Below, in pieces: positions 1 to 64,000 of a stretch of 64,000 bases of DNA. The position numbers and the translations under genes are program-made. Each line of letters opens with the position of its first letter. Position 1 is the first letter of the stretch. The notes under the pieces are model-generated. The model saw only the letters and a list, made by a program, of their open reading frames with translations. It ran no database searches and was not told where the DNA came from. Source of the DNA: Pseudomonas asiatica (GTDB taxonomy: Bacteria > Pseudomonadota > Gammaproteobacteria > Pseudomonadales > Pseudomonadaceae); assembly GCF_040214835.1 (NCBI RefSeq), contig NZ_CP157874.1, forward strand, positions 2,298,001 through 2,362,000, read 5' to 3'.

Positions 1-110
1 GGTAATTGATCAATTTTCATCCGCCCAGGCTGCTTTTACCATCGGCTCATCCACAACGCCGAGTGCCGATTACGGCCTGTGCACACGACCAGAAACCGAG
101 CGATACGAGC

Positions 111-2783
111 ATGACCGAGACTGCCCGCGACCTGATGAGCACCCTGGAGATCGACCAGGCGCAATTTACCTACGTCGACCTGAAGAAGCTGCTGAACCCC
201 AGCCAGCTGCAACGCCTGCCGTTTTCCATCCGTATCCTGCTGGAGAACGTCGCCCGCTGCACGCCGCAGGCGTTGCAGCCGGTGCTGGCTCGCGCCCTGG
301 GTCAGGGCCCGGACTGCGAGGTGCCGTTCCAGCCCAACCGCCTGATGTTCCATGACACCACCTGCCTGCCGGCGCTGGCCGACTTCGCCGGCATGCGTGA
401 CGTGGTGGCCGAGCTGGGTGGCGACCCGGCGGCGATGAACCCGCAGATCCCGGCGGTGCTGACCATCGACCACTCGGTGATTGTCGAGCGCTTTGCCGAG
501 CCGGAAGCGGTCGAACAGAACCTGGACATCGATTTTCGCCGCAACAGCGAGCGCTATCGCTTCATCAAGTGGGCGCAGAAGAGCCTGGACAACTTTGGCG
601 TGATTCCGCCGGGCACCGGCATCATCCACCAGATGAACATGGAAGCCTTGGCCAAGGTGGTATGGGAAAGCCGCACGGAAGACGGCCAGCGCCTGCTGCA
701 CCCGGACGATATGGTCGCCACCGACAGCCACACACCAATGATCAACGCCATCGGCGTGCTGGGCTGGGGAGTCGGCGGCCTGGAAGGGCAGGCGGCGATG
801 GTTGGCGAGCCGGTGCCGATCAACTTCCCGCAGGTGATCGGTTTTCGCGTCACCAATGCCCTGCGTCCGGGCGTGACCGCCACCGACCTGTCGCTGCATG
901 TAGCGCAGATCCTGCGCCAGCGTTCGGTGGTGGGCAAGTTCGTCGAGTTCACCGGCCCTGGCCTGACCACCCTCAGTTGGGCGGCGCGCGGTACGGTGTC
1001 GAACATGGCGCCGGAGTATGGCGCCACCGTGGTGTTCTTCCCGTTCGACGACCAGACCCTGGACTATCTGAGACTCACCGGCCGCTCAGCCGAGCTGTGC
1101 CTGCAAGCCGCCAGCTACATGCATGCCCAGGACCTGCATCGGCGCGATGACCAGCCAGAGCCTCAGTTCGATGAACTGATCGAACTGGACCTGGCCACCA
1201 TCGAGCCGAGTGTCGCCGGCCCGTACCAACCGCACCAGCGGCAGCCGCTGTCGCGCTCGGGCGCCTCGTTCCAGGAGCAGGTGCTCGGTAATGGCAACCT
1301 GATTGCCGGCCCCAAGGCAGAGCAGTTTTTCGAGCCATCCTTCGGTACGCCGATCAGTCACGGCGCCGTGGTGATCTCGGCGATCACCAGTTGCACCAAC
1401 ACTGCCAACCCGGCGCAGATGATCCAGGCTGGACTGCTGGCGCGTAACGCCCGACGCCTGGGGCTGCAGCGCAAGCCCTGGGTCAAGACTTCACTGTCGC
1501 CGGGCTCCCAGGTGGTGGCTGACTACCTGGCCGAGGCCGACCTGCTGCAGGACTTCTCTGCCTTGGGCTTTGACCTGGCCGGCTTTGGCTGCATGACCTG
1601 CATCGGCAACTCCGGCAAGCTTGAAACCCACGTGGAAGCCTTTGCCGACCAGGGCCTGAAAGGCGTGGTGGTGCTGTCGGGCAACCGCAACTTCGAAGGC
1701 CGGGTGAACCCCAAGGTGCCCGCAGGTTACCTGGCTTCGCCGGCCCTTTGCGTGGCCTTCGCCATCGCCGGTACCGTCGAGGTCGACCTGACCCGCGAAG
1801 CGCTCGGACATGACAGCGCCGGCAACCCGGTGTACCTGCACGACCTTATGCCCAGCGACGAGGAGGTCGCCACACTGGCGGCCCGGGTGGTCAAGCCGGA
1901 ATTCTTCCGGCAACGCCTGGCCACCGTCTGGGACGGTACCCACCATTGGCAGGCGCTGTCGGCCGAAGGCAGCGTGCAGTTCCCGTGGGATGCGCGGTCC
2001 ACCTACCTGCGCCGTCCGCAGTATCTGGCCGATATCCAGGCCGAACCCAAGGCCAGCCTGGCGATCCAGGGGGCGCGGCCGTTGATGGTGCTGGGCGACA
2101 ACGTGACCACCGACCATATTTCCCCTGCTGGCGCGATCCCTGCCAACAGCCAGGCTGGCGAGTGGCTGCTGGCGCGCGGCGAGGACCCGCAGGACCTCAA
2201 CCAGTACTCCACCCGCCGCAGCAACCACGAAGTGATGTTGCGTGGCGCGTTTACCAACAAGTCGGTGCGTAACCGCCTGCTCGGCGAGCAGCAGCCAGGT
2301 CCTGGTGCCTGGGCCTGGAACGCCGACCACAGTCAGTGCCTGCCGCTGTACGACGCGGCGCAGAGCTATGCCGGTACGCCAATGGTGGTGTTCGCCGGTA
2401 TCAACTACGGCGCCGGCTCCAGCCGTGACTGGGCGGCCAAGGCCCAGGCCCTGCTGGGCGTGCGCGCCGTGGTGGCACGCAGCATCGAGCGGATTCACCG
2501 CAGCAACCTGATCGGCATGGGCGTGCTACCGCTGCTGTTCAAGGGCGGCGAGAGCGTGGACGACCTGCAACTGGATGGCAGCGAGCATTTCGACTTCGTC
2601 GGCCTGGACGAACTGAGCGTGGGCGAAAACCGCATCCGCCTGCTGGTGCAGCGCCAGGATGGCCGCCGCGACGAGGCCGAGCTGATTGCCCGCATCGATT
2701 CGCAGCAGGAAATCCGCTACCTGGTCAATGGCGGGGTGCTGCCCTATGTGATTCGCAAAGTGGTCAAGCGCACCCGCAGTTGA
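111..2783 (+). CDS. Aconitate hydratase family protein (AcnA type)
   Basis: A [4Fe-4S] hydratase of the AcnA/IRP family, about 890 residues from the chosen ATG, the usual AcnA length. The three cluster cysteines are visible at about 428 (motif SCTN) and 494/497 (motif CMTC), and the C-terminal swivel domain carries GAGSSRDWAAK. The reading frame is open upstream to a TTG at 6, but those residues do not look like aconitase; an ATG at 135 is an alternative start. The next genes on the same strand are a lactonase, an MFS permease and a porin. This suggests a catabolic hydratase acting on citrate-like or other tricarboxylic acids rather than the housekeeping TCA enzyme. Family membership is seen directly; the substrate is inference. 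Confidence 0.9.
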   Translation: MTETARDLMSTLEIDQAQFTYVDLKKLLNPSQLQRLPFSIRILLENVARCTPQALQPVLARALGQGPDCEVPFQPNRLMFHDTTCLPALADFAGMRDVVAELGGDPAAMNPQIPAVLTIDHSVIVERFAEPEAVEQNLDIDFRRNSERYRFIKWAQKSLDNFGVIPPGTGIIHQMNMEALAKVVWESRTEDGQRLLHPDDMVATDSHTPMINAIGVLGWGVGGLEGQAAMVGEPVPINFPQVIGFRVTNALRPGVTATDLSLHVAQILRQRSVVGKFVEFTGPGLTTLSWAARGTVSNMAPEYGATVVFFPFDDQTLDYLRLTGRSAELCLQAASYMHAQDLHRRDDQPEPQFDELIELDLATIEPSVAGPYQPHQRQPLSRSGASFQEQVLGNGNLIAGPKAEQFFEPSFGTPISHGAVVISAITSCTNTANPAQMIQAGLLARNARRLGLQRKPWVKTSLSPGSQVVADYLAEADLLQDFSALGFDLAGFGCMTCIGNSGKLETHVEAFADQGLKGVVVLSGNRNFEGRVNPKVPAGYLASPALCVAFAIAGTVEVDLTREALGHDSAGNPVYLHDLMPSDEEVATLAARVVKPEFFRQRLATVWDGTHHWQALSAEGSVQFPWDARSTYLRRPQYLADIQAEPKASLAIQGARPLMVLGDNVTTDHISPAGAIPANSQAGEWLLARGEDPQDLNQYSTRRSNHEVMLRGAFTNKSVRNRLLGEQQPGPGAWAWNADHSQCLPLYDAAQSYAGTPMVVFAGINYGAGSSRDWAAKAQALLGVRAVVARSIERIHRSNLIGMGVLPLLFKGGESVDDLQLDGSEHFDFVGLDELSVGENRIRLLVQRQDGRRDEAELIARIDSQQEIRYLVNGGVLPYVIRKVVKRTRS

Positions 2784-2823
2784 CGCTGCTGACCTGAACG
2801 ATGCTGCTCTGAATGATTCAAGG

Positions 2824-2844
2824 CGGTGGCCGTGATGGCCACCG
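2824..2844 (+). terminator. Hairpin after the aconitase gene
   Basis: An 8-bp perfect stem (CGGTGGCC / GGCCACCG) with a 5-base loop lies between the aconitase stop and the lactonase start. No T-run follows, so it may attenuate or stabilise mRNA rather than terminate. Confidence 0.35.
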
Positions 2845-2904
2845 TGCGGGGCGCTGCTGCCGCCACAAAGGCCAGCGCTCATCCACTAACGGGAGAACTA
2901 CCCA

Positions 2905-3957
2905 ATGTTTGCCTACGTCGGTTCGCGCACCACCCGCGAGCGCAATGCCAGGGGTGACGGTATCACGGTCTATCAGGTGGACCAGCAGGCGGGCACCCTG
3001 GAGCGCGTGCAGGTGGTCGGTGACCTGGTCAACCCGTCGTTCCTGGCCCTCAATCGGGCCGGCGACCGTCTGTACAGCGTGCATGGCGATCGCAGCGAAG
3101 TCAGCGCCTTCAGCGTCGACCGCAACGATGGCAGCCTGGTCCTGCTCAACACCGTCAGCTGCGAAGGCCGCAACCCGGTGCACCTGGCGCTGGACCCGAG
3201 CGAGCGCCACATGGTCGTGTCCAACCACATTACCGGCACCCTGGCAGTGCTGGACGTACAGGCTGATGGCCGCCTGGGTGCGGTCAGCCAGCTGGTGCAA
3301 CTGGAAGGGCCGATCGGGCCGCACCGGGTCGAGCAGCCATTTGCCAAGCCACATTTCAACCCGTTCGATGCCTCGGGCCAGTTTGTGCTGGTGCCGGACA
3401 AAGGCCTGGACCGGGTGTTCAGCTTCCGCTTCGACAACGGCAAGTTGTACCCGGCCGAGCAACCCTTCGTGGCCAGTCGCGAAGGCGCCGGGCCACGGCA
3501 TATCGCGCTGCACCCCAATGCGCCTTACGCCTTTGCCATCAACGAGCTGGATTCCACCGTCACCAGCTACCGCTTCGACGCCATGACCGGTGCACTGCAA
3601 CCGCTGCAGGTGTTGTCGTCACTGCCCTCGACCTACACCGGCAACAGCCGCGCCTCGGAAATCGAAGTGGACCGCAGCGGGCGTTTTCTCTACGCCTCCA
3701 ACCGCGGTTACGACAGCATCGCAGTGTTTGCCATCGACCTGCAAAGCGGCCTGCTGACGCTAGCCGATGTGGCGCCGAGCGGTGGCAGCACGCCACGCTT
3801 CTTCACCCTTACTCCCAACCAGCGCTTTGTCTTCGCCCTGAACGAAGACAGCGACAGCATCGTTGCCCTGGCAGTCGATGCGCAGCACGGACGCTTGAGC
3901 AAGACGGGCTTTGCGGTTTCGACCGGCAGTCCGGTCTGCATGGTTTTTTCTGCCTGA
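2905..3957 (+). CDS. Lactonase family protein (6-phosphogluconolactonase/YbhE-type beta-propeller)
   Basis: A 350-residue protein of the seven-bladed beta-propeller lactonase family, which includes YbhE-type 6-phosphogluconolactonases and fungal carboxymuconate cyclases. Repeated blade motifs are visible, such as VNPSFLALN, GRNPVHLALD, GPRHIALHP and ASNRGYDSIAVF. There is no signal peptide, so it is probably cytoplasmic and hydrolyses a lactone intermediate. A clear Shine-Dalgarno (GGGAG) lies about 8 nt before the ATG. It sits between the aconitase-like gene and an MFS permease on the same strand, so it probably belongs to the same acid-degradation unit. The actual lactone is not known; a housekeeping pgl role is less likely because no zwf or edd gene is adjacent. 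Confidence 0.85.
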   Translation: MFAYVGSRTTRERNARGDGITVYQVDQQAGTLERVQVVGDLVNPSFLALNRAGDRLYSVHGDRSEVSAFSVDRNDGSLVLLNTVSCEGRNPVHLALDPSERHMVVSNHITGTLAVLDVQADGRLGAVSQLVQLEGPIGPHRVEQPFAKPHFNPFDASGQFVLVPDKGLDRVFSFRFDNGKLYPAEQPFVASREGAGPRHIALHPNAPYAFAINELDSTVTSYRFDAMTGALQPLQVLSSLPSTYTGNSRASEIEVDRSGRFLYASNRGYDSIAVFAIDLQSGLLTLADVAPSGGSTPRFFTLTPNQRFVFALNEDSDSIVALAVDAQHGRLSKTGFAVSTGSPVCMVFSA

Positions 3958-4020
3958 ACCGGGCTGCACGTATAACAATGAAAAGGGGCGGGCTCTGGCC
4001 TGCCCCATAGTGAGGTTGCC

Positions 4021-5337
4021 ATGAACAACAACAAGACTGTCGATGAACAGGCCACGGTCCGCAAGGTCACCCTGCGCATCATCCCTTTCATGTTCCTGCT
4101 TTACATCGTGTCGTACCTGGACCGTGCCAACATCGGCTACGCGGCCCTGGAAATGAACAAGGAGTTGGCCCTGACCAGTGAAGCCTTCGGCTTCATCTCG
4201 GGTATCTTCTTCATCGGTTACTTCCTGTTCGAAGTTCCGAGCAACGTCATGCTCAACAAGTACGGTGCGCGGGTGTGGATCGCCCGCATCCTGGTGACCT
4301 GGGGAGCCATCGCTGCCGCTACCGCCTTTGCCCAGACCGCCAACCAGCTGTATGTGCTGCGCTTCTTCCTTGGCGTGGCAGAGGCCGGGTTCTTTCCGGG
4401 CGTAATCGTGTATCTGACTTACTGGTTCCGCTCCAGGGAACTGGCCACCACCGTGGCCCTGTTCACGGCGGCGATCCCGGTCAGCTACATCATCGGTGCA
4501 CCGCTTTCCACCTGGATCATGGACAACATCAAGTGGCTGGACTGGAGCGGCTGGCGCTGGATGCTGTTCCTCGAAGGCGTGCCAGCAATTTTCCTCGGCG
4601 TGGCCTGCTTCCTGTTCCTGACCGACAAGCCCGAACAGGCCAAGTGGCTTACCCAGGCAGAAAAGGACTGGCTGATCGCCGAACTGGAACGTGACCGCCA
4701 GAGCCGCAAGAATGTAAAGCGCCTGAGTGTGTTCAAGACCATGGTCAACCCCAAGGTGCTGTACCTGGCGTTCATCTACTTCGTGTACCAGTGCGGCAGC
4801 CTGGGTGTCGGCTACTGGATGCCGCAGATCATCAAGGGCTTCAGCAGCAGCCTGACCCATACCCAGATCGGCCTGATCGCCATGCTGCCGTACATTGTCG
4901 CGACCATTCTGATGGTGGTGTGGTCGCGCAGCTCTGACCGGCGCAACGAGCGCAAGCTGCACTCGGCTATCCCGCTGGCGGTGGCGGCCCTGGGCCTGGT
5001 AGGTGCGGCCATGCTGCCAAGCCCGGTGGCATCGATGACGATGATCTGTGTGGCGCTGACCGGGCTATATAGCTTCAAGTCGCCGTTCTGGGCACTGCCT
5101 ACATTGTTCCTCGACCGCGCCACCGCTGCGGTGTCGATTGCCGTGATCAACTCCATCGGCAACCTCGGCGGCTTTGCCGGGCCGTCGCTGATTGGCGTGG
5201 TCAAGGGCGAGACCGGCAGTGCGGCGACCGGGTTGATGTTCCTTAGTGCCTTGTTGCTACTGGCGTTCCTGATGACCTTGCTGATGCGGGTTGACAACAA
5301 GGAACCCGGTCAGCCGCAGACCGCATCCGCCCACTAG
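4021..5337 (+). CDS. MFS transporter, anion:cation symporter type
   Basis: A 438-residue inner-membrane permease with about 12 hydrophobic segments and a long central cytoplasmic loop near residues 200-235. The motif DRANIGYAAL after the first helix is typical of the ACS family (tartrate, phthalate, hexuronate, glucarate carriers). It probably imports an organic anion by proton symport. The ATG is preceded by GAGG. It lies 63 nt after the lactonase gene, and an OprD porin follows, giving an outer- plus inner-membrane uptake pair. The substrate cannot be read from sequence; a carboxylate or sugar acid fits the neighbours. Confidence 0.88.
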   Translation: MNNNKTVDEQATVRKVTLRIIPFMFLLYIVSYLDRANIGYAALEMNKELALTSEAFGFISGIFFIGYFLFEVPSNVMLNKYGARVWIARILVTWGAIAAATAFAQTANQLYVLRFFLGVAEAGFFPGVIVYLTYWFRSRELATTVALFTAAIPVSYIIGAPLSTWIMDNIKWLDWSGWRWMLFLEGVPAIFLGVACFLFLTDKPEQAKWLTQAEKDWLIAELERDRQSRKNVKRLSVFKTMVNPKVLYLAFIYFVYQCGSLGVGYWMPQIIKGFSSSLTHTQIGLIAMLPYIVATILMVVWSRSSDRRNERKLHSAIPLAVAALGLVGAAMLPSPVASMTMICVALTGLYSFKSPFWALPTLFLDRATAAVSIAVINSIGNLGGFAGPSLIGVVKGETGSAATGLMFLSALLLLAFLMTLLMRVDNKEPGQPQTASAH

Positions 5338-5340
5338 TCC

Positions 5341-5470
5341 CTTGGGGCTGCTGCGCAGCCCGTTCGCAGCACAAGGCTGCTCCTGCACAGGAGCACGCCA
5401 CCTCTGAAGCAACACCAAACCACCAGAAGCGGCCTTGTGTCGCGACAGGGCCGCGCCGCGGCCCCAACAA
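5341..5470. repeat. REP-type hairpin pair
   Basis: Two palindromic units lie between the MFS and porin genes. The first contains a perfect GGGCTGC / GCAGCCC stem starting near 5345, which could end MFS transcription. The second contains the GTGTCGCGAC core seen in other REPs of this window. Confidence 0.7.
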
Positions 5471-5494
5471 TCCCAGCAAATTCGGAACCGCCAG

Positions 5495-6748
5495 ATGCAC
5501 AACAACAAGAACATCCTGCGTACCCTGCTAACCCTGTCTCCCTGCCTGGCCGCCGGCACCGTCAGCGCCGAAGGCTTCATCCAGGACAGCAAGGCCAATC
5601 TGACGCTGCAGAACTACTATTTCAACCGCGACTTCCGCGACGGCACCGGCCAGTCCAAGCGCGAGGAGTGGGCTCAGGGTTTCCTGCTCGACCTGCGCTC
5701 CGGCTACACCCCTGGCACAGTCGGCTTCGGCCTGGACGCCCTGGGCATGCTTGGCATCAAGCTCGATTCAAGCCCCGACCGTGCAGGCTCTGGTCTGCTG
5801 CCGGTGCACGACGATGGTCGCGCCGCCGACGAGTTCAGCCGCCTGGGCTTGACCGCCAAGGTCAAGGTGTCTGCCAGCGAGTTCAAGTACGGCACCCTGG
5901 TCCCCAAACTGCCGACCGTGCAGGCCAATACCGGCCGCATCCTGCCGCAAACCTTCGAGGGCGGCTTGCTGACGGTCAAGGAAATCGAAGGCTTGACCTT
6001 CACCGCTGCGCGCTTCAACCGGATGACCGACCGCGACTCGACCAACGCGACCAGGATTACCCTCAACAACAAGAACCGGCGCTTCGCCGGGGCCGTTGAA
6101 GGGGATGACTACTGGATCGGCGGTGCTGACTACGCCTTGAGCAAGCAGCTGGGCATTAGCTACCAGTACGCCGAGTTGCAGGACGTGTACCGGCAGAGCT
6201 TCTTCGGCCTCAACCATGTATGGAGCCTGGGCCCGGGGAAGCTCAAGAGTGACCTGCGCTACATGCTCAGTGACGACGCCGGCAAAGCCCGTGGTGGTGC
6301 CATCGATAGCGGCGCCCTGAGCGGCATGTTTACCTACAGCCTGGGCGGCCATGCCTTTGGCCTTGGCTTGCAGAAAATGAATGGCGATACCTCAATGCCG
6401 TTCCTCAACGGTACCGACCCGTACCTGACCAACTACATCCAGATCAACGACTTTGCCGAGCCGGGCGAGCGTTCGTGGCAGTTGCGCTATGACTACGACT
6501 TCGCTGCGCTGGGCATCCCGGGGCTGAGCTTCATGACCCGCTATGTCAAGGGCGACCACGCCGATGCGGCCACCTCGACACAGCAGGGGCGTGAATGGGA
6601 GCGCAACACCGATATCGCCTACGTGATCCAGGCCGGCCCCTTGAAGAACGTTGGCATTCGCTGGCGTAATGCGGCCTACCGCTCCAATTTCGCCCGGGGT
6701 GCAGACGAAAACCGCCTGATCGTGACCTACACCTTGCCTATCTGGTAA
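5495..6748 (+). CDS. OprD family outer-membrane porin
   Basis: A 417-residue outer-membrane channel of the Pseudomonas OprD family. The N-terminus is a signal peptide ending near TVSA, and the mature protein begins with the family hallmark GFIQDSKANLTLQNYYFNRD. It ends in a beta-strand-like segment finishing with Trp (TLPIW), as porins do. The ATG at 5495 was chosen because it opens the signal peptide; the frame also extends upstream through the REP, which is not coding. Such porins admit basic amino acids, small carboxylates or sugar acids. Next to an MFS permease, aconitase-like and lactonase genes, it probably serves the same acid substrate. Confidence 0.92.
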   Translation: MHNNKNILRTLLTLSPCLAAGTVSAEGFIQDSKANLTLQNYYFNRDFRDGTGQSKREEWAQGFLLDLRSGYTPGTVGFGLDALGMLGIKLDSSPDRAGSGLLPVHDDGRAADEFSRLGLTAKVKVSASEFKYGTLVPKLPTVQANTGRILPQTFEGGLLTVKEIEGLTFTAARFNRMTDRDSTNATRITLNNKNRRFAGAVEGDDYWIGGADYALSKQLGISYQYAELQDVYRQSFFGLNHVWSLGPGKLKSDLRYMLSDDAGKARGGAIDSGALSGMFTYSLGGHAFGLGLQKMNGDTSMPFLNGTDPYLTNYIQINDFAEPGERSWQLRYDYDFAALGIPGLSFMTRYVKGDHADAATSTQQGREWERNTDIAYVIQAGPLKNVGIRWRNAAYRSNFARGADENRLIVTYTLPIW

Positions 6749-6774
6749 GGCCAGAAAAATTCATGGAGAACCCG

Positions 6775-7503
6775 ATGCCTGCCACCATCGCGCAAGCAGT
6801 GCTCAATCAACTTGCCCCCAACGGCATCCTCCCGGTTGCCATCAATCTCGGCAATCCGGTCCTCGCACAGCGTGGCCCGGACGGTGAACCGCAGGGCGTA
6901 TCGGTCGCTCTTGCCAAGGCTTTGGCCGAAGAGCTTGGCGTTACCCTGCAAATGCATACCTTCGACGCCGCCGGCAAAGTTTTCGCGGCGCTGGAGGAGG
7001 GGACCTGGAATCTGGCCTTCCTCGCCATCGAGCCGGTGCGCGAAGCACAGATAGCCTTCAGCGAACCCTATGTACTGATCGAAGGCACGTACCTGGTAAA
7101 CCGCGATGCGCCGTTCCAACAGGTCGAGCAACTGGACCGTGCCGGCTTGCGCCTGGCCGTGGGCAAGGGGGCTGCCTATGACCTGTACCTGAGCCGCACC
7201 CTCGAACACGCCGAGTTGGTACGTGCCGATACCTCGGCTGGCGCCGTTGACCTGTTCATCGAGCAAGGCCTGGATGCCGCGGCCGGTGTGCGTCAGCCGT
7301 TGCAGAAAGTGGCCGATGCCGACTTGCGGTATCGGGTGCTGGACGGCGCGTTCACCGCCATTCGCCAAGCCATGGCCGTGCCGCGTGGGCGCGAGCAGGC
7401 TGCAGCCTATGTGCGGGACTTTGTCGAACGGCAGTTGCGCAGTGGTTTTGTTCGTGGGGCCTTGCTGGCTACCGGGCAAACGGACGTCAGCGCACCGCGT
7501 TGA
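6775..7503 (+). CDS. Solute-binding-type protein without a signal peptide
   Basis: A 242-residue protein of the SBP_bac_3 (type II periplasmic binding) fold, with typical stretches such as GVSVALAKALAEELG, WNLAFLAIEPVREAQIAFSEPY and RLAVGKGAAYD. The ATG at 6775 follows GGAGA by 6-7 nt, so it is preferred over the ATG at 6763. No signal peptide or lipobox exists: the ligand-binding domain starts at about residue 18. It therefore looks cytoplasmic, unlike ABC-transporter binding proteins, and no permease is adjacent. It starts 26 nt after the porin stop and is probably co-transcribed. It might be a cytoplasmic sensor or ligand carrier, or a relative that gained enzymatic activity. Confidence 0.75.
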   Translation: MPATIAQAVLNQLAPNGILPVAINLGNPVLAQRGPDGEPQGVSVALAKALAEELGVTLQMHTFDAAGKVFAALEEGTWNLAFLAIEPVREAQIAFSEPYVLIEGTYLVNRDAPFQQVEQLDRAGLRLAVGKGAAYDLYLSRTLEHAELVRADTSAGAVDLFIEQGLDAAAGVRQPLQKVADADLRYRVLDGAFTAIRQAMAVPRGREQAAAYVRDFVERQLRSGFVRGALLATGQTDVSAPR

Positions 7504-7504
7504 G

Positions 7505-7625
7505 TTTGGGGGGCGCTTTGCGCCCCATCGCGACACAAGGCCGCTCCCACAGGTACAGCGTGATCCCGAAGCCTGTGCCGTACCTGTGGGAGCGGGCATG
7601 CCCGCGAAGCAGGCGGCGCGGTGGA
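7505..7625. repeat. REP pair
   Basis: It contains a perfect GGGGCGC-TTT-GCGCCCC hairpin just after the solute-binding-type gene, which is a possible terminator. A CGCGACACAAGGCCGCTCC unit and an inverted GTGGGAGCGGGCATGCCCGCG unit follow. Confidence 0.7.
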
Positions 7626-7727
7626 TGTGTTCGGTTACTGCGCAGGTTTCGGGTACAAGCTGTACCTGTGGCTGCGGCGCTCATTTACCATGGCGGCTGT
7701 TTTTAGCCATTACCAAGGAATCCATCC

Positions 7728-8219
7728 ATGAGCGCCCCTCAGTTCCGCACCCCCACAGCCGCCGACGCCGAACGCTGCTACGCCATCGAAATCGGTGCCT
7801 ATGAAGGCGATGAGGCGGCCACGCTGGAGAAGATCCGCACCCGCATCGCGCAGTATCCGCAGGGCTTCCTGGTGCTGGAAAACGCGGGCGAGATCGTTGG
7901 TTTCATCAACAGTGGCTGTGCCCACGAAGTGGTGATGTCCGACGAGGCATTCAAGGAGCTGGTCGGGCATGACCCGGCGGCGCCAAACGTGGTGATCATG
8001 TCGGTGGTGGTGGACCCGGCGCACCAGGGCAAAGGCTACGCCAAGCAGTTGATGGATGAATTCATCGCTCGCATGAAGGCGGCGGGCAAGCTGACCATTC
8101 ACCTGATGTGCAAGGAACAGCATGTGGCGTTGTACCAGAAGCTGGGGTATCAGTACGTGAAACCGTCGCCGTCGGACCACGGCGGCATGGCCTGGCATGA
8201 GATGCTCATGGTCCTCTGA
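7728..8219 (+). CDS. GNAT family N-acetyltransferase
   Basis: A 163-residue single-domain acetyltransferase. The acetyl-CoA pyrophosphate-binding motif is visible as VVVDPAHQGKGYAKQLM (motif A, QGKGYA) near residues 91-107, followed by a C-terminal segment LYQKLGYQYVKPSPSDHGG. The layout resembles the arylalkylamine/serotonin N-acetyltransferase-like branch, so an amine acceptor is plausible but not established. AAGGA lies upstream of the ATG. It is a single-gene unit, convergent with the deaminase gene, with a strong hairpin between them. Confidence 0.85.
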   Translation: MSAPQFRTPTAADAERCYAIEIGAYEGDEAATLEKIRTRIAQYPQGFLVLENAGEIVGFINSGCAHEVVMSDEAFKELVGHDPAAPNVVIMSVVVDPAHQGKGYAKQLMDEFIARMKAAGKLTIHLMCKEQHVALYQKLGYQYVKPSPSDHGGMAWHEMLMVL

Positions 8220-8250
8220 TTTCGCAAGACACGGCAGCGTTGCCGGCGAA

Positions 8251-8268
8251 GGGCCGCCAAGGCGGCCC
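8251..8268. terminator. Shared hairpin between convergent genes
   Basis: A perfect stem, GGGCCGCC-AA-GGCGGCCC, lies between the stops of the acetyltransferase (+) and the deaminase (-). Its position suggests two-way termination, but neither side has a long T-run. Confidence 0.5.
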
Positions 8269-8279
8269 CGAATGGCTGC

Positions 8280-9653
8280 TTATTCGCCGCTGACCAGCTG
8301 GCGTGCCAACTGGTTGTGGCGCTCCAGCACCCGTGGCAGGTCGACCGTGGCCAACTGGCCATCCTTCACCACCACACGGCCATTGATGACACTGGTGTGC
8401 ACCTGGGTCGGGGTGCAGAACACCAGCGCCGCCAGCGGGTCGTGGTGGCCACCGGCATAAGCCACGTGGCCGAGGTCGAAGGCGACGAAGTCGGCCACCA
8501 TGCCTGGGGCCAGGGCGCCGATGTCGTTGCGGTTGAGCACCTTGGCACCGCCGAGCGTTGCAATTTCCAGCGCCTCGCGTGCAGTCATCGCGTCGGGGCC
8601 GAAGCCCACCCGTTGCAGCAGCAGGGCCTGGCGCACTTCACCGATCATGCTGGCGCCGTCGTTGGATGCCGAACCGTCGACCCCCAGGCCCACCGGCACC
8701 CCGTGGTCGCGCATCTTGCGCACCGGGGCGATGCCCGAGGCCAGGCGCATGTTCGAGCATGGGCAGTGGGCGACACCCGTGCCGGTGCGGGCGAACAGCT
8801 CGATGCCATGCTGGTCGAGTTGCACACAGTGGGCGTGCCACACGTCGTGGCCGACCCAGCCGAGGTCTTCGGCATATTCGGCGGGGGTCATGCCGAACTT
8901 CTCGCGGCTGTAGGCGATGTCGTTGACGTTCTCGGCCAGGTGTGTGTGCAACGACACCCCGTACTGGCGTGCCAGCACGGCGGCTTCGCGCATCAGGTCG
9001 CGGCTGACCGAGAACGGCGAGCAGGGCGCCACCACGATGCGGCGCATCGAGCCGTGGCTGGCGTCGTGATAGTCCTCGATCAGGCGCTGGGATTCCGTGA
9101 GGATGTCGGCTTCCTTCTCCACCACCGAATCAGGCGGCAGGCCGCCCTGGCTGCGGCCCACGCTCATGCTGCCGCGCGCGGCATGGAAGCGCATGCCGAT
9201 CTCGTCGGCGGCATGGATGCTGTCGTCGAGCTTGCAGCCGTTGGGGTAGATGTACAGGTGGTCGCTGGAGGTGGTGCAGCCGGACAGGATCAGTTCGGCC
9301 ATGGCGGTCTGGGTCGACACCGCGATCATCTCGGGGGTCAGGCGTGCCCAGATCGGGTAGAGGTTGGTCAACCAGTTGAACAGCTCGCCGTCCTGGGCTG
9401 CAGGCACCACGCGGGTGAGGCTCTGGTACATGTGATGGTGGGTGTTGACCAGGCCAGGGATGACCACCTTGCCGGCCATGTCCAGCACCACATCGGCGTG
9501 CTGTGGCAGGGTATCGCTGGGGCCGACCTGGCGGATCAGGTTGCCTTCGATGAACATTCCGCCGTTCTTGATCTCGCGGCGTTCGCCGTCCATGGTGACC
9601 AGAAGTTCGGCGTTCTTGACCAGTAGCGTTCTTGGAGCATTTGTAGATGACAT
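8280..9653 (-). CDS. 8-oxoguanine deaminase / amidohydrolase
   Basis: A 457-residue amidohydrolase-superfamily enzyme. Metal ligands are visible: HxH in GLVNTHHHMYQ, a later His in HTHLAEN, the HCVQLD segment and the Asp in GVDGSASND. Overall it resembles the Pseudomonas 8-oxoguanine deaminases (P. aeruginosa PA0142 type), which convert 8-oxoguanine to urate and ammonia. The related hydroxy-s-triazine ethylaminohydrolases share the same motifs, so substrate specificity is a family-level inference. It is cytoplasmic. The gene stands alone; its upstream region holds two small inverted repeats that could bind a regulator. No xanthine dehydrogenase or urate genes are nearby. Confidence 0.82.
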   Translation of the reverse strand: MSSTNAPRTLLVKNAELLVTMDGERREIKNGGMFIEGNLIRQVGPSDTLPQHADVVLDMAGKVVIPGLVNTHHHMYQSLTRVVPAAQDGELFNWLTNLYPIWARLTPEMIAVSTQTAMAELILSGCTTSSDHLYIYPNGCKLDDSIHAADEIGMRFHAARGSMSVGRSQGGLPPDSVVEKEADILTESQRLIEDYHDASHGSMRRIVVAPCSPFSVSRDLMREAAVLARQYGVSLHTHLAENVNDIAYSREKFGMTPAEYAEDLGWVGHDVWHAHCVQLDQHGIELFARTGTGVAHCPCSNMRLASGIAPVRKMRDHGVPVGLGVDGSASNDGASMIGEVRQALLLQRVGFGPDAMTAREALEIATLGGAKVLNRNDIGALAPGMVADFVAFDLGHVAYAGGHHDPLAALVFCTPTQVHTSVINGRVVVKDGQLATVDLPRVLERHNQLARQLVSGE

Positions 9654-9675
9654 GGCTTAAGCCTGTCGCAATACG

Positions 9676-9740
9676 CATCGGCGATTACCGATGTCATAGG
9701 CGCATGGCATTGTAAGCAAGGTTTTTGCGGATTGTATACA
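9676..9740 (-). promoter_or_regulatory. Candidate operator region of the deaminase gene
   Basis: Upstream of the deaminase start lie CATCGG-N6-CCGATG (9676-9693) and, further out, TTGTATACA (9732-9740), a GntR-like near-palindrome. Both are seen directly; a regulatory role is inferred from position only. Confidence 0.35.
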
Positions 9741-9759
9741 GGGCTGGTAATCCTGTGCC

Positions 9760-9853
9760 GGCCTCTTCGCGGGTAAACCCGCTCCCACAGGTACTGCACA
9801 GAATTCATGAGCTGTGTAGTACCTGTGGGAGCGGGTTTACCCGCGAAGAGGCC
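9760..9853. repeat. Inverted REP pair (35-bp perfect arms)
   Basis: Two copies of the CGCGGGTAAACCCGCTCCCAC type face each other with 35-nt perfect arms around a 24-nt loop. It lies between the dehydrogenase stop and the deaminase promoter, so it can insulate the two same-strand genes. Confidence 0.9.
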
Positions 9854-9877
9854 AGTACAGGCTACCTCAATGTCAGA

Positions 9878-11458
9878 TCAAACCGCGCCACGGCTGGCTA
9901 CCCCATCCACCAACCGCGCAATCCCCAGCGGGTTGGCACTTTTCAGCGCATCCGGCAGCAGTGCATCCGGGTAGTTCTGGAAGCACACCGGGCGCAGGAA
10001 GCGGTCGATGGCCAAGGTGCCGACCGAAGTGCCTCGGGCATCGGAGGTGGCCGGGTATGGCCCGCCATGCACCATCGCGTCCGATACCTCTACGCCGGTC
10101 GGGTAGCCGTTCAGCAGCAGGCGCCCGGCCTTGCGCTCCAGCAGCGGCACCAGCGTGGCAAAGGCACGCAGGTCGTCCGGTTCGGCAATCAGCGTGGCAG
10201 TCAGCTGGCCTTGCAGGTGGCGCAGCGCTTCGGCCAGTTGCTGGGCATCGGCCACTTCCACCACCACGGTGGTCGGGCCGAACACTTCTTCCTGCAGCAG
10301 CGGGTCGCTGTCCAGCAGCAGGCTCACATCCGCCTTGAACAGCTGTGGCTGGGCCTGGGTGCCGGCTTGTGGCTGCCCGGCCAGGTGCTGGATGCCAGGG
10401 TGCGCCAGCAGGTGCTGCACACCGCTCTGGTAGCTGCGCAGGGTGCCGGCGTTGAGCATGGTCTGCGGCGCCTGGTCGGCCATGCGCGCCACCAGCGTGT
10501 GCACGAAGCGTTCGAACTGCGGCGACTTGATGCCCACCACCAGGCCCGGGTTGGTGCAGAACTGCCCGCAACCCAGCACTACCGAGGCGGCCAGTTCGCC
10601 GGCTACCTGCTCGCCACGGGCCTGCAGGGCCTGGGGCAGGACAATTACCGGGTTGATGCTGCTCATTTCGGCGAACACCGGGATCGGCTGCGGGCGCGCA
10701 GCCGCCATGTCGCACAGGGCGCGGCCACCACGCAGCGACCCGGTGAAGCCGACCGCCTGGATGGCCGGGTGCTTGACCAGTGCTTCACCCACGCCGGCGC
10801 CATAGATCATGTTGAACACGCCTGCAGGCATGCCGCAGCCGGCCACCGCGCGGTCAATGGCCGCGGCCACGTGGGCAGCGGTCAGCATGTGCCCGCTGTG
10901 GGCCTTGAACACCACCGGGCAGCCGGCCGCCAGCGCCGAGGCGGTATCACCGCCGGCGGTGGAGAAGGCCAGCGGGAAGTTGCTGGCACCGAATACAGCC
11001 ACCGGGCCGACGCCGATGCGGTACTGGCGCAGGTCCGGGCGTGGCAGCGGGGTGCGCTCGGGCTGCGCACGGTCGATGCGCGCACCGAGGAAATCGCCAC
11101 GGCGCACCACATCGGCGAACAGGCGCAGCTGGTTGCTGGTGCGGGCGCGTTCACCGCGGATGCGTGCCTCGGGCAGCGCGGTTTCGCGCATCACATGCTG
11201 GACGAAGTCATCGCCCAGTGCGTCCAGTTCGTTGGCGATGGCGTCGAGGAAGGCGGCGCGCTGTGCCGGGCTGGTGCTGCGGTAGGCCGGGTAGGCAGCC
11301 TCGGCGGCCAGCACGGCGGCTTCGACTTCGTCGCCGGTCGCCTGGTGGAAGGCGTATGGCAGTGGCTCGCCGGTGTGGGCGTCGACGCTGTTCAGCAGCA
11401 CGTCACCGTTGCCGCTGAGCTGGCCGGCGATGTGGTTCAGGCGATGTTCGATGGACAT
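9878..11458 (-). CDS. 2,5-dioxovalerate (alpha-ketoglutarate semialdehyde) dehydrogenase
   Basis: A 526-residue aldehyde dehydrogenase. The catalytic Glu (FAEMSS, about residue 262) and catalytic Cys (GQFCTNPG, about residue 300) are present, with FGASNFPLAFSTAGGDTASA typical of the ketoglutarate-semialdehyde subgroup. It oxidises 2,5-dioxopentanoate to 2-oxoglutarate with NAD(P)+, the last step of pentose, glucarate/galactarate or hydroxyproline degradation. The start at 11458 was chosen from the family N-terminus (MSIEHRL...) and the GGGAAACGA upstream; the frame runs further but unconvincingly. No companion dehydratase gene is adjacent, so the upstream pathway lies elsewhere. A perfect palindrome upstream suggests substrate-induced control. 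Confidence 0.88.
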   Translation of the reverse strand: MSIEHRLNHIAGQLSGNGDVLLNSVDAHTGEPLPYAFHQATGDEVEAAVLAAEAAYPAYRSTSPAQRAAFLDAIANELDALGDDFVQHVMRETALPEARIRGERARTSNQLRLFADVVRRGDFLGARIDRAQPERTPLPRPDLRQYRIGVGPVAVFGASNFPLAFSTAGGDTASALAAGCPVVFKAHSGHMLTAAHVAAAIDRAVAGCGMPAGVFNMIYGAGVGEALVKHPAIQAVGFTGSLRGGRALCDMAAARPQPIPVFAEMSSINPVIVLPQALQARGEQVAGELAASVVLGCGQFCTNPGLVVGIKSPQFERFVHTLVARMADQAPQTMLNAGTLRSYQSGVQHLLAHPGIQHLAGQPQAGTQAQPQLFKADVSLLLDSDPLLQEEVFGPTTVVVEVADAQQLAEALRHLQGQLTATLIAEPDDLRAFATLVPLLERKAGRLLLNGYPTGVEVSDAMVHGGPYPATSDARGTSVGTLAIDRFLRPVCFQNYPDALLPDALKSANPLGIARLVDGVASRGAV

Positions 11459-11542
11459 TTCGTTTCCCGTTGGCAATGACAGTCGTTGGGCTGGGACTGT
11501 AGGGGGCGAAATGCGTGCTGAATAATGATTAATGCGGATCAG

Positions 11543-11563
11543 GTGATAACAGATTGTTATCAC
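11543..11563 (-). promoter_or_regulatory. Candidate operator of the dioxovalerate dehydrogenase gene
   Basis: Perfect palindrome GTGATAACA-N3-TGTTATCAC, centred about 95 nt upstream of the dehydrogenase start, in an AT-richer stretch. The size and symmetry fit a GntR- or LacI-type operator; no matching regulator gene is adjacent. Confidence 0.55.
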
Positions 11564-11602
11564 AACGGCCTTCTCCAAAAGTTTCCATCGTATGCACGGC
11601 CC

Positions 11603-11692
11603 CCTGTGGGAGCGGGTTCACCCGCGAAGCAGGCGACTCGGTGTATGGCACCGGCTTCGCCGGTATTCGCGGGTAAACCCGCTCCCACAGGG
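11603..11692. repeat. Inverted REP pair
   Basis: CCTGTGGGAGCGGGTTCACC and its inverted counterpart flank a central CACCGGCTTCGCCGGT stem. It lies between the permease stop and the dehydrogenase promoter. Confidence 0.85.
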
Positions 11693-11720
11693 ACCGCGCA
11701 AATGCTTGAAAGCGCGTGGG

Positions 11721-13100
11721 TCACTCGGCCATCTGCAACTCCGGCAGCTTCACCCGGAACGCCCGGGTAAGCCCCAGCAGCACCACCAGGCCCATGCCCA
11801 TCCAGCACAAACCGATGGTGAACGACAGGCTGGTCAGGCTGCTCCACAGCCACAGCGTGCTGAGGAAGCCCAGGCCGGGAATGGCGCCATACAGCAGGTA
11901 GTTGCGGCCACCACGCAGCTTGTGGTCGATCAGGTAGTGCTTGACCACGGCCAGGTTCACCGCCGAGAAGGCGAACAGCGCGCCAAAGCTGATCATGTTG
12001 GCCACCGTGTCGAGGCTGATCACCAAGGCAATCAGCGACAGCAGGCTGACCAGCAGGATGGCCGTGGCCGGCACGCGCTTTTTCGTCACCAGTTGGCCGA
12101 ACGCACGGGGCAACGCACCGTCGCGGCCCATGGCGAACAGTACCCGCGACACGCTGGCCTGGGACACCATGGCCGAGGCGAAGCAGCCGGCCACGTAGGT
12201 GGCGGTGAAGGCGGTCACCAGCAGTTCGCCGCCGACCCGGCGCATCACGTCCACCGACGCCGAGTCCGGGTCGGCGAAGCTGCCCCAGTCAGGGAACACC
12301 ATCTGTGCGCAGTACGACACCACCAGGAACAACATGCCGCCGATCAGCGACACGGCGAGGATCGCCACGGGAATGCGGTAGGTGGGGTTGCTGGTTTCCT
12401 CGGCCATGGTCGAGACCGCATCGAAGCCCAGGAACGACAGGCACAGCACGGCGGCGCCGGTCATGATCAACGGCACGCTGAAGCCTTCGTGGTGGAACGG
12501 CGCCAGCAGCGACACCGGCTGCGCCTGCCCGCCGAGGTTGTGGATGGACAGGGCGACGAACACGACGATGAACACCAGTTGCACCACCACCAGGATCCAG
12601 TTCACCCGGGTGATCGACTCGATGCCGATCAGGTTGAGGAAGGTGACCAGGGCAATGGAGCCCGCCACCCACACCCAGGCGTGGATGGCCGGGAAGTACT
12701 CCGACATGTAGATGCCGATCAGCAGGTAGCTGAGCAGCGGCAGGAAGATGTAGTCGAGCAGCAGGGTCCAGCCGGCGATGAAGCCGATGTGGCTGCCGAA
12801 GGCCTTGCGGGTGTAGGTGTAGACCGAGCCGGAATAGGGGTGGGCCTGGACCATGCGGCCATAGCTGTAGGCGGTCAGCAGCATGGCGGCGAGGGTCAGC
12901 AGGTAGGCGGTGGGCAGGTGCCCCTTGGTCATCTGGGTGACCAGCCCGTAGGTGGTGAATACTGCAAGGGGGACCATGTAGGCCAGGCCGAACAGCACCA
13001 GGGCGGGCAGCCCCATGGACTTGCGGAAACGGCCGTTGCTGGCGGTGGGTTGCGACGGGCTATGTGCAGGGCTATGGGCTGTACTTGTTGTTGTATGCAT
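11721..13100 (-). CDS. APC family amino acid/amine permease (PuuP-like)
   Basis: A 459-residue inner-membrane permease with about 12 hydrophobic segments, of the amino acid-polyamine-organocation superfamily. The first helix carries GLAYMVPLAVFTTYGLV, and a later conserved stretch reads LSFLGFDAVSTMAEE. The best resemblance is to putrescine importer PuuP. The ATG at 13100 follows AGGAG by 7 nt. It is divergent from a LuxR regulator, an aminotransferase and an aldehyde dehydrogenase, so it probably imports the amine those enzymes degrade (putrescine, cadaverine, beta-alanine or similar). Substrate assignment is inference. Confidence 0.85.
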   Translation of the reverse strand: MHTTTSTAHSPAHSPSQPTASNGRFRKSMGLPALVLFGLAYMVPLAVFTTYGLVTQMTKGHLPTAYLLTLAAMLLTAYSYGRMVQAHPYSGSVYTYTRKAFGSHIGFIAGWTLLLDYIFLPLLSYLLIGIYMSEYFPAIHAWVWVAGSIALVTFLNLIGIESITRVNWILVVVQLVFIVVFVALSIHNLGGQAQPVSLLAPFHHEGFSVPLIMTGAAVLCLSFLGFDAVSTMAEETSNPTYRIPVAILAVSLIGGMLFLVVSYCAQMVFPDWGSFADPDSASVDVMRRVGGELLVTAFTATYVAGCFASAMVSQASVSRVLFAMGRDGALPRAFGQLVTKKRVPATAILLVSLLSLIALVISLDTVANMISFGALFAFSAVNLAVVKHYLIDHKLRGGRNYLLYGAIPGLGFLSTLWLWSSLTSLSFTIGLCWMGMGLVVLLGLTRAFRVKLPELQMAE

Positions 13101-13238
13101 TGCTAACTCCTGGAAAGGGATGCAGGACGCCGCGGTATGCGAGCGGGCTCGATACCGGTGGGTGTTGTGCAAGGAGGTCGAGCGGGTGGCTCGCAGCGCT
13201 GGGGCGGGTTGATGCTCCCACACCCCGCCGGTACCCGG

Positions 13239-13296
13239 AATCACCCTTTGGGGTGAGCCGGCAGGGGGCTTTGCCTGCTCACCCCAAAGGGTGATT
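13239..13296. repeat. 20-bp perfect inverted repeat in a divergent promoter region
   Basis: Arms at 13239-13258 and 13277-13296 are exact reverse complements (core TCACCCTTTGGGGTGA), with an 18-nt spacer that itself holds GGCA...TGCC. It does not match the REP types seen elsewhere in the window. It sits between the permease and the LuxR gene, so it may be a regulatory structure or another repeat family. Confidence 0.75.
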
Positions 13297-13381
13297 TCGG
13301 TGTTTGCAGTGCCATGGGAGTATCTGGCCAACGACGCACCGCACTGGCGGCGGTGCCTTTACTTGAGACGGCAGGCCCAAA

Positions 13382-14224
13382 GTGACTGATCAATTGCTTT
13401 CGCAACAGTGGTTCGAGCACCTGGCCAAGGTCACCGAGGCGATCGGCCGACCGGGCTTTGCCGCCACCCTGTTTGCTGCGCTTGGCGTGATTCGGCCGAT
13501 CCAGGCGACCACGGTGTACCTGTACCCGCACGACGGCATGCCCTGCGCGCTGTTCGAGCAGGACGACAAGGCGCCTTGGCAGCCCGAGGGCAATGTCAGC
13601 CGCTACCTGTCCGGCTTCTATCTGCTCGACCCGTTCTACGGGGCCTGTGTGGAGCAGGTCGAGTCCGGTTGCTACGGCCTGTTCGAAGTGGCGCCCGACC
13701 ACTTCGAGGTCAGCGAGTACTACCAGTCGTTCTACCGGCACTCGCACCTGGAGGATGAGCTCAACTACATCCTGCAGGTCGCGCCCGGGCAGAGCCTGGC
13801 GGTATCGCTGGCGTTCACCGACAAGCTCGATGGGCAAACCCGTGCGCTGTTCGCGCGTATCACGCCCTGGGTACTGGCGGTGCTCGGCAAGCACTTCGCC
13901 GGGCTGGACAGCCGCACCGGGCGCTTCGAGAACATCCTCGAGCAGCGCATCCACGCGGCGTTGAACAACTTCGGCAGCTCGCTGCTGACCGAGCGTGAGT
14001 GCCGTATCGCCCAGCTGATCCTGCGTGGCCACTCGACCAAGTCGCTGGCCGAGCGCCTGGGGGTGTCGGAGGACACCATCAAGTCACACCGCAAGAACGT
14101 CTACGCCAAGCTCGACATCGGTACCCAGTCCGAGCTGTTCTCCCTGTTCATCGACGCGCTGGCCAATGCCCAGGGCGTGCTGGGCAAGGACCCGCTGGAA
14201 AGCTACATGGGCAAGCTGCGCTGA
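13382..14224 (+). CDS. LuxR family transcriptional regulator
   Basis: A 280-residue regulator. The C-terminal 65 residues form a LuxR-type helix-turn-helix: LLTERECRIAQLILRGHSTK, then AERLGVSEDTIKSHRKNVYAKL. The N-terminal ~190 residues are an uncharacterised sensing region without a recognisable phosphoacceptor or homoserine-lactone domain. The start is GTG at 13382 with only a weak ribosome site; the next in-frame Met is too far inside to replace it. It lies directly upstream of the aminotransferase gene and divergent from the permease, so it probably activates both in response to an amine or its aldehyde. Confidence 0.85.
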   Translation: MTDQLLSQQWFEHLAKVTEAIGRPGFAATLFAALGVIRPIQATTVYLYPHDGMPCALFEQDDKAPWQPEGNVSRYLSGFYLLDPFYGACVEQVESGCYGLFEVAPDHFEVSEYYQSFYRHSHLEDELNYILQVAPGQSLAVSLAFTDKLDGQTRALFARITPWVLAVLGKHFAGLDSRTGRFENILEQRIHAALNNFGSSLLTERECRIAQLILRGHSTKSLAERLGVSEDTIKSHRKNVYAKLDIGTQSELFSLFIDALANAQGVLGKDPLESYMGKLR

Positions 14225-14266
14225 GCGCAAGCCACCCTGCAACCCCACCGCAAAGGAAAACCAACA

Positions 14267-15649
14267 ATGAATGCGCCTTTCGCCCCGCAACGCCAGACCC
14301 GTGACTACCAGGCAGCCGATGCCGCGCACCACATCCATGCCTTCCTCGACCAGAAGGCGCTGAACGCCGAAGGGCCGCGAGTGATCGTCGGTGGCGAACG
14401 CCTGCACCTGTGGGACAGCGAGGGCAAGCGCTACCTGGACGGCATGTCCGGCCTGTGGTGCACCCAGCTCGGCTACGGCCGCCGCGACCTGACTGCCGCC
14501 GCAGCCACGCAGATGGACCAGCTGGCCTACTACAACATGTTCTTCCACACCACCCACCCGGCGGTGATCGAACTGTCCGAGCTGCTGTTCAGCCTGTTGC
14601 CGGGGCACTACAGCCACGCGATCTACACCAACTCCGGCTCCGAGGCCAACGAGGTGCTGATCCGTACCGTGCGCCGCTACTGGCAGGTGGTCGGGCAGCC
14701 GAACAAGAAGATCATGATCGGCCGCTGGAACGGTTACCACGGCTCGACCCTGGCCGCCACGGCGCTGGGTGGCATGAAGTTCATGCACGAAATGGGCGGG
14801 TTGATTCCGGATGTGGCGCACATCGACGAACCGTACTGGTACGCCGAGGGCGGCGAGCTGACCCCGGCCGAGTTCGGCCGCCGCTGCGCCCTGCAGCTGG
14901 AGGAGAAGATCCTCGAACTGGGTGCCGAGAACGTCGCCGGCTTTATCGCCGAGCCGTTCCAGGGCGCGGGCGGCATGATCTTCCCGCCGGAAAGCTACTG
15001 GCCCGAGATCCAGCGCATCTGCCGCCAGTACGACGTGCTGCTGTGCGCCGATGAAGTGATCGGCGGCTTTGGCCGCACTGGCGAATGGTTCGCCCACGAG
15101 TACTTCGGCTTCGAGCCCGACACCCTGTCGATCGCCAAGGGCCTGACCAGCGGCTACGTGCCCATGGGCGGCCTGGTGCTGAGCAAGCGCATTGCCGAGG
15201 CGCTGGTGGAGCGGGGCGGGGTGTTCGCCCACGGCCTGACCTATTCCGGCCACCCGGTGGCGGCGGCGGTGGCCATCGCCAACTTGAAGGCGCTGCGTGA
15301 CGAAGGCATCGTGCGCCAGGTGAAGGACGACACCGGGCCGTACCTGCAACGCATCCTGCGCGAGGTGTTTGCCGACCACCCGTTGATCGGCCAGGTGCAG
15401 GGCGCCGGGTTGGTGGCGGCGCTGCAGTTCGCCGAGCACAAGCCGACGCGCAAGCGCTTCGCCAACGAGAATGACCTGGCCTGGCAGTGCCGCACCTTCG
15501 GTTTCGAGGAAGGGGTGATCATTCGCTCCACCCTGGGCCGGATGATCATGGCGCCGGCGCTGATCGCCAACCACAGCGAGCTGGATGAGCTGGTGGAGAA
15601 GACCCGCATTGCCGTGGACCGCACGGCGCGCCTGGTCGGCAAGCTCTAA
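14267..15649 (+). CDS. Class III pyridoxal-phosphate aminotransferase (SpuC / beta-alanine-pyruvate type)
   Basis: A 460-residue fold-type I aminotransferase. The PLP lysine is at about residue 291 (SIAKGLTSG), with the PLP-contacting NSGSEANE, the Asp in LLCADEVIGGFGR and the GHPVAAA motif. It belongs to the omega-amino group that transfers an amino group from putrescine, cadaverine or beta-alanine to pyruvate, giving an aldehyde. AAAGGA lies upstream of the ATG, 42 nt after the LuxR gene. The aldehyde dehydrogenase that follows would oxidise the product. Which amine is used cannot be told from sequence. Confidence 0.87.
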   Translation: MNAPFAPQRQTRDYQAADAAHHIHAFLDQKALNAEGPRVIVGGERLHLWDSEGKRYLDGMSGLWCTQLGYGRRDLTAAAATQMDQLAYYNMFFHTTHPAVIELSELLFSLLPGHYSHAIYTNSGSEANEVLIRTVRRYWQVVGQPNKKIMIGRWNGYHGSTLAATALGGMKFMHEMGGLIPDVAHIDEPYWYAEGGELTPAEFGRRCALQLEEKILELGAENVAGFIAEPFQGAGGMIFPPESYWPEIQRICRQYDVLLCADEVIGGFGRTGEWFAHEYFGFEPDTLSIAKGLTSGYVPMGGLVLSKRIAEALVERGGVFAHGLTYSGHPVAAAVAIANLKALRDEGIVRQVKDDTGPYLQRILREVFADHPLIGQVQGAGLVAALQFAEHKPTRKRFANENDLAWQCRTFGFEEGVIIRSTLGRMIMAPALIANHSELDELVEKTRIAVDRTARLVGKL

Positions 15650-15671
15650 AAACCTGCGAGCGCTCCGCAGC

Positions 15672-15772
15672 CCCTGTGGGAGCGGGTTCACCCGCGAAGA
15701 ATGCGACGCGGTGCATGGCACCGGCTTCGCCGGTGTTCGCGGCGGTTCGACGCCTCGATGAACCCGCTCCCC
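15672..15772. repeat. REP pair
   Basis: A CCCCTGTGGGAGCGGGTTCA unit, a CACCGGCTTCGCCGGTG stem and a degraded inverted unit lie between the aminotransferase and aldehyde dehydrogenase genes. Confidence 0.7.
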
Positions 15773-15838
15773 CGGTGCTGTATCGACACTGCACCTCACG
15801 AGCAACAGAGACCGCCACGACGGTCGCCTGGAGTACAA

Positions 15839-17332
15839 ATGTACACCCTCGAATTCTGGCAACAACGTGCCTCGGACCTCTACCTCCCGGCCAATGCACT
15901 GATCGACGGCAAGCCCGTCAGCGCACAGGACGGCGCCACCTTCGCTGCCGTCAACCCCGCTACCAACAAGGTGCTGGCCCAGGTCACCGCCTGCGGCCAG
16001 GCCGAGGTCGACCTGGCCGTCGCCAGCGCCCGCAGGGCTTTCGAACAAGGCCCATGGCCGCGCATGGCCCCGGGCGAGCGCAAGAAAGTGCTGCTGCGCC
16101 TGGCCGAGCTGATCATGGCCCATCGCGAAGAACTGGCCCTGCTCGACTCGCTGAACATGGGCAAGCCAGTCATGGACGCCTACAACATTGACGTGCCGGG
16201 CTCGGCGCAGGTGTTCGCCTGGTACGGCGAGGCACTGGACAAGCTGTACGACCAGGTGGCACCCACCGCGCCCAACGCGCTGGCCACCATCACCCGCGAA
16301 GCCCTCGGCGTGGTCGCCGCCGTGGTGCCGTGGAACTTCCCGCTCGACATGGCCGCCTGGAAGCTCGCCCCGGCGCTGGCTGCCGGTAACAGCGTGGTGC
16401 TCAAGCCCGCCGAGCAATCACCATTCTCGGCCCTGCGCCTGGCCCAGCTGGCGCTGCAGGCCGGTGTGCCGGAAGGCGTGCTGAACGTGGTGCCGGGCCT
16501 GGGCGAGCAGGCCGGGCGGGCGCTGGGCCTGCACCCGGACGTGGATTGCCTGGTGTTCACCGGCTCCACCCAGGTGGGCAAGTACTTCATGCAGTACTCG
16601 GCACAGTCCAACCTCAAGCAGGTATGGCTGGAGTGCGGCGGCAAGAGCCCCAACCTGGTGTTCGAAAACTGCCAGGACCTGGACCTGGCTGCGGAAAAGG
16701 CGGCATTCGGTATCTTCTTCAACCAGGGTGAGGTGTGCTCGGCCAACTCGCGGCTGTACGTGCAGCGCTCCATCCATGACGAGTTCATCGAGCGCCTGCA
16801 GGCCAAGGCCCGTAAGTGGCTGCCAGGCAACCCGCTGGACCCGGCGAGCCGTGCCGGTGCCATTGTGGATGCCGGGCAGACCGGCCGGATCGAAACCGCC
16901 ATCGCCCGTGCCGGGCAGGACGGGGCGCGGTTGGTGTGTGGTGGCCGGCGCCTGACTATCGACGGCTCGGACAATTACATCGAGCCGACCATTTTTGCCG
17001 GTGTCGATGGCCGTATGAGCCTGGCGCGGGAAGAGGTATTCGGGCCGGTGCTGGCGGTCAGTGCCTTCGACAGTGAAGAGCAGGCCGTGCGCCTGGCCAA
17101 CGACAGCATCTATGGGCTGGCGGCGTCGGTGTGGAGCGATGACTTCAACCAGGTGCACCGCGTGGCGCGGGCTTTGAAGGCCGGCACCGTGTCGGTGAAC
17201 ACGGTCGATGCGCTGGACGTGACGGTGCCGTTCGGCGGCGGCAGGCAGTCCGGGTTTGGCCGCGACCTGTCGCTGCACTCGTTCGACAAGTATTCGCAGC
17301 TCAAGACCACCTGGTACCAGTTGCGCGCCTGA
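15839..17332 (+). CDS. Aldehyde dehydrogenase (PuuC-like)
   Basis: A 497-residue NAD(P)+-dependent aldehyde dehydrogenase. The catalytic Glu is at about 265 (LECGGKSPN) and the catalytic Cys at about 300 (NQGEVCSANSR); VVPWNFPLDMAAWKLAPAL and FTGSTQVGKYF line the cofactor site. It is most like gamma-glutamyl-gamma-aminobutyraldehyde / aminobutyraldehyde dehydrogenases (PuuC, KauB). The ATG at 15839 follows GGAG by 6 nt; the open frame upstream runs through a REP and is not coding. With the preceding aminotransferase it forms a two-step amine-to-acid module. Confidence 0.88.
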   Translation: MYTLEFWQQRASDLYLPANALIDGKPVSAQDGATFAAVNPATNKVLAQVTACGQAEVDLAVASARRAFEQGPWPRMAPGERKKVLLRLAELIMAHREELALLDSLNMGKPVMDAYNIDVPGSAQVFAWYGEALDKLYDQVAPTAPNALATITREALGVVAAVVPWNFPLDMAAWKLAPALAAGNSVVLKPAEQSPFSALRLAQLALQAGVPEGVLNVVPGLGEQAGRALGLHPDVDCLVFTGSTQVGKYFMQYSAQSNLKQVWLECGGKSPNLVFENCQDLDLAAEKAAFGIFFNQGEVCSANSRLYVQRSIHDEFIERLQAKARKWLPGNPLDPASRAGAIVDAGQTGRIETAIARAGQDGARLVCGGRRLTIDGSDNYIEPTIFAGVDGRMSLAREEVFGPVLAVSAFDSEEQAVRLANDSIYGLAASVWSDDFNQVHRVARALKAGTVSVNTVDALDVTVPFGGGRQSGFGRDLSLHSFDKYSQLKTTWYQLRA

Positions 17333-17351
17333 TCCCTGAAGGCATACCCAG

Positions 17352-17473
17352 GACCTGTAGGAGCGGCCTTGTGTCGCGACAGGGCTGCAAAGCAGCCCCA
17401 GGGTTTCAGCACGGATGCACAAATTGCCGGGGCTGCTTTGCAGCCCTGTCGCGACACAAGGCCGCTCCTACAA
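17352..17473. repeat. Inverted REP pair (GTGTCGCGAC type)
   Basis: TAGGAGCGGCCTTGTGTCGC and its inverted copy flank GGGCTGC...GCAGCCC hairpins, directly after the aldehyde dehydrogenase gene. It is likely to end that transcript. Confidence 0.88.
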
Positions 17474-17600
17474 GGGCCAGTGCTGGCTAGAGGAGCCATG
17501 CAAGACTAAATTTCTTCTCTAGCCCGGCAAAAAGCCCGTCCGCCCTCTACACTGCTGCGGGTATCAGCCAAGGCAATGTGCCATACATGGAGTACCTGGG

Positions 17601-20486
17601 ATGGGCTGCGTGTCGAATGGTCGTGCTGCTGGCAACGCCGGACGTGGCATTTCACTGCAGTGGCTGGTGGCACTCGCCATCGTGCTGGGCATGTTGCTGC
17701 TCGGCGCCGCCCTGGCCTGGCAGGGCTATCACGGCATTCGCCAGACCTTGGTGGCCGCAGCGGGTGATTCTGCCCAGCAAATTGGCAAGACCATCGACGA
17801 GCGCGCCCGGCGCCTGATCGACCCGGTGCACAGCAGTATCCGCCTGCTCGCCCACAACCCGGCCGCGCAAACCCCGGCGCAGCGCCTGGAACGCTTGCCG
17901 CAACTGGTCGAGACGCTGGACGCCAACCGCATGCTCAGTGCTGCCTACATGGGTTACCCCAGTGGTGAGTTCCTGCTGGTGCGCCGCTTGCGCGACCCGC
18001 AGTTGCTGCAGCGTTTCGCCGCGCCGCCGGGCACTGTGTTCCTGGTGCAGAGTGTCAGCCGTGAGGGCGGGGCGGTGCAGGGTGAATGGCGCTTCTACGA
18101 CCACGCGCTGAACCTGCTGCAGGCCCAGGCCAAGCCCGAATACCGCTACGACCCGCGCACGCGCCCGTGGTTTGTCGAAGCCAGCGCCCAACCCACCACC
18201 GTGCTGACCCACCCCTATGTGTTCTACACCACCCGCGAGATCGGCCTGACCATGGCCCAGCGCAGCGTCGACGGCGGGGCGGTTATCGGCATGGACGTTT
18301 CGGTCGATGACCTGGCCAGCGAGACCCAAGGCCTGCGCATGACCCCCGGCACCGAGATCGTCGTGGTCGACGACCAGGGCAGCGTGGTGGCCTACCCGGA
18401 CTTGCAGCGGGTAATCGTGCACGAAGGGCAGGCCGTGCGCCTGTCGCGCATCGGCGAACTGGGCATCCCCAGCCTGGAGCACCTTTACGCCGACCTGCCG
18501 CAAGGCACCCGCCCGCAGCCTTATCAGGTGGACGGCCAGACCTGGTATGGCATGCGTGTGCCACTGACCAACCTGGCCGGGCAGGACCTGCAGGTGCTGA
18601 TTGCCGTGCCAGGCCATGAGTTGCTGGCCGGTGCACGCAAGGTACTGCTCGAACAGTTGCTCTGGACCGCCGCCCTGATAACCGTGCTGCTGGTGCTCGG
18701 TGGTGTGCTCGGCCGGCGCATCGGCCGCCCGTTGCGGTTGCTGGCCGAACAGCTGCAAGGCGTGGCGGGTTTTGATTTCAGCCGCGAAGTCGGGGTGCGC
18801 TCGCGGGTGTCCGAGGTGCGTGAACTGAGCCGCGTGCTCAGCCGCATGTCCGGCACCATCCGCAGCTTCCAGGCGATTACCCTCACGCTCAGCCGCGAGC
18901 GCGACCTGGAGCGCATGCTCGACGGTGTGTTGACCCATCTGGTGGAAGCCGCCGGGGTCAATGCCGGCGTGGTGTACCTGTTCGATGCCGAACATGCCTT
19001 GCTGCGCCTGGCCGCGGCCTGCCGTGGCGAGCAGTACCCTGGCGAGCTGGCCGTGGATGAGACTGCCCAGCAGCACCTGGCCACGGCGGTGACCCAGGCC
19101 CTCGGCCTGCATGAGGGCAGCATGGCCTTGGTGTTGAATGACCGTAGCCAGGCGTTGCTGGGCATCCTGGTCCTGCAACTGGGCGATGGGTCTGTACACG
19201 AGCAGACAGGCCAGCCGTTCCGCAGCTTTGTTGCCGAACTGTCCGGGGTGGTGGCGGTGGCCATCGAGACGCGTCAGCTGGTCGAAGCCCAGCAACGCCT
19301 GCTGGATGCCATGATCAAGCTGCTGGCCGATGCCATCGATGCCAAGAGCCCCTATACCGGCGGCCATTGCGAGCGGGTGCCACAACTGGCGCAGATGCTG
19401 CTGGACCAGGCGGTGGCGGCCGAAACCGGCCCGTACGCCAGCTTCAGCATGACCGCGGCTGAACGCTACGAATTCCACGTGGCGGCCTGGCTGCACGACT
19501 GCGGCAAGGTCACCAGCCCCGAGTATGTGGTGGACAAGGCGACCAAGCTGGAAACCTTGTACAACCGTATCCACGAGGTACGCATGCGTTTCGAGGTGCT
19601 CTGGCGGGATGCCGAGCTGGCCTATTGGCAAGGCCTGGCCAGCGGTGGCGACCAGCAGGCGCTGCAAGCCACCCTGGCGCGCAGCCAGGCGCAGCTGCAG
19701 GACGACTTCGCCTTCGTCGCCCAGGCCAACATCGGCGGCGAGTTCATGCAGGACGCCGACATCGAGCGCCTGCAGCAGATTGGCCAGCGCCGCTGGCAGC
19801 GCCATTTCGACAACCGCCTGGGCATCTCCCGTGATGAGGTGGAGCGCTTTGCCGATGTGCCTGCGCCTGCGCTACCGGTTGACGAACCACTGCTGGCCGA
19901 CCGCCCTGAGCATTGCGTGCCCTGGGGCCCGCGCAAGCCCCCGGTGGCCAAGGGCGACCCGCGCAACCGCTGGGGCTTCGACATGCGCTTGCCGGCCTAC
20001 GCCAGCAATCATGGCGAGTTGTACAACCTGGCGATCCGCCGCGGCACGCTGAATGATGAGGAACGCTTCAAGATCAACGAACACATCGTGCAGACCATCA
20101 TCATGCTCAGTTCCTTGCCGTTCCCCCGCCAGCTCAAGCGGGTACCGGACATCGCCGGCAACCACCACGAGAAAATGGACGGCAGCGGCTACCCGCGCCG
20201 GCTGGGCGAGCAGGACCTGGGCATTGCCGAGCGGGTGATGGCGATTGCCGACATCTTCGAGGCGCTGACCGCGGCCGACCGGCCCTACAAGGCGCCGAAG
20301 ACCGTGTCCGAGTCGGTGAAGATCCTGGTGGGCATGGCCCGTGGCGGGCACATCGACGGCCAGCTGCTGGAGCTGTTCCTCAGCAGCGGGGTGTACCGCC
20401 AGTATGCCGAGCGGTTCCTGCGTGCCGAGCAGATCGACGATGTGGATGTGGCGTACTGGCTGGGGCAGATGCGTTGCCCGGCTTGA
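17601..20486 (+). CDS. Membrane HD-GYP signalling protein (Cache-HAMP-GAF-HD-GYP)
   Basis: A 961-residue inner-membrane protein. Segments in order: transmembrane helix at about 18-40, periplasmic double-Cache sensor to about 345, second helix at about 350-372, HAMP linker, GAF-like domain at about 430-570, then HD-GYP. The metal HD pair is at 632-633 (WLHDCGK); HHE is at 855-857 and GYP at 863-865. HD-GYP proteins hydrolyse cyclic di-GMP or related dinucleotides. The HD-to-GYP distance is about 220 residues, far longer than usual, because of an inserted helical region. GGAG precedes the ATG. The gene is unlinked to an operon; it could lower c-di-GMP that feeds the cellulose genes further on, but this is inferred. 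Confidence 0.87.
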   Translation: MGCVSNGRAAGNAGRGISLQWLVALAIVLGMLLLGAALAWQGYHGIRQTLVAAAGDSAQQIGKTIDERARRLIDPVHSSIRLLAHNPAAQTPAQRLERLPQLVETLDANRMLSAAYMGYPSGEFLLVRRLRDPQLLQRFAAPPGTVFLVQSVSREGGAVQGEWRFYDHALNLLQAQAKPEYRYDPRTRPWFVEASAQPTTVLTHPYVFYTTREIGLTMAQRSVDGGAVIGMDVSVDDLASETQGLRMTPGTEIVVVDDQGSVVAYPDLQRVIVHEGQAVRLSRIGELGIPSLEHLYADLPQGTRPQPYQVDGQTWYGMRVPLTNLAGQDLQVLIAVPGHELLAGARKVLLEQLLWTAALITVLLVLGGVLGRRIGRPLRLLAEQLQGVAGFDFSREVGVRSRVSEVRELSRVLSRMSGTIRSFQAITLTLSRERDLERMLDGVLTHLVEAAGVNAGVVYLFDAEHALLRLAAACRGEQYPGELAVDETAQQHLATAVTQALGLHEGSMALVLNDRSQALLGILVLQLGDGSVHEQTGQPFRSFVAELSGVVAVAIETRQLVEAQQRLLDAMIKLLADAIDAKSPYTGGHCERVPQLAQMLLDQAVAAETGPYASFSMTAAERYEFHVAAWLHDCGKVTSPEYVVDKATKLETLYNRIHEVRMRFEVLWRDAELAYWQGLASGGDQQALQATLARSQAQLQDDFAFVAQANIGGEFMQDADIERLQQIGQRRWQRHFDNRLGISRDEVERFADVPAPALPVDEPLLADRPEHCVPWGPRKPPVAKGDPRNRWGFDMRLPAYASNHGELYNLAIRRGTLNDEERFKINEHIVQTIIMLSSLPFPRQLKRVPDIAGNHHEKMDGSGYPRRLGEQDLGIAERVMAIADIFEALTAADRPYKAPKTVSESVKILVGMARGGHIDGQLLELFLSSGVYRQYAERFLRAEQIDDVDVAYWLGQMRCPA

Positions 20487-20787
20487 ACGAAAAATCAGAT
20501 TTAGGCCCTTCCTTGTAGGCCATTTCCCAAAGATACTCACGCCGCCTGTTTCCCGTTGCGGCCGCTTTGGCAGCGCTCTAGTCTCAGCGGGTCGCTGCAC
20601 ATCAGCGATCGGCTTTGACAGGCCGCTTCGGGTTGATCGCATGGCTGAGGTTTCAATGGCAGCTGTGCGTAGGGCACGTTCGCGTGCGCCGGTAACTGAT
20701 CAACTCCGCCGGTCTGTCAACCTACGTACAGTTGCCGCCCTCCCGTTTGACAGCAGGTGTGTGGTAGCTCCATCAAGGAGTTGATTC
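20487..20787. other. Gene-free leader region before a decayed small gene
   Basis: No convincing gene. A short frame at 20641-20784 (47 codons, Arg-rich) ends 3 nt before the ATG at 20788, so it could be a coupled leader peptide or chance. AAGGAG at 20774-20779 serves that ATG. No promoter could be assigned with confidence. Confidence 0.4.
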
Positions 20788-20898
20788 ATGCTGAAAGTTG
20801 TCCCCGATCCACCCCACATCCCCCCATTCCTTGGAAGACACCTTGATCCAGATGCAGATGCCCGATGGGCGCAGCACTTTGCATTAAGGCTTTATTGA
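20788..20898 (+). pseudogene. Decayed small DUF3077/DUF6124-like gene
   Basis: A good ribosome site (AAGGAG) and ATG open a frame reading MLKVVPDPPHI..., the start I recall for a family of small P. putida proteins of roughly 80-100 residues. It stops after 36 codons. In the +1 frame from 20831, LEDTLIQ followed by MQMP appears, which looks like the family's early and late segments joined. One base of shift plus loss of the middle would explain this. The intact family member is expected to lack the shift. The identification rests on memory of the family start, so it is tentative. An intact DUF3077 gene follows at 21045. Confidence 0.5.
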
Positions 20899-20913
20899 TT
20901 TGTCGCCAAGGCT

Positions 20914-21008
20914 GGCCTCTTCGCGGGTGAACCCGCTCCCACAGGATCACCACAGACTTCAAGACTTGCACAGTACCTGTGGGAGCGGGTTTACCCGCGA
21001 AAGGGCCG
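20914..21008. repeat. Inverted REP pair
   Basis: GGCCTCTTCGCGGGTGAACC and its inverted partner lie between the decayed gene and the DUF3077 gene. Confidence 0.88.
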
Positions 21009-21044
21009 GCTCAGGCACTCGAGATATTTCAGGGGGATTGAATA

Positions 21045-21308
21045 ATGACCACAGAAGACACCCAATTCACCGTCGGCAAGACCACCTTCTACCAAGGTGA
21101 AAACGGCACCCATCCACTGTTCCGCATCGAGCCCGGCATCCCCTGCCGCGATGCCCGCGAGCAGTCCTCGGAGTTGATGGGCTATGTCCGCGAACTGACC
21201 ATTACCGGCCTGATGGATGAGAAACCGATGATGATCTGGGCCGCCCATTACCTGAGCGCGATGGCCAAGGCGCTGATGGATGATGCCGAGCTGGGCATGA
21301 CGCACTGA
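21045..21308 (+). CDS. DUF3077 domain-containing small protein
   Basis: An 87-residue protein of the DUF3077 family, common and multicopy in P. putida. Features seen are FRIEPGIPCRDAREQSSELM and IWAAHYLSAMAKALMDDAE, an amphipathic helical stretch. It has no signal peptide, no membrane segment and no cysteines beyond the family one. GGGG lies upstream of the ATG. Function is unknown for the family. It stands alone between two REP pairs, next to the remnant of what may be a related small gene. Confidence 0.8.
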   Translation: MTTEDTQFTVGKTTFYQGENGTHPLFRIEPGIPCRDAREQSSELMGYVRELTITGLMDEKPMMIWAAHYLSAMAKALMDDAELGMTH

Positions 21309-21330
21309 GGTATCGCAGGCAGGCGCGGTT

Positions 21331-21453
21331 TCCTGTAGGAGCGGCCTTGTGTCGCTAAAGGGCCGCAAAGCGGCCCCGGCGTTTTTGCGGTGATGCACAG
21401 ATCGTTGGGGGCGCTTCGCACCCCTTTCGCGACACAAGGCCGCTCCTACAGGA
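21331..21453. repeat. Inverted REP pair (GTGTCGC type)
   Basis: CCTGTAGGAGCGGCCTTGTG faces its reverse complement, with GGGCCGC-AAA-GCGGCCC and GGGGGCGC...GCACCCC stems between. It separates the convergent DUF3077 and flavoprotein genes. Confidence 0.9.
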
Positions 21454-21502
21454 ATCGCGCCGTCCATGAGGAACAGGGCACGGCCATCAGTGATCGCTCA
21501 CC

Positions 21503-23215
21503 TCATTCATACTCCTGCGCCCCGGCAATATGCCGCCCGGCCACATAGCCAAAGGTCAGCGCCGGGCCCAGGTTGATGCCACCCGACGGATACCAGCCGC
21601 CAAACACGCTGGCCATGTCGGTACCCGCCGCATACAGGCCAGCAATCGGCTGCCCAGCTGCATCCAGCACCCGGGCATTCCCGTCGGTGCGCAACCCGGC
21701 GAAGGTGCCAAAGCAGCCGGGCTGCACCTTCACCGCATAGAACGGCCCATGCTCGATGGGCGCCACGCAAGGGTTTGGCCCCTTGTGCTGCGGGTCACCC
21801 TGCTTGCGGTTGAACGGTGTGGAACCACGGCCGAACGCCGGGTCCTGGCCGTTGCGGGCATGGTTGTTGAAGTCGCTGACCGTGGCGCGCAACCCTACCG
21901 GGTCGATGCCGCAGGCCTCGGCCAGCTGCTCGAGGGTGGCACCCTGCTTGAGATAGCCGCTGCGCACGTGCGGCCACACCGGCAGCGGCGCCGGGCGGGC
22001 GTGGCCCAGGCCGTAGCGGCGCAGGAAGCGGTGGTCGCAGACCAGCCACGAACACACCTCTTCGCCCTGCGGCACCGCCGCGACCATCGCTGACACATAG
22101 TCGTAATAGCCATGCGCTTCGTTGACGAAACGCTTGCCGTCGGCCAACACGCCGATGATGCCCGGTTTGCCGCGTTCGATGATGTGCGGGAAGTGGCCGA
22201 CACTGCCGTCGCGGTGCGGCACTCGCGAAACCGGCGCCCAGGCCACCGGCGACTTCAGGTCGGTGGCGACCACACCGCCGGCCGATTCGCCCAGGCGCAG
22301 GCCGTCGCCCGAACAACCCTTGGGGGGCAGGGCCAGGTTGTCGTGGCCGCTGGCATCGCGCGGGAACAGTTGCCGACGGCGGGCATTGTCGTTGGGGAAA
22401 CCACCCGCCGCGAGTACCACGGCCTTGGCACGGATCAGTTGCTCGCCCTGCGGTGTAGCCACCAGCGCCCCCCGCACCTGGCCATCCTCGACCAGCAGGC
22501 GTTTGGCCGGTGCCGACTCCTGCAGGCGCACGCCCAGGTCCTGCGCCGACCTGGCCAGGCGGGCCACCAGCGCTACGCCGTTGACCAGGTGCATCGCCCG
22601 GCCATACCGGGCCAGGTGGTACAGGTGGCGGCCAAAGCGTTTGCACACGTGCAGCAAGGCCTTGGGCGAGCGGGTCATGTTGAGGAACGCGGCAAGGTCG
22701 ACACCCGCCATTATCGGCATGCCCATGAACGAAGTTTCGCGCATGGTCTTGCGCAGGCGTGGCAGCAGCGCACCGACCTCGCGGGCGTCATAGGGCGCGG
22801 CAATCACCTGGTGCCCGCCCTGGGCCGCGCCCGGTGTGTCGTCATGCATGTCGGGGATGCCGTTGCCGTCGGCAAACTGCAGCGCCGTGTGCTTTTCGAA
22901 AAACGCCACCATGTGCGGACAGGCTTCGAGAAAGGCGTCGACGCGTTCGGCGTTGTAATACGCCCCCAGTTCATTGCGCAGGTAGGTACGCGGCTGCTCG
23001 ATGTCTTCCTCGATACCGGCCCGGCGTGCCAGCGGGTTGCGCGGCACCCAGGCCCAGCCGCCGGACCAGGCGGTGGCGCCGCCGAACACTGGCTCCTTTT
23101 CCACCACGATCACCTTCTGCCCGTGCCAGGCAGCCGTCACGGCCGCAGCCAGCCCGGCGGCACCAGAACCTATGACCAGTACATCGCATTCGGTTTCGTA
23201 GGGAGCGGAAGGCAT
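21503..23215 (-). CDS. FAD-dependent dehydrogenase, fumarate-reductase/ketosteroid-dehydrogenase superfamily (paralogue 1)
   Basis: A 570-residue cytoplasmic flavoprotein. The FAD dinucleotide motif VIGSGAAGLAAAV is near residue 14, GGATAWSGGWAW follows, and the C-terminal FAD-closing segment reads GGWYPSGGINLGPALTFGYV. This layout fits FAD enzymes that add or remove hydrogens beside a carbonyl or carboxylate, such as 3-ketosteroid dehydrogenase, fumarate reductase flavoprotein and tricarballylate dehydrogenase. No heme or flavin-transfer domain is present. It is divergent from an IclR regulator, with a perfect palindrome about 22 nt upstream of the start. Two paralogues lie at 27.9 and 30 kb; this one is closest to the copy at 27.9 kb. 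The substrate is unknown. Confidence 0.83.
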   Translation of the reverse strand: MPSAPYETECDVLVIGSGAAGLAAAVTAAWHGQKVIVVEKEPVFGGATAWSGGWAWVPRNPLARRAGIEEDIEQPRTYLRNELGAYYNAERVDAFLEACPHMVAFFEKHTALQFADGNGIPDMHDDTPGAAQGGHQVIAAPYDAREVGALLPRLRKTMRETSFMGMPIMAGVDLAAFLNMTRSPKALLHVCKRFGRHLYHLARYGRAMHLVNGVALVARLARSAQDLGVRLQESAPAKRLLVEDGQVRGALVATPQGEQLIRAKAVVLAAGGFPNDNARRRQLFPRDASGHDNLALPPKGCSGDGLRLGESAGGVVATDLKSPVAWAPVSRVPHRDGSVGHFPHIIERGKPGIIGVLADGKRFVNEAHGYYDYVSAMVAAVPQGEEVCSWLVCDHRFLRRYGLGHARPAPLPVWPHVRSGYLKQGATLEQLAEACGIDPVGLRATVSDFNNHARNGQDPAFGRGSTPFNRKQGDPQHKGPNPCVAPIEHGPFYAVKVQPGCFGTFAGLRTDGNARVLDAAGQPIAGLYAAGTDMASVFGGWYPSGGINLGPALTFGYVAGRHIAGAQEYE

Positions 23216-23237
23216 TGCGGGATTCCTGTATTGTTAT

Positions 23238-23252
23238 TGGAACAAGGTTCCA
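23238..23252 (-). promoter_or_regulatory. Candidate IclR operator site 1
   Basis: Perfect palindrome TGGAAC-AAG-GTTCCA just upstream of the flavoprotein gene, in the divergent region with the IclR gene. Related sites recur at 24242 and 24276. Confidence 0.6.
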
Positions 23253-23409
23253 CATTCTTATTGGCAGCGAATCGGCCTGCAAGGGTGTGGCGGCCCTGCC
23301 GGGCAAGTAATGGGCGATAACCGGACAGTTCGTGTCGCGCTGGCTGCAGCGGCTATCGGCGGTATGGAATCATCTTCTAGAATTCGCAAAAATTTCAGGG
23401 ACCTGTGTC

Positions 23410-24186
23410 ATGGCTGGTAGTCAGATCGAACGCGCCTTCAGTCTTGTAGAAAGCCTTACCGGTGAACCGCAAGGGCTGCCGTTGCAAACCCTGGCCGAGC
23501 GCCTGGACATCCCCAAGAGCGCCACCCATCGCATGCTCACCGAGCTGGTGCGGCTGGGCTATGTGCGGCAGAACCGGGACAACAGCCGCTACCAGCTGTC
23601 GGCCAAGCTGGTGGCGCTGGGCTTCCGTTATCTTGCCAGCAGCGGTGCCGACATCATTCAGCCGATTCTCGACCGCCTGGCCCAGGACAGCGGCGAACTG
23701 GTGCGCCTTGGCGTGATCGACGGTGCTCGCCAGACCTGGATCGCCAAGTCCCAGGGCGCCCGCTCCGGGCTGCGCTACGACCCGGACATGGGCCGCGACG
23801 CACCGCTGTTCTATACCGCGTCCGGGCATGCCTGGCTGGCCAGCCTGGACGATGAGCAGGCGCTGCAGATGGTATTGCGCCAGGGCATTGCCGACCCGGC
23901 GCAGTTCGGCCCGAATGCACCACGCTCCACCGACGAGTTGCTCACCTACCTGCGCCGCGCTCGCGAGCGCGGTTATGCCTGGGTCGAGGAAACCTCGGCC
24001 ATTGGCACCTCGGCCCTGGCTGCGGTGGTGCGCCGCCCGCAAAGTGACGAGGTGATCGGTGTGCTGAGCATCGCCGGGCCCAGTGCGCGCCTGGCGCAAA
24101 GCCGCATGGCAGAACTGGCGCCGCTGTTGCTGGCGGCGGCAGAGGAACTGTCGGCGGCCAGCCGGGCCAGTGAGTTGTTCGCTTGA
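23410..24186 (+). CDS. IclR family transcriptional regulator (A)
   Basis: A 258-residue regulator. The N-terminal winged helix is seen in LPLQTLAERLDIPKSATHRM (about residues 20-40), and the C-terminal effector domain carries the IclR block YTASGHAWLASL and the GVLSIAGPSARL end. The ATG at 23410 follows AGGGAC; the open frame extends upstream but lacks family features. It lies between two targets: the divergent flavoprotein gene and the downstream oxidoreductase/isomerase pair. Near-identical palindromes stand in front of both, so it probably controls both units. Confidence 0.87.
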   Translation: MAGSQIERAFSLVESLTGEPQGLPLQTLAERLDIPKSATHRMLTELVRLGYVRQNRDNSRYQLSAKLVALGFRYLASSGADIIQPILDRLAQDSGELVRLGVIDGARQTWIAKSQGARSGLRYDPDMGRDAPLFYTASGHAWLASLDDEQALQMVLRQGIADPAQFGPNAPRSTDELLTYLRRARERGYAWVEETSAIGTSALAAVVRRPQSDEVIGVLSIAGPSARLAQSRMAELAPLLLAAAEELSAASRASELFA

Positions 24187-24241
24187 AGGTGCATTTCCGG
24201 TCGATTACCGCACACTCTGTCCTGCGGCTTCTTCTTAAAAG

Positions 24242-24290
24242 CTGAACCTGGTTCTAAATTGTCGAATGTGGATTGTGGAATCAGATTCCG
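24242..24290 (+). promoter_or_regulatory. Candidate IclR operator sites 2 and 3
   Basis: Site 2 is CTGAAC-CTG-GTTCTA (24242-24256). Site 3 is TGGAAT-CAG-ATTCCG (24276-24290). Both share the spacing and core of site 1 at 23238, and both stand before the Gfo/Idh/MocA gene. Confidence 0.6.
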
Positions 24291-24326
24291 GAATCCGCAT
24301 GACAACAATGACAAGAGGACAGGCTG

Positions 24327-25379
24327 TTGAACGCACCCCTTCGTATTGCCTTGATCGGCGCCGGCAGCATGGGCCGCCAGCATTACCAGCATTTGCTGAA
24401 TGTGCCGCAGGCCCAGCTGTGCGCTGTGGCCGACCCGGGCCCGCAGGCCGAGGCCTTTGCCGCCGAATGCGGCGTGCCCTGTTTTGCCGACCACCGCCAG
24501 ATGCTGGAGCACGCGCGCCCCGAGGCAGTGATCGTCGCCAACCCGAACAACCTGCATGTCGCCACCGCCCTGGGCTGCGTCGAGGCCGGTGTACCGGTGC
24601 TGGTCGAAAAACCGGTGGGCGTGCACCTGGATGAAGTCCGCGCGCTGGTGGAAGCCTCGCGCCGCCACGATGTGCCGGTGCTGGTCGGCCATCACCGCCG
24701 GCATAACCCGCTGATCGCCAAGGCTCACCAGGTGATTGCCGACGGCAAGCTGGGCCGACTGATCAACGTCACCGCGCTGTGGCAGTTGCAAAAGCCCGAC
24801 AGCTATTTCGACACCCCCTGGCGCCGCGAGCCGGGCGCTGGCTTCCTGCTGACCAACCTGATCCATGACCTCGACCTGCTGCGCCACCTGTGCGGCGAGG
24901 TGGTACAGGTGCAGGCATTCACCCGCAACGATGTGCGCGGTTTTGCCAACGAGGACAGCGCCGCGGTGCTACTGCAGTTCGCCAATGGAGCATTGGGCAG
25001 CCTGACTGGCTCCGACGCGGTGGCCGCGCCGTGGAGCTGGGAGCTGGACTCCGGCGAAAGCCCGGTCTACCCGCGCCAGGATGGCCAACCGTGCTACCTG
25101 CTGGCCGGCACCCAGGGGGCCCTGAGCATTCCGCAACTCAAGCGCTGGCACTACGCCGAGGTCGGGTCGGGCTGGCACACGCCGTTGTTGCAGAGCGAGG
25201 AAAGCATCCCCGCCGGCGAGGCATTGACCTTGCAGTTGCAACACTTCGTGCGGGTTGCCCGGGGTGAGCAGGCGCCACTGATCGATGCCGCCGATGGTGG
25301 CCGTACCCTGGCGCTGATCGAGGCGATCCGCCAGGCCGCGGAAACTGGCCGGGCCTGTGCGCCCGAGCACATTGCTTGA
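24327..25379 (+). CDS. Gfo/Idh/MocA family NAD(P)-dependent oxidoreductase
   Basis: A 350-residue dehydrogenase. The Rossmann motif is IALIGAGSMGRQHY at about residues 6-19, followed by the family motif VLVEKPVG, whose Lys contacts substrate and cofactor, and by LIHDLDLLRHL with the conserved Asp-His region. The start is TTG at 24327, preceded by AGAGGA; the next in-frame ATG (24369) would cut away the Rossmann glycines. Members oxidise or epimerise hydroxyl groups on sugars, inositols and other polyols. It is followed closely by a TIM-barrel isomerase, a common pairing in polyol catabolism. Putative IclR sites lie in its leader. Confidence 0.88.
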   Translation: MNAPLRIALIGAGSMGRQHYQHLLNVPQAQLCAVADPGPQAEAFAAECGVPCFADHRQMLEHARPEAVIVANPNNLHVATALGCVEAGVPVLVEKPVGVHLDEVRALVEASRRHDVPVLVGHHRRHNPLIAKAHQVIADGKLGRLINVTALWQLQKPDSYFDTPWRREPGAGFLLTNLIHDLDLLRHLCGEVVQVQAFTRNDVRGFANEDSAAVLLQFANGALGSLTGSDAVAAPWSWELDSGESPVYPRQDGQPCYLLAGTQGALSIPQLKRWHYAEVGSGWHTPLLQSEESIPAGEALTLQLQHFVRVARGEQAPLIDAADGGRTLALIEAIRQAAETGRACAPEHIA

Positions 25380-25396
25380 ATTGTCGGGTGACGATA

Positions 25397-26212
25397 ATGA
25401 CTGAACGAATTTTCTCCCTGGCGGCCCTGACGGTACTCGAGCTGTCCCCGCCGGACATGGTCGAGGCAGCAGCCCGCGCCGGTTACAGCCACGTTGGCCT
25501 GCGCCTGGTGCCCGCCACCGAGCAGGAGCAGCATTTCCCGCTGGTGGCCGATGCCGGCCTGCGCCGGCAGACCCAGGCGCGCCTGCGCGATACGGGCATC
25601 AAGGTGCTCGACCTGGAGATCCTGAGGCTTAAGCCGGAAACCTGTGTCGCCGATTTCGAGCCGATCCTGGCGGTGGGCGCCGAGCTGGGCGGCACGGAGC
25701 TGCTGGTGGCTGGCAACGACCCGGATGAAGCGCGGCTGACCGAGCGCTTTGCTGCGTTGTGTGACCTGGCGGCGGGGTATGGCATTCATCCGCACCTGGA
25801 GTTCATGCCCTGGACTGATGTGCGTGACCTGCGCCAGGCCATGCGGGTGGTGGCCAACGCCGACCGCGCCAATGGCTGTGTGCTGGTGGATGCCTTCCAC
25901 TTCAACCGCTCCGGTTCTTCGCTGGACGATCTGGCGCAACTGGCACCGCAGCGCATGCGCTATGCCCAGCTGTGCGACGTTGCCGGCCCGGTGCCGGCCG
26001 AGATGGACGAGATCCTGCGCCAGGCACGCAACGAGCGGCGCTTCCCGGGCGAGGGCGATGCCGATCTGGTCGGCCTGCTGCGCGGTTTGCCGCCAAGTGT
26101 GCCGTTGAGCCTGGAGATCCCCACACGGCAGTTGCTGGAACAGGGCATGAGCGGCGAACAGCGTGCGCGCATGGCGCTGGAGAAGGCCATGGCAGTGTTG
26201 GCCAGAGTCTGA
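25397..26212 (+). CDS. Sugar phosphate isomerase/epimerase family TIM-barrel protein
   Basis: A 271-residue protein of the xylose-isomerase-like / AP-endonuclease-2 TIM-barrel fold. Metal-binding acidic residues are seen in HLEFMPWTD, LVDAFHFNRSG and PLSLEIPTRQ. Relatives include inosose dehydratases, hydroxypyruvate isomerases and 3-dehydroshikimate dehydratases. A shikimate-dehydrogenase-like gene lies 5.5 kb away, so a dehydroshikimate-type dehydratase role is one option. The ATG at 25397 is preferred over the TTG at 25376, which overlaps the previous gene. The spacing to the Gfo/Idh/MocA gene is 17 nt, so they form one transcript. Confidence 0.82.
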   Translation: MTERIFSLAALTVLELSPPDMVEAAARAGYSHVGLRLVPATEQEQHFPLVADAGLRRQTQARLRDTGIKVLDLEILRLKPETCVADFEPILAVGAELGGTELLVAGNDPDEARLTERFAALCDLAAGYGIHPHLEFMPWTDVRDLRQAMRVVANADRANGCVLVDAFHFNRSGSSLDDLAQLAPQRMRYAQLCDVAGPVPAEMDEILRQARNERRFPGEGDADLVGLLRGLPPSVPLSLEIPTRQLLEQGMSGEQRARMALEKAMAVLARV

Positions 26213-26250
26213 TTGACAGCGCGCGGCGCATGGCACGGGCTACCGCCCGT

Positions 26251-26335
26251 GTTCGCGGGCACGCCCGCTCCCACAGGTACAGCGACAACCTCGAGAGCAA
26301 CGCTGTACCTGTGGGAGCTGGCTTGCCGGCGATGA
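26251..26335. repeat. Inverted REP pair
   Basis: GTTCGCGGGCACGCCCGCTC and a diverged inverted partner (GTGGGAGCTGGCTTGCCGGC) separate the convergent isomerase and permease genes. Confidence 0.75.
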
Positions 26336-26370
26336 GGCCGGGCAGGCAAATTACTGTTTGCTGACTGGCC

Positions 26371-26393
26371 AAAAAAAGGGCCCGCAAGGGCCC
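26371..26393 (-). terminator. Rho-independent terminator of the MFS permease unit
   Basis: On the minus strand: GGGCCC-TTGC-GGGCCC followed by seven T. This is a textbook intrinsic terminator 24 nt past the permease stop. Confidence 0.9.
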
Positions 26394-26416
26394 GTAGAGG
26401 AAAATGGTCAGCGCGT

Positions 26417-27742
26417 TCAGGCGCTCTCGATCTTGCGTGGTGCCATGAAGTACATCCACACCAGCGCCAGGAAGTACATCGCCGGGATCATGGTGAACAA
26501 AACGGCATAGTTGTTATTGGTAGCGGTCAGCACGCTACCGACGATCTGCGTCATGAACATCCCGCCAATCGCCGCGCACATGCTGCCGAAACCGAACACC
26601 GTACTCACCAGGTGCTTGGGCGTGTAGTCCATCACCAGGCTCCAGATATTCGCCGTCCATGCCTGATGCGCGCCCACCGCCAGCGAGATGGCCGCCACCG
26701 CGACCCACAGGCCACTGGCGTTGGCGGCAAAGGTGACGCTGACCATGGTGCAGGCGAAGATCAGCATCGACACCAGCCGCGCGGTGGTCGCGCGCACGCC
26801 ACGGCCGATCAGCCAGGAAGACAGGATGCCGCCGCCGATGCTGCCGAAGTCCGCCGTCAGCCAGATGATGATCAGCGGGATGCCCATCTGGGTCACGTTG
26901 ATGCCCAGGCTGTATTGCTGGTTGAGGAACGGTGGCAGCCAGTACAGGTAGAACCAGAACACCGGTGCGGTAATCGCGTAGGCCACCGCGAAGGCCCAGG
27001 TGCCACGCAGGCGCAGGATACGGCTGAACGGCACGCGGGTTGGCTCGGGCTCGTCATCCTGCTGGATGTACTCCACCTCGCTCTGGCGCACGCGCGGGTG
27101 ATCTTCAGGGTTGTAGTACTTCAACACCCACAGCACCACCCACACCAGGCCCAGGCTGCCCATGGCGATGAACGCGGCCTGCCAGCCCCACACGGCCAGA
27201 ATCATCGGCAGCAGGGCCGGTGTGACCATGGCGCCGACGTTGGTGCCGGCATTGAACAGGCCGGTGGCGATGGCCCGCTCGCCAGCCGGGAACCACAGGC
27301 GCACGGTCTTCACGCAGGCCGGGTAGTTGGCGGCCTCGGTCAGGCCGAGGATGAAGCGGCAGACCATGAAGCCAGCGGCCGAGGTGGCCAGGCCGTGAGC
27401 GCCGGTGGCCAGGCTCCACAGCAGCACGGCGAAGAAGAACGCGCGCTTCACCCCGACCTTGTCGATCAGCCGGCCCTGCAGCAGGAAGCCGACCGCGTAG
27501 CCGACCTGAAACCAGAAGTTGATGTTGGCGTAGTCCATCGCCGTCCAGCTCATTTCCTTGGCCAGGACGGGCTGCATGATGCCGAGCGCGGCACGGTCGA
27601 TGTAGTTCAGGGTGGTGGCGAAGAACACCAGGGCGAGCATGCCCCAACGGGTCTTGCCGACGCCGAAGGCGCCGCGAAGCTTGTCGCCGATCGAACCCTG
27701 GGGCATCCGGGGGGCGGCGGGGGTGATCTTGGAGTGGTTCAT
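26417..27742 (-). CDS. MFS transporter (hexuronate/galactonate-like)
   Basis: A 441-residue inner-membrane permease with about 12 helices, of the anion:cation symporter branch. The first helix is followed by FFATTLNYIDRAALG, and the second carries the motif-A-like GRLIDKVGVKRAF. It resembles ExuT/DgoT-type sugar-acid carriers. The ATG at 27742 was chosen because the longer frame adds no family-like sequence. It is last in a leftward group of catabolic genes, but a palindrome about 135 nt upstream suggests its own promoter. It is the likely importer of the substrate handled by the neighbouring flavoproteins. Confidence 0.87.
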   Translation of the reverse strand: MNHSKITPAAPRMPQGSIGDKLRGAFGVGKTRWGMLALVFFATTLNYIDRAALGIMQPVLAKEMSWTAMDYANINFWFQVGYAVGFLLQGRLIDKVGVKRAFFFAVLLWSLATGAHGLATSAAGFMVCRFILGLTEAANYPACVKTVRLWFPAGERAIATGLFNAGTNVGAMVTPALLPMILAVWGWQAAFIAMGSLGLVWVVLWVLKYYNPEDHPRVRQSEVEYIQQDDEPEPTRVPFSRILRLRGTWAFAVAYAITAPVFWFYLYWLPPFLNQQYSLGINVTQMGIPLIIIWLTADFGSIGGGILSSWLIGRGVRATTARLVSMLIFACTMVSVTFAANASGLWVAVAAISLAVGAHQAWTANIWSLVMDYTPKHLVSTVFGFGSMCAAIGGMFMTQIVGSVLTATNNNYAVLFTMIPAMYFLALVWMYFMAPRKIESA

Positions 27743-27876
27743 AAACTGCTCGATTCTTGAAATTGTATTCAGCTGCGGTGCTGCAAGTACGTGACCGGTT
27801 CCCAGGCAGGGGGCACGCAAGGCCGGTGCATGGTGAGCAGTGAAGGCGGCAGCGTCAATTAAAGGGAGGGGCTAGT

Positions 27877-27891
27877 GTTCGGTTACCGAAC
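27877..27891 (-). promoter_or_regulatory. Candidate operator upstream of the MFS gene
   Basis: Perfect palindrome GTTCGG-TTA-CCGAAC in the 190-nt gap upstream of the permease. The GTTCG/CGAAC arms resemble boxes of aromatic-pathway IclR regulators (PcaU/PobR type). Confidence 0.45.
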
Positions 27892-27933
27892 GGTTGCGTT
27901 GGGCCTGCGTGCGAGGCAAGGGGCAACGTGATT

Positions 27934-29613
27934 TCAGGTGGTCAAGGTACTCAACGCTCTACCAGCCAGATAACCGAATGTCATCCCCGGCCCCAGTGTG
28001 ATACCGCCACTCGGGTAGTGCCCGCCCATCACGCTGTGCATGTCGTTGCCCACCGCATACAGCCCGGGGATCGGCCGCGCATTGCGGTCCAGTACCCGGG
28101 CCGAGGCATCCGTGCCCAGGCCGGCGAAGGTACCCAGGCTGCCCGGCAACAGTTTCACTGCGTGGAACGGCCCGTGCAGCAGTGGCCGCAGCGACGGATT
28201 GGGGGCTTGCGACGGCTCGCCCTGCGCCCGGTTGTAGGCCGATACACCGCGCTGGAATAGCGGGTCTTCACCCCGGGTTGCATGGCGGTTGAAGCCGTCC
28301 ACCGTGCGCTGCAACTGCTCGACGTCGATCCCGCAGCGCTGCGCCAGTTCCTCCAGCGTGCGACCGCTGTGCAGGTAACCGCAGCGTTGATAGTGACGGG
28401 TGGGGAAAGGGAAGGGCTTGGCCCAGCCGATACCATAGCGACGTTGCGCGGCATGGTCGCAGATCAGCCAGGCTTCCGGCGCTTCACCCTGCGGCGTGGC
28501 GGCGAACAGTGCGTTCATGAAGTCGTGGTAGCAATCGGCCTCGTTGACGAAGCGCCGGCCATCGCCGCGCACGGCGATGAAGCCGGGCTTGGCGCGATCG
28601 ATCAAGTGCGGGAAATGGCCGAAACTGCCATCGCTGCGCGGCACCCGCGACACAGGTGCCCAGGCACCTGCATGGGTCGCAGTCGCCTGGACCATGCCAC
28701 CGGCCTGTTCGCCCAGGCGCAGGCCGTCGCCGCTGTTTTCCCTGGGGGCTGCGGAGTAATGCTGGGTACCGTCCGGCGCATGCGGCATCAGGTGCGCGAT
28801 GCGCTGGCGATCATGTGCAAAGCCACCGCAGGCCAGCACCACACCGCGGCGGGCGTGGATCATCTGGCCGTCGGCAAACTGTGCGCCGCTGACCCGGCCT
28901 TCGCCCAGCAGGCGGCTGGCCGGCTTGTCGGTCAGTAGCGTCACGCCAAGGTCCAGGGCGCTGCGCAGCAGCCGTGCCACCAGGGCGTTGCCATTGACCA
29001 GTTGCAGGCTGCGGCGGTGCAGCAGCAGGTCGCGGCCATGGCGCAGCAGGCGTTTGCCCACATGCAGCGCGGCCGTGGGCGAGCGTGTGGCGTTGAAGAA
29101 GGCGGCCATGTCGGCGCCGCCGGCAATGCCCATGCCGGCCAGGCTGACGATGTCCAGCGGTGGGCGCAGCTTGTGCAGCCAGGGCCCGAGCAGGCGCCCG
29201 TCGTATGGCAGGGCGCACAGCGAACGACCACCGCGCGTGCTGCCATCGCCCTCGCGCATGTCGGGCATGCGGCTGCCGCACTGGAACTGCACGGCGGTGT
29301 GTTGCTGGAAGAACGCCACCATCTCCGGGCCATGGTGCAGGAAGGCGCGCTGGCGCGGGTCCAGTTCGCTGACATGGGTTTGCGCGCGCAGGTAGCGCTC
29401 CGGGGCATCGTCGGTCTCGACGATGCCTTCGGCAATGGCCAGCGGGTTGCGCGGTATCCACAGCCAGCCCCCCGACCAGGCGCTGGTGCCGCCCAGTTGG
29501 CTGGCTTTTTCCGCGACGATCACCTGCAGGCCGTGATGGGCGGCAGTAACGGCGGCAGCCAGGCCAGAGGCACCGGAGCCGATGACGAGTACGTCACATT
29601 CGAGGGGTTGCAT
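27934..29613 (-). CDS. FAD-dependent dehydrogenase (paralogue 2)
   Basis: A 559-residue flavoprotein of the same family as the gene at 21.5 kb. The FAD motif is VIGSGASGLAAAV; GGTSAWSGGWLWIPRNPLA is almost the same as paralogue 1, and WAPVSRVPRSDGSFGHFPH matches closely too. The C-terminal FAD loop is GGHYPSGGITLGPGMTFGY. It is predicted to be cytoplasmic and to dehydrogenate or reduce a C-C bond next to a carbonyl or carboxylate. It starts 34 nt after the NIPSNAP gene and is probably in the same operon. Having two close copies plus a third suggests successive steps on related intermediates or different stereoisomers. Confidence 0.83.
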   Translation of the reverse strand: MQPLECDVLVIGSGASGLAAAVTAAHHGLQVIVAEKASQLGGTSAWSGGWLWIPRNPLAIAEGIVETDDAPERYLRAQTHVSELDPRQRAFLHHGPEMVAFFQQHTAVQFQCGSRMPDMREGDGSTRGGRSLCALPYDGRLLGPWLHKLRPPLDIVSLAGMGIAGGADMAAFFNATRSPTAALHVGKRLLRHGRDLLLHRRSLQLVNGNALVARLLRSALDLGVTLLTDKPASRLLGEGRVSGAQFADGQMIHARRGVVLACGGFAHDRQRIAHLMPHAPDGTQHYSAAPRENSGDGLRLGEQAGGMVQATATHAGAWAPVSRVPRSDGSFGHFPHLIDRAKPGFIAVRGDGRRFVNEADCYHDFMNALFAATPQGEAPEAWLICDHAAQRRYGIGWAKPFPFPTRHYQRCGYLHSGRTLEELAQRCGIDVEQLQRTVDGFNRHATRGEDPLFQRGVSAYNRAQGEPSQAPNPSLRPLLHGPFHAVKLLPGSLGTFAGLGTDASARVLDRNARPIPGLYAVGNDMHSVMGGHYPSGGITLGPGMTFGYLAGRALSTLTT

Positions 29614-29646
29614 GGTGGGGTTCCGCTCAGGCGTTGGAGGAAGGTT

Positions 29647-29967
29647 TTACTGCAGCGGCGAAAAACCGGTGGGCCGCAGCATTCGCGACTGCAAATGCAG
29701 TACCGCGCCCAGCTCGCGGTTGCGCCTTGAGAACTCTGCCCAACGGGGGTCCGCTGCCATGGCTGCGCGGCGTGCCATGCGTTCGTCGAGGCTGGCATAG
29801 CCCCAGATATGCACCACCTGGTTGACCTCGCCGAACTCGCTGGTGAAAAAGCCGACCAGGTTACCGAGATGCTCGCTTTGCACCTCCAGCGCGTGGCTTT
29901 GGTACAGGCTCAGCCAGTCGGCCATTTTCAGTGGGTCGAGGGTGTAGGTTCTCAGTTCGTAGTACAT
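29647..29967 (-). CDS. NIPSNAP family protein
   Basis: A 106-residue protein with the NIPSNAP ferredoxin-like dimeric fold: it begins MYYELRTYTL and has QVVHIWGYASLDER in the middle. The family is often linked to aromatic or alicyclic catabolism clusters, but its reactions are mostly unknown. The start overlaps the end of the upstream flavoprotein gene by 16 nt, with GGAGA upstream, so it is translationally coupled. It is likely a small accessory enzyme or binding protein of the same pathway. Confidence 0.83.
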   Translation of the reverse strand: MYYELRTYTLDPLKMADWLSLYQSHALEVQSEHLGNLVGFFTSEFGEVNQVVHIWGYASLDERMARRAAMAADPRWAEFSRRNRELGAVLHLQSRMLRPTGFSPLQ

Positions 29968-31685
29968 GCTGGGGTCTCCATTTGGGTGGTTGGCGCCTGC
30001 AGGCGCGCGGCGATGTGGTTGGCAGCGAGCCAGCCGAAGGTGAGGGCAGGGCCCAGGGTGATACCGGGGCCGGGGTAGGTGCCTTTCATCAGCGAGTTCA
30101 TGTCGTTGCCGACTGCATACAGCCCGGCAATCGGCTGGCCATCGCGGTTCAGCACGTTGGCCTGGGCGTTGGTCACCAGGCCGCGGGCTGAGCCAAGGTC
30201 GCCGGTGTGGATGCGGATGGCGTAGAACGGGCCGCTGGTCAGCGGCGCCAGGCATGGGTTGGGCGTGTGTTGCGGGTCGCCCATGTAGCGGTTGTAGCTG
30301 TTGCCGCCTTTGCCGAACGCGCGGTCGATGCCGTTGCGGGCGTCGGCGTTGAACTGCTCCAGGGTCTGCATGAATACCTGTGGGTCGACACCAATGGTCT
30401 TGGCCAGTGCCTGCGCTGTTGCGGCGCGGTGCAGGTAGCCGGCATGGATCAACGCCTGGTTGTCCACCGGCTTTGGCCGCGCCAGGCCCAGGCCGTAGCG
30501 GTTCATCGCTTCGGCATCGCAGACCAGCCAGCAGCTGGCGATGCCTTTGGCGAACATGGTCTGCACGAAGTGGTGGTAGGAATCGGACTCGTTGACGAAG
30601 CGTCGCCCGTCCGGGCCCACCGCGATCACCCCTGGCTTGGCGCGGTCGGTGACCAGGTGCGGGAAGCGCTCACGCTCGCCACTGGCATGGCGCAGTTCCG
30701 AAACCGGTGCCCAGAAGAAGTTGGCCACCAGGCCCTCACCCTGGGCAGCGGCCACGGCTTGGCCAAGGCGCAGGGCAGCGCCGTCATTTGTGGGCGGTGA
30801 CATGGTCAGGTGCGGCGCCTGCCGGGCCGGCCGGTAGCTGTCGGCGAGCGCGCCTGCAGCGAACCCGCCCATGGCGCACACCACACCGCCCCGGGCCAGC
30901 ACCCGTTCACGGCGCCCTTCGCGTTGCACCACCACGCCGGTGACCACGCCGCGTTCGACGATCAGCTCCAGGGCTTCGCTGCGCAACCACAGCTGCGTGC
31001 CATGGGCGAAGGCGCTGCTGGCCAGGCGGGCGATCAAGGCGTTGCCGGTGGTAAGGCGGGTGCCACGCGGATGATGCAGGCGGTCCCGCGCGTAACGCGC
31101 CATCAGCTTGAGGCAATGCCACAGCGACCGGGGCGAGCGGCGAATACTGAGAAAGTGCTGGATATCCACGCGGTTGACCATCATGCCGCCGAACAGCAAC
31201 ATGCCGGGCGGCGGCATCTGCAGGTCCTTGAAGTGCGAGCCGAGCTGCCTGCCGTCGTACTCGACCATCTCCAGCGCCCGGCCAAACTGGGTGGCACCGG
31301 GGGCGTCCGGGTAGTAGTCCGGCGAATGCGGGCGCAGGGCGTAGCGCAGTTCGGTGTTCTGCTCCAGCCAGCGCAGCGCCTGGTGGCCATGCTCGATGAA
31401 GGCGTCGACCAGCGCGGGGGCATAGCCGTCGCCGATGACCTGCCTGAGGTAGGTGCGAATGGCCTCGGGGGAATCCACCGCACCAGCGGCGCGGGCTTGA
31501 TCAGTACCATAGAGCCACACCGCCCCACCGGAAATTGCCGAGGTACCGCCAAAGTGCTCGGCCTTTTCCACCACCAGCACTTTCAGCCCCCGGCGGGCGG
31601 CGGTGGCGGCAGCGGTAAGGCCACCGGCGCCGCTGCCCAGCACGACCAGGTCAAAGTTGTGTTGCGTATGTTCATGTGTCGGCAT
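29952..31685 (-). CDS. FAD-dependent dehydrogenase (paralogue 3)
   Basis: A 577-residue flavoprotein of the fumarate-reductase/ketosteroid-dehydrogenase superfamily. The FAD motif is VVLGSGAGGLTAAATAA, then GGTSAISGGAVWL; the C-terminal loop is GTYPGPGITLGPALTFGWL. It is the most diverged of the three copies (WAPVSELRHAS where the others have WAPVSRVP). The ATG at 31685 begins only 5 nt after the shikimate-dehydrogenase-like stop, which shows co-transcription. The frame continues upstream into that gene and is not used. The substrate is unknown; a hydroaromatic or cyclohexanone-type ring is one hypothesis. Confidence 0.83.
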   Translation of the reverse strand: MPTHEHTQHNFDLVVLGSGAGGLTAAATAARRGLKVLVVEKAEHFGGTSAISGGAVWLYGTDQARAAGAVDSPEAIRTYLRQVIGDGYAPALVDAFIEHGHQALRWLEQNTELRYALRPHSPDYYPDAPGATQFGRALEMVEYDGRQLGSHFKDLQMPPPGMLLFGGMMVNRVDIQHFLSIRRSPRSLWHCLKLMARYARDRLHHPRGTRLTTGNALIARLASSAFAHGTQLWLRSEALELIVERGVVTGVVVQREGRRERVLARGGVVCAMGGFAAGALADSYRPARQAPHLTMSPPTNDGAALRLGQAVAAAQGEGLVANFFWAPVSELRHASGERERFPHLVTDRAKPGVIAVGPDGRRFVNESDSYHHFVQTMFAKGIASCWLVCDAEAMNRYGLGLARPKPVDNQALIHAGYLHRAATAQALAKTIGVDPQVFMQTLEQFNADARNGIDRAFGKGGNSYNRYMGDPQHTPNPCLAPLTSGPFYAIRIHTGDLGSARGLVTNAQANVLNRDGQPIAGLYAVGNDMNSLMKGTYPGPGITLGPALTFGWLAANHIAARLQAPTTQMETPACTTN

Positions 31686-31689
31686 GGCT

Positions 31690-32499
31690 TCAGATCTCCA
31701 GCGGCGTGACGCCCATGAAGGCGCCCAGGTGGCCGAGTTGGGCGAAGGCCATTTCCGGGCCGGTCTGGACCGCGCAGCCAACCTGGCGTGCCCGGTTCAG
31801 CAGCGGGGTGATCTCGGGCGAGGTGACCACATCGGCGACCAGGGTTTCGGGTTGCAAGGTGGCGAGCAGGGCGGCAGGCAGTGGCAGCTCCGCGCTACCG
31901 CCCATGCCGACAGGGGAGGCGTTGACCAACAGGTCGAAGCCTTCCAGCCCGTCGACCCGGGTGGCGATTTCGACCGTGGGGAAGGCATTGCCGAGCAGCT
32001 CGCACACAGCGCCCATGCGCGCTGTGCTGGGGTCGCTGAGGGTGACGCTGGCGATGCCGGCCTCGCCCAGTGCATAGGCAATGGCACTGCCGACCCCGCC
32101 GCAACCGATTACCAACGCACGCTTGCCGGCCGGCTCGAAGCCATGTTTGCGCGCAGCACCGAGGAAGCCGGCACCGTCCACGTTGTCGCCCAGCAGTCGC
32201 CCGTCACGCTCTCGGCGAATCACATTGACCGAGCCCAGCGCGGCTGCGCGCTCGCTCAGGCTATCAAGGCGGCTGGCCAGGGCCTGCTTGTACGGCACGG
32301 TGACCACGCAACCGCGCAGGTTCTGCCAGCCGCGCAGGGTGCCGGCGAAGGTATCCAGCGCGGCCTCATGCAGATCGATGGGCAGCATGGCGAGGTTGCA
32401 GTTGTTGTTGGCGAACCAGGTGTTGAAGTTTTCGGGGGACTTCACCTGGGCAATGGGCGAACCGACGATGGCGACCAGTTCAGTGGAACCACGAATCAT
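31690..32499 (-). CDS. Shikimate dehydrogenase-like oxidoreductase
   Basis: A 269-residue member of the AroE family. The catalytic Lys is in VTVPYK, the catalytic Asp in NVDGAGF, and the NADP-site glycine motif reads VIGCGGVGSAIA. The substrate-binding motif, normally HSKSP in AroE, is QVKSP here: the first of two serines that hold the shikimate carboxylate is Val. It may therefore use quinate or another hydroxy acid rather than shikimate. It might correspond to the RifI2-type family member described in P. putida, from memory. An excellent AAGGAGG lies 6-7 nt before the ATG. It heads a leftward operon and faces an IclR gene, so it is catabolic rather than biosynthetic. Confidence 0.85.
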   Translation of the reverse strand: MIRGSTELVAIVGSPIAQVKSPENFNTWFANNNCNLAMLPIDLHEAALDTFAGTLRGWQNLRGCVVTVPYKQALASRLDSLSERAAALGSVNVIRRERDGRLLGDNVDGAGFLGAARKHGFEPAGKRALVIGCGGVGSAIAYALGEAGIASVTLSDPSTARMGAVCELLGNAFPTVEIATRVDGLEGFDLLVNASPVGMGGSAELPLPAALLATLQPETLVADVVTSPEITPLLNRARQVGCAVQTGPEMAFAQLGHLGAFMGVTPLEI

Positions 32500-32581
32500 G
32501 CTGACCTCCTTATTGGCGTTGTTATGCAGGCCAAGGGTGAGGCAAGGGGGCGTGGGCAACAATGCGTTGATCGGGCGTTTA

Positions 32582-32596
32582 ATGCGATAATCGCAT
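32582..32596. promoter_or_regulatory. Candidate PcaR-like operator
   Basis: Perfect palindrome ATGCGAT-A-ATCGCAT in the divergent promoter region. It is close to the PcaR box I recall (GTTCGATAATCGCAC). A further half-site, TTATCGCG, lies at about 32608. Confidence 0.55.
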
Positions 32597-32653
32597 CACT
32601 GATCCGGTTATCGCGGTAATCGGCTGTATTTGCCCTGCTTGCGAGTCGAATAG

Positions 32654-33424
32654 ATGAACACCCCCGCTATCCACCCCCGTGACCTGATCGCCGGCTTGCA
32701 GAAGGGCCTGGCGCTCATGCAGCTGTTCAGCGCCGAGCAGCCGCGCCTTAGCGTGCCGCAGGCGGCCAGGTTGTCTGGCCTTACCCCCAGTGCCGCGCGG
32801 CGGTTTCTGTTGACCTTGGTGCACGAAGGGTTTGCCGAAACCGACAGCCGTGAGTACTGGCTTACGCCCAAGGCGCTGCGCCTTGGCCAGGCGTATGTGG
32901 ACTCGGCACAACTGCCGCGCATGCTGCGGCCGATCGTCGAGCAGGTGGCGCGGCAGACCCAGGAGCATGTGTCGGTAGGTACCCGTGATGGTGACGAGAT
33001 CATCCACCTGGTACGTAGCCGCTACAGCCATGTGGCCTCGTTGTCGATCCGGCCGGGTTCGCGGGTGCCGATGTATTGCACCGCCGGCGGGCGCGTCTGG
33101 CTGGCCTGGCTGGATGAGGGGGAGCGGGATGCCTACTTTGCGCGTAACCCGCTGCGAGGGTTGACGCCTTATACGCAGACGGACCGGTTACAGCTGGAGG
33201 CGGAGTTGCTGCGGGTGAAGGAGCAGGGGTTCTGTATCGTGGACCAGGAGTATGAAATCGGCATGCGCGTGCTGGGTGTGCCACTGCTGGACCGGGCTGG
33301 CCGGCTGAAAGCGACGTTGACCATCACCACCCATGCTTCGCGGTTGAGTGTGGATGAAATACGCTTGCGGTATCTGCCGACCCTGTACGAGGCCCAGGCG
33401 TTGTTGCGGCCGGTGCTGGATTGA
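32654..33424 (+). CDS. IclR family transcriptional regulator (B), PcaR-like
   Basis: A 256-residue regulator of the PcaR/PobR branch of IclR. The winged helix is in LSVPQAARLSGLTPSAARRF (about residues 32-52), and the effector domain has the block YCTAGGRVWLAWL and ends in VDEIRLRYLPTLYEAQALL. This branch typically responds to aromatic or hydroaromatic acids such as protocatechuate pathway intermediates. It is divergent from the shikimate-dehydrogenase-like operon with a PcaR-box-like palindrome between them, so it is the likely regulator of that operon. It is a single-gene unit followed by a REP pair. Confidence 0.87.
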   Translation: MNTPAIHPRDLIAGLQKGLALMQLFSAEQPRLSVPQAARLSGLTPSAARRFLLTLVHEGFAETDSREYWLTPKALRLGQAYVDSAQLPRMLRPIVEQVARQTQEHVSVGTRDGDEIIHLVRSRYSHVASLSIRPGSRVPMYCTAGGRVWLAWLDEGERDAYFARNPLRGLTPYTQTDRLQLEAELLRVKEQGFCIVDQEYEIGMRVLGVPLLDRAGRLKATLTITTHASRLSVDEIRLRYLPTLYEAQALLRPVLD

Positions 33425-33508
33425 GGTGTCAGGGTTTGGAGGTGTGTTGCCTTCTTCGCGGGAAACTCGATCTCATAGAACTGAACATGATTCATTGAGC
33501 TAGCCGGG

Positions 33509-33601
33509 ACCCTGTGGGAGCGGCTTCAGCCGCGAACACCGGCGCAGCCGGTGCCATGCACTGCGCTGGATTCTTCGCGGCTAAAGCCGCTCCCACAGGG
33601 T
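33509..33601. repeat. Inverted REP pair
   Basis: ACCCTGTGGGAGCGGCTTCA and its inverted copy flank CACCGGCGCAGCCGGTG. It separates the convergent IclR-B and binding-protein genes. Confidence 0.88.
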
Positions 33602-33653
33602 ACGCGGACCGACAGCGCAGCCCAAAGGGGCGGGAGCGGCCCAGGCCCTCGGC

Positions 33654-34697
33654 TTATCGCTCGATCTGGCGGTTCCAGCGCGCGTTCCATTCGGGGCGCT
33701 GGGTGTTGACCTGGTCCCAGTCGATGGTCACGGCAGTCTGCAGGTAGGTCTGCATGGCTTCGACCTGGCCACGGGTCTTGTCACTGGTAGGTGTGTTGGG
33801 GTTGGACGGGATCTGGTCACCCAGCTCCAGGGCCGGCGACTGCGCCTCGGGGCTGAGCAGGAACTCGGCGAGCTTCTGCGCAAGCTCCGGCTGGTCGTTG
33901 TTGGCCGTGACGCATTCGGCCTGGTTGAGCACCACGGCACCTTCCTTGGGCGCGGCGTACTCCACCGGGATGCCTTTGAGCTTCAGCGCCGTCACCTGGG
34001 TGGGGGTGAGCGGGAACAGCGCGGCTTCGTCGGTTTGCACCATTTCCGAGAGCTTGGCCGAATTGGGGATGTACTCCAGCACGTTCGGGCCCACGTTCTT
34101 CTGCCAGGCCGTGAAGCCCGGGTTGACATCGGTATCGCTGCCGCCGTGCAGGCGGTTGTACATCAGGAAACCATGCAGGCCGAAGGTGGACGATGCCATC
34201 GACTGGAACACCACCTTGTCCTTGAAGCGCGGGTCGGCCAGGTCGTTCCAGGAGGTGGGCGCTGCCCAGCCATTGGCCTTGAACAGGCGGCTGTTGTAGG
34301 CAAGCCCGGTCACGCCCAGGCTGACTGCGGCGGCCTTGTCCTTGATCAGGGCCTTTTCCGGCAACTGGGCCAAGGTCGGGTTGGGTTTGAGTGTGCTGCA
34401 CAGGCCCATGCCGATGGCGCGGTACATGATGCCGTCATCCAGCACCATCACATGGATCGACGGCTTGTTCGGCGTGGCCTGGACCTTGGCCAGGATGTCG
34501 GCCGAGGTGCCGGGGACAATCACCACCTTCACGCCGTTGGCCTGCTCGAACTTTGGCAGGATATTGTCGCTGAACAGCCGTTCCATGGTGCCGCCGTTCA
34601 TGCCCAGGTAAAGCGTGGGTTGGGCCATGGCGGGCAGGCAGGCGAACAGGCCGGGCACGGTGCAGAACAGGGCGAGCAAACGTTGCTTGTGCGTCAT
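33654..34697 (-). CDS. Periplasmic solute-binding protein (PotD/PotF-like)
   Basis: A 347-residue ABC-importer binding protein. A signal peptide (MTHKQRLLALFCTVPGLFAC, cut after AMA) is followed by LYLGMNGGTMERLFSDNILP and a spermidine/putrescine-binding-type two-lobe domain with LGVTGLAYNSRLF and SWNDLADPRFKDKV. It is the last gene of a seven-gene operon; its ATG overlaps the stop of the upstream oxidase gene by 4 nt (ATGA). Binding proteins of this type take polyamines, opines or other small cations. The partner dehydrogenase suggests an amino acid derivative or opine. Confidence 0.87.
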   Translation of the reverse strand: MTHKQRLLALFCTVPGLFACLPAMAQPTLYLGMNGGTMERLFSDNILPKFEQANGVKVVIVPGTSADILAKVQATPNKPSIHVMVLDDGIMYRAIGMGLCSTLKPNPTLAQLPEKALIKDKAAAVSLGVTGLAYNSRLFKANGWAAPTSWNDLADPRFKDKVVFQSMASSTFGLHGFLMYNRLHGGSDTDVNPGFTAWQKNVGPNVLEYIPNSAKLSEMVQTDEAALFPLTPTQVTALKLKGIPVEYAAPKEGAVVLNQAECVTANNDQPELAQKLAEFLLSPEAQSPALELGDQIPSNPNTPTSDKTRGQVEAMQTYLQTAVTIDWDQVNTQRPEWNARWNRQIER

Positions 34698-35827
34698 GAC
34701 AGGTTTTCCTTGTGGTGGTTGGGCTGAAAGCGGTTGATGGAAAAAGCCGCAAGGCTGAGTGCCGGCGCGCCGTGCAGGATGCATTGCGCCAACGCTTCAC
34801 CGGCAGCCGGGCCTATCTGGAAGCCGGCACCGGCAAAGCCGAAACCATGCAGCAGGCCGGGCTGGTGCAGGCTGGGGCCGAGCACCGGTTCGTCATCGGG
34901 CAGGTAGCCTTCGGTGCCGCTCCAGGTGCGAATGGCCTGGGCGCCGGCCAGTGCCGGGTACAGCTCGGTGGCATTGCGCAGGATGTCGAGCACTGCGGCC
35001 TGGCCCGGGCGTGCGGTGGTCGGGGTAAGGGCAAAACCGCGCCCGCCGCCCAGCACGCAGTTGCCACGCGCCACCTGGCGGGCGTAGATGCCGCCGCCTT
35101 CGACCCCGGTGCTGGCGGTCATGAACAGCGGCAGCGGCTCGGTCACCAGCATGGCGGGGTGGGCCGCGGTCAGCGGCACCGGCTCGCCGAACTGCTCGGC
35201 CAGTTGCGCCGACCAGGCGCCGGCGCAATTCAACAGCCAGGGCGCCTTGAAGCCTTGGCCGCTGCTGGTGCTTACGCTGAAACGGTGGCCGTCGTGCCCC
35301 ACCTCCAGCACTTTGCACTGCTCATGCACCTGGGCGCCGCTGCGTCTGGCCGCCTGGGCGAAGGCCGGTGACACCAGCCGTGGGTTGGCATGGCCGTCCT
35401 CGGGGCAGTACGAGGCGCCGACAGCGATATCGCCCACCCAGGGGAAGCGCTGGCGCAGTTCGCGTCGTTCAAGCAGTTGCAGGCGAAGGTCAAAAGCCTG
35501 GGTACGCCGGGCATAGGCCTTCAAGGCATCGAAGTCGGTTTCGCTGCGGGCCAGCTTCAGGTGGCCGCTGCGGGCGTATTCGCCATCGATGCCGATCCAA
35601 TCGCGCAGATTCCCCCAGATGGCATGGGCGCGCATCGACAACGGCAGCTGGGCCAACGAGCGGCCCTGGCGGCGCACACCGCCGTAGTTCACCCCGCTGG
35701 AGTGCGAGCCGCAGAAGTCGCGTTCCAGCAATGCCACTTGCCGACCAGCGCGGGCCAGGGTCAAGGCCGCGCTGCTGCCGATGATGCCGCCGCCGACGAT
35801 GATGGCGTCCACTTCGATCAACTTCAT
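34694..35827 (-). CDS. FAD-dependent oxidoreductase, beta-subunit type (HcnC/OoxB-like, DAO family)
   Basis: A 377-residue protein of the D-amino acid oxidase/glycine oxidase family. The FAD motif AIIVGGGIIGSSAALTL is at the N-terminus, and the C-terminal family block reads GEALAQCILHG after HGFGFAGAGFQIGP. It matches the small catalytic flavin subunit of heterotrimeric dehydrogenases such as HCN synthase (HcnC), opine oxidase (OoxB) and D-hydroxyproline dehydrogenase. It overlaps its neighbours on both sides by ATGA junctions. It likely oxidises a C-N bond of an imported amino compound, passing electrons to the alpha and gamma subunits. Confidence 0.85.
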   Translation of the reverse strand: MKLIEVDAIIVGGGIIGSSAALTLARAGRQVALLERDFCGSHSSGVNYGGVRRQGRSLAQLPLSMRAHAIWGNLRDWIGIDGEYARSGHLKLARSETDFDALKAYARRTQAFDLRLQLLERRELRQRFPWVGDIAVGASYCPEDGHANPRLVSPAFAQAARRSGAQVHEQCKVLEVGHDGHRFSVSTSSGQGFKAPWLLNCAGAWSAQLAEQFGEPVPLTAAHPAMLVTEPLPLFMTASTGVEGGGIYARQVARGNCVLGGGRGFALTPTTARPGQAAVLDILRNATELYPALAGAQAIRTWSGTEGYLPDDEPVLGPSLHQPGLLHGFGFAGAGFQIGPAAGEALAQCILHGAPALSLAAFSINRFQPNHHKENLS

Positions 35828-37182
35828 GGTTTTATCTCCAGGCCAAAGGGCAGGGGCTTGACCGGTGCCTGGCCACGCAGGCGCCCTACCTGGTCAATGG
35901 CCCGACCACTTTCGCAGGCGATCAACTCGGCGGCAGCGGCACCGCACACTCGGCCCTGGCAGCGGCCCATGCCGACTCGGCACATGGCCTTGACCCGGTT
36001 GATTTCCCAGTGCCCGGCACGCACGGTGGCGCGGATTTCCCCGGCGCTGATCTGTTCGCAGCGGCACACGGTGAGATGGTCCGGGGCTTGGCGGGCCCAC
36101 TGCTCGGGAAATGGAAAGGCCTGCTCCAGCCCTTGGCGGAAGCGCTGCAAGGTGGCCAGGCGCCTTTCCAGTTGCTGCTGGCGCTGCGGGTTGCCGGGCT
36201 TGCCGAGGTCGGCCAGCAGTGTCAGGGCGGCCAGTTCACCGCTCATCTCGGCACCGTCGGCACCGAGGATGCCGGCACCGTCGCCTGCCAGGTACACGCC
36301 GGGGCTGGTGGCCCGGCCCTGGGCGTCACGTACCGGTAGCCAGGCGCGGTTGAGCGCGCTCCAGGCGAACTGGCAACCCAGCAGGTCGGCCAGTTGGGTT
36401 TCACTGCGCAGGGCGTGGGCGAATGCCACGGCGTCGCACGGCAGGTCGTGTTGCTGGCCATTGTGCAGCCAGCGCACACCGCTGGCGCGTTGCTCGCCGT
36501 CGATACCCAGCAGGGTCACGCCCTGGTGCACCGGCACACCCTTGCGGGCCAGCCAGGCTCGGTAGTACAGGCCCTTGGCAAAGGTGCCCGGTTGCAGAAG
36601 CAGGCGTGGCAGGGCACGCACCTGGGCGCTGAACGGTGAGGTGTCGAGCACCGCGCTGACCGTGGCACCGGCCTTGGCGTACTGGTAGGCCACCAGGTAC
36701 AGCAGCGGCCCGCTGCCGGCCAGCACCACCCGTTCACCGATCGCGCAGCCCTGGAACTTCAGGGCGATTTGCGCAGCGCCCAAGGTATAGACCCCAGGAA
36801 GGGTCCAGCCGGGTATCGGCAACACCCGGTCGGTGGCACCGGTGGCGACGATCACCCGGTCGAACGCCAGGCGGTCGGCCAGTTGGCCCTGTTGCAAGGT
36901 GTCCAGCACTTGCTGCTCGGCGTTCCATACCAGGGTGTCCGGGCGGTAGTCGACCTGCCCGCGCAGTTGCTCGAGGGTGGCGTGCACGGCTTGCGCCTTT
37001 CCTGCCTCGAAGCCGTACAACGCTTTGGCCGAGCGGCGAAAGTTGGCCGGCTGCTGGCGGTAGATCTGCCCGCCGCCGCGGCTGGCTTCGTCCAGCAGCA
37101 CCGGGCGCAGGCCGTGGGCTACCAGGGTTTGCGCGGCGCGGATGCCGGCCGGGCCGGCACCGATGATCACGATCGCACTCAT
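35824..37182 (-). CDS. FAD/NAD(P)-binding oxidoreductase, alpha-subunit type with BFD-like Fe-S domain (HcnB/OoxA-like)
   Basis: A 452-residue flavoprotein. The FAD motif IVIIGAGPAGIRAAQTL is at the N-terminus; a second dinucleotide site is around VVLAGSGPLLYLVA. The C-terminus has the BFD-type cysteine set CRCEQIS ... CRVGMGRCQGRVC, which should hold a [2Fe-2S] cluster. This is the architecture of the alpha subunit of opine oxidase, HCN synthase and D-hydroxyproline dehydrogenase. The ATG at 37182 overlaps the stop of the 2Fe-2S gene; longer frames are shadows of that gene. It probably relays electrons from the beta subunit. Confidence 0.85.
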   Translation of the reverse strand: MSAIVIIGAGPAGIRAAQTLVAHGLRPVLLDEASRGGGQIYRQQPANFRRSAKALYGFEAGKAQAVHATLEQLRGQVDYRPDTLVWNAEQQVLDTLQQGQLADRLAFDRVIVATGATDRVLPIPGWTLPGVYTLGAAQIALKFQGCAIGERVVLAGSGPLLYLVAYQYAKAGATVSAVLDTSPFSAQVRALPRLLLQPGTFAKGLYYRAWLARKGVPVHQGVTLLGIDGEQRASGVRWLHNGQQHDLPCDAVAFAHALRSETQLADLLGCQFAWSALNRAWLPVRDAQGRATSPGVYLAGDGAGILGADGAEMSGELAALTLLADLGKPGNPQRQQQLERRLATLQRFRQGLEQAFPFPEQWARQAPDHLTVCRCEQISAGEIRATVRAGHWEINRVKAMCRVGMGRCQGRVCGAAAAELIACESGRAIDQVGRLRGQAPVKPLPFGLEIKP

Positions 37183-37487
37183 GGCTGACGCCCCGGGTCG
37201 CGGGTCACGCACTGGCCCGGTTCCAGAAAGGTCGAGCAGGCGCGTACCCGGCGGCCATCCTGCAGGCGTACCCAGCAGTCCTGGCAGGCGCCCATCAGGC
37301 AGAAGCCGGCGCGTGGTTCGGCGCTGAAGTCGCTGCCGCGCAGGTGCCCGGCATTGGTCAGGATGGCAGTCAGCAGGGTATCGCCGCTCATGCCTCTGGC
37401 CGGTTGGCCGTCGAGCAGGAAGGGCACAGGCTCGCGGTCGTGTTCGGCCACGCGCTTGAACAGAGGCATGGGGGCATTCCTTGTCAT
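37179..37487 (-). CDS. (2Fe-2S)-binding protein, gamma-subunit type (HcnA/OoxC-like)
   Basis: A 102-residue ferredoxin-like subunit with four cluster cysteines: C63, C68 and C71 (GFCLMGACQDCW) and C84 (VRACST). It fits the gamma subunit of heterotrimeric amino acid/opine dehydrogenases; order and sizes of the three subunit genes copy HcnA-HcnB-HcnC. The ATG at 37487 overlaps the permease stop (ATGA), as at most junctions of this operon. An internal ATG at 37469, preceded by AAGGA, is a good alternative giving 96 residues. Confidence 0.85.
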   Translation of the reverse strand: MTRNAPMPLFKRVAEHDREPVPFLLDGQPARGMSGDTLLTAILTNAGHLRGSDFSAEPRAGFCLMGACQDCWVRLQDGRRVRACSTFLEPGQCVTRDPGRQP

Positions 37488-38278
37488 TGCTTGCCCACCA
37501 GCACGCGGTCCAGGCCATATACGCGGTCCAGGGCGACCATGGTCAGGGCGGTGACGGCGATCACCAGCGCCGAGACGGCGGCCATCATCGGGTCGATGGA
37601 TTCGGTGGCGTATACGTACATGCGCACTGGCAGGGTCTGGGTGGCAGGCGAGGTGACGAAGATCGACAGGGTCACTTCGTCGAAGCTGTTGATGAACGCC
37701 AGCAGCCAGCCGCCGGCCACACCGGGCAGGATCATCGGCAGGGTGACCTTGCAGAACAGCGTGACCCGGCCAGCACCCAGGCTTTGCGCGGCCTGCTCGG
37801 CGCTGCGATCGATACCGATGGCTGCAGCCAGTACCAGGCGCAGCACGTAAGGGGTGATCACCACGACATGGGCGAACACCAGCCAGGCGAAGCTGCCATT
37901 GACCCCCAGCAAGGCGAACAGCCGCAGCAAGGCCACACCCAGCACCAGGTGCGGGATGATGATCGGCGACAGCAGCAGGCCGTTGAGAAAGCCTTGGCCG
38001 GGGAAGCTGTAGCGGGTGATCGCCAGGCCCGCCGGCACGGCGATCAAAGTGGCCAGCGAGGCAGCCAGGGCCGCGAGTTTCAGGCTGTTGTAGAACGCAT
38101 CGAGGAAATCGGCACGCTCGAACACGGCGCTGAACCAGCGCAGCGAGAAGCCGGCGGTGGGCAGGCTCAGGGTGTTTTCCGGGGTGAATGCCACCAGGCA
38201 CACCACCACCAGCGGGGCGAGCATGAACAGCATCACCAGGGCGTGAAAGGAAAGGGCCAGCGGGCCGTTACGGGTCAT
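37484..38278 (-). CDS. ABC transporter permease (PotC-like)
   Basis: A 264-residue inner-membrane subunit with six hydrophobic segments. The EAA loop that meets the ATPase is seen as EQAAQSLGAGRVTLFCKVTL. It is of the spermidine/putrescine-type PotC branch. The ATG at 38278 follows TTGGAG; the TTG at 38293 is a longer but weaker choice. It starts 4 nt after the stop of the partner permease and overlaps the 2Fe-2S gene by 4 nt. Confidence 0.87.
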   Translation of the reverse strand: MTRNGPLALSFHALVMLFMLAPLVVVCLVAFTPENTLSLPTAGFSLRWFSAVFERADFLDAFYNSLKLAALAASLATLIAVPAGLAITRYSFPGQGFLNGLLLSPIIIPHLVLGVALLRLFALLGVNGSFAWLVFAHVVVITPYVLRLVLAAAIGIDRSAEQAAQSLGAGRVTLFCKVTLPMILPGVAGGWLLAFINSFDEVTLSIFVTSPATQTLPVRMYVYATESIDPMMAAVSALVIAVTALTMVALDRVYGLDRVLVGKQ

Positions 38279-38282
38279 CGGT

Positions 38283-39152
38283 TCAGACTCCAAGTGCGCG
38301 TTTGTAGCGGCGTTCGACCAGCCGGTTCCAACTGAGCATCACCAGCAGGTTGATCAGCAGCAGGGCCACGGCGATGGTGGCACCCATCGGCCAGTTCAGT
38401 TCGGCCAGGTACTGGTCGTAGATCATGGTGGCGACCATCTTCAGCCGGCGCCCGCCCAGCAGACCGGGGATGGCGAACGAACTGGCGGCCAGGCCGAACA
38501 CGATCAGCGTGCCCGACAGCACGCCGGGCATGATCTGTGGCAGCACGATGCGGCGGAACACCGTCCACTGGCTGGCACCCAGTGACAGCGCGGCTTGCTC
38601 GGCAGCCGGGTCGAGCTTCTGCAGCGAGGTCCACACCGGGATGATCATGAACGGCAGCATCACGTGGACCAGGCCGATGATCACCGCAAAGGGCGTATAC
38701 AGCAGCTTCACCGGCTGCCCGCCGAGGGCAGTGATGCCCTGGTTGACCAGGCCGTCGGCGCCCAGCAGCAGGCTCCAGCCGAAGGCCCGCACTACCACCG
38801 AAATCAGCAGCGGGGTCAGCACCAGGATCAGGAAGATCGAGCGCCACGGCGCGCCCATGCGGCTGAGCACCAAGGCCTCGGGGATGCCGATCAGCACGCA
38901 AAGCAGGGTGACCAGGGCGCTGATCCAGAAGGTGCGGAAGAAGATCTCGTAGTAGTAGGTGTCGGTCACCAGGCTCAGGTAATGGCCGAGGGTGTACTGG
39001 CCGGCCTGGATGCCGCTGCTGTAGTCGAACGCGTTGAACGACAGCAGCACGGTCAGCCCCAGTGGCACCACCAGCAAGGCCAGGAACAACAGCAGCGCCG
39101 GCATGCTGAGGCCGTAGCCCCAGGCGCTGCTGCGCAGTTTTGCCGCGCTCAT
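38283..39152 (-). CDS. ABC transporter permease (PotB-like)
   Basis: A 289-residue inner-membrane subunit with six hydrophobic segments and the EAA loop EQAALSLGASQWTVFRRIVL. It is the PotB-type partner of the next permease. Its start overlaps the ATPase stop by 4 nt (ATGA). The two permeases, the ATPase and the binding protein form a full importer with the dehydrogenase genes inserted between permease and binding protein. Confidence 0.87.
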   Translation of the reverse strand: MSAAKLRSSAWGYGLSMPALLLFLALLVVPLGLTVLLSFNAFDYSSGIQAGQYTLGHYLSLVTDTYYYEIFFRTFWISALVTLLCVLIGIPEALVLSRMGAPWRSIFLILVLTPLLISVVVRAFGWSLLLGADGLVNQGITALGGQPVKLLYTPFAVIIGLVHVMLPFMIIPVWTSLQKLDPAAEQAALSLGASQWTVFRRIVLPQIMPGVLSGTLIVFGLAASSFAIPGLLGGRRLKMVATMIYDQYLAELNWPMGATIAVALLLINLLVMLSWNRLVERRYKRALGV

Positions 39153-40168
39153 GCCGCCACCTCGCCAGCGTTCAGTACCCGCAGCAGGGCATCGTTCCAG
39201 TCCAGGCCGACCTGTGTGCCTTCATCCAGCGGTGTGTTGCCGTCGTTGGCACGCACCACGGCCAGGTTGCCCAGAGCGGTGTCGACCCGATACAGCCACT
39301 GGCTGCCGAGGAAGTAGCGGCAGCTGATGCGGCCTGCGAGCTTGCCGCTACCGGCCGGGCCGAGGCTGATTTTTTCCGGGCGCAGGCTGAGGGTCAGCGG
39401 GCCCTGGGCATTCGCCTGCGGTTGCCCGCCGGGGCCGGTTACGCCGCGCAGGCGGTTGGCCTTGCCGACAAAGTCGGAAATGAAGGGCGTACCCGGGTGT
39501 TCGTAGAGGCGGTAGGGGTCATCTACCTGGGTGATGCGCCCGGCCTCCATCACCACCACCCGGTCGCTGATCGACAAGGCCTCGGCCTGGTCGTGGGTGA
39601 CCATCAAGGTGGTAATGCCGACCTCGTTCTGGATGCGACAGATCTCGAACTGCATTTCTTCACGCAGGTGGGCGTCCAGGTTGGACAGCGGTTCGTCCAG
39701 TAGCAGTACCGGCGGTTCGATCACCAGTGCGCGGGCCAGGGCCACCCGCTGACGCTGGCCGCCGGAGAGTTCGCGCGGGTAGCGCTCGGCATGCTTGTCC
39801 AGACGCACCAGCGCCAGGGCCTGGTCGACCCTGCGGGCGATGTCGGCGTTGGCCACCTTGCGCATGCGCAGGCCAAAGGCGACGTTGTCGCGCACGGTCA
39901 TGTGCGGGAACAGCGCGTAGCTCTGGAACACCACGCCCAGGCCTCGGCTGGCCGGCTTGGCGTGGGTGATGTCGCGGCCGTCGAGGACAATGCGGCCGCT
40001 GGTGACCTCGACGAAGCCGGCAATCATTTGCAGGGTGGTGGTCTTGCCGCAGCCCGAAGGGCCAAGCAGGGAGACGAACTCGCCTTTCTCGATGGCCAGT
40101 GACGAGCTGGCCACTGCCTCCGTGGCGCCATAGCGCTTGCAAAGCTTGTCGATCAACAGAAAGGTCAT
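39149..40168 (-). CDS. ABC transporter ATP-binding protein (PotA-like)
   Basis: A 339-residue ATPase. Walker A is GPSGCGKTTT, the Q-loop is VVFQSYALFPH, the signature is LSGGQRQRVALARAL, Walker B is LLLDEPLSNLDA and the H-loop is VTHDQ. A C-terminal TOBE regulatory domain starts near residue 245, as in PotA/MalK-type importers. It is the first gene of the operon; the ATG at 40168 is preferred to the in-frame codon at 40186. The promoter must lie in the 249-nt gap shared with the divergent IclR gene. Confidence 0.88.
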   Translation of the reverse strand: MTFLLIDKLCKRYGATEAVASSSLAIEKGEFVSLLGPSGCGKTTTLQMIAGFVEVTSGRIVLDGRDITHAKPASRGLGVVFQSYALFPHMTVRDNVAFGLRMRKVANADIARRVDQALALVRLDKHAERYPRELSGGQRQRVALARALVIEPPVLLLDEPLSNLDAHLREEMQFEICRIQNEVGITTLMVTHDQAEALSISDRVVVMEAGRITQVDDPYRLYEHPGTPFISDFVGKANRLRGVTGPGGQPQANAQGPLTLSLRPEKISLGPAGSGKLAGRISCRYFLGSQWLYRVDTALGNLAVVRANDGNTPLDEGTQVGLDWNDALLRVLNAGEVAA

Positions 40169-40380
40169 GGCTGTGCTCCATCGCAAACGGAACCGGGGTC
40201 AACCGGCAGTTTCAGGGTGGGCAGAGCGCCAGCGGCGAAAAGCAATGCTTTTACGGACGTTGGCGCTCGCTTCTGTGGCGGCGGCCGATGTTGTGATATC
40301 GCCCTATGGACCGGAGAGTAGGGCAATGATTAGGATGGCGACAAAGGGTAATTTCACTGGGTGACAGCTATTTTGAAATT

Positions 40381-40397
40381 ATTCCACTGAATGGAAT
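40381..40397. promoter_or_regulatory. Candidate IclR-C operator
   Basis: Inverted repeat ATTCCA-N5-TGGAAT, 20 nt before the IclR-C start and in the divergent region with the importer operon. The position suits autoregulation. Confidence 0.5.
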
Positions 40398-40417
40398 TTT
40401 TAAGGGTTTGACGAAAA

Positions 40418-41245
40418 ATGGATTCCGATAAGCGAAATGAGCAGGCCAAGGAAGTAGGTGTCAGTGCGGTGTCGCGTTTGTTCGCCGTGTTGCGTGCGCT
40501 GGGAGAATGCGGCGGCGAGGGCGAGAAGGTCAGCCAGCTGGCGCAGCGGGTTGGCCTGGCGCAACCCACAACCCACCGCCTGCTGCGCAGCCTGATTGAA
40601 GAAGGCATGGTCGATCAGTGCGCGACCAGCAAGCGCTACCGGCTGAGCCTGGATTTTTTTGCCTTGGCGGCCAAGGCCGGGCAAGTCGGCAACCTGCGCG
40701 ATGTGGTGCGCCCCAGCCTGCTGCGGTTGTCGGCCTCGCTGGGCGATTCGCTGTTCCTGCTGGCGCGCTCGGGGTTCGATGCGGTGTGCCTGGACCGCAG
40801 CGAAGGGCCATACCCGATCCGTACCTTCACCGGCGATATTGGCGGCCGTGTGGCCTTGGGGGTGGGGCAGGGCAGCCTGGCAATCCTGGCCTTCCTGCCG
40901 GAGGAGGAGCGCGACGAGGTGATCCGCTACAACCTGCCGCGGCTGAAGGATTTCCACCATTACGACGAAGTCATGCTGCGCGCCGAAATCGACAATGTGC
41001 GCAGCCTCGGCTATGCCGGGCGCAATACCGGAGTGCTCGATGGCATGGCCGGCCTGGCGGTGCCGATCCTCGATCGTAACGGCCATGCGGTGGCGGCCCT
41101 GAGCGTGGCGACCATCAGCGACCGCCTGGGGCCCAACCGCATGCCGACCGTGGTGGCGCTGCTCAAGCGCGAGGCGGCGGCGATTGGCGAGCGGGTCAAC
41201 CCGTTCGACCCGGTGCTACGCCGGCCTTCGCATGTGTTTGGTTGA
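40418..41245 (+). CDS. IclR family transcriptional regulator (C)
   Basis: A 275-residue regulator. The winged helix is in VSQLAQRVGLAQPTTHRLLR (about residues 39-58), and the C-terminal effector domain shows GYAGRNTGVLDGMAGLAVPI and ALSVATISDRL. It is divergent from the importer-dehydrogenase operon, with an inverted repeat in the shared gap, so it is the likely local regulator. The ribosome site is weak (AAGGG about 11 nt upstream). The effector is unknown, probably the imported compound or a product. Confidence 0.86.
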   Translation: MDSDKRNEQAKEVGVSAVSRLFAVLRALGECGGEGEKVSQLAQRVGLAQPTTHRLLRSLIEEGMVDQCATSKRYRLSLDFFALAAKAGQVGNLRDVVRPSLLRLSASLGDSLFLLARSGFDAVCLDRSEGPYPIRTFTGDIGGRVALGVGQGSLAILAFLPEEERDEVIRYNLPRLKDFHHYDEVMLRAEIDNVRSLGYAGRNTGVLDGMAGLAVPILDRNGHAVAALSVATISDRLGPNRMPTVVALLKREAAAIGERVNPFDPVLRRPSHVFG

Positions 41246-41287
41246 GCTGCAGGCCCGGAGAACTCAGTACGCAAGCGGTCCGCGTAC

Positions 41288-41320
41288 CGTGTGGGAGCGG
41301 GCGTGCCCGCGAAGAATCCA
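41288..41320. repeat. Single REP unit
   Basis: One GTGTGGGAGCGGGCGTGCCC unit with CGCGAAGAATCC, between the convergent IclR-C and ABC exporter genes. Confidence 0.7.
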
Positions 41321-41346
41321 ACGCGGTGCCTGATCCCACCTCCTGC

Positions 41347-43200
41347 CTACTCCATCGCCTCGGCCACGCCCTGGTCCTCACCCAGGAACCCGCCGCTCTG
41401 GTGCTGCCACAACCGCGCATAAGTACCATTCTTCGCCAGCAGTTGCGCATGGGTGCCTTGTTCGATGATGCGCCCTTCATCCATCACGATCAGCCGGTCC
41501 ATGGCCGCAATCGTCGACAACCGGTGGGCGATGGCGATGACGGTCTTGCCTTGCATCATTTCATCCAGGCTTTCCTGAATGGCCACTTCCACTTCCGAGT
41601 CCAGCGCACTGGTGGCTTCGTCCAGCAGCAGGATCGGCGCGTTCTTCAGCATCACCCGGGCAATGGCGATGCGCTGGCGCTGGCCACCAGACAGCTTGAT
41701 GCCGCGCTCTCCCACCAAAGTGTCGTAACCGGTGTTGCCCTGGCGGTCGCTGAGCTGGCTGATGAAACCATCGGCCTGGGCATTGGCCGCAGCGGCGCGG
41801 ATCTGCGCTTCGGTGGCATCTGGGCGGCCATAGGCGATGTTGTCGCGAATCGAGCGGTGCAGCAGCGAGGTGTCCTGGGTGACCATGCCGATGGCGCTGC
41901 GCAGGCTGTCCTGGGTGACCTTGGCCACGTTCTGCCCGTCGATGCGGATTTCTCCACGGTCCACGTCGTAGAAGCGCAGCAGCAGGTTGATCAAGGTGGA
42001 CTTGCCAGCGCCGGAGCGGCCGACCAAACCGACTTTTTCGCCCGGGCGGATGTGCAGGCTCAGGTCGTCGAGTACCTGACGCTCGCCGTTGTAGTTGAAG
42101 CCGACCTTGTCGAAACTCACCGCGCCCCCCTTGGTTACCAGCTCGGCAGCGCCGGGCGCATCCGTTACCTTGGGGCCGCGGGTGAGAGTGGCCATGCCGT
42201 CCTGCACGGTGCCGATGTTTTCGAACAGCGAGGTTATCTCCCACATGATCCAGTGCGACATGCCGTTGATACGCAAGGCCATGGCGGTGATCGCCGCCAC
42301 CGCCCCGGTGCCGACCTGGCCCTGGTGCCACAGCCACAGCGCATAGCCACCGGCAGCAATGATCAAGCCCACCACCAGCGCCTGGTTGACGATTTCGAAC
42401 TGGCTGACCAGACGCATCTGGCGAAAACCGGTCTGCTTGAAGTCCTCCATGGCCGCGCGCGCGAAGTGCGCTTCGCGGTTGGCGTGCGAGAACAGTTTCA
42501 CCGTGGTGATGTTGGTGTAGGCGTCAGAAACCCGCCCGGTCATCGATGATCGGGCGTTGGCCTGCTCCTGGCCGACCTTGCCCAGGCGTGGCACGAAATA
42601 CAGCATGGCCAGGCCGAACAGCACGACCCAGGCAATGAATGGCAGTATCAGTTTCAGGGCAAAGCCACCGGCCAGGGCAATGATCGCGATGAAGTACACA
42701 CCGATCCCGGGCAGGATCTCGATGAGGGTGAACAACACATCGCGTACCGCCAGCGCCGTCTGCATCACCTTGGTGGTGACCCGGCCGGAAAACTCGTCAG
42801 AAAAGAACGACAGGCTCTGGCGCAGCATCAGCCGGTGAAAGTCCCAACGCAGGCGCAGCGGCAAATTGATCGCCAGTACCTGGTGCTGAAGCATGGTGCG
42901 CAGCGCCACCAACCCGATGCTGACCAGCAGGACCACGCCGATACCCCACAGCACCCGGGTTTCTTCAGGGCCGACGGCCCCGCCGGCCTGCCAGGCCGAA
43001 AGCAGGTCCACGACCTGGCCGAGGAAGGCGAACAGCCAGGCTTCGTAGATCGATACCCCGGCACTGAGCAGCGCAAGCGCCAGGATGTAGCCGCGCGCGC
43101 CCCGGGTGCAGGCCCACATGAAGCGCAACAGGCCAACCGGTGGCGGTGGTATCTCGTCAGGGGGGAAGGGGTCGAGCCATCGTTCAAAAATACGCAGCAT
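41347..43200 (-). CDS. ABC exporter, fused membrane and ATPase domains (MsbA/multidrug type)
   Basis: A 617-residue half-transporter. A membrane domain with about six helices occupies roughly residues 35-330. The ATPase domain follows: Walker A GRSGAGKSTL, signature LSGGQRQRIAIARVM, Walker B ILLLDEATSALD, H-loop IAIAHRLST. It would act as a homodimer in the inner membrane and export a lipid, peptide or drug; the substrate cannot be told. It is a single-gene unit, and no outer-membrane partner is adjacent. From its position between unrelated modules it does not clearly belong to the cellulose operon. Confidence 0.88.
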   Translation of the reverse strand: MLRIFERWLDPFPPDEIPPPPVGLLRFMWACTRGARGYILALALLSAGVSIYEAWLFAFLGQVVDLLSAWQAGGAVGPEETRVLWGIGVVLLVSIGLVALRTMLQHQVLAINLPLRLRWDFHRLMLRQSLSFFSDEFSGRVTTKVMQTALAVRDVLFTLIEILPGIGVYFIAIIALAGGFALKLILPFIAWVVLFGLAMLYFVPRLGKVGQEQANARSSMTGRVSDAYTNITTVKLFSHANREAHFARAAMEDFKQTGFRQMRLVSQFEIVNQALVVGLIIAAGGYALWLWHQGQVGTGAVAAITAMALRINGMSHWIMWEITSLFENIGTVQDGMATLTRGPKVTDAPGAAELVTKGGAVSFDKVGFNYNGERQVLDDLSLHIRPGEKVGLVGRSGAGKSTLINLLLRFYDVDRGEIRIDGQNVAKVTQDSLRSAIGMVTQDTSLLHRSIRDNIAYGRPDATEAQIRAAAANAQADGFISQLSDRQGNTGYDTLVGERGIKLSGGQRQRIAIARVMLKNAPILLLDEATSALDSEVEVAIQESLDEMMQGKTVIAIAHRLSTIAAMDRLIVMDEGRIIEQGTHAQLLAKNGTYARLWQHQSGGFLGEDQGVAEAME

Positions 43201-43973
43201 GCTTGTCTCCGAAAATCAGCTTTTGCCTGGCGCTAACCATACAGATCACTCAGGCGTGCGGGGGTTCGTGCAGTGTCGTTCTGGCACTCGCTGACCGGCT
43301 TGCCGCTGTCCAGCGCTTCCAGCACGGTCCACCGCGTCGCCTGCTTCGCGGGCATGCCCGCTTCCACACGTCCGGCGCAGGCTTCGCGCTCACGCTGTAC
43401 CAGTGGGAGCGGCCGTGGCCGCGAACACCGGCGCAGCCGGTGCCATCCACCGCGTCGCCTGCTTCGCGGGTGAACCCGCTCCCACAGGCACTGCGCAGGC
43501 TTCGGGCTCGCGCTGTACCTGTGGGAGCGGCTTTAGCCGCGAACACCGGCGTAGCCGGTGCCATCCACCGCGCAGTCTGCTTCGCGGGTGAACCCGCTCC
43601 CACAGGTCCGGCGCAGACTTCGGTCTCACGCTGTACCTGTAGGAGCGGCTTTAGCCGCGAACACCGGCGCAGCCGGTGCCATCCACCGCGTCGCCTGCTT
43701 CGCGGGCATGCCCGCTCCCACAGGCACTGCGCAGGCTTCAGCCTCACGTTGTACCTGAGGCAGCCTTGTGCTGCGAAGCGCCGGGCGGGCGGCGCTCGAT
43801 CTCACAGGCACCAAACATCCCCAGACATGTACCTGCTGCTAACAATTTTTTGCAATTCATTACATTTCTGCTTGATTTCATTTTGCCTCCCTGCTGTAGA
43901 ATTGACGGGTTCGGTTGTTAGCTAGTAATTTCGTTGTTTTTTTGACGCTCATCATCGAGCCTCAGCGGCGCAT
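43201..43973. other. 773-nt gene-free region before the cellulose operon
   Basis: It holds the 118-bp tandem REP array (43338-43760) and then an AT-richer stretch (about 43835-43970) that is the likely promoter region of bcsE. TTGATT (43872) and TAGAAT (43897) with 19-nt spacing are a weak sigma-70-like pair. No gene is seen. Confidence 0.6.
43338..43760. repeat. Tandem REP array, 118-bp period
   Basis: Paired REP modules repeat with an exact 118-nt period. The landmark TGTAC preceding each GTGGGAGCGG-type unit falls at about 43396, 43514, 43632 and 43750. Each module has a CGCGAACACCGGCG stem and an inverted CGCGGGTGAACCCGCTCCC unit. About 3.5 modules are present; the last is degraded. Confidence 0.85.
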
Positions 43974-45530
43974 GTGCCCGCAGCCACCTCTCAGAGCCGT
44001 TTCAATCTACTTTTCAGAGCCAGTGTTTTGACGAATGGAATGCCGTGGTTGGCTATTTCCGGCTTAGGCGCCGAAAGCAGCCAGCTTCATGTACAAGGAC
44101 TGTATTGGTTGGCCTGTGACAACGCAGAAGACGCCACCGTGCTATGCCGCCAGGTGGTCGGGGGACTGCCCGAGCACGTTCGCGCAGCCCTGGTCGCCGA
44201 TGCGCAAGCCATCGGTGATGTGCTGGGTGCGCTCGATGCCGCGCAGGGCCCAGCCGAACTGGCGCTGTACGAAGCCGACCTGCAAGCCGCCCGGCACCTG
44301 GTCGATGACCTGCCGCGTATTGACGCCGCCGGGCGGGTGCTGGTGCTGTTGGCGCCCGCCGACGTCTGGGGTGCCGGCAACGTCGAAAGCTGGTGCAACG
44401 CGCTGCGCCCGGTCCTGTTGGCCGAGGCCACGCTATTGCTGGTCATCAGCAGCGGCCAGAGTGCCGGGCTGGTAGAGCGCCTGCGTGCGTTCAATCAGGG
44501 CGTCGATGGCCTGGCCCAGGTGTACCGCGGCAAAGGCGGGGTGCGCTACCTGCAGCATTTCTGGAGCAACCCGCTCGGCAAGATCGGTACGCGCGATGTG
44601 GAACTGGCGCGGCTTGAAGCGGGCTTCGCCGCCGCCGGGGCGCCGCAGGCCCCCAGCGACACCGGTGGCGACGAGCTGTTATGCCTGGCCCAGCGCCCGG
44701 TACTGGAAGGTGCACCAGCCTTCTCCGAGCACTGGCAGGTCTGCGAGAGCCTCGAGGAACTGGGTGCCAAAGCTGGCAGGGCGGTTTCCGCCACGGTCAT
44801 CTTTGCCATGGACGGCGTGCAGCGCCTGGATAGCCTGGCGCGCCAGTTGCACCGCTTGCGCCAGTTGCGTGGCAGTGCCCTGAAGCTGGTGGTGCGCGAG
44901 ATGGCACCGACCCTGCGCTACCAGGACGAACAACTGCTGCTGGCCTGCGGGGCCAGCCAGATCGTGCCGTTCGGCGCCAGCCTGTCGCGCTTCCTGACCA
45001 TGGTCGAGAGCATCCAGGGTTACCTCTGGCGCCGGCGCCTGCCAAGCGATTTCGATGCCTTGCTCGCACGCCTGCGGCCGCTGGCAATCTGCGGGCTGGT
45101 GGCGCCGCGCGCGTTCGCCGAAGCGGTGCAGACCATGTGGCACGGGGTGCGCAACGGCGAAATCGCCCACCAGTTGCTGGTGTTGCGCCCGGCCCCAGGG
45201 CTGACCCCGCTGCAAGCCTGTTCGCGCACGGTGTTCCGCCGCGACGGCGACATCGCCTGCGTGGTGGGCGATGTGCTGTTCCTGTTCCTGTTCGCCTGTC
45301 GCTCCGAAGGCGTCGAGCAAGCCCTTGACCACATCTTCCAGTTGTCGTGGAAAGAGTTGTTCATCAGCCAGGAGGTGCTTGCCGGTGTCGACAGCCTGGC
45401 CACCCCGGCCTTCCTCGACGACAGCGTGCCACAGCCACCCCGGCTCGACGCGGCGGCGCAGCTGCCCACCCAGGCCAGGCCGGCCCTGGCGCCGCGCCGG
45501 GTGGCCCTGGGCAAGCGGGGTACGCAATGA
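43974..45530 (+). CDS. bcsE: Cellulose biosynthesis protein BcsE (c-di-GMP binding)
   Basis: An up to 518-residue cytoplasmic protein of the BcsE family, which boosts cellulose synthesis by binding c-di-GMP and joining the Bcs complex. The RxGD c-di-GMP motif of the GIL domain is at about residues 423-426 (RRDGD). The N-terminus AISGLGAESSQLHVQGLYWL lines up with E. coli BcsE. The start is uncertain: GTG at 43974 gives the longest frame, and ATG at 44040 is a good alternative. The stop overlaps the bcsF ATG (ATGA). It is the first gene of the cellulose operon. Confidence 0.85.
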   Translation: MPAATSQSRFNLLFRASVLTNGMPWLAISGLGAESSQLHVQGLYWLACDNAEDATVLCRQVVGGLPEHVRAALVADAQAIGDVLGALDAAQGPAELALYEADLQAARHLVDDLPRIDAAGRVLVLLAPADVWGAGNVESWCNALRPVLLAEATLLLVISSGQSAGLVERLRAFNQGVDGLAQVYRGKGGVRYLQHFWSNPLGKIGTRDVELARLEAGFAAAGAPQAPSDTGGDELLCLAQRPVLEGAPAFSEHWQVCESLEELGAKAGRAVSATVIFAMDGVQRLDSLARQLHRLRQLRGSALKLVVREMAPTLRYQDEQLLLACGASQIVPFGASLSRFLTMVESIQGYLWRRRLPSDFDALLARLRPLAICGLVAPRAFAEAVQTMWHGVRNGEIAHQLLVLRPAPGLTPLQACSRTVFRRDGDIACVVGDVLFLFLFACRSEGVEQALDHIFQLSWKELFISQEVLAGVDSLATPAFLDDSVPQPPRLDAAAQLPTQARPALAPRRVALGKRGTQ

Positions 45531-45712
45531 ACTTCGTGCAACTGCTGCAAGTGGTCGGCATCACGGCGCTGGTCACCTTGGCGCTGGCCCTGCTGCTGTT
45601 GCGCCTGCGCGCCACGCTGCGCGGCTGGTTGCGCCGCCGCCTTCCACCCCGTTACCTGAAACCGCTGGGCGTACGCCACCGTGCTGCACGCCAGGAACCC
45701 CGTAATGACTAA
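45527..45712 (+). CDS. bcsF: Cellulose biosynthesis protein BcsF
   Basis: A 61-residue membrane protein with one N-terminal helix (VVGITALVTLALALLLLRL) and a basic tail rich in Arg. Size, position between bcsE and bcsG, and topology fit BcsF (DUF2636), which helps recruit BcsE/BcsG in the inner membrane. It overlaps bcsE by 4 nt and bcsG by 8 nt. The gene is too short to stand out alone; context makes the call. Confidence 0.83.
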   Translation: MNFVQLLQVVGITALVTLALALLLLRLRATLRGWLRRRLPPRYLKPLGVRHRAARQEPRND

Positions 45713-47324
45713 TACATCCGCCACCCTCCCGGTACCGGCCCGTTGGCCTGGACTGGGAGGGTGGAACCTTTACTTCCTGGCCAAGTTCCTGCTGGTCGCC
45801 CTTGGCATGCTCGACTTCCAGGCGCTGCCGAACCTGTTGTTCGCCGCGTTTCTGCTGCTGCCGTTGCCGGGCAAGTGGCTGCGAATCGCGCGGCAGCTGG
45901 TGGCCGTACCGGTCGGCATCGCGTTGTTCTACCAGGACACCTGGCTGCCGCCCTTCAGCCGCCTGCTGGCGCAGCCGGGGGTGTTCGATTTCTCGTGGGA
46001 CTACCTGCTCGAACTGCTCGGCCGCTTCATCAACTGGAACCTGCTGGGCGCGCTGGCGCTGTTGCTGGTGGGTTACCTGTACCTGCGCCATTGGCTGCGG
46101 CTGAGTACCTTGAGCCTGCTGGGGCTGGCGTGGCTGGCGGTCGGCGGCCTGCCAGCGCTGGGGTTCAATGCGGGCCAGGCGCCTGGCGCCGCGGCTGCCA
46201 GCCCCACCGAGCAGGCGCAGGCAACCGCGGTTGCCGACAATGCCACGCTCGACAGCTGGCTCGAGCGGTTCTTCGCCAGTGAGCGTGAACGGGTGACAGC
46301 CTTCCCGGCCATGAAGGCCGATGAGCAGCCGTTCGACCTGCTGGTGATCAACATCTGCTCGCTGGCCTGGGATGACCTGTCTGCCGTCGGGCTGCGTGAC
46401 AACCCGCTGTTCTCGCGCCTGGACGTGATCTTCGACCAGTTCAACTCGGCCACGTCCTACAGTGGGCCGGCCGCCATCCGCGTGCTGCGTGCCAGCTGCG
46501 GGCAGTCGTCCCACGCCGGGCTGTATCAGCCGGCCCCTGAGCAGTGCCTGTTGTTCCAGAACCTGGCCAGGCTCGGCTTCCAGAGCAACACCTTGCTCAA
46601 CCACAGCGGCCGCTTCGACAACTTCATCGGCGATATCACCCAGCAGCACATGCCGCAACCCGGCCTGCGCAACACCGACTTCCCGCGGGCACTGGTCGGC
46701 TTCGACGGCTCGCCGATCGCCAGCGACCTGGAGGTGCTGCGCCGCTGGTGGGGGCAGCGCAAAGGCGCGCCCGCCGAGCATGTGTCGCTGTTCTACAACA
46801 GCATCAGCCTGCATGACGGCAACCGTATCGTCACCGCCGACGGCGGTACCCGCGTGGCCGATTACGCCACCCGCGCCACCCGGCTGTTCGGCGAGCTTGG
46901 CAGCTTCCTCGATGAACTGGAGCGCAGCGGCCGCCGCGTGGTCGTGGCCATTGTCCCGGAACATGGCGCCGCGCTGCATGGCGACCGCATGCAGCTGTCG
47001 GGCATGCGTGAAATCCCCACCCCATCGATTACCCATGTGCCGGTCGGCCTGAAGTTCATCGGCATGGGCCAGCCTGCCCGCAGCGAGCCGCTGCATGTCT
47101 CGGCACCCACCAGCTACCTGGCGCTGTCCGAGCTGATCTCGCGCGTGTATGCGGGCCTGGGCCAGCAGCAGGTGCTGGATGTGCCCAGCCTGCTGAGCGA
47201 CCTGCCGACCACCGAACAGGTCGCGGAAACCGCAGGTGCACAAGTACTGAACTACCAGGGGCGCGCCTACATGCGCCTGCAAGGCCAGCCCGACTGGCAG
47301 CCTGTCCCGAAGGAGCGCCCATGA
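45705..47324 (+). CDS. bcsG: Cellulose phosphoethanolamine transferase BcsG
   Basis: A 539-residue inner-membrane protein: about four or five N-terminal helices (to about residue 160), then a periplasmic alkaline-phosphatase-fold domain. The predicted nucleophile region is NSATSYSGPAAIRVLRASCG, and other family blocks are LVGFDGSPIASD and VPEHGAALHGDRMQLSGMRE. BcsG transfers phosphoethanolamine from phospholipid to cellulose. The ATG at 45705 is preferred; the frame also opens at 45681 inside bcsF. Its presence means the product is probably modified cellulose. The stop overlaps bcsR. Confidence 0.9.
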   Translation: MTNTSATLPVPARWPGLGGWNLYFLAKFLLVALGMLDFQALPNLLFAAFLLLPLPGKWLRIARQLVAVPVGIALFYQDTWLPPFSRLLAQPGVFDFSWDYLLELLGRFINWNLLGALALLLVGYLYLRHWLRLSTLSLLGLAWLAVGGLPALGFNAGQAPGAAAASPTEQAQATAVADNATLDSWLERFFASERERVTAFPAMKADEQPFDLLVINICSLAWDDLSAVGLRDNPLFSRLDVIFDQFNSATSYSGPAAIRVLRASCGQSSHAGLYQPAPEQCLLFQNLARLGFQSNTLLNHSGRFDNFIGDITQQHMPQPGLRNTDFPRALVGFDGSPIASDLEVLRRWWGQRKGAPAEHVSLFYNSISLHDGNRIVTADGGTRVADYATRATRLFGELGSFLDELERSGRRVVVAIVPEHGAALHGDRMQLSGMREIPTPSITHVPVGLKFIGMGQPARSEPLHVSAPTSYLALSELISRVYAGLGQQQVLDVPSLLSDLPTTEQVAETAGAQVLNYQGRAYMRLQGQPDWQPVPKERP

Positions 47325-47539
47325 TCACTGGCAAGGCAGACCCTGCCGACCGCAGCGACGATATCGCCCAGTTGCGCCAGCACCTGGACATGCCGGACCT
47401 GAACTACCAGGACATCTCATTGCTGGTGGGTGTCCAGCAGGCCTTGCAGCGCTGGCCACTGCTGGGTGAAAGCTGCCGGAGCAGCGCCCAGGGCACCTTG
47501 TACACGGTGGCGCCGCGGCGCCAGGTGCTGTCGCCATGA
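47321..47539 (+). CDS. bcsR: Cellulose biosynthesis protein BcsR
   Basis: A 72-residue cytoplasmic protein. DIAQLRQHLDMPDLNYQDIS and ALQRWPLL match the short BcsR (YhjR) family, which partners BcsQ in the cytoplasmic Bcs complex. It is somewhat longer at the C-terminus than E. coli BcsR. ATGA overlaps occur at both ends. Confidence 0.85.
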   Translation: MITGKADPADRSDDIAQLRQHLDMPDLNYQDISLLVGVQQALQRWPLLGESCRSSAQGTLYTVAPRRQVLSP

Positions 47540-48243
47540 CCAGCCTGGCGTTGCACGGCGTTCGCGGTGGCCTGGGGCGCAGCGCCTTGCTGGCCGCGCT
47601 GGGGCATGCGTTGCAGGGCGTAGGTGAGCGGGTGCTGCTGGTCGACCTGTGCCCAAGCAACCTGCTCGGCCTGCACTTCAATCTGCCCCTCGACACGCAC
47701 GAGGGCTGGGCGCTTGCCGAGCGGGAAGGGCGGCCATACAGCGATGCCATGTACGAGGTGCTCGATGGCCTGTACCTGATGCCGTTCGGCAATCTGCCTG
47801 CCGGCACGCGGCCGCCGTTGCCCGACGCTGAAGCATGGCGCGCGCGCCAGGCCGAGCTGGCCGAACACTTCGACTGGTTGCTGTTCGACCTGCCGCAACT
47901 GCCGGCCGATGCCGCTGGCCAAAGCGTCGAGACTGACGTGCGGGTGTTGGTGGCCGAGGCCGAAATGGCCAGCCACCTGCTGCTCGGGCGCCGGCAGGTC
48001 GAGCACTACGACCTGTTGCTGGTCAACCGCTACGACCCCGCCAGCCGCTTGCAGAGCGACCTGCTGATGGTGTGGCGCGACCTGTTCCGTGATCGCCTGC
48101 CGATCCAGGTGGTGCACCGCGACGAGGCCTTCCTCGAGGCCCTGGCGTGCAAGGCACCGCTTGGCCACTACGCGCCGCAGAGCCTGGCTTGCCGGGACGT
48201 GCAGAGCCTGGCGGTGCGCTGCCTGACGAGGCGCCAGTCGTGA
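47536..48243 (+). CDS. bcsQ: Cellulose biosynthesis ATPase-like protein BcsQ
   Basis: A 235-residue ParA/MinD-family protein. The P-loop region reads GVRGGLGRSALLAALGHAL, so both signature lysines are replaced by Arg; other family blocks are VLLVDLCPSNLLGLHF and WLLFDLPQLP. BcsQ and BcsR help place and stabilise the synthase at the inner membrane. E. coli BcsQ also lacks the canonical lysines, so nucleotide handling is likely unusual across the family. Overlaps bcsR and bcsA by 4 nt. Confidence 0.87.
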   Translation: MTSLALHGVRGGLGRSALLAALGHALQGVGERVLLVDLCPSNLLGLHFNLPLDTHEGWALAEREGRPYSDAMYEVLDGLYLMPFGNLPAGTRPPLPDAEAWRARQAELAEHFDWLLFDLPQLPADAAGQSVETDVRVLVAEAEMASHLLLGRRQVEHYDLLLVNRYDPASRLQSDLLMVWRDLFRDRLPIQVVHRDEAFLEALACKAPLGHYAPQSLACRDVQSLAVRCLTRRQS

Positions 48244-50849
48244 CCCTGACCCCTCTGTCGGCCTACGCCTGGTTCCGCACACGTGGCGCGCGGCAGCCGG
48301 TCGCCTGGCTGTTTACCCTTGGCGTGTGGCTGGCCTTCCTGTTCCTGCGCCTGGAGTCGCCTGCCTGGCAAGCCCTGTTGGCCGAGCGGCAGCGGCTGTA
48401 CCCGCAACTGGCGGGCAAGCGCCCAAGCCTGGGCGACCCGCTGCGCCTGCTGATCCAGAGCCTGTGGCTGCTGGTCCGGCGTCAACCGCTGCCTCGCGAA
48501 CCGGGGTTTGCCCGGCGTGCCTGGGGGGCAGTGCGTGCGCAGCTGCGCGGTATGCGCCAGGTGCTGCGCCGTTACCATGGCCTGCTGATCGACCGCCTGC
48601 AGCAGCTGCCTGCGCGCTACCGCGCCAGCGCTTTCAAGCAGCAAGCCTCGGCACGCCTGCGCGGCTTGAGCGTTTTCGCCCGGTGGGTTTTCTACAGCGT
48701 GCTGACCCTGGGCGCCATCGGCCTGGCCGTGCTGTGCGTGACCGAACCGTTCGGCTACCTGGCGCAGCTGGTATTCATCTGCCTGCTGCTGGGCATTGCC
48801 CTGCTGGTGCGGCACATGCCGGGCCGCTTCCCGACCCTGATGCTGATCGTGCTGTCGACGCTCATCTCCTGCCGCTACCTGTGGTGGCGCTACACCTCGA
48901 CCCTGAACTGGAACGACACCACGGGCCTTGTGTGCGGGGTGATCCTGCTGGCGGCAGAAACCTATTCGTGGTTCGTGCTGATCCTGGGCTACATCCAGAC
49001 CTGCTGGCCGTTGCAGCGCAAGCCGGCGAACCTGCCGGCAAATCCGGCGCACTGGCCGACCGTCGACCTGATGATCCCCACCTACAACGAAGACTTGTCG
49101 GTGGTGCGCACCACGGTGCTGGCCGCCCTGGGCCTGGACTGGCCGCGCGAGTGCCTGCGCATCTATATCCTCGACGACGGCCGGCGCGAGACGTTCCGTG
49201 CGTTCGCCGACGAAGTGGGGGTGGGCTACATCGTGCGGCCGGACAACAAGCACGCCAAGGCCGGCAACCTCAACCATGCGCTGGGCGTGACCGACAGCGA
49301 GCTGATCGCCATTTTCGACTGCGACCACGTGCCGGTGCGCTCCTTCCTGCAAATGACAGTCGGCTGGTTCCTCAAGGACCCGAAGCTGGCGCTGGTGCAG
49401 ACGCCACACCATTTCTTCTCGCCCGACCCGTTCGAGCGCAACCTGGGCTCGTTCCGCCGTCGCCCCAATGAAGGCGAGCTGTTCTACGGCCTGATCCAGG
49501 ATGGCAATGACATGTGGAACGCGGCGTTCTTCTGCGGCTCGTGTGCCGTGCTGCGCCGTACCGCGCTGGAGAGCATCGGCGGTTTCGCCGTCGAAACCGT
49601 GACCGAAGATGCCCATACCGCCTTGCGCATGCACCGCCAGGGTTGGTCATCGGCCTACCTGAGCATTCCGCAGGCGGCCGGCCTGGCCACCGAGAGCCTG
49701 TCGGCGCACATCGGTCAGCGCATTCGCTGGGCCCGGGGCATGGTGCAGATCTTCCGTACCGACAACCCGCTGTTCGGCCGTGGGCTGAGCCTGTTCCAGC
49801 GGGTGTGCTATGCCAACGCCATGTTGCACTTCCTGGCTGGCCTGCCACGGCTGGTGTTCCTGACCGCGCCGCTGGCGTTTCTGTTGCTGCATGCCTACAT
49901 CATCTACGCCCCGGCGTTGATGATCCTGCTGTACGTGCTGCCGCACATGATCCACGCAAGCCTGACCAACTCGCGCATGCAGGGCAAGTACCGGCAGACC
50001 TTCTGGGGCGAGGTCTACGAGACCGTGCTGGCCTGGTACATCGCCCGCCCGACCACGGTCGCGCTGTTCGCGCCGAAGAAAGGCAAGTTCAACGTCACCG
50101 CCAAGGGCGGCCTGATGGAGCAGGAGCAGTTCGACTGGCGCATCGCCCAACCCTACCTGTGGCTGGCGGCGCTCAACGTGGCCGGCCTGGGCTTCGCCGT
50201 GTGGCGCCTGTTCACCGGCCCGACGGCAGAAATCGGCACGGTGATCGTCAGCTCGCTGTGGGTGATCTACAACCTGCTGATCATCGGCGCCGCCGTCGCC
50301 GTGGCTGCCGAAGTGCGCCAGGTGCGCCGCGCCCACCGGGTGCAGATGCGCTTGCCGGCGGGGCTGGTGCTGGCAAGCGGTCACGCCTACCCCTGTACCC
50401 TGGTCGACTACTCCGACGGCGGTGTCGGCCTGCAACTGCACCGGGGCCTCGAGTTGCAAGCGGGGGAGCGGGTGCGCCTGCTGCTCAACCGCGGCCAGCG
50501 CGAGTTCGCCTTCCAGGCCTGTGTCACCCGTACCGTCGGGCAACACGTGGGCCTGGTGTTCCATGACCTCGGCCAGCAACAGCGTATCGACCTGGTCCAC
50601 TGCACCTTTGCCCGTGCCGATGCCTGGCTTGGCTGGAACGAGCAGCATGAGGTCGATCGCCCGCTGCGCAGCCTGGTCGACGTGCTGAAGCTGGGCGGTG
50701 TCGGTTACCTGCGGCTGGTCGAACACTTGCCGCCATGGGTGGGGGCGTTGCTGCGCCCACTGCACGCGCTGGCGAACTGGCTGGCCAGCTACAGGCCCCG
50801 CACACCGCAGCCTGTCCCTTCCTTGAACCCTGTTGATCGAGACGCATGA
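48240..50849 (+). CDS. bcsA: Cellulose synthase catalytic subunit BcsA
   Basis: An 869-residue inner-membrane glycosyltransferase family 2 enzyme that polymerises UDP-glucose and threads the glucan out. Catalytic motifs: DDG at about 312, DxD at about 360-362 (FDCDHVP), TED at about 455, QRIRW at 493-497. A C-terminal PilZ domain carries RxxxR (RRAHR, near 695) and DYSDGGVG, which bind c-di-GMP and open the gating loop. The start is GTG at 48240, overlapping the bcsQ stop (GTGA); the frame extends upstream into bcsQ. The length matches E. coli BcsA. Confidence 0.95.
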   Translation: MTLTPLSAYAWFRTRGARQPVAWLFTLGVWLAFLFLRLESPAWQALLAERQRLYPQLAGKRPSLGDPLRLLIQSLWLLVRRQPLPREPGFARRAWGAVRAQLRGMRQVLRRYHGLLIDRLQQLPARYRASAFKQQASARLRGLSVFARWVFYSVLTLGAIGLAVLCVTEPFGYLAQLVFICLLLGIALLVRHMPGRFPTLMLIVLSTLISCRYLWWRYTSTLNWNDTTGLVCGVILLAAETYSWFVLILGYIQTCWPLQRKPANLPANPAHWPTVDLMIPTYNEDLSVVRTTVLAALGLDWPRECLRIYILDDGRRETFRAFADEVGVGYIVRPDNKHAKAGNLNHALGVTDSELIAIFDCDHVPVRSFLQMTVGWFLKDPKLALVQTPHHFFSPDPFERNLGSFRRRPNEGELFYGLIQDGNDMWNAAFFCGSCAVLRRTALESIGGFAVETVTEDAHTALRMHRQGWSSAYLSIPQAAGLATESLSAHIGQRIRWARGMVQIFRTDNPLFGRGLSLFQRVCYANAMLHFLAGLPRLVFLTAPLAFLLLHAYIIYAPALMILLYVLPHMIHASLTNSRMQGKYRQTFWGEVYETVLAWYIARPTTVALFAPKKGKFNVTAKGGLMEQEQFDWRIAQPYLWLAALNVAGLGFAVWRLFTGPTAEIGTVIVSSLWVIYNLLIIGAAVAVAAEVRQVRRAHRVQMRLPAGLVLASGHAYPCTLVDYSDGGVGLQLHRGLELQAGERVRLLLNRGQREFAFQACVTRTVGQHVGLVFHDLGQQQRIDLVHCTFARADAWLGWNEQHEVDRPLRSLVDVLKLGGVGYLRLVEHLPPWVGALLRPLHALANWLASYRPRTPQPVPSLNPVDRDA

Positions 50850-53128
50850 TGACTGGTTATCCCGCGCGTACCTGGGGCCTGGCGATGGCGCTGCTTGCTG
50901 CCTTGTCGCAGAGCGCCGCTGCCGCCTCCGTAGCCCCGCTTGCCGAGCCAGCCGTACCCACGGTACCGAACTGGCCGGTTGCGAAAACCTTCGAGCAGCT
51001 CGGGCATGCGTCCGACAGCCTGTTGCTGGGGGTGCGCAACAGCGAGCATATCGAATTCGGCCTGCGGCGCGACCGCCTGGCCACCGACGCCAGCCTGCAG
51101 CTGGACTACACGCCATCGCCCGCACTGTTGCCGAACCTGTCGCACCTGCGCGTGTACCTGAATGACGAACTGATGGGCGTGGTGCCGGTGGAAAAGGATC
51201 AGCTTGGCCAGCGCGTGCGCCGTCAGCTGCCGCTGGACCCGAAGCTGCTCAGCGATTTCAACCGGGTACGCCTGGAGTTCGTCGGGCATTACACCGACAT
51301 CTGCGAAGACCCTGCGCACAGCGGCCTGTGGCTGAACCTGAACCGCAAGAGCCAGGTGCAGCTGCACGAACAGGCCCTGGCCCTGGACAACGACCTGGCG
51401 TACTTCCCGCTGCCGTTCTTTGATGTGCGCGACACCGGCAAGGTAACGCTGCCGGTGGTGTTCAGCGGCGTGCCGAGCCTGGGCGAGCAGCGTGCGGCGG
51501 CGATCCTGGCGTCCTACTTCGGCAGCCAGGCCGGTTGGCGCAAGGCGACCTTCCCGGTGCTGTACGACAGCCTGCCGGCCCGTGGCGACAAACCCACGCC
51601 GAGCATCGTGTTTGCCAGCAACGACCGTCGCCCGGCCTTCCTTGCCGACCTGCAGCAATTCCCGCCGGTCGACGGCCCGGTACTGCAGATGATCGACCAC
51701 CCGGACGACCGCTTCAGCAAGGTGCTGCTGGTGCTGGGCCGCAACGACGATGACCTGGTCAAGGCCGCCTCGGCGCTGGCGGTTGGCAACAACCTGTTCC
51801 GCGGTGCCCGGGTGAAGGTCGAGCAGATGACGGCACTGCAGCCGCGCCAGCCTTACGATGCGCCGAACTGGACACGCACCGACCGCCCGGTGCGCTTCGC
51901 CGAGCTGCTCGATTACCCCGAGCAGTTGCAGGTCAGCGGCCTGCAACCACGGCCGGTGACGCTGGAGCTGAACCTGCCGCCGGACTTGTTCGTCTGGCGC
52001 AACCAGGGCATTCCGCTGCGTACGCTGTACCGCTACACGGCCCCGGCAGTGAGCGACGAATCGCGGTTGAGCATCAGCGTCAACGACCAGTACATCACCA
52101 GCATGCCGCTGGTGGGCAATGACCGGCGCGGCGGTACGCTCGAGGAAATGCGCCTGGCGGTGCTGTCCGGTGACAACAGCGCATTGACCGAGAAGTCGCT
52201 GGTACCGGCGTTGAAGATCGGCGACCGCAACCGCCTGCGCTTCGATTTCAGCTTTGCCAGCACCCTGGGCAGCGCCCAGCGCGACCGCTGCCAGACCTCG
52301 TTGCCGGTGGATGTGCGCGCGGCGATCGACGACAACTCGACCATCGACCTGTCCGGTTACCACCACTACATCGCCATGCCCGACCTGCGCGCATTCGCCC
52401 GCAGCGGCTTCCCGTTCAGCCGCATGGCCGACCTTTCCGAAACGCTGGTCGTCATGCCGGCCAGGCCCACGGCGATGCAGGTGGGCACCTTGCTCGATGC
52501 GGTCGGCGGGTTGGCCGGACAGATCGGCTACCCGGCGCTTGGCCTGCGGCTGGTCGATGACTGGAAGCAGGCCGCAGCGGCCGATGCCGACTTGCTGCTG
52601 CTCGGCAGCCTGCCCGAGGCGCTGGGGGATGCGCCCAACCTTGGCCTGCTGCTCAGTGCCCAGCGGGACTGGCTGCTGCAAGGCCGTAGCACAGGGCTGC
52701 CGGGCAGCCAGCGCTTCGATACCGCGCCGGTGGCCGCGAGCAGCCGAGTGGCAGTCAGCGCGCAGGCGCCGATTGCGGCCATCACCGGGCTGAAGTCGCC
52801 CTTCCATGAGCAGCGCAGCGTCGTAGCCCTGCTGGCCAACAGCGATAGCGACCAAGCGTTGCTGCGCGATGTGCTCGGCGATGTGGGCAAGCTCGATGCG
52901 GTGGCCGGCTCTGTGACGCTGGTGCGCAGCAGCGGCGTCACCAGCCAGTTCGTCGGCGAGCACTACTTTGTAGGCGCGCTGCCGTGGTGGCTGCTGCTGT
53001 GGTTCCACCTGTCCGAACACCCGGTGCTGCTGGCGGCGATCGCGGCCATTTGCGTGGTGCTGTTTGCCTTCCTGTTGTGGCGGGCACTGCGCTGGGCAGG
53101 CAAGCGCCGTCTGGGCGAGGCGGGGTGA
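50846..53128 (+). CDS. bcsB: Cellulose synthase periplasmic subunit BcsB
   Basis: A 760-residue periplasmic protein with an N-terminal signal peptide (to about residue 27) and one C-terminal membrane anchor (WWLLLWFHLSEHPVLLAAIA onwards). Carbohydrate-binding and flavodoxin-like segments alternate, as in BcsB. It guides the growing glucan through the periplasm and is essential for BcsA activity. ATG codons at 50846 and 50849 are both possible; the first overlaps the bcsA stop. Confidence 0.93.
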   Translation: MMTGYPARTWGLAMALLAALSQSAAAASVAPLAEPAVPTVPNWPVAKTFEQLGHASDSLLLGVRNSEHIEFGLRRDRLATDASLQLDYTPSPALLPNLSHLRVYLNDELMGVVPVEKDQLGQRVRRQLPLDPKLLSDFNRVRLEFVGHYTDICEDPAHSGLWLNLNRKSQVQLHEQALALDNDLAYFPLPFFDVRDTGKVTLPVVFSGVPSLGEQRAAAILASYFGSQAGWRKATFPVLYDSLPARGDKPTPSIVFASNDRRPAFLADLQQFPPVDGPVLQMIDHPDDRFSKVLLVLGRNDDDLVKAASALAVGNNLFRGARVKVEQMTALQPRQPYDAPNWTRTDRPVRFAELLDYPEQLQVSGLQPRPVTLELNLPPDLFVWRNQGIPLRTLYRYTAPAVSDESRLSISVNDQYITSMPLVGNDRRGGTLEEMRLAVLSGDNSALTEKSLVPALKIGDRNRLRFDFSFASTLGSAQRDRCQTSLPVDVRAAIDDNSTIDLSGYHHYIAMPDLRAFARSGFPFSRMADLSETLVVMPARPTAMQVGTLLDAVGGLAGQIGYPALGLRLVDDWKQAAAADADLLLLGSLPEALGDAPNLGLLLSAQRDWLLQGRSTGLPGSQRFDTAPVAASSRVAVSAQAPIAAITGLKSPFHEQRSVVALLANSDSDQALLRDVLGDVGKLDAVAGSVTLVRSSGVTSQFVGEHYFVGALPWWLLLWFHLSEHPVLLAAIAAICVVLFAFLLWRALRWAGKRRLGEAG

Positions 53129-54243
53129 TGATGCGTCAGTTGCTGGTGGGGCTGGTCGCCTTGGGCCTGCCCGTCGTCACGAGTGCCGCACCGGCTTGCA
53201 AATGGCCGGCCTGGGACCGCTTCAAGGCCGAACTGGTGAGTGTCGACGGTCGGGTCATCGACCCGAGCGACGAGCGCCTGATCACCACCTCGGAAGGGCA
53301 GAGCTACGCGCTGTTCTTCGCCCTGGTGGGCAATGACCGGCAAGCCTTCGCGCAGTTGCTGCGCTGGACCGGCAACAACCTGGCGGAGGGCGACCTGGCC
53401 CGGCATCTGCCCGCCTGGCTGTGGGGCCGTAACGGCCAGCAGCAGTGGCAGGTGCTGGATGCCAACAACGCCAGCGATGCCGACCTGTGGATTGCCTACA
53501 GCCTGCTGGAAGCCGGGCGGCTGTGGGACGAGCCGGCCTACACGCAGCTGGGCCAGCGCCTGCTGTGGCGTATCGCCGCGCAGACCGTGCGCAAGCTGCC
53601 GGGCCTGGGGGTGATGCTGCTGCCGGGGGACTACGGCTTCGAAGATGCTCGCGGCGCCCGCTTGAACCCCAGCTATTTGCCGCCGCAGTTGTTCGATCGC
53701 TTCAGCCTGGTCGACCCGTTGTGGGGCGAGCTGGCGGCCAACACGCGGCGTTTGTGGCTGGCTTCGTCGCCAAAGGGCTTTGCTCCGGACTGGCTGCTGT
53801 GGACGCCAGCCGGTGAACTGGCAGCGGACCCGCAACATGGCAGTGAAGGTGACTACGACGCCATCCGCGTCTACCTGTGGGTCGGCATGCTGGCCAAGGA
53901 CGCGGCGCAGCGTGCCGAACTGGTGGCCCACTATGCCCCGATGGCGGCATTGACCACGCGCCAGGGGTTGCCGCCAGAGCATGTGGATGCGCAAAGCGGT
54001 ATTGCCAGTGGCCATGGCCCGGCGGGTTTCTCTGCGGCGTTGCTGCCGTTGCTGGCAGCATCGCCGGAGCACGTCGCGGGCCTGGCGGCCCAGCGTCAGC
54101 GCCTGCGCGAGCAGCCAGTCGAAGCCAAGGCCTATTACAGCCAGGTGCTGGCGCTGTTTGGCCAGGGCTGGGACCAAGGCCGTTACCGTTTTGACCCGCA
54201 CGGCCGCCTGTTGCCGGCCTGGAGCGCGCCATGCAGCGAATGA
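53128..54243 (+). CDS. bcsZ: Cellulase BcsZ (glycoside hydrolase family 8)
   Basis: A 371-residue periplasmic endo-beta-1,4-glucanase. A signal peptide ends near SAA; the general acid Glu is at about 56 (TTSEGQSYALFF) and the catalytic-site Asp lies in NNASDADLWIAYSL near 115. BcsZ trims cellulose in the periplasm and is needed for normal export. The ATG at 53128 shares one base with the bcsB stop (TGATG). The upstream in-frame extension lies inside bcsB and is not used. Confidence 0.93.
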   Translation: MMRQLLVGLVALGLPVVTSAAPACKWPAWDRFKAELVSVDGRVIDPSDERLITTSEGQSYALFFALVGNDRQAFAQLLRWTGNNLAEGDLARHLPAWLWGRNGQQQWQVLDANNASDADLWIAYSLLEAGRLWDEPAYTQLGQRLLWRIAAQTVRKLPGLGVMLLPGDYGFEDARGARLNPSYLPPQLFDRFSLVDPLWGELAANTRRLWLASSPKGFAPDWLLWTPAGELAADPQHGSEGDYDAIRVYLWVGMLAKDAAQRAELVAHYAPMAALTTRQGLPPEHVDAQSGIASGHGPAGFSAALLPLLAASPEHVAGLAAQRQRLREQPVEAKAYYSQVLALFGQGWDQGRYRFDPHGRLLPAWSAPCSE

Positions 54244-57200
54244 TCGGTGTGCTGATGCTGGCGGCAGTGACCTGCCAGGCCACGGCACAACCCAAGGATG
54301 CCGGCGAACAGCGCCAATGGCTGCTGGACCAGGTGCGTCGCGGCGAGGCGCTGCATCGTGACGACCTGGTGCGCGATGCACTGGGGCGGCTGCAATTGCT
54401 CGAGCCGCGCAACCCGGATGTGTTGCTGGCGGCCCTGAGCCTGGCATTGCGCGAAAAGAACAACACCGAAGCCGAGCAGTTGAGTGCGCGGATCAATGCC
54501 ATCGCGCCTGGCAGCTTGCAGGCACGCCAGGCCAGGCGCCTGCTCGAGCTGCAGCAGCCGGAGCGCGTGCGGCAATTGCAGCAGGCCCGCTTGCTGGCGG
54601 TCACCGGGCGCAATGAAGAGGCGCTGGCGGCCTATGAGCAGTTGTTCGCTGGTGAACCGCCAAACCTGGAATTGGCCCTGGACTACTGGCGCGTGCGCGG
54701 CAACCTCCCAGGCCAGCGCCCAGAAGCGATCAGGCAGCTGCAGCAACTGGACCAGCAGTACCCGGGCAGTGCCGGGCTGCGCCAGACCTTGGCCGGTTGG
54801 CTGTTCGCCGAAAATCGCGACCGCGAAGCCTTGGCCTTGCTCAACCAGCTGTCGCGCGACCCTGGCGCACGGGATGCCGCTGCCCAGCGGGAGTTCGACT
54901 ACCTGTCCGGGCAAGCGGTGAGCGCCGCCAGCGCGGCGGCCTGGCAAGCGTTTCTCCAGCGTTACCCGGCCTCACCGTTGCAGGCGCAGGCCAGCGAGAC
55001 CCTGCAACAGCAGCGCAAACTGCTGGCCGACCCGTCCTGGCAGGCTGGCCAGCGGGGCTTGGCATTGCTCGACAAGGGCCGCAACGCTGAAGCCGAAGCA
55101 CAACTGCGCCGGGCGCTGCGCCAGTATCCGGATGATGCCAGCCTGCAGGGTGCACTGGGCTATGCGCTGATGCGCCAGAGCCGCTACGAAGACGCCAATG
55201 CGGCGTTCCGGGCGGCAAGTGCCAAGGAACAGGACACCTACTGGATCGGCCAGTGGAAGGACCTGGAGTCGTCCAGCCAGTATTGGGCCCTGCTCAGCAA
55301 AGGCGAGCGGGCACTGCAGGCGAAAGACCTGCGCGCTGCCCGTGCCATCTACCAGCAGGCACGCCAGCAGCGCCCGAAGGAGGAATACGCCTTGCTGGGC
55401 CTGGCGGATGTCTCGCTGGCCGAGGGCGATACAGCCGCCGCCGAGCGGCAATTCCTGCAGGTTCGGCGCATGGCACCGGATAACGAAAGTGCCGTGCGCG
55501 GCCTGGTGCGTGTGTACCAGGCGCAATCGCCCGACAAGGCGCGGGCGTACCTCGACAGCCTGTCGCCTCGGCAGCAAGCGCAGTTCGCCAGCCTGCGCCG
55601 CAGCCTGGAACTCGCACGCCTGCGCCAGCAAGGTGACCAGGCCATGCAGCGTGAGGACTGGGCGGCGGCCAGCCAGGCGCTGGGCCAGGCCACGGCCTTG
55701 GCCCCCGATGAGCCCTGGCTGGTCTACCAGCTGGCCAGCAGCCTGCGCCACCTGGGGCGCACCGCCGAAGCCGACGCGGCATTCGCCAGCATCGTGCAGC
55801 GCCAGCCGGGCGACCCATCTACCCGCTATGCCCATGGCCTGTTCCTGGAGTCCAGCGACCGCGATGCGCTGGCCCTGGACAGCCTGGGCGCGGTGCCGCA
55901 GGGGGCCTGGAGCGCGGACATGCATGCACTGGAGCAGCGTATCCGCCGCCGCATGACCCTGGCCTCGGCGCAGCAGCTGCAGGCGCAAGGCCGCACGGCT
56001 GAAGCGACCCGCCTGCTCGAGGCCAGCCTGGCGCGTGGCGAAGGCAGCACCGACGACCTGATGCTGCTGGCTGACTGGGCGGCGGCCAATGGTGAGCCTG
56101 GCAAGGCGCGCGGTTATTACCAGCGCGTGCTTGTCGTGCAGCCTGGGCAACCCCAGGCACGCCTTGGCGTGATCGAAAGCGCGGTGGCCGAAGGCAACCT
56201 GGCACAGGCCCGGCACATGCTGGCTGTGCAGGTACCGCAACTGGCTGCCGATGACAGCAACGCCAAGCGGCGCCTGGCGGCTGTCTGGGTCGCCTTGGGC
56301 GAACACGACCAGGCGGCCAGAATGCTCGACCAGATCGCAGCGCAGCAGCCTCGCCCCGACCCCTTGTTGCGGCGCGACGCTGCCCGCCTGGTGGCGCAGG
56401 ATGACCCGCAACGGGCGCTGGACCTTTACGCCGCAGCGATGGCCGATGCGCAGTTGCTCGAGCGTGCTGCCGTGTCGCCACGGGATGACCGCGCACTGAC
56501 GCTGGCCAGCCGTGAGCAGGATGACGACGACTGGCTGGCACGCAGCCTGCGCAGCGACGTCGATGCGCTGTATCGCCAGCGCAATACCCATGTGACGTTG
56601 ATGCACGACTACGGTTGGCGCGAGGACGACGGCACGCCGGGCACGTCCGAACTGAGTACCCAGTCGACCCTGCTGCATGTCGATACCCCTTGGCAGGACG
56701 GCACCGCCTTTGCGCGGCTGGAGCGCATCGGCATGGATGCGGGGTCGTTCGAGCAGAACGACCAGGGGCGCTATACCCCGGATTTCGGCAGTTGCCAGTT
56801 TGTTGGCAGCACCGCTGACGGGAGGTCGCTCCCCGCGTGTGACGGCGGTTCGCAAACGGCGGACGGCAGCGTGCTGGCGCTGGGCTGGCAGGGCAGCCGC
56901 TGGGCCTTTGACCTGGGCACTACCCAGGGCTACGCGATCAACAACTGGCTGGGTGGCGCCACGGTCAACGGTGACCTTGGCCAGCTTGGCTGGTCGCTGA
57001 CCGCTTCGCGGCGGCCGATGAGCAACTCGCTGTTATCGTTTGCCGGGGCACGTGACCCGCGCACGGGCGTGCGCTGGGGCGGGGTCACGGCCAATGGCGC
57101 CACACTCGGCCTGAGCTGGGACCAGGGCGGTGACAACGGCGTCTGGGCCAGCCTCGGGCACCACTGGCTGTATGGCGAAAACGTCGCCGACAACCAGCGC

Positions 57201-57749
57201 ACCCGGGCTATGGCCGGCTGGTACCACCGCGTGGTGGAAAAAGCCGATGAGCGTGTGCGCGTGGGCCTTACGCTGATGCACTGGCGTCACGACAAGGACC
57301 TGGGCGGCTACAGCCTGGGGCAGGGCGGCTACTACAGCCCGCAGCGCTACACATCGGTTGGCGTACCGGTCAGTTATGCCTGGCGCAACTACGACTGGTC
57401 GGTGCTGCTGGAAGGCTCTGTCAGTTGGTCCCAGGCCCACAGCGGTCGCAGCCGCCTGTACCCGGACGCGCACGTCAACCGCAAGGTGCTGGCACAGTAT
57501 GACGTTGGCTCCAACATCGACGCCATGAACGACGCCAGCGACAGCAGCGGGCTGGGCTACCGACTGCGCGGGCTGTTCGAGCGGCGCCTGAGCGACCAGT
57601 GGGTGTTGGGCGGCGGCTTCGACTGGCAGCACAGCGATGACTATGCGCCTAGCCATGGCATGCTCTACCTGCGCTACCTGTTCGAGCCGTGGCGAGGCAA
57701 CCTGGCGCTGCCGGTGACGCCGCTGGAGCCCTATAGCGAGTGGCGTTGA
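54231..57749 (+). CDS. bcsC: Cellulose synthase outer-membrane export protein BcsC
   Basis: A 1172-residue protein: signal peptide (to about residue 19), a long TPR solenoid to about residue 760, then a C-terminal outer-membrane barrel of about 340 residues ending in RYLFEPWRGNLALPVTPLEP. It forms the outer-membrane channel for cellulose, while the TPR region links to the periplasmic parts. The start overlaps bcsZ by 13 nt. It is the last gene of the operon; the LysR gene that follows is convergent. Confidence 0.93.
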   Translation: MQRMIGVLMLAAVTCQATAQPKDAGEQRQWLLDQVRRGEALHRDDLVRDALGRLQLLEPRNPDVLLAALSLALREKNNTEAEQLSARINAIAPGSLQARQARRLLELQQPERVRQLQQARLLAVTGRNEEALAAYEQLFAGEPPNLELALDYWRVRGNLPGQRPEAIRQLQQLDQQYPGSAGLRQTLAGWLFAENRDREALALLNQLSRDPGARDAAAQREFDYLSGQAVSAASAAAWQAFLQRYPASPLQAQASETLQQQRKLLADPSWQAGQRGLALLDKGRNAEAEAQLRRALRQYPDDASLQGALGYALMRQSRYEDANAAFRAASAKEQDTYWIGQWKDLESSSQYWALLSKGERALQAKDLRAARAIYQQARQQRPKEEYALLGLADVSLAEGDTAAAERQFLQVRRMAPDNESAVRGLVRVYQAQSPDKARAYLDSLSPRQQAQFASLRRSLELARLRQQGDQAMQREDWAAASQALGQATALAPDEPWLVYQLASSLRHLGRTAEADAAFASIVQRQPGDPSTRYAHGLFLESSDRDALALDSLGAVPQGAWSADMHALEQRIRRRMTLASAQQLQAQGRTAEATRLLEASLARGEGSTDDLMLLADWAAANGEPGKARGYYQRVLVVQPGQPQARLGVIESAVAEGNLAQARHMLAVQVPQLAADDSNAKRRLAAVWVALGEHDQAARMLDQIAAQQPRPDPLLRRDAARLVAQDDPQRALDLYAAAMADAQLLERAAVSPRDDRALTLASREQDDDDWLARSLRSDVDALYRQRNTHVTLMHDYGWREDDGTPGTSELSTQSTLLHVDTPWQDGTAFARLERIGMDAGSFEQNDQGRYTPDFGSCQFVGSTADGRSLPACDGGSQTADGSVLALGWQGSRWAFDLGTTQGYAINNWLGGATVNGDLGQLGWSLTASRRPMSNSLLSFAGARDPRTGVRWGGVTANGATLGLSWDQGGDNGVWASLGHHWLYGENVADNQRTRAMAGWYHRVVEKADERVRVGLTLMHWRHDKDLGGYSLGQGGYYSPQRYTSVGVPVSYAWRNYDWSVLLEGSVSWSQAHSGRSRLYPDAHVNRKVLAQYDVGSNIDAMNDASDSSGLGYRLRGLFERRLSDQWVLGGGFDWQHSDDYAPSHGMLYLRYLFEPWRGNLALPVTPLEPYSEWR

Positions 57750-57809
57750 TTCCGAATGCAGACGCTGTGTGCGGATTTACCCGTGAAGAGTCGGGCCTGC
57801 AGGGAACGG

Positions 57810-58727
57810 TCAGCGCCGTGCCGACAACTGCTGCGGTGCCAAAAAAGCATCATGGAAGTAATTGCGCACAGCCTGCATCGCCGGGCTGAACGCCCGTTCC
57901 CGGTGCCAGGCTAACCCGACGCTCATCGGTGTCACCGGGTCGCTGATGGTCACCGTCTCGATTCGCTTGCCCTCCAGCGACCAGGGCCGGTGCACCAGGT
58001 CCGACAGGATCGCCACACCGCTGCCATTGGCGACCATGCTGCGCACGGCCTCCACCGAACTGGTCCGCACCCGCACTTGCGGCCGCTGCCCGGCCTGTTC
58101 CCAATAGCGCATGGCGCTTTGCTCGGCCTCATCCACGGTCAGCAGGATGAACGGCTCGCAGGCCACATCGGCCAGGCTTACCGCCGAGCGCTCGCACAGC
58201 GGATGGTGGCCGGGCAGCCACAGGCGGCGCTCGGAGTTGAACAGGGTTTCCGAGACGATGTCCGGGTGGGTGAGGTTGGCGGTGAGCACCACTGCCATGT
58301 CGAAACGCCCCTCCAGCAAGCCTTGTTCGATGGCGCTGCGCTCCTGCTCGTACAGCTCCAGGGTCACGTCCGGGTGCCAGTGCTCCAGCCGCTGCAGGTG
58401 ATGCGGCAGGAAGTAGCCGATCACCGTATAACTTGCCGCCAGGCGCAGCAGGCCACTGGCGCGCACGTCCGGCAGCGGGCTGTTCAGCGCATCGTCCACG
58501 CTGCGCAGGATCACGTAGGCGCGGTTCAGGAAGTGCCGGCCGGCCTCGGTCAGGCTCATGCCCTGGGCCGAGCGCTGGAACAGCAGCACGCCAAGCATCG
58601 CCTCCAGCTCCTTGATCGCCGTGGTGACTGCAGACTGGGAAATGTTCAAGTGGATTGCCGCCTGGGAAATCTGGCCGATCTCGGCGGTGGCGACGAAATA
58701 GCGGACCTGGCGCAGGGTCAGTGACAC
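57810..58727 (-). CDS. LysR family transcriptional regulator
   Basis: A 305-residue LysR regulator. The winged helix is LTLRQVRYFVATAEIGQISQ then AAIHLNISQSAVTTAIKELE, and a periplasmic-binding-like effector domain follows. The start at GTG 58727 is chosen because GGGAG lies 6 nt upstream and the protein then starts at the usual LysR position; GTG 58763 gives 12 more residues. It is divergent from pxpABC, with inverted repeats in the gap, so it probably controls those genes. The effector may be 5-oxoproline or a related amide. Confidence 0.87.
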   Translation of the reverse strand: MSLTLRQVRYFVATAEIGQISQAAIHLNISQSAVTTAIKELEAMLGVLLFQRSAQGMSLTEAGRHFLNRAYVILRSVDDALNSPLPDVRASGLLRLAASYTVIGYFLPHHLQRLEHWHPDVTLELYEQERSAIEQGLLEGRFDMAVVLTANLTHPDIVSETLFNSERRLWLPGHHPLCERSAVSLADVACEPFILLTVDEAEQSAMRYWEQAGQRPQVRVRTSSVEAVRSMVANGSGVAILSDLVHRPWSLEGKRIETVTISDPVTPMSVGLAWHRERAFSPAMQAVRNYFHDAFLAPQQLSARR

Positions 58728-58744
58728 AGTAGGCTCCCGGGGTA

Positions 58745-58780
58745 TCTGATTTTCAGAAGACACCCTATCTGTTTATAGAT
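58745..58780. promoter_or_regulatory. Candidate LysR binding sites between lysR and pxpA
   Basis: Two inverted repeats: TCTGA-TTT-TCAGA (58745-58757) and ATCT-N6-AGAT (58767-58780). They are in the divergent promoter and fit the T-N11-A-style layout of LysR sites. Confidence 0.5.
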
Positions 58781-58847
58781 CTTCCCAAGGGGGTGCGGAG
58801 AATCTAACGTGGCTTGCATGCAGTCACAAGCGCCAGGAGAGACAGTC

Positions 58848-59606
58848 ATGCAGGTGGTGGATTTCAACTCGGACATGGGTGAGGGCTTTGGCCCGTGGAC
58901 CATTGGCGACGGCGTCGACAACGAGCTGATGGGCTACATCAGCACGGCCAACATCGCCACCGGCTTCCATGCCGGTGACCCCGGCACCATGCGCCGTACC
59001 GTCGAGCGGGCCAAGGCCCTGGGCGTCGCAGTGGGGGCGCACCCTGGGTTCCGTGACCTGGTCGGCTTCGGTCGCCGACACATCAATGCCCCGGCCCAGG
59101 AACTGGTCGACGACATGCTCTACCAGCTCGGCGCCCTGCGTGAAATTGCCCGCGCCCAGGGCGTGCGCCTGCAGCACATCAAGCCGCACGGTGCGCTGTA
59201 CATGCATCTGGCACGTGACGAAGAAGCTGCACGGCTGCTGGTGGAAAACCTGCGGGTGATCGAGCCGGAGCTGCTGCTGTACTGCATGCCGGGTTCGGTG
59301 ATCTGCCGCATTGCCCAGGAGCTTGGCCAGCCGGTAGTTCGCGAGTTCTACGCCGACCGCGAGTACGACCTGAGCGGGTCGATCGTGTTCACCCGCAACG
59401 TGCGGGGCCATGAGCCCGGGGCGGTCGCCGAACGGGTGTTGCGGGCTTGTCAGCAAGGCGTGGTGCGCACGGTCGAGGGGCAGGACCTGGCCATCGAATT
59501 CGATTCCATCTGCTTGCACAGTGATACCCCGGGGGCGCTCGACCTGGTCGAGGCCACGCGCCAGGCGCTGGACGCTGCCGGTATCGTGGTGCGCGCGCCA
59601 CGCTGA
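58848..59606 (+). CDS. pxpA: 5-oxoprolinase subunit PxpA (LamB/YcsF family)
   Basis: A 252-residue protein. It begins [13 protein letters not shown], the family hallmark, with metal-site residues in [15 protein letters not shown] and [14 protein letters not shown]. PxpA works with PxpB and PxpC to open 5-oxoproline (pyroglutamate) to glutamate using ATP. The ATG at 58848 follows AGGAGA; the frame from 58809 is longer but lacks family sequence. It is the first gene of a three-gene unit. Confidence 0.87.
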
Positions 59607-59696
59607 ATCCGTGGGGCATCCGGCAGGTATACGTCGGAGCCCGTGCAATTTGCTTTCGCCTGCCTTTCTATAAAGATTCCAAGAAAAGGAACAGTC

Positions 59697-60584
59697 ATGG
59701 CCGAACCGCTTGCTACAACCCCGATCCGCTACAGCTTTGGCGCTGACGAGCACCTGTTTGCCGAAGTCAGCGAGAGCATGTCGCTGGAGGCTTTTTTCAA
59801 GGGCATGGCCGTCACCCGTGCGGTGGAGCGGCTGGCCCTGGATGGCGTGCTGGATGTGTGCCTGGCCAACGCCTCGTTCCAGATCCGCTTCGACCCGGAC
59901 CGTATCGCGCCGCAGGCACTGCTGGAGGCGGTGCGCGGCGCCGAAGCGCAGGCAGTGGCCGAGCGCTCGTTGCAGACGAGGATCATCGAGATTCCAGTGC
60001 TGTACAACGACCCTTGGACCCATGAAACGCTGATGCGTTTTCGTGACCGCCACCAGGACCCGGGCAGCACCGACCTGGAGTATGCCGCGCGGATCAACGG
60101 CCTGGCCGATGTCGAGGCGTTCATTGCCGCGCACAGCGGCGCGCCGTGGTTCGTGTCGATGGTCGGGTTCGTTGCCGGCCTGCCGTTCATGTTCCAGATG
60201 GTCGAGCGCGAGCGGCAACTGCAGGTGCCCAAGTACCTGCGCCCGCGTACGGACACCCCCAAACTCACCCTTGGCCATGGCGGCTGCTTCGGCTGCATCT
60301 ATTCGGTGCGCGGGGCAGGCGGCTACCAGATGTTCGGCGTCACCCCGGCGCCGATCTATGACCCGCAGCAGACACTGAACTACCTGAAGGAGCACATGGT
60401 GTTCTTCCGCCCGGGAGACATCGTGCAGTTCAAGCCCATCGACCGCCGCACCTACGACCATGCGGTGGCGGATGTCGAAGAAGGCCGCTTCGACCTGCGC
60501 ATTCGCCCGGTGGAGTTCTCCCTGGACGCGTTCCTCGCCGACCCGGTCGGCTATCCACGGACCCTGCAGGAGGTGCTGGCATGA
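59697..60584 (+). CDS. pxpB: 5-oxoprolinase subunit PxpB / carboxyltransferase-domain protein
   Basis: A 295-residue KipI/AHS1-family protein (allophanate hydrolase subunit 1-like). Seen blocks are FVAGLPFMFQMVER and a Cys-rich LGHGGCFGCIYSV. It is longer than E. coli PxpB (about 218 residues) by an N-terminal part. The ATG at 59697 follows AAGGAAC; the longer frame from 59643 is ignored. It overlaps pxpC by 4 nt (ATGA). The extra length leaves room for a related acyl-urea activity. Confidence 0.8.
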   Translation: MAEPLATTPIRYSFGADEHLFAEVSESMSLEAFFKGMAVTRAVERLALDGVLDVCLANASFQIRFDPDRIAPQALLEAVRGAEAQAVAERSLQTRIIEIPVLYNDPWTHETLMRFRDRHQDPGSTDLEYAARINGLADVEAFIAAHSGAPWFVSMVGFVAGLPFMFQMVERERQLQVPKYLRPRTDTPKLTLGHGGCFGCIYSVRGAGGYQMFGVTPAPIYDPQQTLNYLKEHMVFFRPGDIVQFKPIDRRTYDHAVADVEEGRFDLRIRPVEFSLDAFLADPVGYPRTLQEVLA

Positions 60585-61552
60585 TCAAGGTACTCAAACC
60601 CGGGCTGGCTACCTCGGTGCAGGACCTGGGCCGCGAAGGCTACTACCACCTGGGCATCCCGCCGTCCGGCGCCCTCGATCAGTACGCCCTGAGGGCGGCC
60701 AACCACCTGGTGGGCAACCCGGCCGGCGCCGCGGGCCTCGAGTGTGCGCTGGTGGGGCCGGAGCTGGAGTTCCAGCAGGATGCCCTGGTGGCGGTTTGTG
60801 GTGCGCAGATGCCGGCCTTGCTCGATGGCCGCGAGCAACGCCCGGACACGGCGTTTGCCGTACGTGCCGGGCAGGTGTTGCGTTTCGGCTTCCCTACCGC
60901 AGGCGCCCGGGCCTACCTGGCGGTGGCCGGCGGTATTGATGTACCCGAGGTGCTCGGCAGCCGCTCCACCTATGCGTTGGGTGCATTGGGTGGCTTCCAT
61001 GGGCGCAAGCTGATGGCGGGTGACCTGTTGCCGGTCGGCGTACCCAGCGGCAAGACCCGCGCCGGTGCGAGCCTGCCAATGGCCTTGCGCCAGGCCTTGG
61101 GTGGCGAGGTGGTGCTTCGGGTGGTGCCGGGGCTGTATTTTCATCGCCTGACCAAGGCTGCGGCGCAAAGCTTTTTCACCGAAGCCTGGACGGTAGGCTC
61201 CGAGGCAGACCGTATCGGCTACCGCTACAAGGGCGGCAGTGCCTTGAGCTTCCAGCCACGGGAGCAGCCGTTCGGGGCCGGCTCGGATCCATCGAACATC
61301 GTTGACAGCTGCTACCCGATCGGTTCGATCCAGGTACCCGCGGGGCTGGAGCCGATCATTCTGCACCGTGATGCGGTGTCGGGCGGCGGCTACGCCATGA
61401 TCGGCACGGTGATCAGCGCTGACCTGGACCTGATCGGGCAGATGCAGCCCAACCAGCAGGCGCGGTTCCTGGAAGTCAGCCTGGAGGACGCACTGGAGGC
61501 TCGGCGCTCGTACAAGAAGAAGCTGGGTTGCCTGGCCAGGTTGTTTGGCTGA
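60581..61552 (+). CDS. pxpC: 5-oxoprolinase subunit PxpC / carboxyltransferase-domain protein
   Basis: A 323-residue KipA/AHS2-family protein. It starts IKVLKPGLATSVQDLGREGY and has AYLAVAGGIDVPEVLGSRST and SFQPREQPFGAGSDPSN, the family blocks. PxpB and PxpC form the complex that acts with PxpA on 5-oxoproline. The ATGA junction with pxpB shows tight coupling. Confidence 0.85.
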   Translation: MIKVLKPGLATSVQDLGREGYYHLGIPPSGALDQYALRAANHLVGNPAGAAGLECALVGPELEFQQDALVAVCGAQMPALLDGREQRPDTAFAVRAGQVLRFGFPTAGARAYLAVAGGIDVPEVLGSRSTYALGALGGFHGRKLMAGDLLPVGVPSGKTRAGASLPMALRQALGGEVVLRVVPGLYFHRLTKAAAQSFFTEAWTVGSEADRIGYRYKGGSALSFQPREQPFGAGSDPSNIVDSCYPIGSIQVPAGLEPIILHRDAVSGGGYAMIGTVISADLDLIGQMQPNQQARFLEVSLEDALEARRSYKKKLGCLARLFG

Positions 61553-61562
61553 TTGATCGGTT

Positions 61563-61650
61563 GCGGCGCTGCGCCGCCCACACAAGGGCTGGCGCAGTCG
61601 TTGCAGGAGCGGCCTTGTGTCGCAAAGGGGCCGCAGAGCGGCCCCGGAAT
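61563..61650. repeat. REP-type hairpins after pxpC
   Basis: GCGGCGC-T-GCGCCGC (61563-61577), then a GAGCGGCCTTGTGTCGC unit and GGGGCCGC-AGA-GCGGCCCC (61627-61645). They likely end the pxp transcript. Confidence 0.75.
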
Positions 61651-61784
61651 TCCGGCATTGCAGCGTCCAGACAAGCCAAGAGGCGAAAATTCCTACAGCG
61701 TTTTGGGAAGCCCTACGCTCCTCGAAGAATTGATTCCCCGATAGTGTTCATGTCTTCAGCCTACTGGAAGACAAGGACCTCTTC

Positions 61785-62657
61785 ATGCCCGGCCCATCTG
61801 CTGTTAGTCCTGGAAAATCTCAGGCCGCCAACGCTGTTCATGACGTAACCGAAAGCAGCCTGCATGCCATGCTCGATGTCCCGGGGGGCACCGATTCACC
61901 CTATCCACCCGGTCAGGGCAGGCGCGCAGATCATCAGGGTTATCCGGCCGACCCGGACTTCCGGCTACGCGGCGGCTTCGCCAACCTGATGCTCGACGCG
62001 GCCAACCCGCTGTTCGGCCTGGTCATACGCCTGCGTACGCTGGATGACCTGCCCAACATCGAACAGGTGCACAAGGCCCTGCAGACCCAGGTCAGCGCCA
62101 TCCGCGAGGAAATACAGCAGCACGGTTATTCCGCCGTGCACCTCGAAGTCTACTCCTATGCCTTGTGCCTTTACCTGGACGAGGCCGTGATGAGCCGCCC
62201 CTGGGGGAACAATTCGTGCTGGAGCCACGAACCGCTGCTCAGCATCTTTCATGACGAAACCCAGGGCGGCGAGAAGATCTTCGTGTTGCTGGAGCGGTTG
62301 ATGCAGTCGCCCAAGGAGTTCCAGGATGTGCTGGAGTTCCTGTACTTCTGCTTTTGCCTGGGCCTGAAGGGCAAGTACGCCCTGGACCCGAAGTGCGATG
62401 AAATCATCAACGCCCTGATTTCGCGGATGCACAAGGTCATTCGTGAACTGCGCGGCCCCACGCCGGAATTCGTGGGCGACCCGTATACCAACGTGGTCCA
62501 TCGCCCCCACCGCAGGCTGCGCCGGGAATGGCCCTGGTGGAGCCCGTTGGTGATCTCCGCCATCGCCATGGTCTGCGCCTACTGCTACTACAGCTACCGC
62601 CTGAGCTTGATCACCGCCGAGGTGCTGGAATCGCTCAACGGCATCTTGCAGCAGTAG
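61785..62657 (+). CDS. tssL: Type VI secretion protein IcmH/DotU (TssL)
   Basis: A 290-residue inner-membrane protein. A soluble domain contains LRGGFANLMLDAANPLFGLV, LCLYLDEAVMSRPWG and CFCLGLKGKYAL, the DotU/IcmH family blocks; a single C-terminal transmembrane segment at about 252-275 anchors it. The length fits the short TssL without a peptidoglycan-binding extension. It is part of the T6SS membrane complex (with TssM, TssJ). AAGGA precedes the ATG. The remaining T6SS genes must be beyond the window or elsewhere. Confidence 0.88.
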   Translation: MPGPSAVSPGKSQAANAVHDVTESSLHAMLDVPGGTDSPYPPGQGRRADHQGYPADPDFRLRGGFANLMLDAANPLFGLVIRLRTLDDLPNIEQVHKALQTQVSAIREEIQQHGYSAVHLEVYSYALCLYLDEAVMSRPWGNNSCWSHEPLLSIFHDETQGGEKIFVLLERLMQSPKEFQDVLEFLYFCFCLGLKGKYALDPKCDEIINALISRMHKVIRELRGPTPEFVGDPYTNVVHRPHRRLRREWPWWSPLVISAIAMVCAYCYYSYRLSLITAEVLESLNGILQQ

Positions 62658-62670
62658 CAGGGGGATCCGC

Positions 62671-64000
62671 ATGCCTAGCCAATCCGACTTGCGTTTCACC
62701 TTCCAGCTGCTGGCTGGCCAGATTGACTTCGAAGTGGTTTCGTTCGAACTCGACGAAATGATCAGCTCACCGTTCCAGCTGAAACTGGAACTGATCAGTT
62801 TTGAAGACGAGGTCGACTTCGGCCAGTTGCTCGACAAACCAGTGCTGTTCACGATCTGGCGCGGTGAGCGCCCCTTGCGCTATGTGCACGGCCTGGTCAG
62901 CAGTTTCAGCCAGGGTGAGACGGGGTTCTATCGCACCCGTTACCGCGCATTGGTCGAGCCCGTGCTGGCCCGTGCCGGCTTGCGTTCGAACTGGCGCATC
63001 TTCCAGCAGAAGACCGTGCCGCAGATTCTCGAATTGATGCTCAAGCGCCAGGGCATTGCCCGTTTCGAAATCAAGAGCATGGGCGAGCATCAGGTGCGTG
63101 AGTTCTGCGTACAGGCCGGTGAAACGGACCTCGACTTCATCGCCCGCCTGGCGGGTGAAGAGGGCTTCGTCTATCGCTTCGAGCACACGCCTAAACAACA
63201 CCTGCTGGTCATCACCGACCGACTGCTGGCGCTGGGGCAGATCAGCCGAAGCGCGCTCAAGGCCGACGACGAAGGTGATGACTTCTTCGACGAAGACGAC
63301 ATCGGCCCCGACCAGGTGCTGTACCGCGCCAACAGTGGTGGCGACCAGGCCAGGCCTTGCCTGCGCCGCCTGCGTTACAGCGAACAGGTGCGCACCGCAC
63401 GGCAGGTGCAGCGGGACTACACCTTCACCAACCCGCAGTACCGGCAGGAACACCGCGCAGGTGACAGTAGCATCACCCATCAGTCCCGGGACTATGAGCG
63501 CTTCGACTACCCTGGCCGCTACAAGCGCGATGCGGTCGGTGTGCCTTTCACCGCTACCCGCCTGACGGCCCTGCGCCATGACGCCCGTATTGCCGAAGTC
63601 GAGGGCGATGATGTACGCCTGCAACCGGGGCTGAGCTTCACCCTCGTCGAGCACCCGCGCAAAGACCTCAACGCCCATTGGCGTGTGATGCGTGTACATC
63701 ACGAGGGCAGCCAGTTCACCAGCCTGCAAGAAGAAGCTGCCGGGGCCGAACAAGGGACACGCTACTCGCAGGAAGCCGTGCTGGTGCCCGGCCGGATCGA
63801 ATGGCGTCCGGCGCCACTGCCCAAGCCACGCATCGACGGCCCGCACATGGCCACGGTCGTCGGGCCGCCCGGGGAAGAGATCTACTGCGACGAGTGGGGC
63901 CGGGTCAAGGTGAGCTTCCCCTGGGACCGGGAGAGCGAGAACAACGAGTTCAGCTCCTGCTGGGTGCGCGTGTCGCAAGGCTGGGCCGGTGGTAGCTGGG
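62671..64000 (+). CDS. vgrG: Type VI secretion tip protein VgrG (partial, runs off the window)
   Basis: The first 443 codons of a VgrG spike protein. It starts 14 nt after the tssL stop with GGGGGAT as ribosome site. The N-terminal gp27-like domain begins LRFTFQLLAGQIDFEVVSFE, and the gp5-like OB region is reached near the end (CDEWGRVKVSFPWDRESEN, then SCWVRVSQGWAGG). The tip, any C-terminal extension and adaptor or effector genes lie beyond the end. Effector content cannot be judged. Confidence 0.92.
   Translation, partial: MPSQSDLRFTFQLLAGQIDFEVVSFELDEMISSPFQLKLELISFEDEVDFGQLLDKPVLFTIWRGERPLRYVHGLVSSFSQGETGFYRTRYRALVEPVLARAGLRSNWRIFQQKTVPQILELMLKRQGIARFEIKSMGEHQVREFCVQAGETDLDFIARLAGEEGFVYRFEHTPKQHLLVITDRLLALGQISRSALKADDEGDDFFDEDDIGPDQVLYRANSGGDQARPCLRRLRYSEQVRTARQVQRDYTFTNPQYRQEHRAGDSSITHQSRDYERFDYPGRYKRDAVGVPFTATRLTALRHDARIAEVEGDDVRLQPGLSFTLVEHPRKDLNAHWRVMRVHHEGSQFTSLQEEAAGAEQGTRYSQEAVLVPGRIEWRPAPLPKPRIDGPHMATVVGPPGEEIYCDEWGRVKVSFPWDRESENNEFSSCWVRVSQGWAGGSW

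Follow-up and report, generated by a model that had tools for sequence, protein, structure and literature searches.

A two-module flavoprotein desaturase cluster, probably for hydroaromatic acid catabolism, in a Pseudomonas putida-type bacterium

In the genome of a soil Pseudomonas of the P. putida type, a gene cluster probably comprises two modules, each under its own control, that channel carboxylic acids with a hydroaromatic (cyclohexane or cyclohexene polyol) ring into the beta-ketoadipate pathway by way of its protocatechuate branch. This reading is built on what we established directly: which families the proteins belong to, which catalytic residues they keep, how the genes are ordered, where operator-like sites lie, and how the genes co-occur and are syntenic with qui and pca genes. 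From these we infer the substrates, the order of steps, the regulators' effectors and the role of the NIPSNAP protein. Both gene sets probably remove hydrogen from ring-shaped plant acids akin to quinate and shikimate, which yields edible aromatic acids.

Layout of the cluster and its regulators

Every gene named in a first-pass annotation was present at 21503–33424 of the window (the whole 64,000-nucleotide stretch analyzed), and Pfam searches verified the NIPSNAP, MFS, Gfo/Idh/MocA, xylose-isomerase-like TIM barrel, Shikimate_dh_N and two IclR proteins. That annotation spoke of a "catabolic island", a term that holds in the sense of a gene cluster and not of a foreign element, because the region has the same composition as the remainder of the window, and a tRNA check of it found none. 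The genes form two modules, apparently with separate regulation—module A, with IclR2 opposite RifI2-FAD3-NIPSNAP-FAD2 and then the MFS gene, and module B, with FAD1 opposite IclR1-Gfo-TIM barrel.

21503..23215, reverse strand: FAD1, KstD/ChcC2-type flavoprotein desaturase of module B, divergent from IclR1 (Pfam FAD_binding_2; NF004789 above cut-off)
23238..23252, no strand: TGGAACAAGGTTCCA, possible IclR1 operator resembling the group-2 IclR motif (motif match)
23410..24186, forward strand: IclR1, IclR-family regulator (Pfam; below the PcaR/PcaU/PobR cut-off)
24351..25379 (start may be 24327), forward strand: Gfo/Idh/MocA NAD-dependent dehydrogenase (Pfam, NCBIfam)
25397..26212, forward strand: TIM barrel resembling Lmo2234, IolI and the dehydratase domain of QuiC, probably an isomerase/dehydratase that depends on a metal
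26417..27742, reverse strand: MFS permease, about 190 bases downstream of FAD2 (Pfam; best model TIGR00893, below cut-off)
27934..29613, reverse strand: FAD2, KstD/ChcC2-type desaturase of module A (Pfam, NCBIfam, AlphaFold2, Foldseek, residues)
29647..29967, reverse strand: NIPSNAP-family small protein, overlapping the 3' end of FAD3 (Pfam)
29952..31685, reverse strand: FAD3, the more distant desaturase, keeping the complete KstD residue set including Tyr119 (Pfam, NCBIfam, residues)
31690..32499, reverse strand: RifI2-type protein of the shikimate dehydrogenase family, near-identical to PDB 4k28
32583..32595, no strand: TGCGATTATCGCA, likely IclR2 operator, a PcaR-like palindrome (motif match, conservation)
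32654..33424, forward strand: IclR2, PcaR/PcaU/PobR-group IclR regulator (above cut-off)

The first-pass annotation's mention of PcaR-type IclR proteins holds for IclR2 only, which scored 313.7 bits against TIGR02431 (PcaR/PcaU/PobR; cut-off 284.75), while IclR1 reached 117.4 bits. IclR2 faces TGCGATTATCGCA, the sole TGCGATNATCGCA in the whole genome, which recurs exactly in 34 of 39 related stretches and, compared by eye with the P. putida PcaR consensus printed in the consulted part of PMC8222616, matches 11 of its 12 core positions; this conserved 11/12 match to a TCGATWATCGSA-type palindrome marks a putative site in the IclR2 promoter region. The only perfect match to TGGAACAAGGTTCCA in the window lies between FAD1 and IclR1, and its assignment follows the group-2 IclR motif class as given in the same portion of PMC8222616. 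Its TGGAA and TTC columns are conserved across 16 intergenic regions; of 20 stretches, 8 have the exact sequence between FAD1 and IclR1, and two loci (L083 and L228) have it between IclR1 and Gfo.

The flavoproteins and their module A partners

As the first-pass annotation had proposed, the three flavoproteins belong to one superfamily (all match Pfam FAD_binding_2 at 325–371 bits), the AWSGGW and WAPVSRVP blocks occur in FAD1 and FAD2, and the third copy is the more diverged, with 55% identity between FAD1 and FAD2 and 42% between FAD1 and FAD3. Beyond these, the best match to FAD1 in its own genome reached just 31% identity over 371 residues (54 bits), so FAD1-3 are the only close paralogues there, and not by chance. 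They group with ketosteroid, cyclohexanone and 4-oxocyclohexene-carboxylate desaturases. Three residues whose roles in KstD1 are described in the portion of PMC5348764 consulted, Tyr318, Tyr487 and Gly491 (KstD1 numbering), are kept in all three copies and in 109 of 111 alignment rows, the remaining two being gapped at Tyr487/Gly491. Tyr119, which together with Tyr318 takes the proton in KstD, is kept in FAD3 only; FAD1 and FAD2 have Met at this position, and their near relatives Met, Ile or Phe. An AlphaFold2 model of FAD2 (pLDDT 90.9) found its best Foldseek matches in the ketosteroid dehydrogenases 7p18 and 4c3x, followed by cyclohexanone dehydrogenase 8am3, ahead of fumarate-type enzymes; identity is 30–34% to KstD1 and 7p18 and 23% to 8am3. 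Active-site residues and nearest solved relatives both uphold the suggestion that these enzymes desaturate beside a ring ketone.

Profile models place the flavoproteins near, and outside, the described families. FAD1 passed NF004789, and both FAD1 and FAD2 scored higher on ChcC2 (4-oxocyclohex-2-ene-carboxylate 5-dehydrogenase) than on any other model of named function, still below its cut-off (521.8 bits against 900 for FAD1). Across FAD1-3, scores were 320–336 against a cut-off of 1000 for ChcC1 (NF053676) and 445–522 against 900 for ChcC2 (NF053677).

RifI2 aligned with PDB 4k28 at 524.6 bits over chain residues 1–269, a full-length near identity, and its best score against the NCBIfam shikimate dehydrogenase equivalogs was 163.7 bits (cut-off 252), which by these models makes it no true AroE or QuiB. 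Among sequences at 55% identity or more (n = 40, own copy included), the catalytic Lys and Asp and the substrate-binding Asn, Thr and Gln are kept in every row, and the first carboxylate-site Ser (Ser14) is Val in every row, at positions that follow E. coli AroE; the sequence thus reads as an enzyme with its catalytic residues kept and its carboxylate end apparently changed. A NIPSNAP gene accompanies FAD2 in all 30 named core loci. The presumed orthologue of the MFS permease, PP2604, is induced by DIMBOA, its only published expression hit in the consulted text of PMC3335876; DIMBOA is not hydroaromatic, an observation that counts against a hydroaromatic reading.

Distribution, synteny and alternative explanations

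We surveyed 149 Pseudomonas genomes, scoring linkage at 20 kb. FAD1 was found in 46, all of which also carry the TIM gene, and in 33 of 47 genomes quiC lay no more than 20 kb from TIM. RifI2 was found in only 22 of the 149. It is no more than 20 kb from FAD1 in at least nine of these (a lower bound, since in nine more FAD1 is absent or sits on another contig) and from quiC in just three; 11 have RifI2 and quiC on one contig. The first-pass annotation had all three flavoproteins acting in a single stepwise pathway. That is unsupported, because module A is optional and separately regulated, the RifI2 unit having its own regulator and operator-like site, whereas FAD1 goes with TIM and often with quinate genes.

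Its broader idea, entry of a hydroaromatic acid into a central aromatic pathway, is upheld by synteny in other genomes, where the gene sets join aroQ, a shikimate-dehydrogenase-family gene, quiC, pca or pobA genes. The tie to quinate genes comes via relatives, because in the genome itself 90–100 kb separate the cluster from quiC and about 230 kb separate it from the nearest relative of shikimate/quinate dehydrogenase. In G012, G051 and G086, quinate genes and both modules form a single block (which lacks Gfo in the latter two); G012 carries, interspersed with other genes, aroQ, SDH, IclR2, RifI2, FAD3, NIPSNAP, FAD2, quiC, TIM, Gfo, IclR1, FAD1 and pca-like genes. An SDH-like gene, TIM, two flavoprotein types and NIPSNAP are combined in G466 and G451. 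The G451 set (RifI2-like, TIM, FAD1/FAD2-type, FAD3-type and NIPSNAP genes, its flavoprotein grouping at the base of the FAD1 clade and not the FAD2 clade) adjoins pcaF, pcaI/pcaJ-family CoA transferase and pobA genes, all four over their model cut-offs. Among 20 stretches from other genera, six have an FAD1-type gene and TIM beside quiC and/or a shikimate-dehydrogenase-family gene, nine have a flavoprotein without the expected partners, two have FAD2 and a NIPSNAP-cluster gene near respiratory genes, and one has RifI2 without a flavoprotein. RifI2 likewise has no flavoprotein neighbor in G023 and G146, and L073 lacks FAD3; therefore, both desaturases are not always needed.

Module B, and perhaps A, could degrade a cyclitol or sugar acid (such as an inositol, quercitol or deoxy-inosose) instead of a hydroaromatic bearing a carboxyl group, with Gfo acting like IolG and TIM like IolI/IolE: the best NCBIfam model for Gfo is inositol 2-dehydrogenase (149.9 bits, cut-off 355), IolI (1i60) ties with Lmo2234 and 5hmq among the structural neighbors of TIM, and in Burkholderiales, relatives of RifI2, Gfo and TIM have an intradiol dioxygenase and an Fe-alcohol dehydrogenase as neighbors and nothing that matches FAD1-3. 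We consider this unlikely, as TIM and FAD1 track quiC and shikimate-dehydrogenase-family genes, Gfo is missing in five of six FAD1+TIM clusters outside the genus, and TIM has Gln where IolI has His, a feature it shares with 5hmq and Lmo2234. In a by-eye alignment with 5hmq, which we take to be QuiC1, TIM has the Glu, Asp, Gln and Glu that are presumably the metal ligands of that structure; across 18 homologues, E135, D165 and E240 never vary and Q191 hardly does. Its score against the full QuiC model was only 36.4 bits.

That two unrelated catabolic operons are adjacent here by chance would fit their differing regulators and operator-like sites and their separate distributions (46 and 22 of 149 genomes, with RifI2 and FAD1 linked at 20 kb in 9 of 22), but we give this little credence: FAD1 is present in 20 of 22 genomes with RifI2 versus 26 of 127 without it (raw counts, relatedness ignored), and the shared G012, G051 and G086 blocks and the G466 and G451 combinations argue against it. 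Equally doubtful is a side branch of quinate/shikimate use in which one or more flavoproteins oxidize C4-C5 of 3-dehydroshikimate to gallate, the dehydroshikimate being made by RifI2 from an isomer of shikimate. A KstD-type desaturase beside the C3 ketone would fit chemically, and L200 and L233 have RifI2 beside a shikimate-transporter-like MFS gene with no flavoprotein; against this, one desaturase would be enough yet module A has two, and no gallate ring-cleavage gene was seen in the annotated subset of neighbors. That FAD1-3 are steroid or terpenoid ring desaturases is very hard to credit, for although their nearest solved relatives are 3-ketosteroid delta-1-dehydrogenases, they score at most 452 bits on three named NCBIfam steroid-dehydrogenase models (cut-offs 788–793), and the neighbors that were annotated, a subset, include genes of quinate and protocatechuate metabolism but none for steroids.

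Proposed route and relation to known systems

On the two-module reading, a dehydrogenase would make a ring ketone and FAD desaturases would then aromatize the ring; our best guess for the substrates is dihydroshikimate-like or mono/dihydroxycyclohexane-carboxylates. In module A, the acid would be imported by the MFS permease, RifI2 with NAD+ would convert a ring alcohol to the ketone, and FAD3 and FAD2 would each take H2 beside the carbonyl, Tyr/Gly enolizing the substrate, the alpha proton passing to Tyr and the beta hydride to FAD. The dienone product would tautomerize to protocatechuate, 4-hydroxybenzoate or a similar phenol, and IclR2 would sense an aromatic or pathway acid, acting on the unit through TGCGATTATCGCA. 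In module B, a ketone from Gfo or a shikimate/quinate dehydrogenase would be converted by FAD1 to an enone, which the QuiC/IolI-like TIM barrel may isomerize or dehydrate to dehydroshikimate or protocatechuate.

Quinate/shikimate catabolism (AroQ, SDH/QuiB, QuiC) is syntenic in many genomes, includes a QuiC dehydratase domain resembling TIM and likely has the same end product, protocatechuate, but FAD1-3 and RifI2 are added here; we know of no need for a flavin desaturase in the classical route to protocatechuate. To our knowledge, the pathway partners and physiological role of P. putida RifI2 had no earlier assignment. The protein here is essentially identical to it (PDB 4k28 is reportedly the RifI2 of Peek et al. 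2013) and differs in being placed inside a conserved desaturase operon. KstD1, AcmB and cyclohexanone dehydrogenase share the fold and the KstD catalytic residues (all four in FAD3, three of the four in FAD1 and FAD2), but FAD1 and FAD2 lack Tyr119, gene context differs and identity is low (23–34% for FAD2). The chc route of Sinomonas cyclohexanicum (Yamamoto et al. 2021) ends, in the part of PMC9795900 consulted, with two consecutive desaturases yielding 4-hydroxybenzoate. The proposed module scheme has in common with it the alcohol-to-ketone step, two desaturases leading to a hydroxybenzoate and the flavoprotein subfamily, but the flavoproteins here fall far under the ChcC1/ChcC2 cut-offs, the presumed ketone maker is related to shikimate dehydrogenase and of RifI type, the NIPSNAP, TIM barrel and Gfo proteins are extra, and a P450 is absent from the cluster genes.

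A wider proposal, toward which we lean slightly less than away, is that the quinate genes of many soil bacteria form the core of a broader "hydroaromatic acid" system, with an undescribed branch—RifI-type dehydrogenase, matched Tyr119-class and Met119-class flavin desaturases that differ in their active sites, small NIPSNAP partner and QuiC-like barrel—that would aromatize saturated or partly saturated ring acids of the dihydroshikimate or hydroxycyclohexanecarboxylate type to protocatechuate, RifI2 being the entry enzyme. The cluster places RifI2, an enzyme of solved structure, in the context of a pathway, along with three flavoproteins for which we found no assigned role, in a bacterium of the P. 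putida group, which is widely used in the laboratory and in engineering. The desaturases FAD1-3 could serve as aromatizing catalysts, and the finding suggests that bacteria commonly feed on hydroaromatic acids of plants other than quinate and shikimate.

Two gene modules within the window

All of the genes named in the first-pass annotation are present in the window, which spans positions 2298001-2362000 of a one-contig genome of 5.85 Mb, and they presumably correspond to PP_2600-PP_2609 of KT2440. They form two modules: module A, in which a PcaR/PcaU/PobR-group regulator (IclR2) diverges from a row of four genes followed by an MFS gene, and module B, in which the flavoprotein gene FAD1 diverges from IclR1-Gfo-TIM.

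Features of the two modules (window positions)
21503-23215: FAD1, KstD/ChcC2-type flavoprotein, divergent from IclR1-Gfo-TIM
23410-26212: IclR1-Gfo-TIM, encoding an IclR regulator, a Gfo/Idh/MocA dehydrogenase and a QuiC/IolI-like TIM-barrel protein
26417-27742: MFS gene, about 190 bases beyond FAD2
27934-29613, minus strand: FAD2, paralogue of FAD1
29647-29967, minus strand: NIPSNAP
29952-31685, minus strand: FAD3, third flavoprotein paralogue
31690-32499, minus strand: RifI2, shikimate dehydrogenase family protein
32654-33424: IclR2, divergent from RifI2-FAD3-NIPSNAP-FAD2

The RifI2, FAD3, NIPSNAP, and FAD2 genes are nearly contiguous, with a gap of 4 bases between the first two, a 16-base overlap between FAD3 and NIPSNAP, and a gap of 33 bases before FAD2. 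The idea of a foreign genomic island was rejected, the window being unremarkable in composition and yielding no tRNA. Module A is adjoined at 33654-40168 by genes for a solute-binding protein, a DAO-type oxidase, and a Pyr_redox_2/BFD protein, with more genes in the same direction after them; the group resembles a set for uptake and oxidation, and not every relative has it next to module A. Further along, genes for bacterial cellulose synthesis are clustered at 44040-57749 (BcsE, BcsG, BcsQ, a BcsA-like PilZ glycosyltransferase, BcsB, a glycosyl hydrolase of family 8, and BcsC).

Probable flavoprotein chemistry and a possible RifI2 substrate

FAD2 and FAD3 share 55% and 42% identity with FAD1, and PRK06134 was the top model for all three; FAD1 and FAD2 passed its cut-off of 747 bits, with FAD3 below it at 644. 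Among models with a named function, ChcC2 (4-oxocyclohex-2-ene-1-carboxylate 5-dehydrogenase) ranked first for FAD1 and FAD2, at 522 and 503 bits (below its cut-off of 900), and steroid models gave these two copies 297-422 bits; FAD3 was equally near to ChcC2 (445 bits) and to a steroid model (452 bits). Four catalytic residues of KstD1, whose roles we took from a published account (PMC5348764), were placed by hand on an alignment of 111 flavoprotein rows, the window copies among them. Tyr318 was present in all 111 rows, and Tyr487 and Gly491 in 109, with a gap there in two FAD1 rows. Position 119 was Tyr in 39/39 rows of the FAD3 group. The 59 rows of FAD1 orthologues and the FAD2 group all had Met, Ile or Phe there, and of 13 distant FAD1-like rows 8 had Tyr and the other 5 had Thr, Phe or Ile. 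An AlphaFold2 model of FAD2 (pLDDT 90.9) was nearest to the ketosteroid dehydrogenases 7p18 and 4c3x, next to the cyclohexanone dehydrogenase 8am3, and then to urocanate- and fumarate-type flavoproteins. Because of the active-site residues and the structural neighbours of this predicted model, the flavoproteins likely carry out alpha,beta-desaturation of ketones, in two active-site classes. Assignment as steroid- or fumarate-type flavoproteins was rejected on the strength of the model scores, the residues of the active site, and the ranking of structural neighbours.

In a midpoint-rooted flavoprotein tree, whose rows include no characterised enzyme (ChcC1 and ChcC2 are not among them), those quinate-linked flavoproteins that were sampled fell into the FAD1 clade (100/99) and FAD2 into a separate clade (94/82). 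FAD3-like rows from three other genomes (G466, G451, and G128) clustered with FAD3 (98/92), and the FAD1/FAD2-type row was basal to the FAD1 clade for G451 (95/88) and placed beside FAD2 for G466 (88/82).

RifI2 is near-identical to PDB 4k28, from P. putida, over residues 1-269, and its best named relatives are from P. inefficax and P. pudica; by both matches, the genome would be a putida-type Pseudomonas. Across 40 RifI2 rows of at least 55% identity, one of them the window's, both catalytic residues (Lys and Asp) and the shikimate-site Thr, Asn, and Gln are kept in every row, assuming the roles known from shikimate dehydrogenase; the first carboxylate-binding Ser is Val in all 40, and the genome's own AroE candidate has Ser. 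Given this combination of kept residues and the Ser-to-Val change, the aligned sequences fit a substrate that resembles shikimate but differs at its acid end. Peek et al. in 2013 reportedly found RifI2 to be NAD-dependent, with low activity on shikimate. The RifI2 and TIM trees contain many open forks and long branches and were left aside. In two stretches (L200 and L233), RifI2 orthologues (61% and 59%) adjoin MFS genes that resemble a shikimate transporter (67% and 33% to that of P. citronellolis L087) with no flavoprotein nearby, hinting at a shikimate-like RifI2 substrate.

Distribution, regulation and gene neighbourhoods

For module A, the sample comprised the named loci L062-L091, 30 in all; most are from Pseudomonas, and the others are from Azotobacter, a record labelled Pantoea, and an uncultured Pluralibacter. 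Each of IclR2, RifI2, NIPSNAP, and FAD2 occurs in 30/30 and FAD3 in 29/30, the window-type MFS in 15/30, and a TIM gene in 13/30. In P. capeferrum WCS358 (L073, ~10868-10953), FAD3 is missing and NIPSNAP comes straight after RifI2, so the strain offers a natural test of the need for FAD3. The locus labelled Pantoea sp. Ap-967 (L083) has module genes 77-92% identical to Pseudomonas ones, which may reflect a wrong label or gene transfer. IclR2 scored above the PcaR/PcaU/PobR model cut-off, and an operator-like palindrome before IclR2/RifI2, TGCGATTATCGCA, recurs unchanged in 34 of 39 stretches; TGCGATNATCGCA occurs once in the window's genome (reversed control, 0). Compared by eye with the P. 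putida PcaR consensus given in PMC8222616, the palindrome agrees at 11/12 core positions. An extra GCGAT half-site beside it is conserved; a further half-site next to the operator is known for PcaU and PobR (PMC8222616).

FAD1 orthologues (at least 70% identity; two partial) were found in 46 of 149 sampled Pseudomonas genomes, every one of which has a TIM match; TIM matches (43-100% identity) number 47/149, and FAD1 and TIM lie within 20 kb in 41/46 (different contigs counted as a miss). RifI2 is present in 22/149; FAD1 occurs in 20 of these 22 genomes versus 26 of the 127 without RifI2, relatedness being ignored here as in all Fisher tests of co-occurrence and distance. Since quiC is present in 123/149 genomes and its presence is thus uninformative within the genus, we used distance and adjacency: quiC lies within 20 kb of TIM in 33/47 genomes and of FAD1 in 26/46 (different contigs counted as a miss; relatedness ignored). 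In a phylum sample of 398 genomes, FAD2-like genes occur in 27, QuiC-like in 66, and both in 22 (relatedness ignored), and the two lie within 20 kb in 5 of 26 genomes other than our own. The window's genome has quiC 90-100 kb away and a quinate-type dehydrogenase ~230 kb away, neither adjacent. The stretch between IclR1 and Gfo contains a perfect TGGAACNNNGTTCCA site in L083 and L228, possibly a second candidate IclR1 site; L228 has one in the FAD1-IclR1 gap too.

In P. citronellolis (L087), one row contains FAD1, an aldo-keto reductase, aroQ, a shikimate dehydrogenase-family gene, an unnamed gene, and IclR2, then RifI2-FAD3-NIPSNAP-FAD2, a TetR-like gene, quiC, and a shikimate-transporter-like MFS. 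Its aroQ and quiC (1319.6 bits, cut-off 1200) exceed their cut-offs, and the shikimate dehydrogenase-family gene exceeds that of NF009201 and does not reach the one set for the NAD quinate/shikimate model. By homology, the row resembles those of P. delhiensis (L088) and P. jinjuensis (L080), the latter showing MFS, TIM, and Gfo with no FAD1 within the stretch. Both modules also share one block with aroQ, SDH, and quiC in G012, G051, and G086 (Gfo missing in the last two), followed in G012 by PcaC/PcaD-, PcaB-, and PcaF-like genes. Chemotaxis towards the substrate is suggested by L223 and L227, where genes for an OprD porin and an HBM-domain methyl-accepting chemotaxis protein separate FAD1 from tripartite (Tct-type) transporter genes.

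Among 20 stretches from 19 genomes of other genera, FAD1-type and TIM genes accompany quiC and/or a shikimate-dehydrogenase-family gene in 6, and RifI2-like, FAD1/FAD2-type, FAD3-type, NIPSNAP, TIM, and IclR genes occur together in 2 (G466 and G451). FAD2 with a NIPSNAP-cluster gene alone was found in 2, and a flavoprotein without these partners in 9; the remaining stretch pairs RifI2 with a shikimate-transporter-like gene and lacks a flavoprotein. After the G451 set come pcaF, genes of the pcaJ/scoB and pcaI/scoA families, and pobA, all above cut-offs; in G527, FAD1-TIM lies beside genes resembling quiC, SDH, and aroQ, a pcaB-like gene that scores under its cut-off, and pcaF and a fused pcaDC, which score above theirs. 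In G063, the block includes pobA. Loci L097-L108 (Burkholderia, Caballeronia, Paraburkholderia, and Cupriavidus) carry a RifI2-like dehydrogenase with varying sets of partners (Gfo, TIM barrel, IclR, intradiol dioxygenase, Fe-alcohol dehydrogenase, SnoaL, and alpha/beta hydrolase; the dioxygenase and Fe-alcohol dehydrogenase typed by Pfam in L105 only), and none of the 12 has a match to FAD1-3. These clusters resemble a hydroxyquinol route, were judged to be a different system, and perhaps represent a separate route of that type.

Proposed roles of the modules

We found no description of this pathway in literature listings on the PP_2600-PP_2609 tags, RifI2, quinate/shikimate RB-TnSeq, conversion of hydroaromatic acids to protocatechuate, or dihydroshikimate; among papers naming one of the tags, PMC3335876 concerns P. 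putida, and the rest have titles on other subjects. The first-pass annotation had proposed a single pathway; its direction, from a hydroaromatic acid into a central aromatic pathway, holds, and the pathway itself needs splitting into the two modules. As described in PMC9795900, the chc pathway converts hydroxycyclohexanecarboxylate to hydroxybenzoate by an alcohol dehydrogenation and two desaturations next to the ketone. Module A resembles it in its predicted activities, one alcohol dehydrogenation and two ketone-adjacent desaturations, and would convert a hydroxycyclohexanecarboxylate to a hydroxybenzoate by such steps, if the putative substrate is correct. Module B would be an add-on to quinate/shikimate use, probably serving an acid without a ring double bond.
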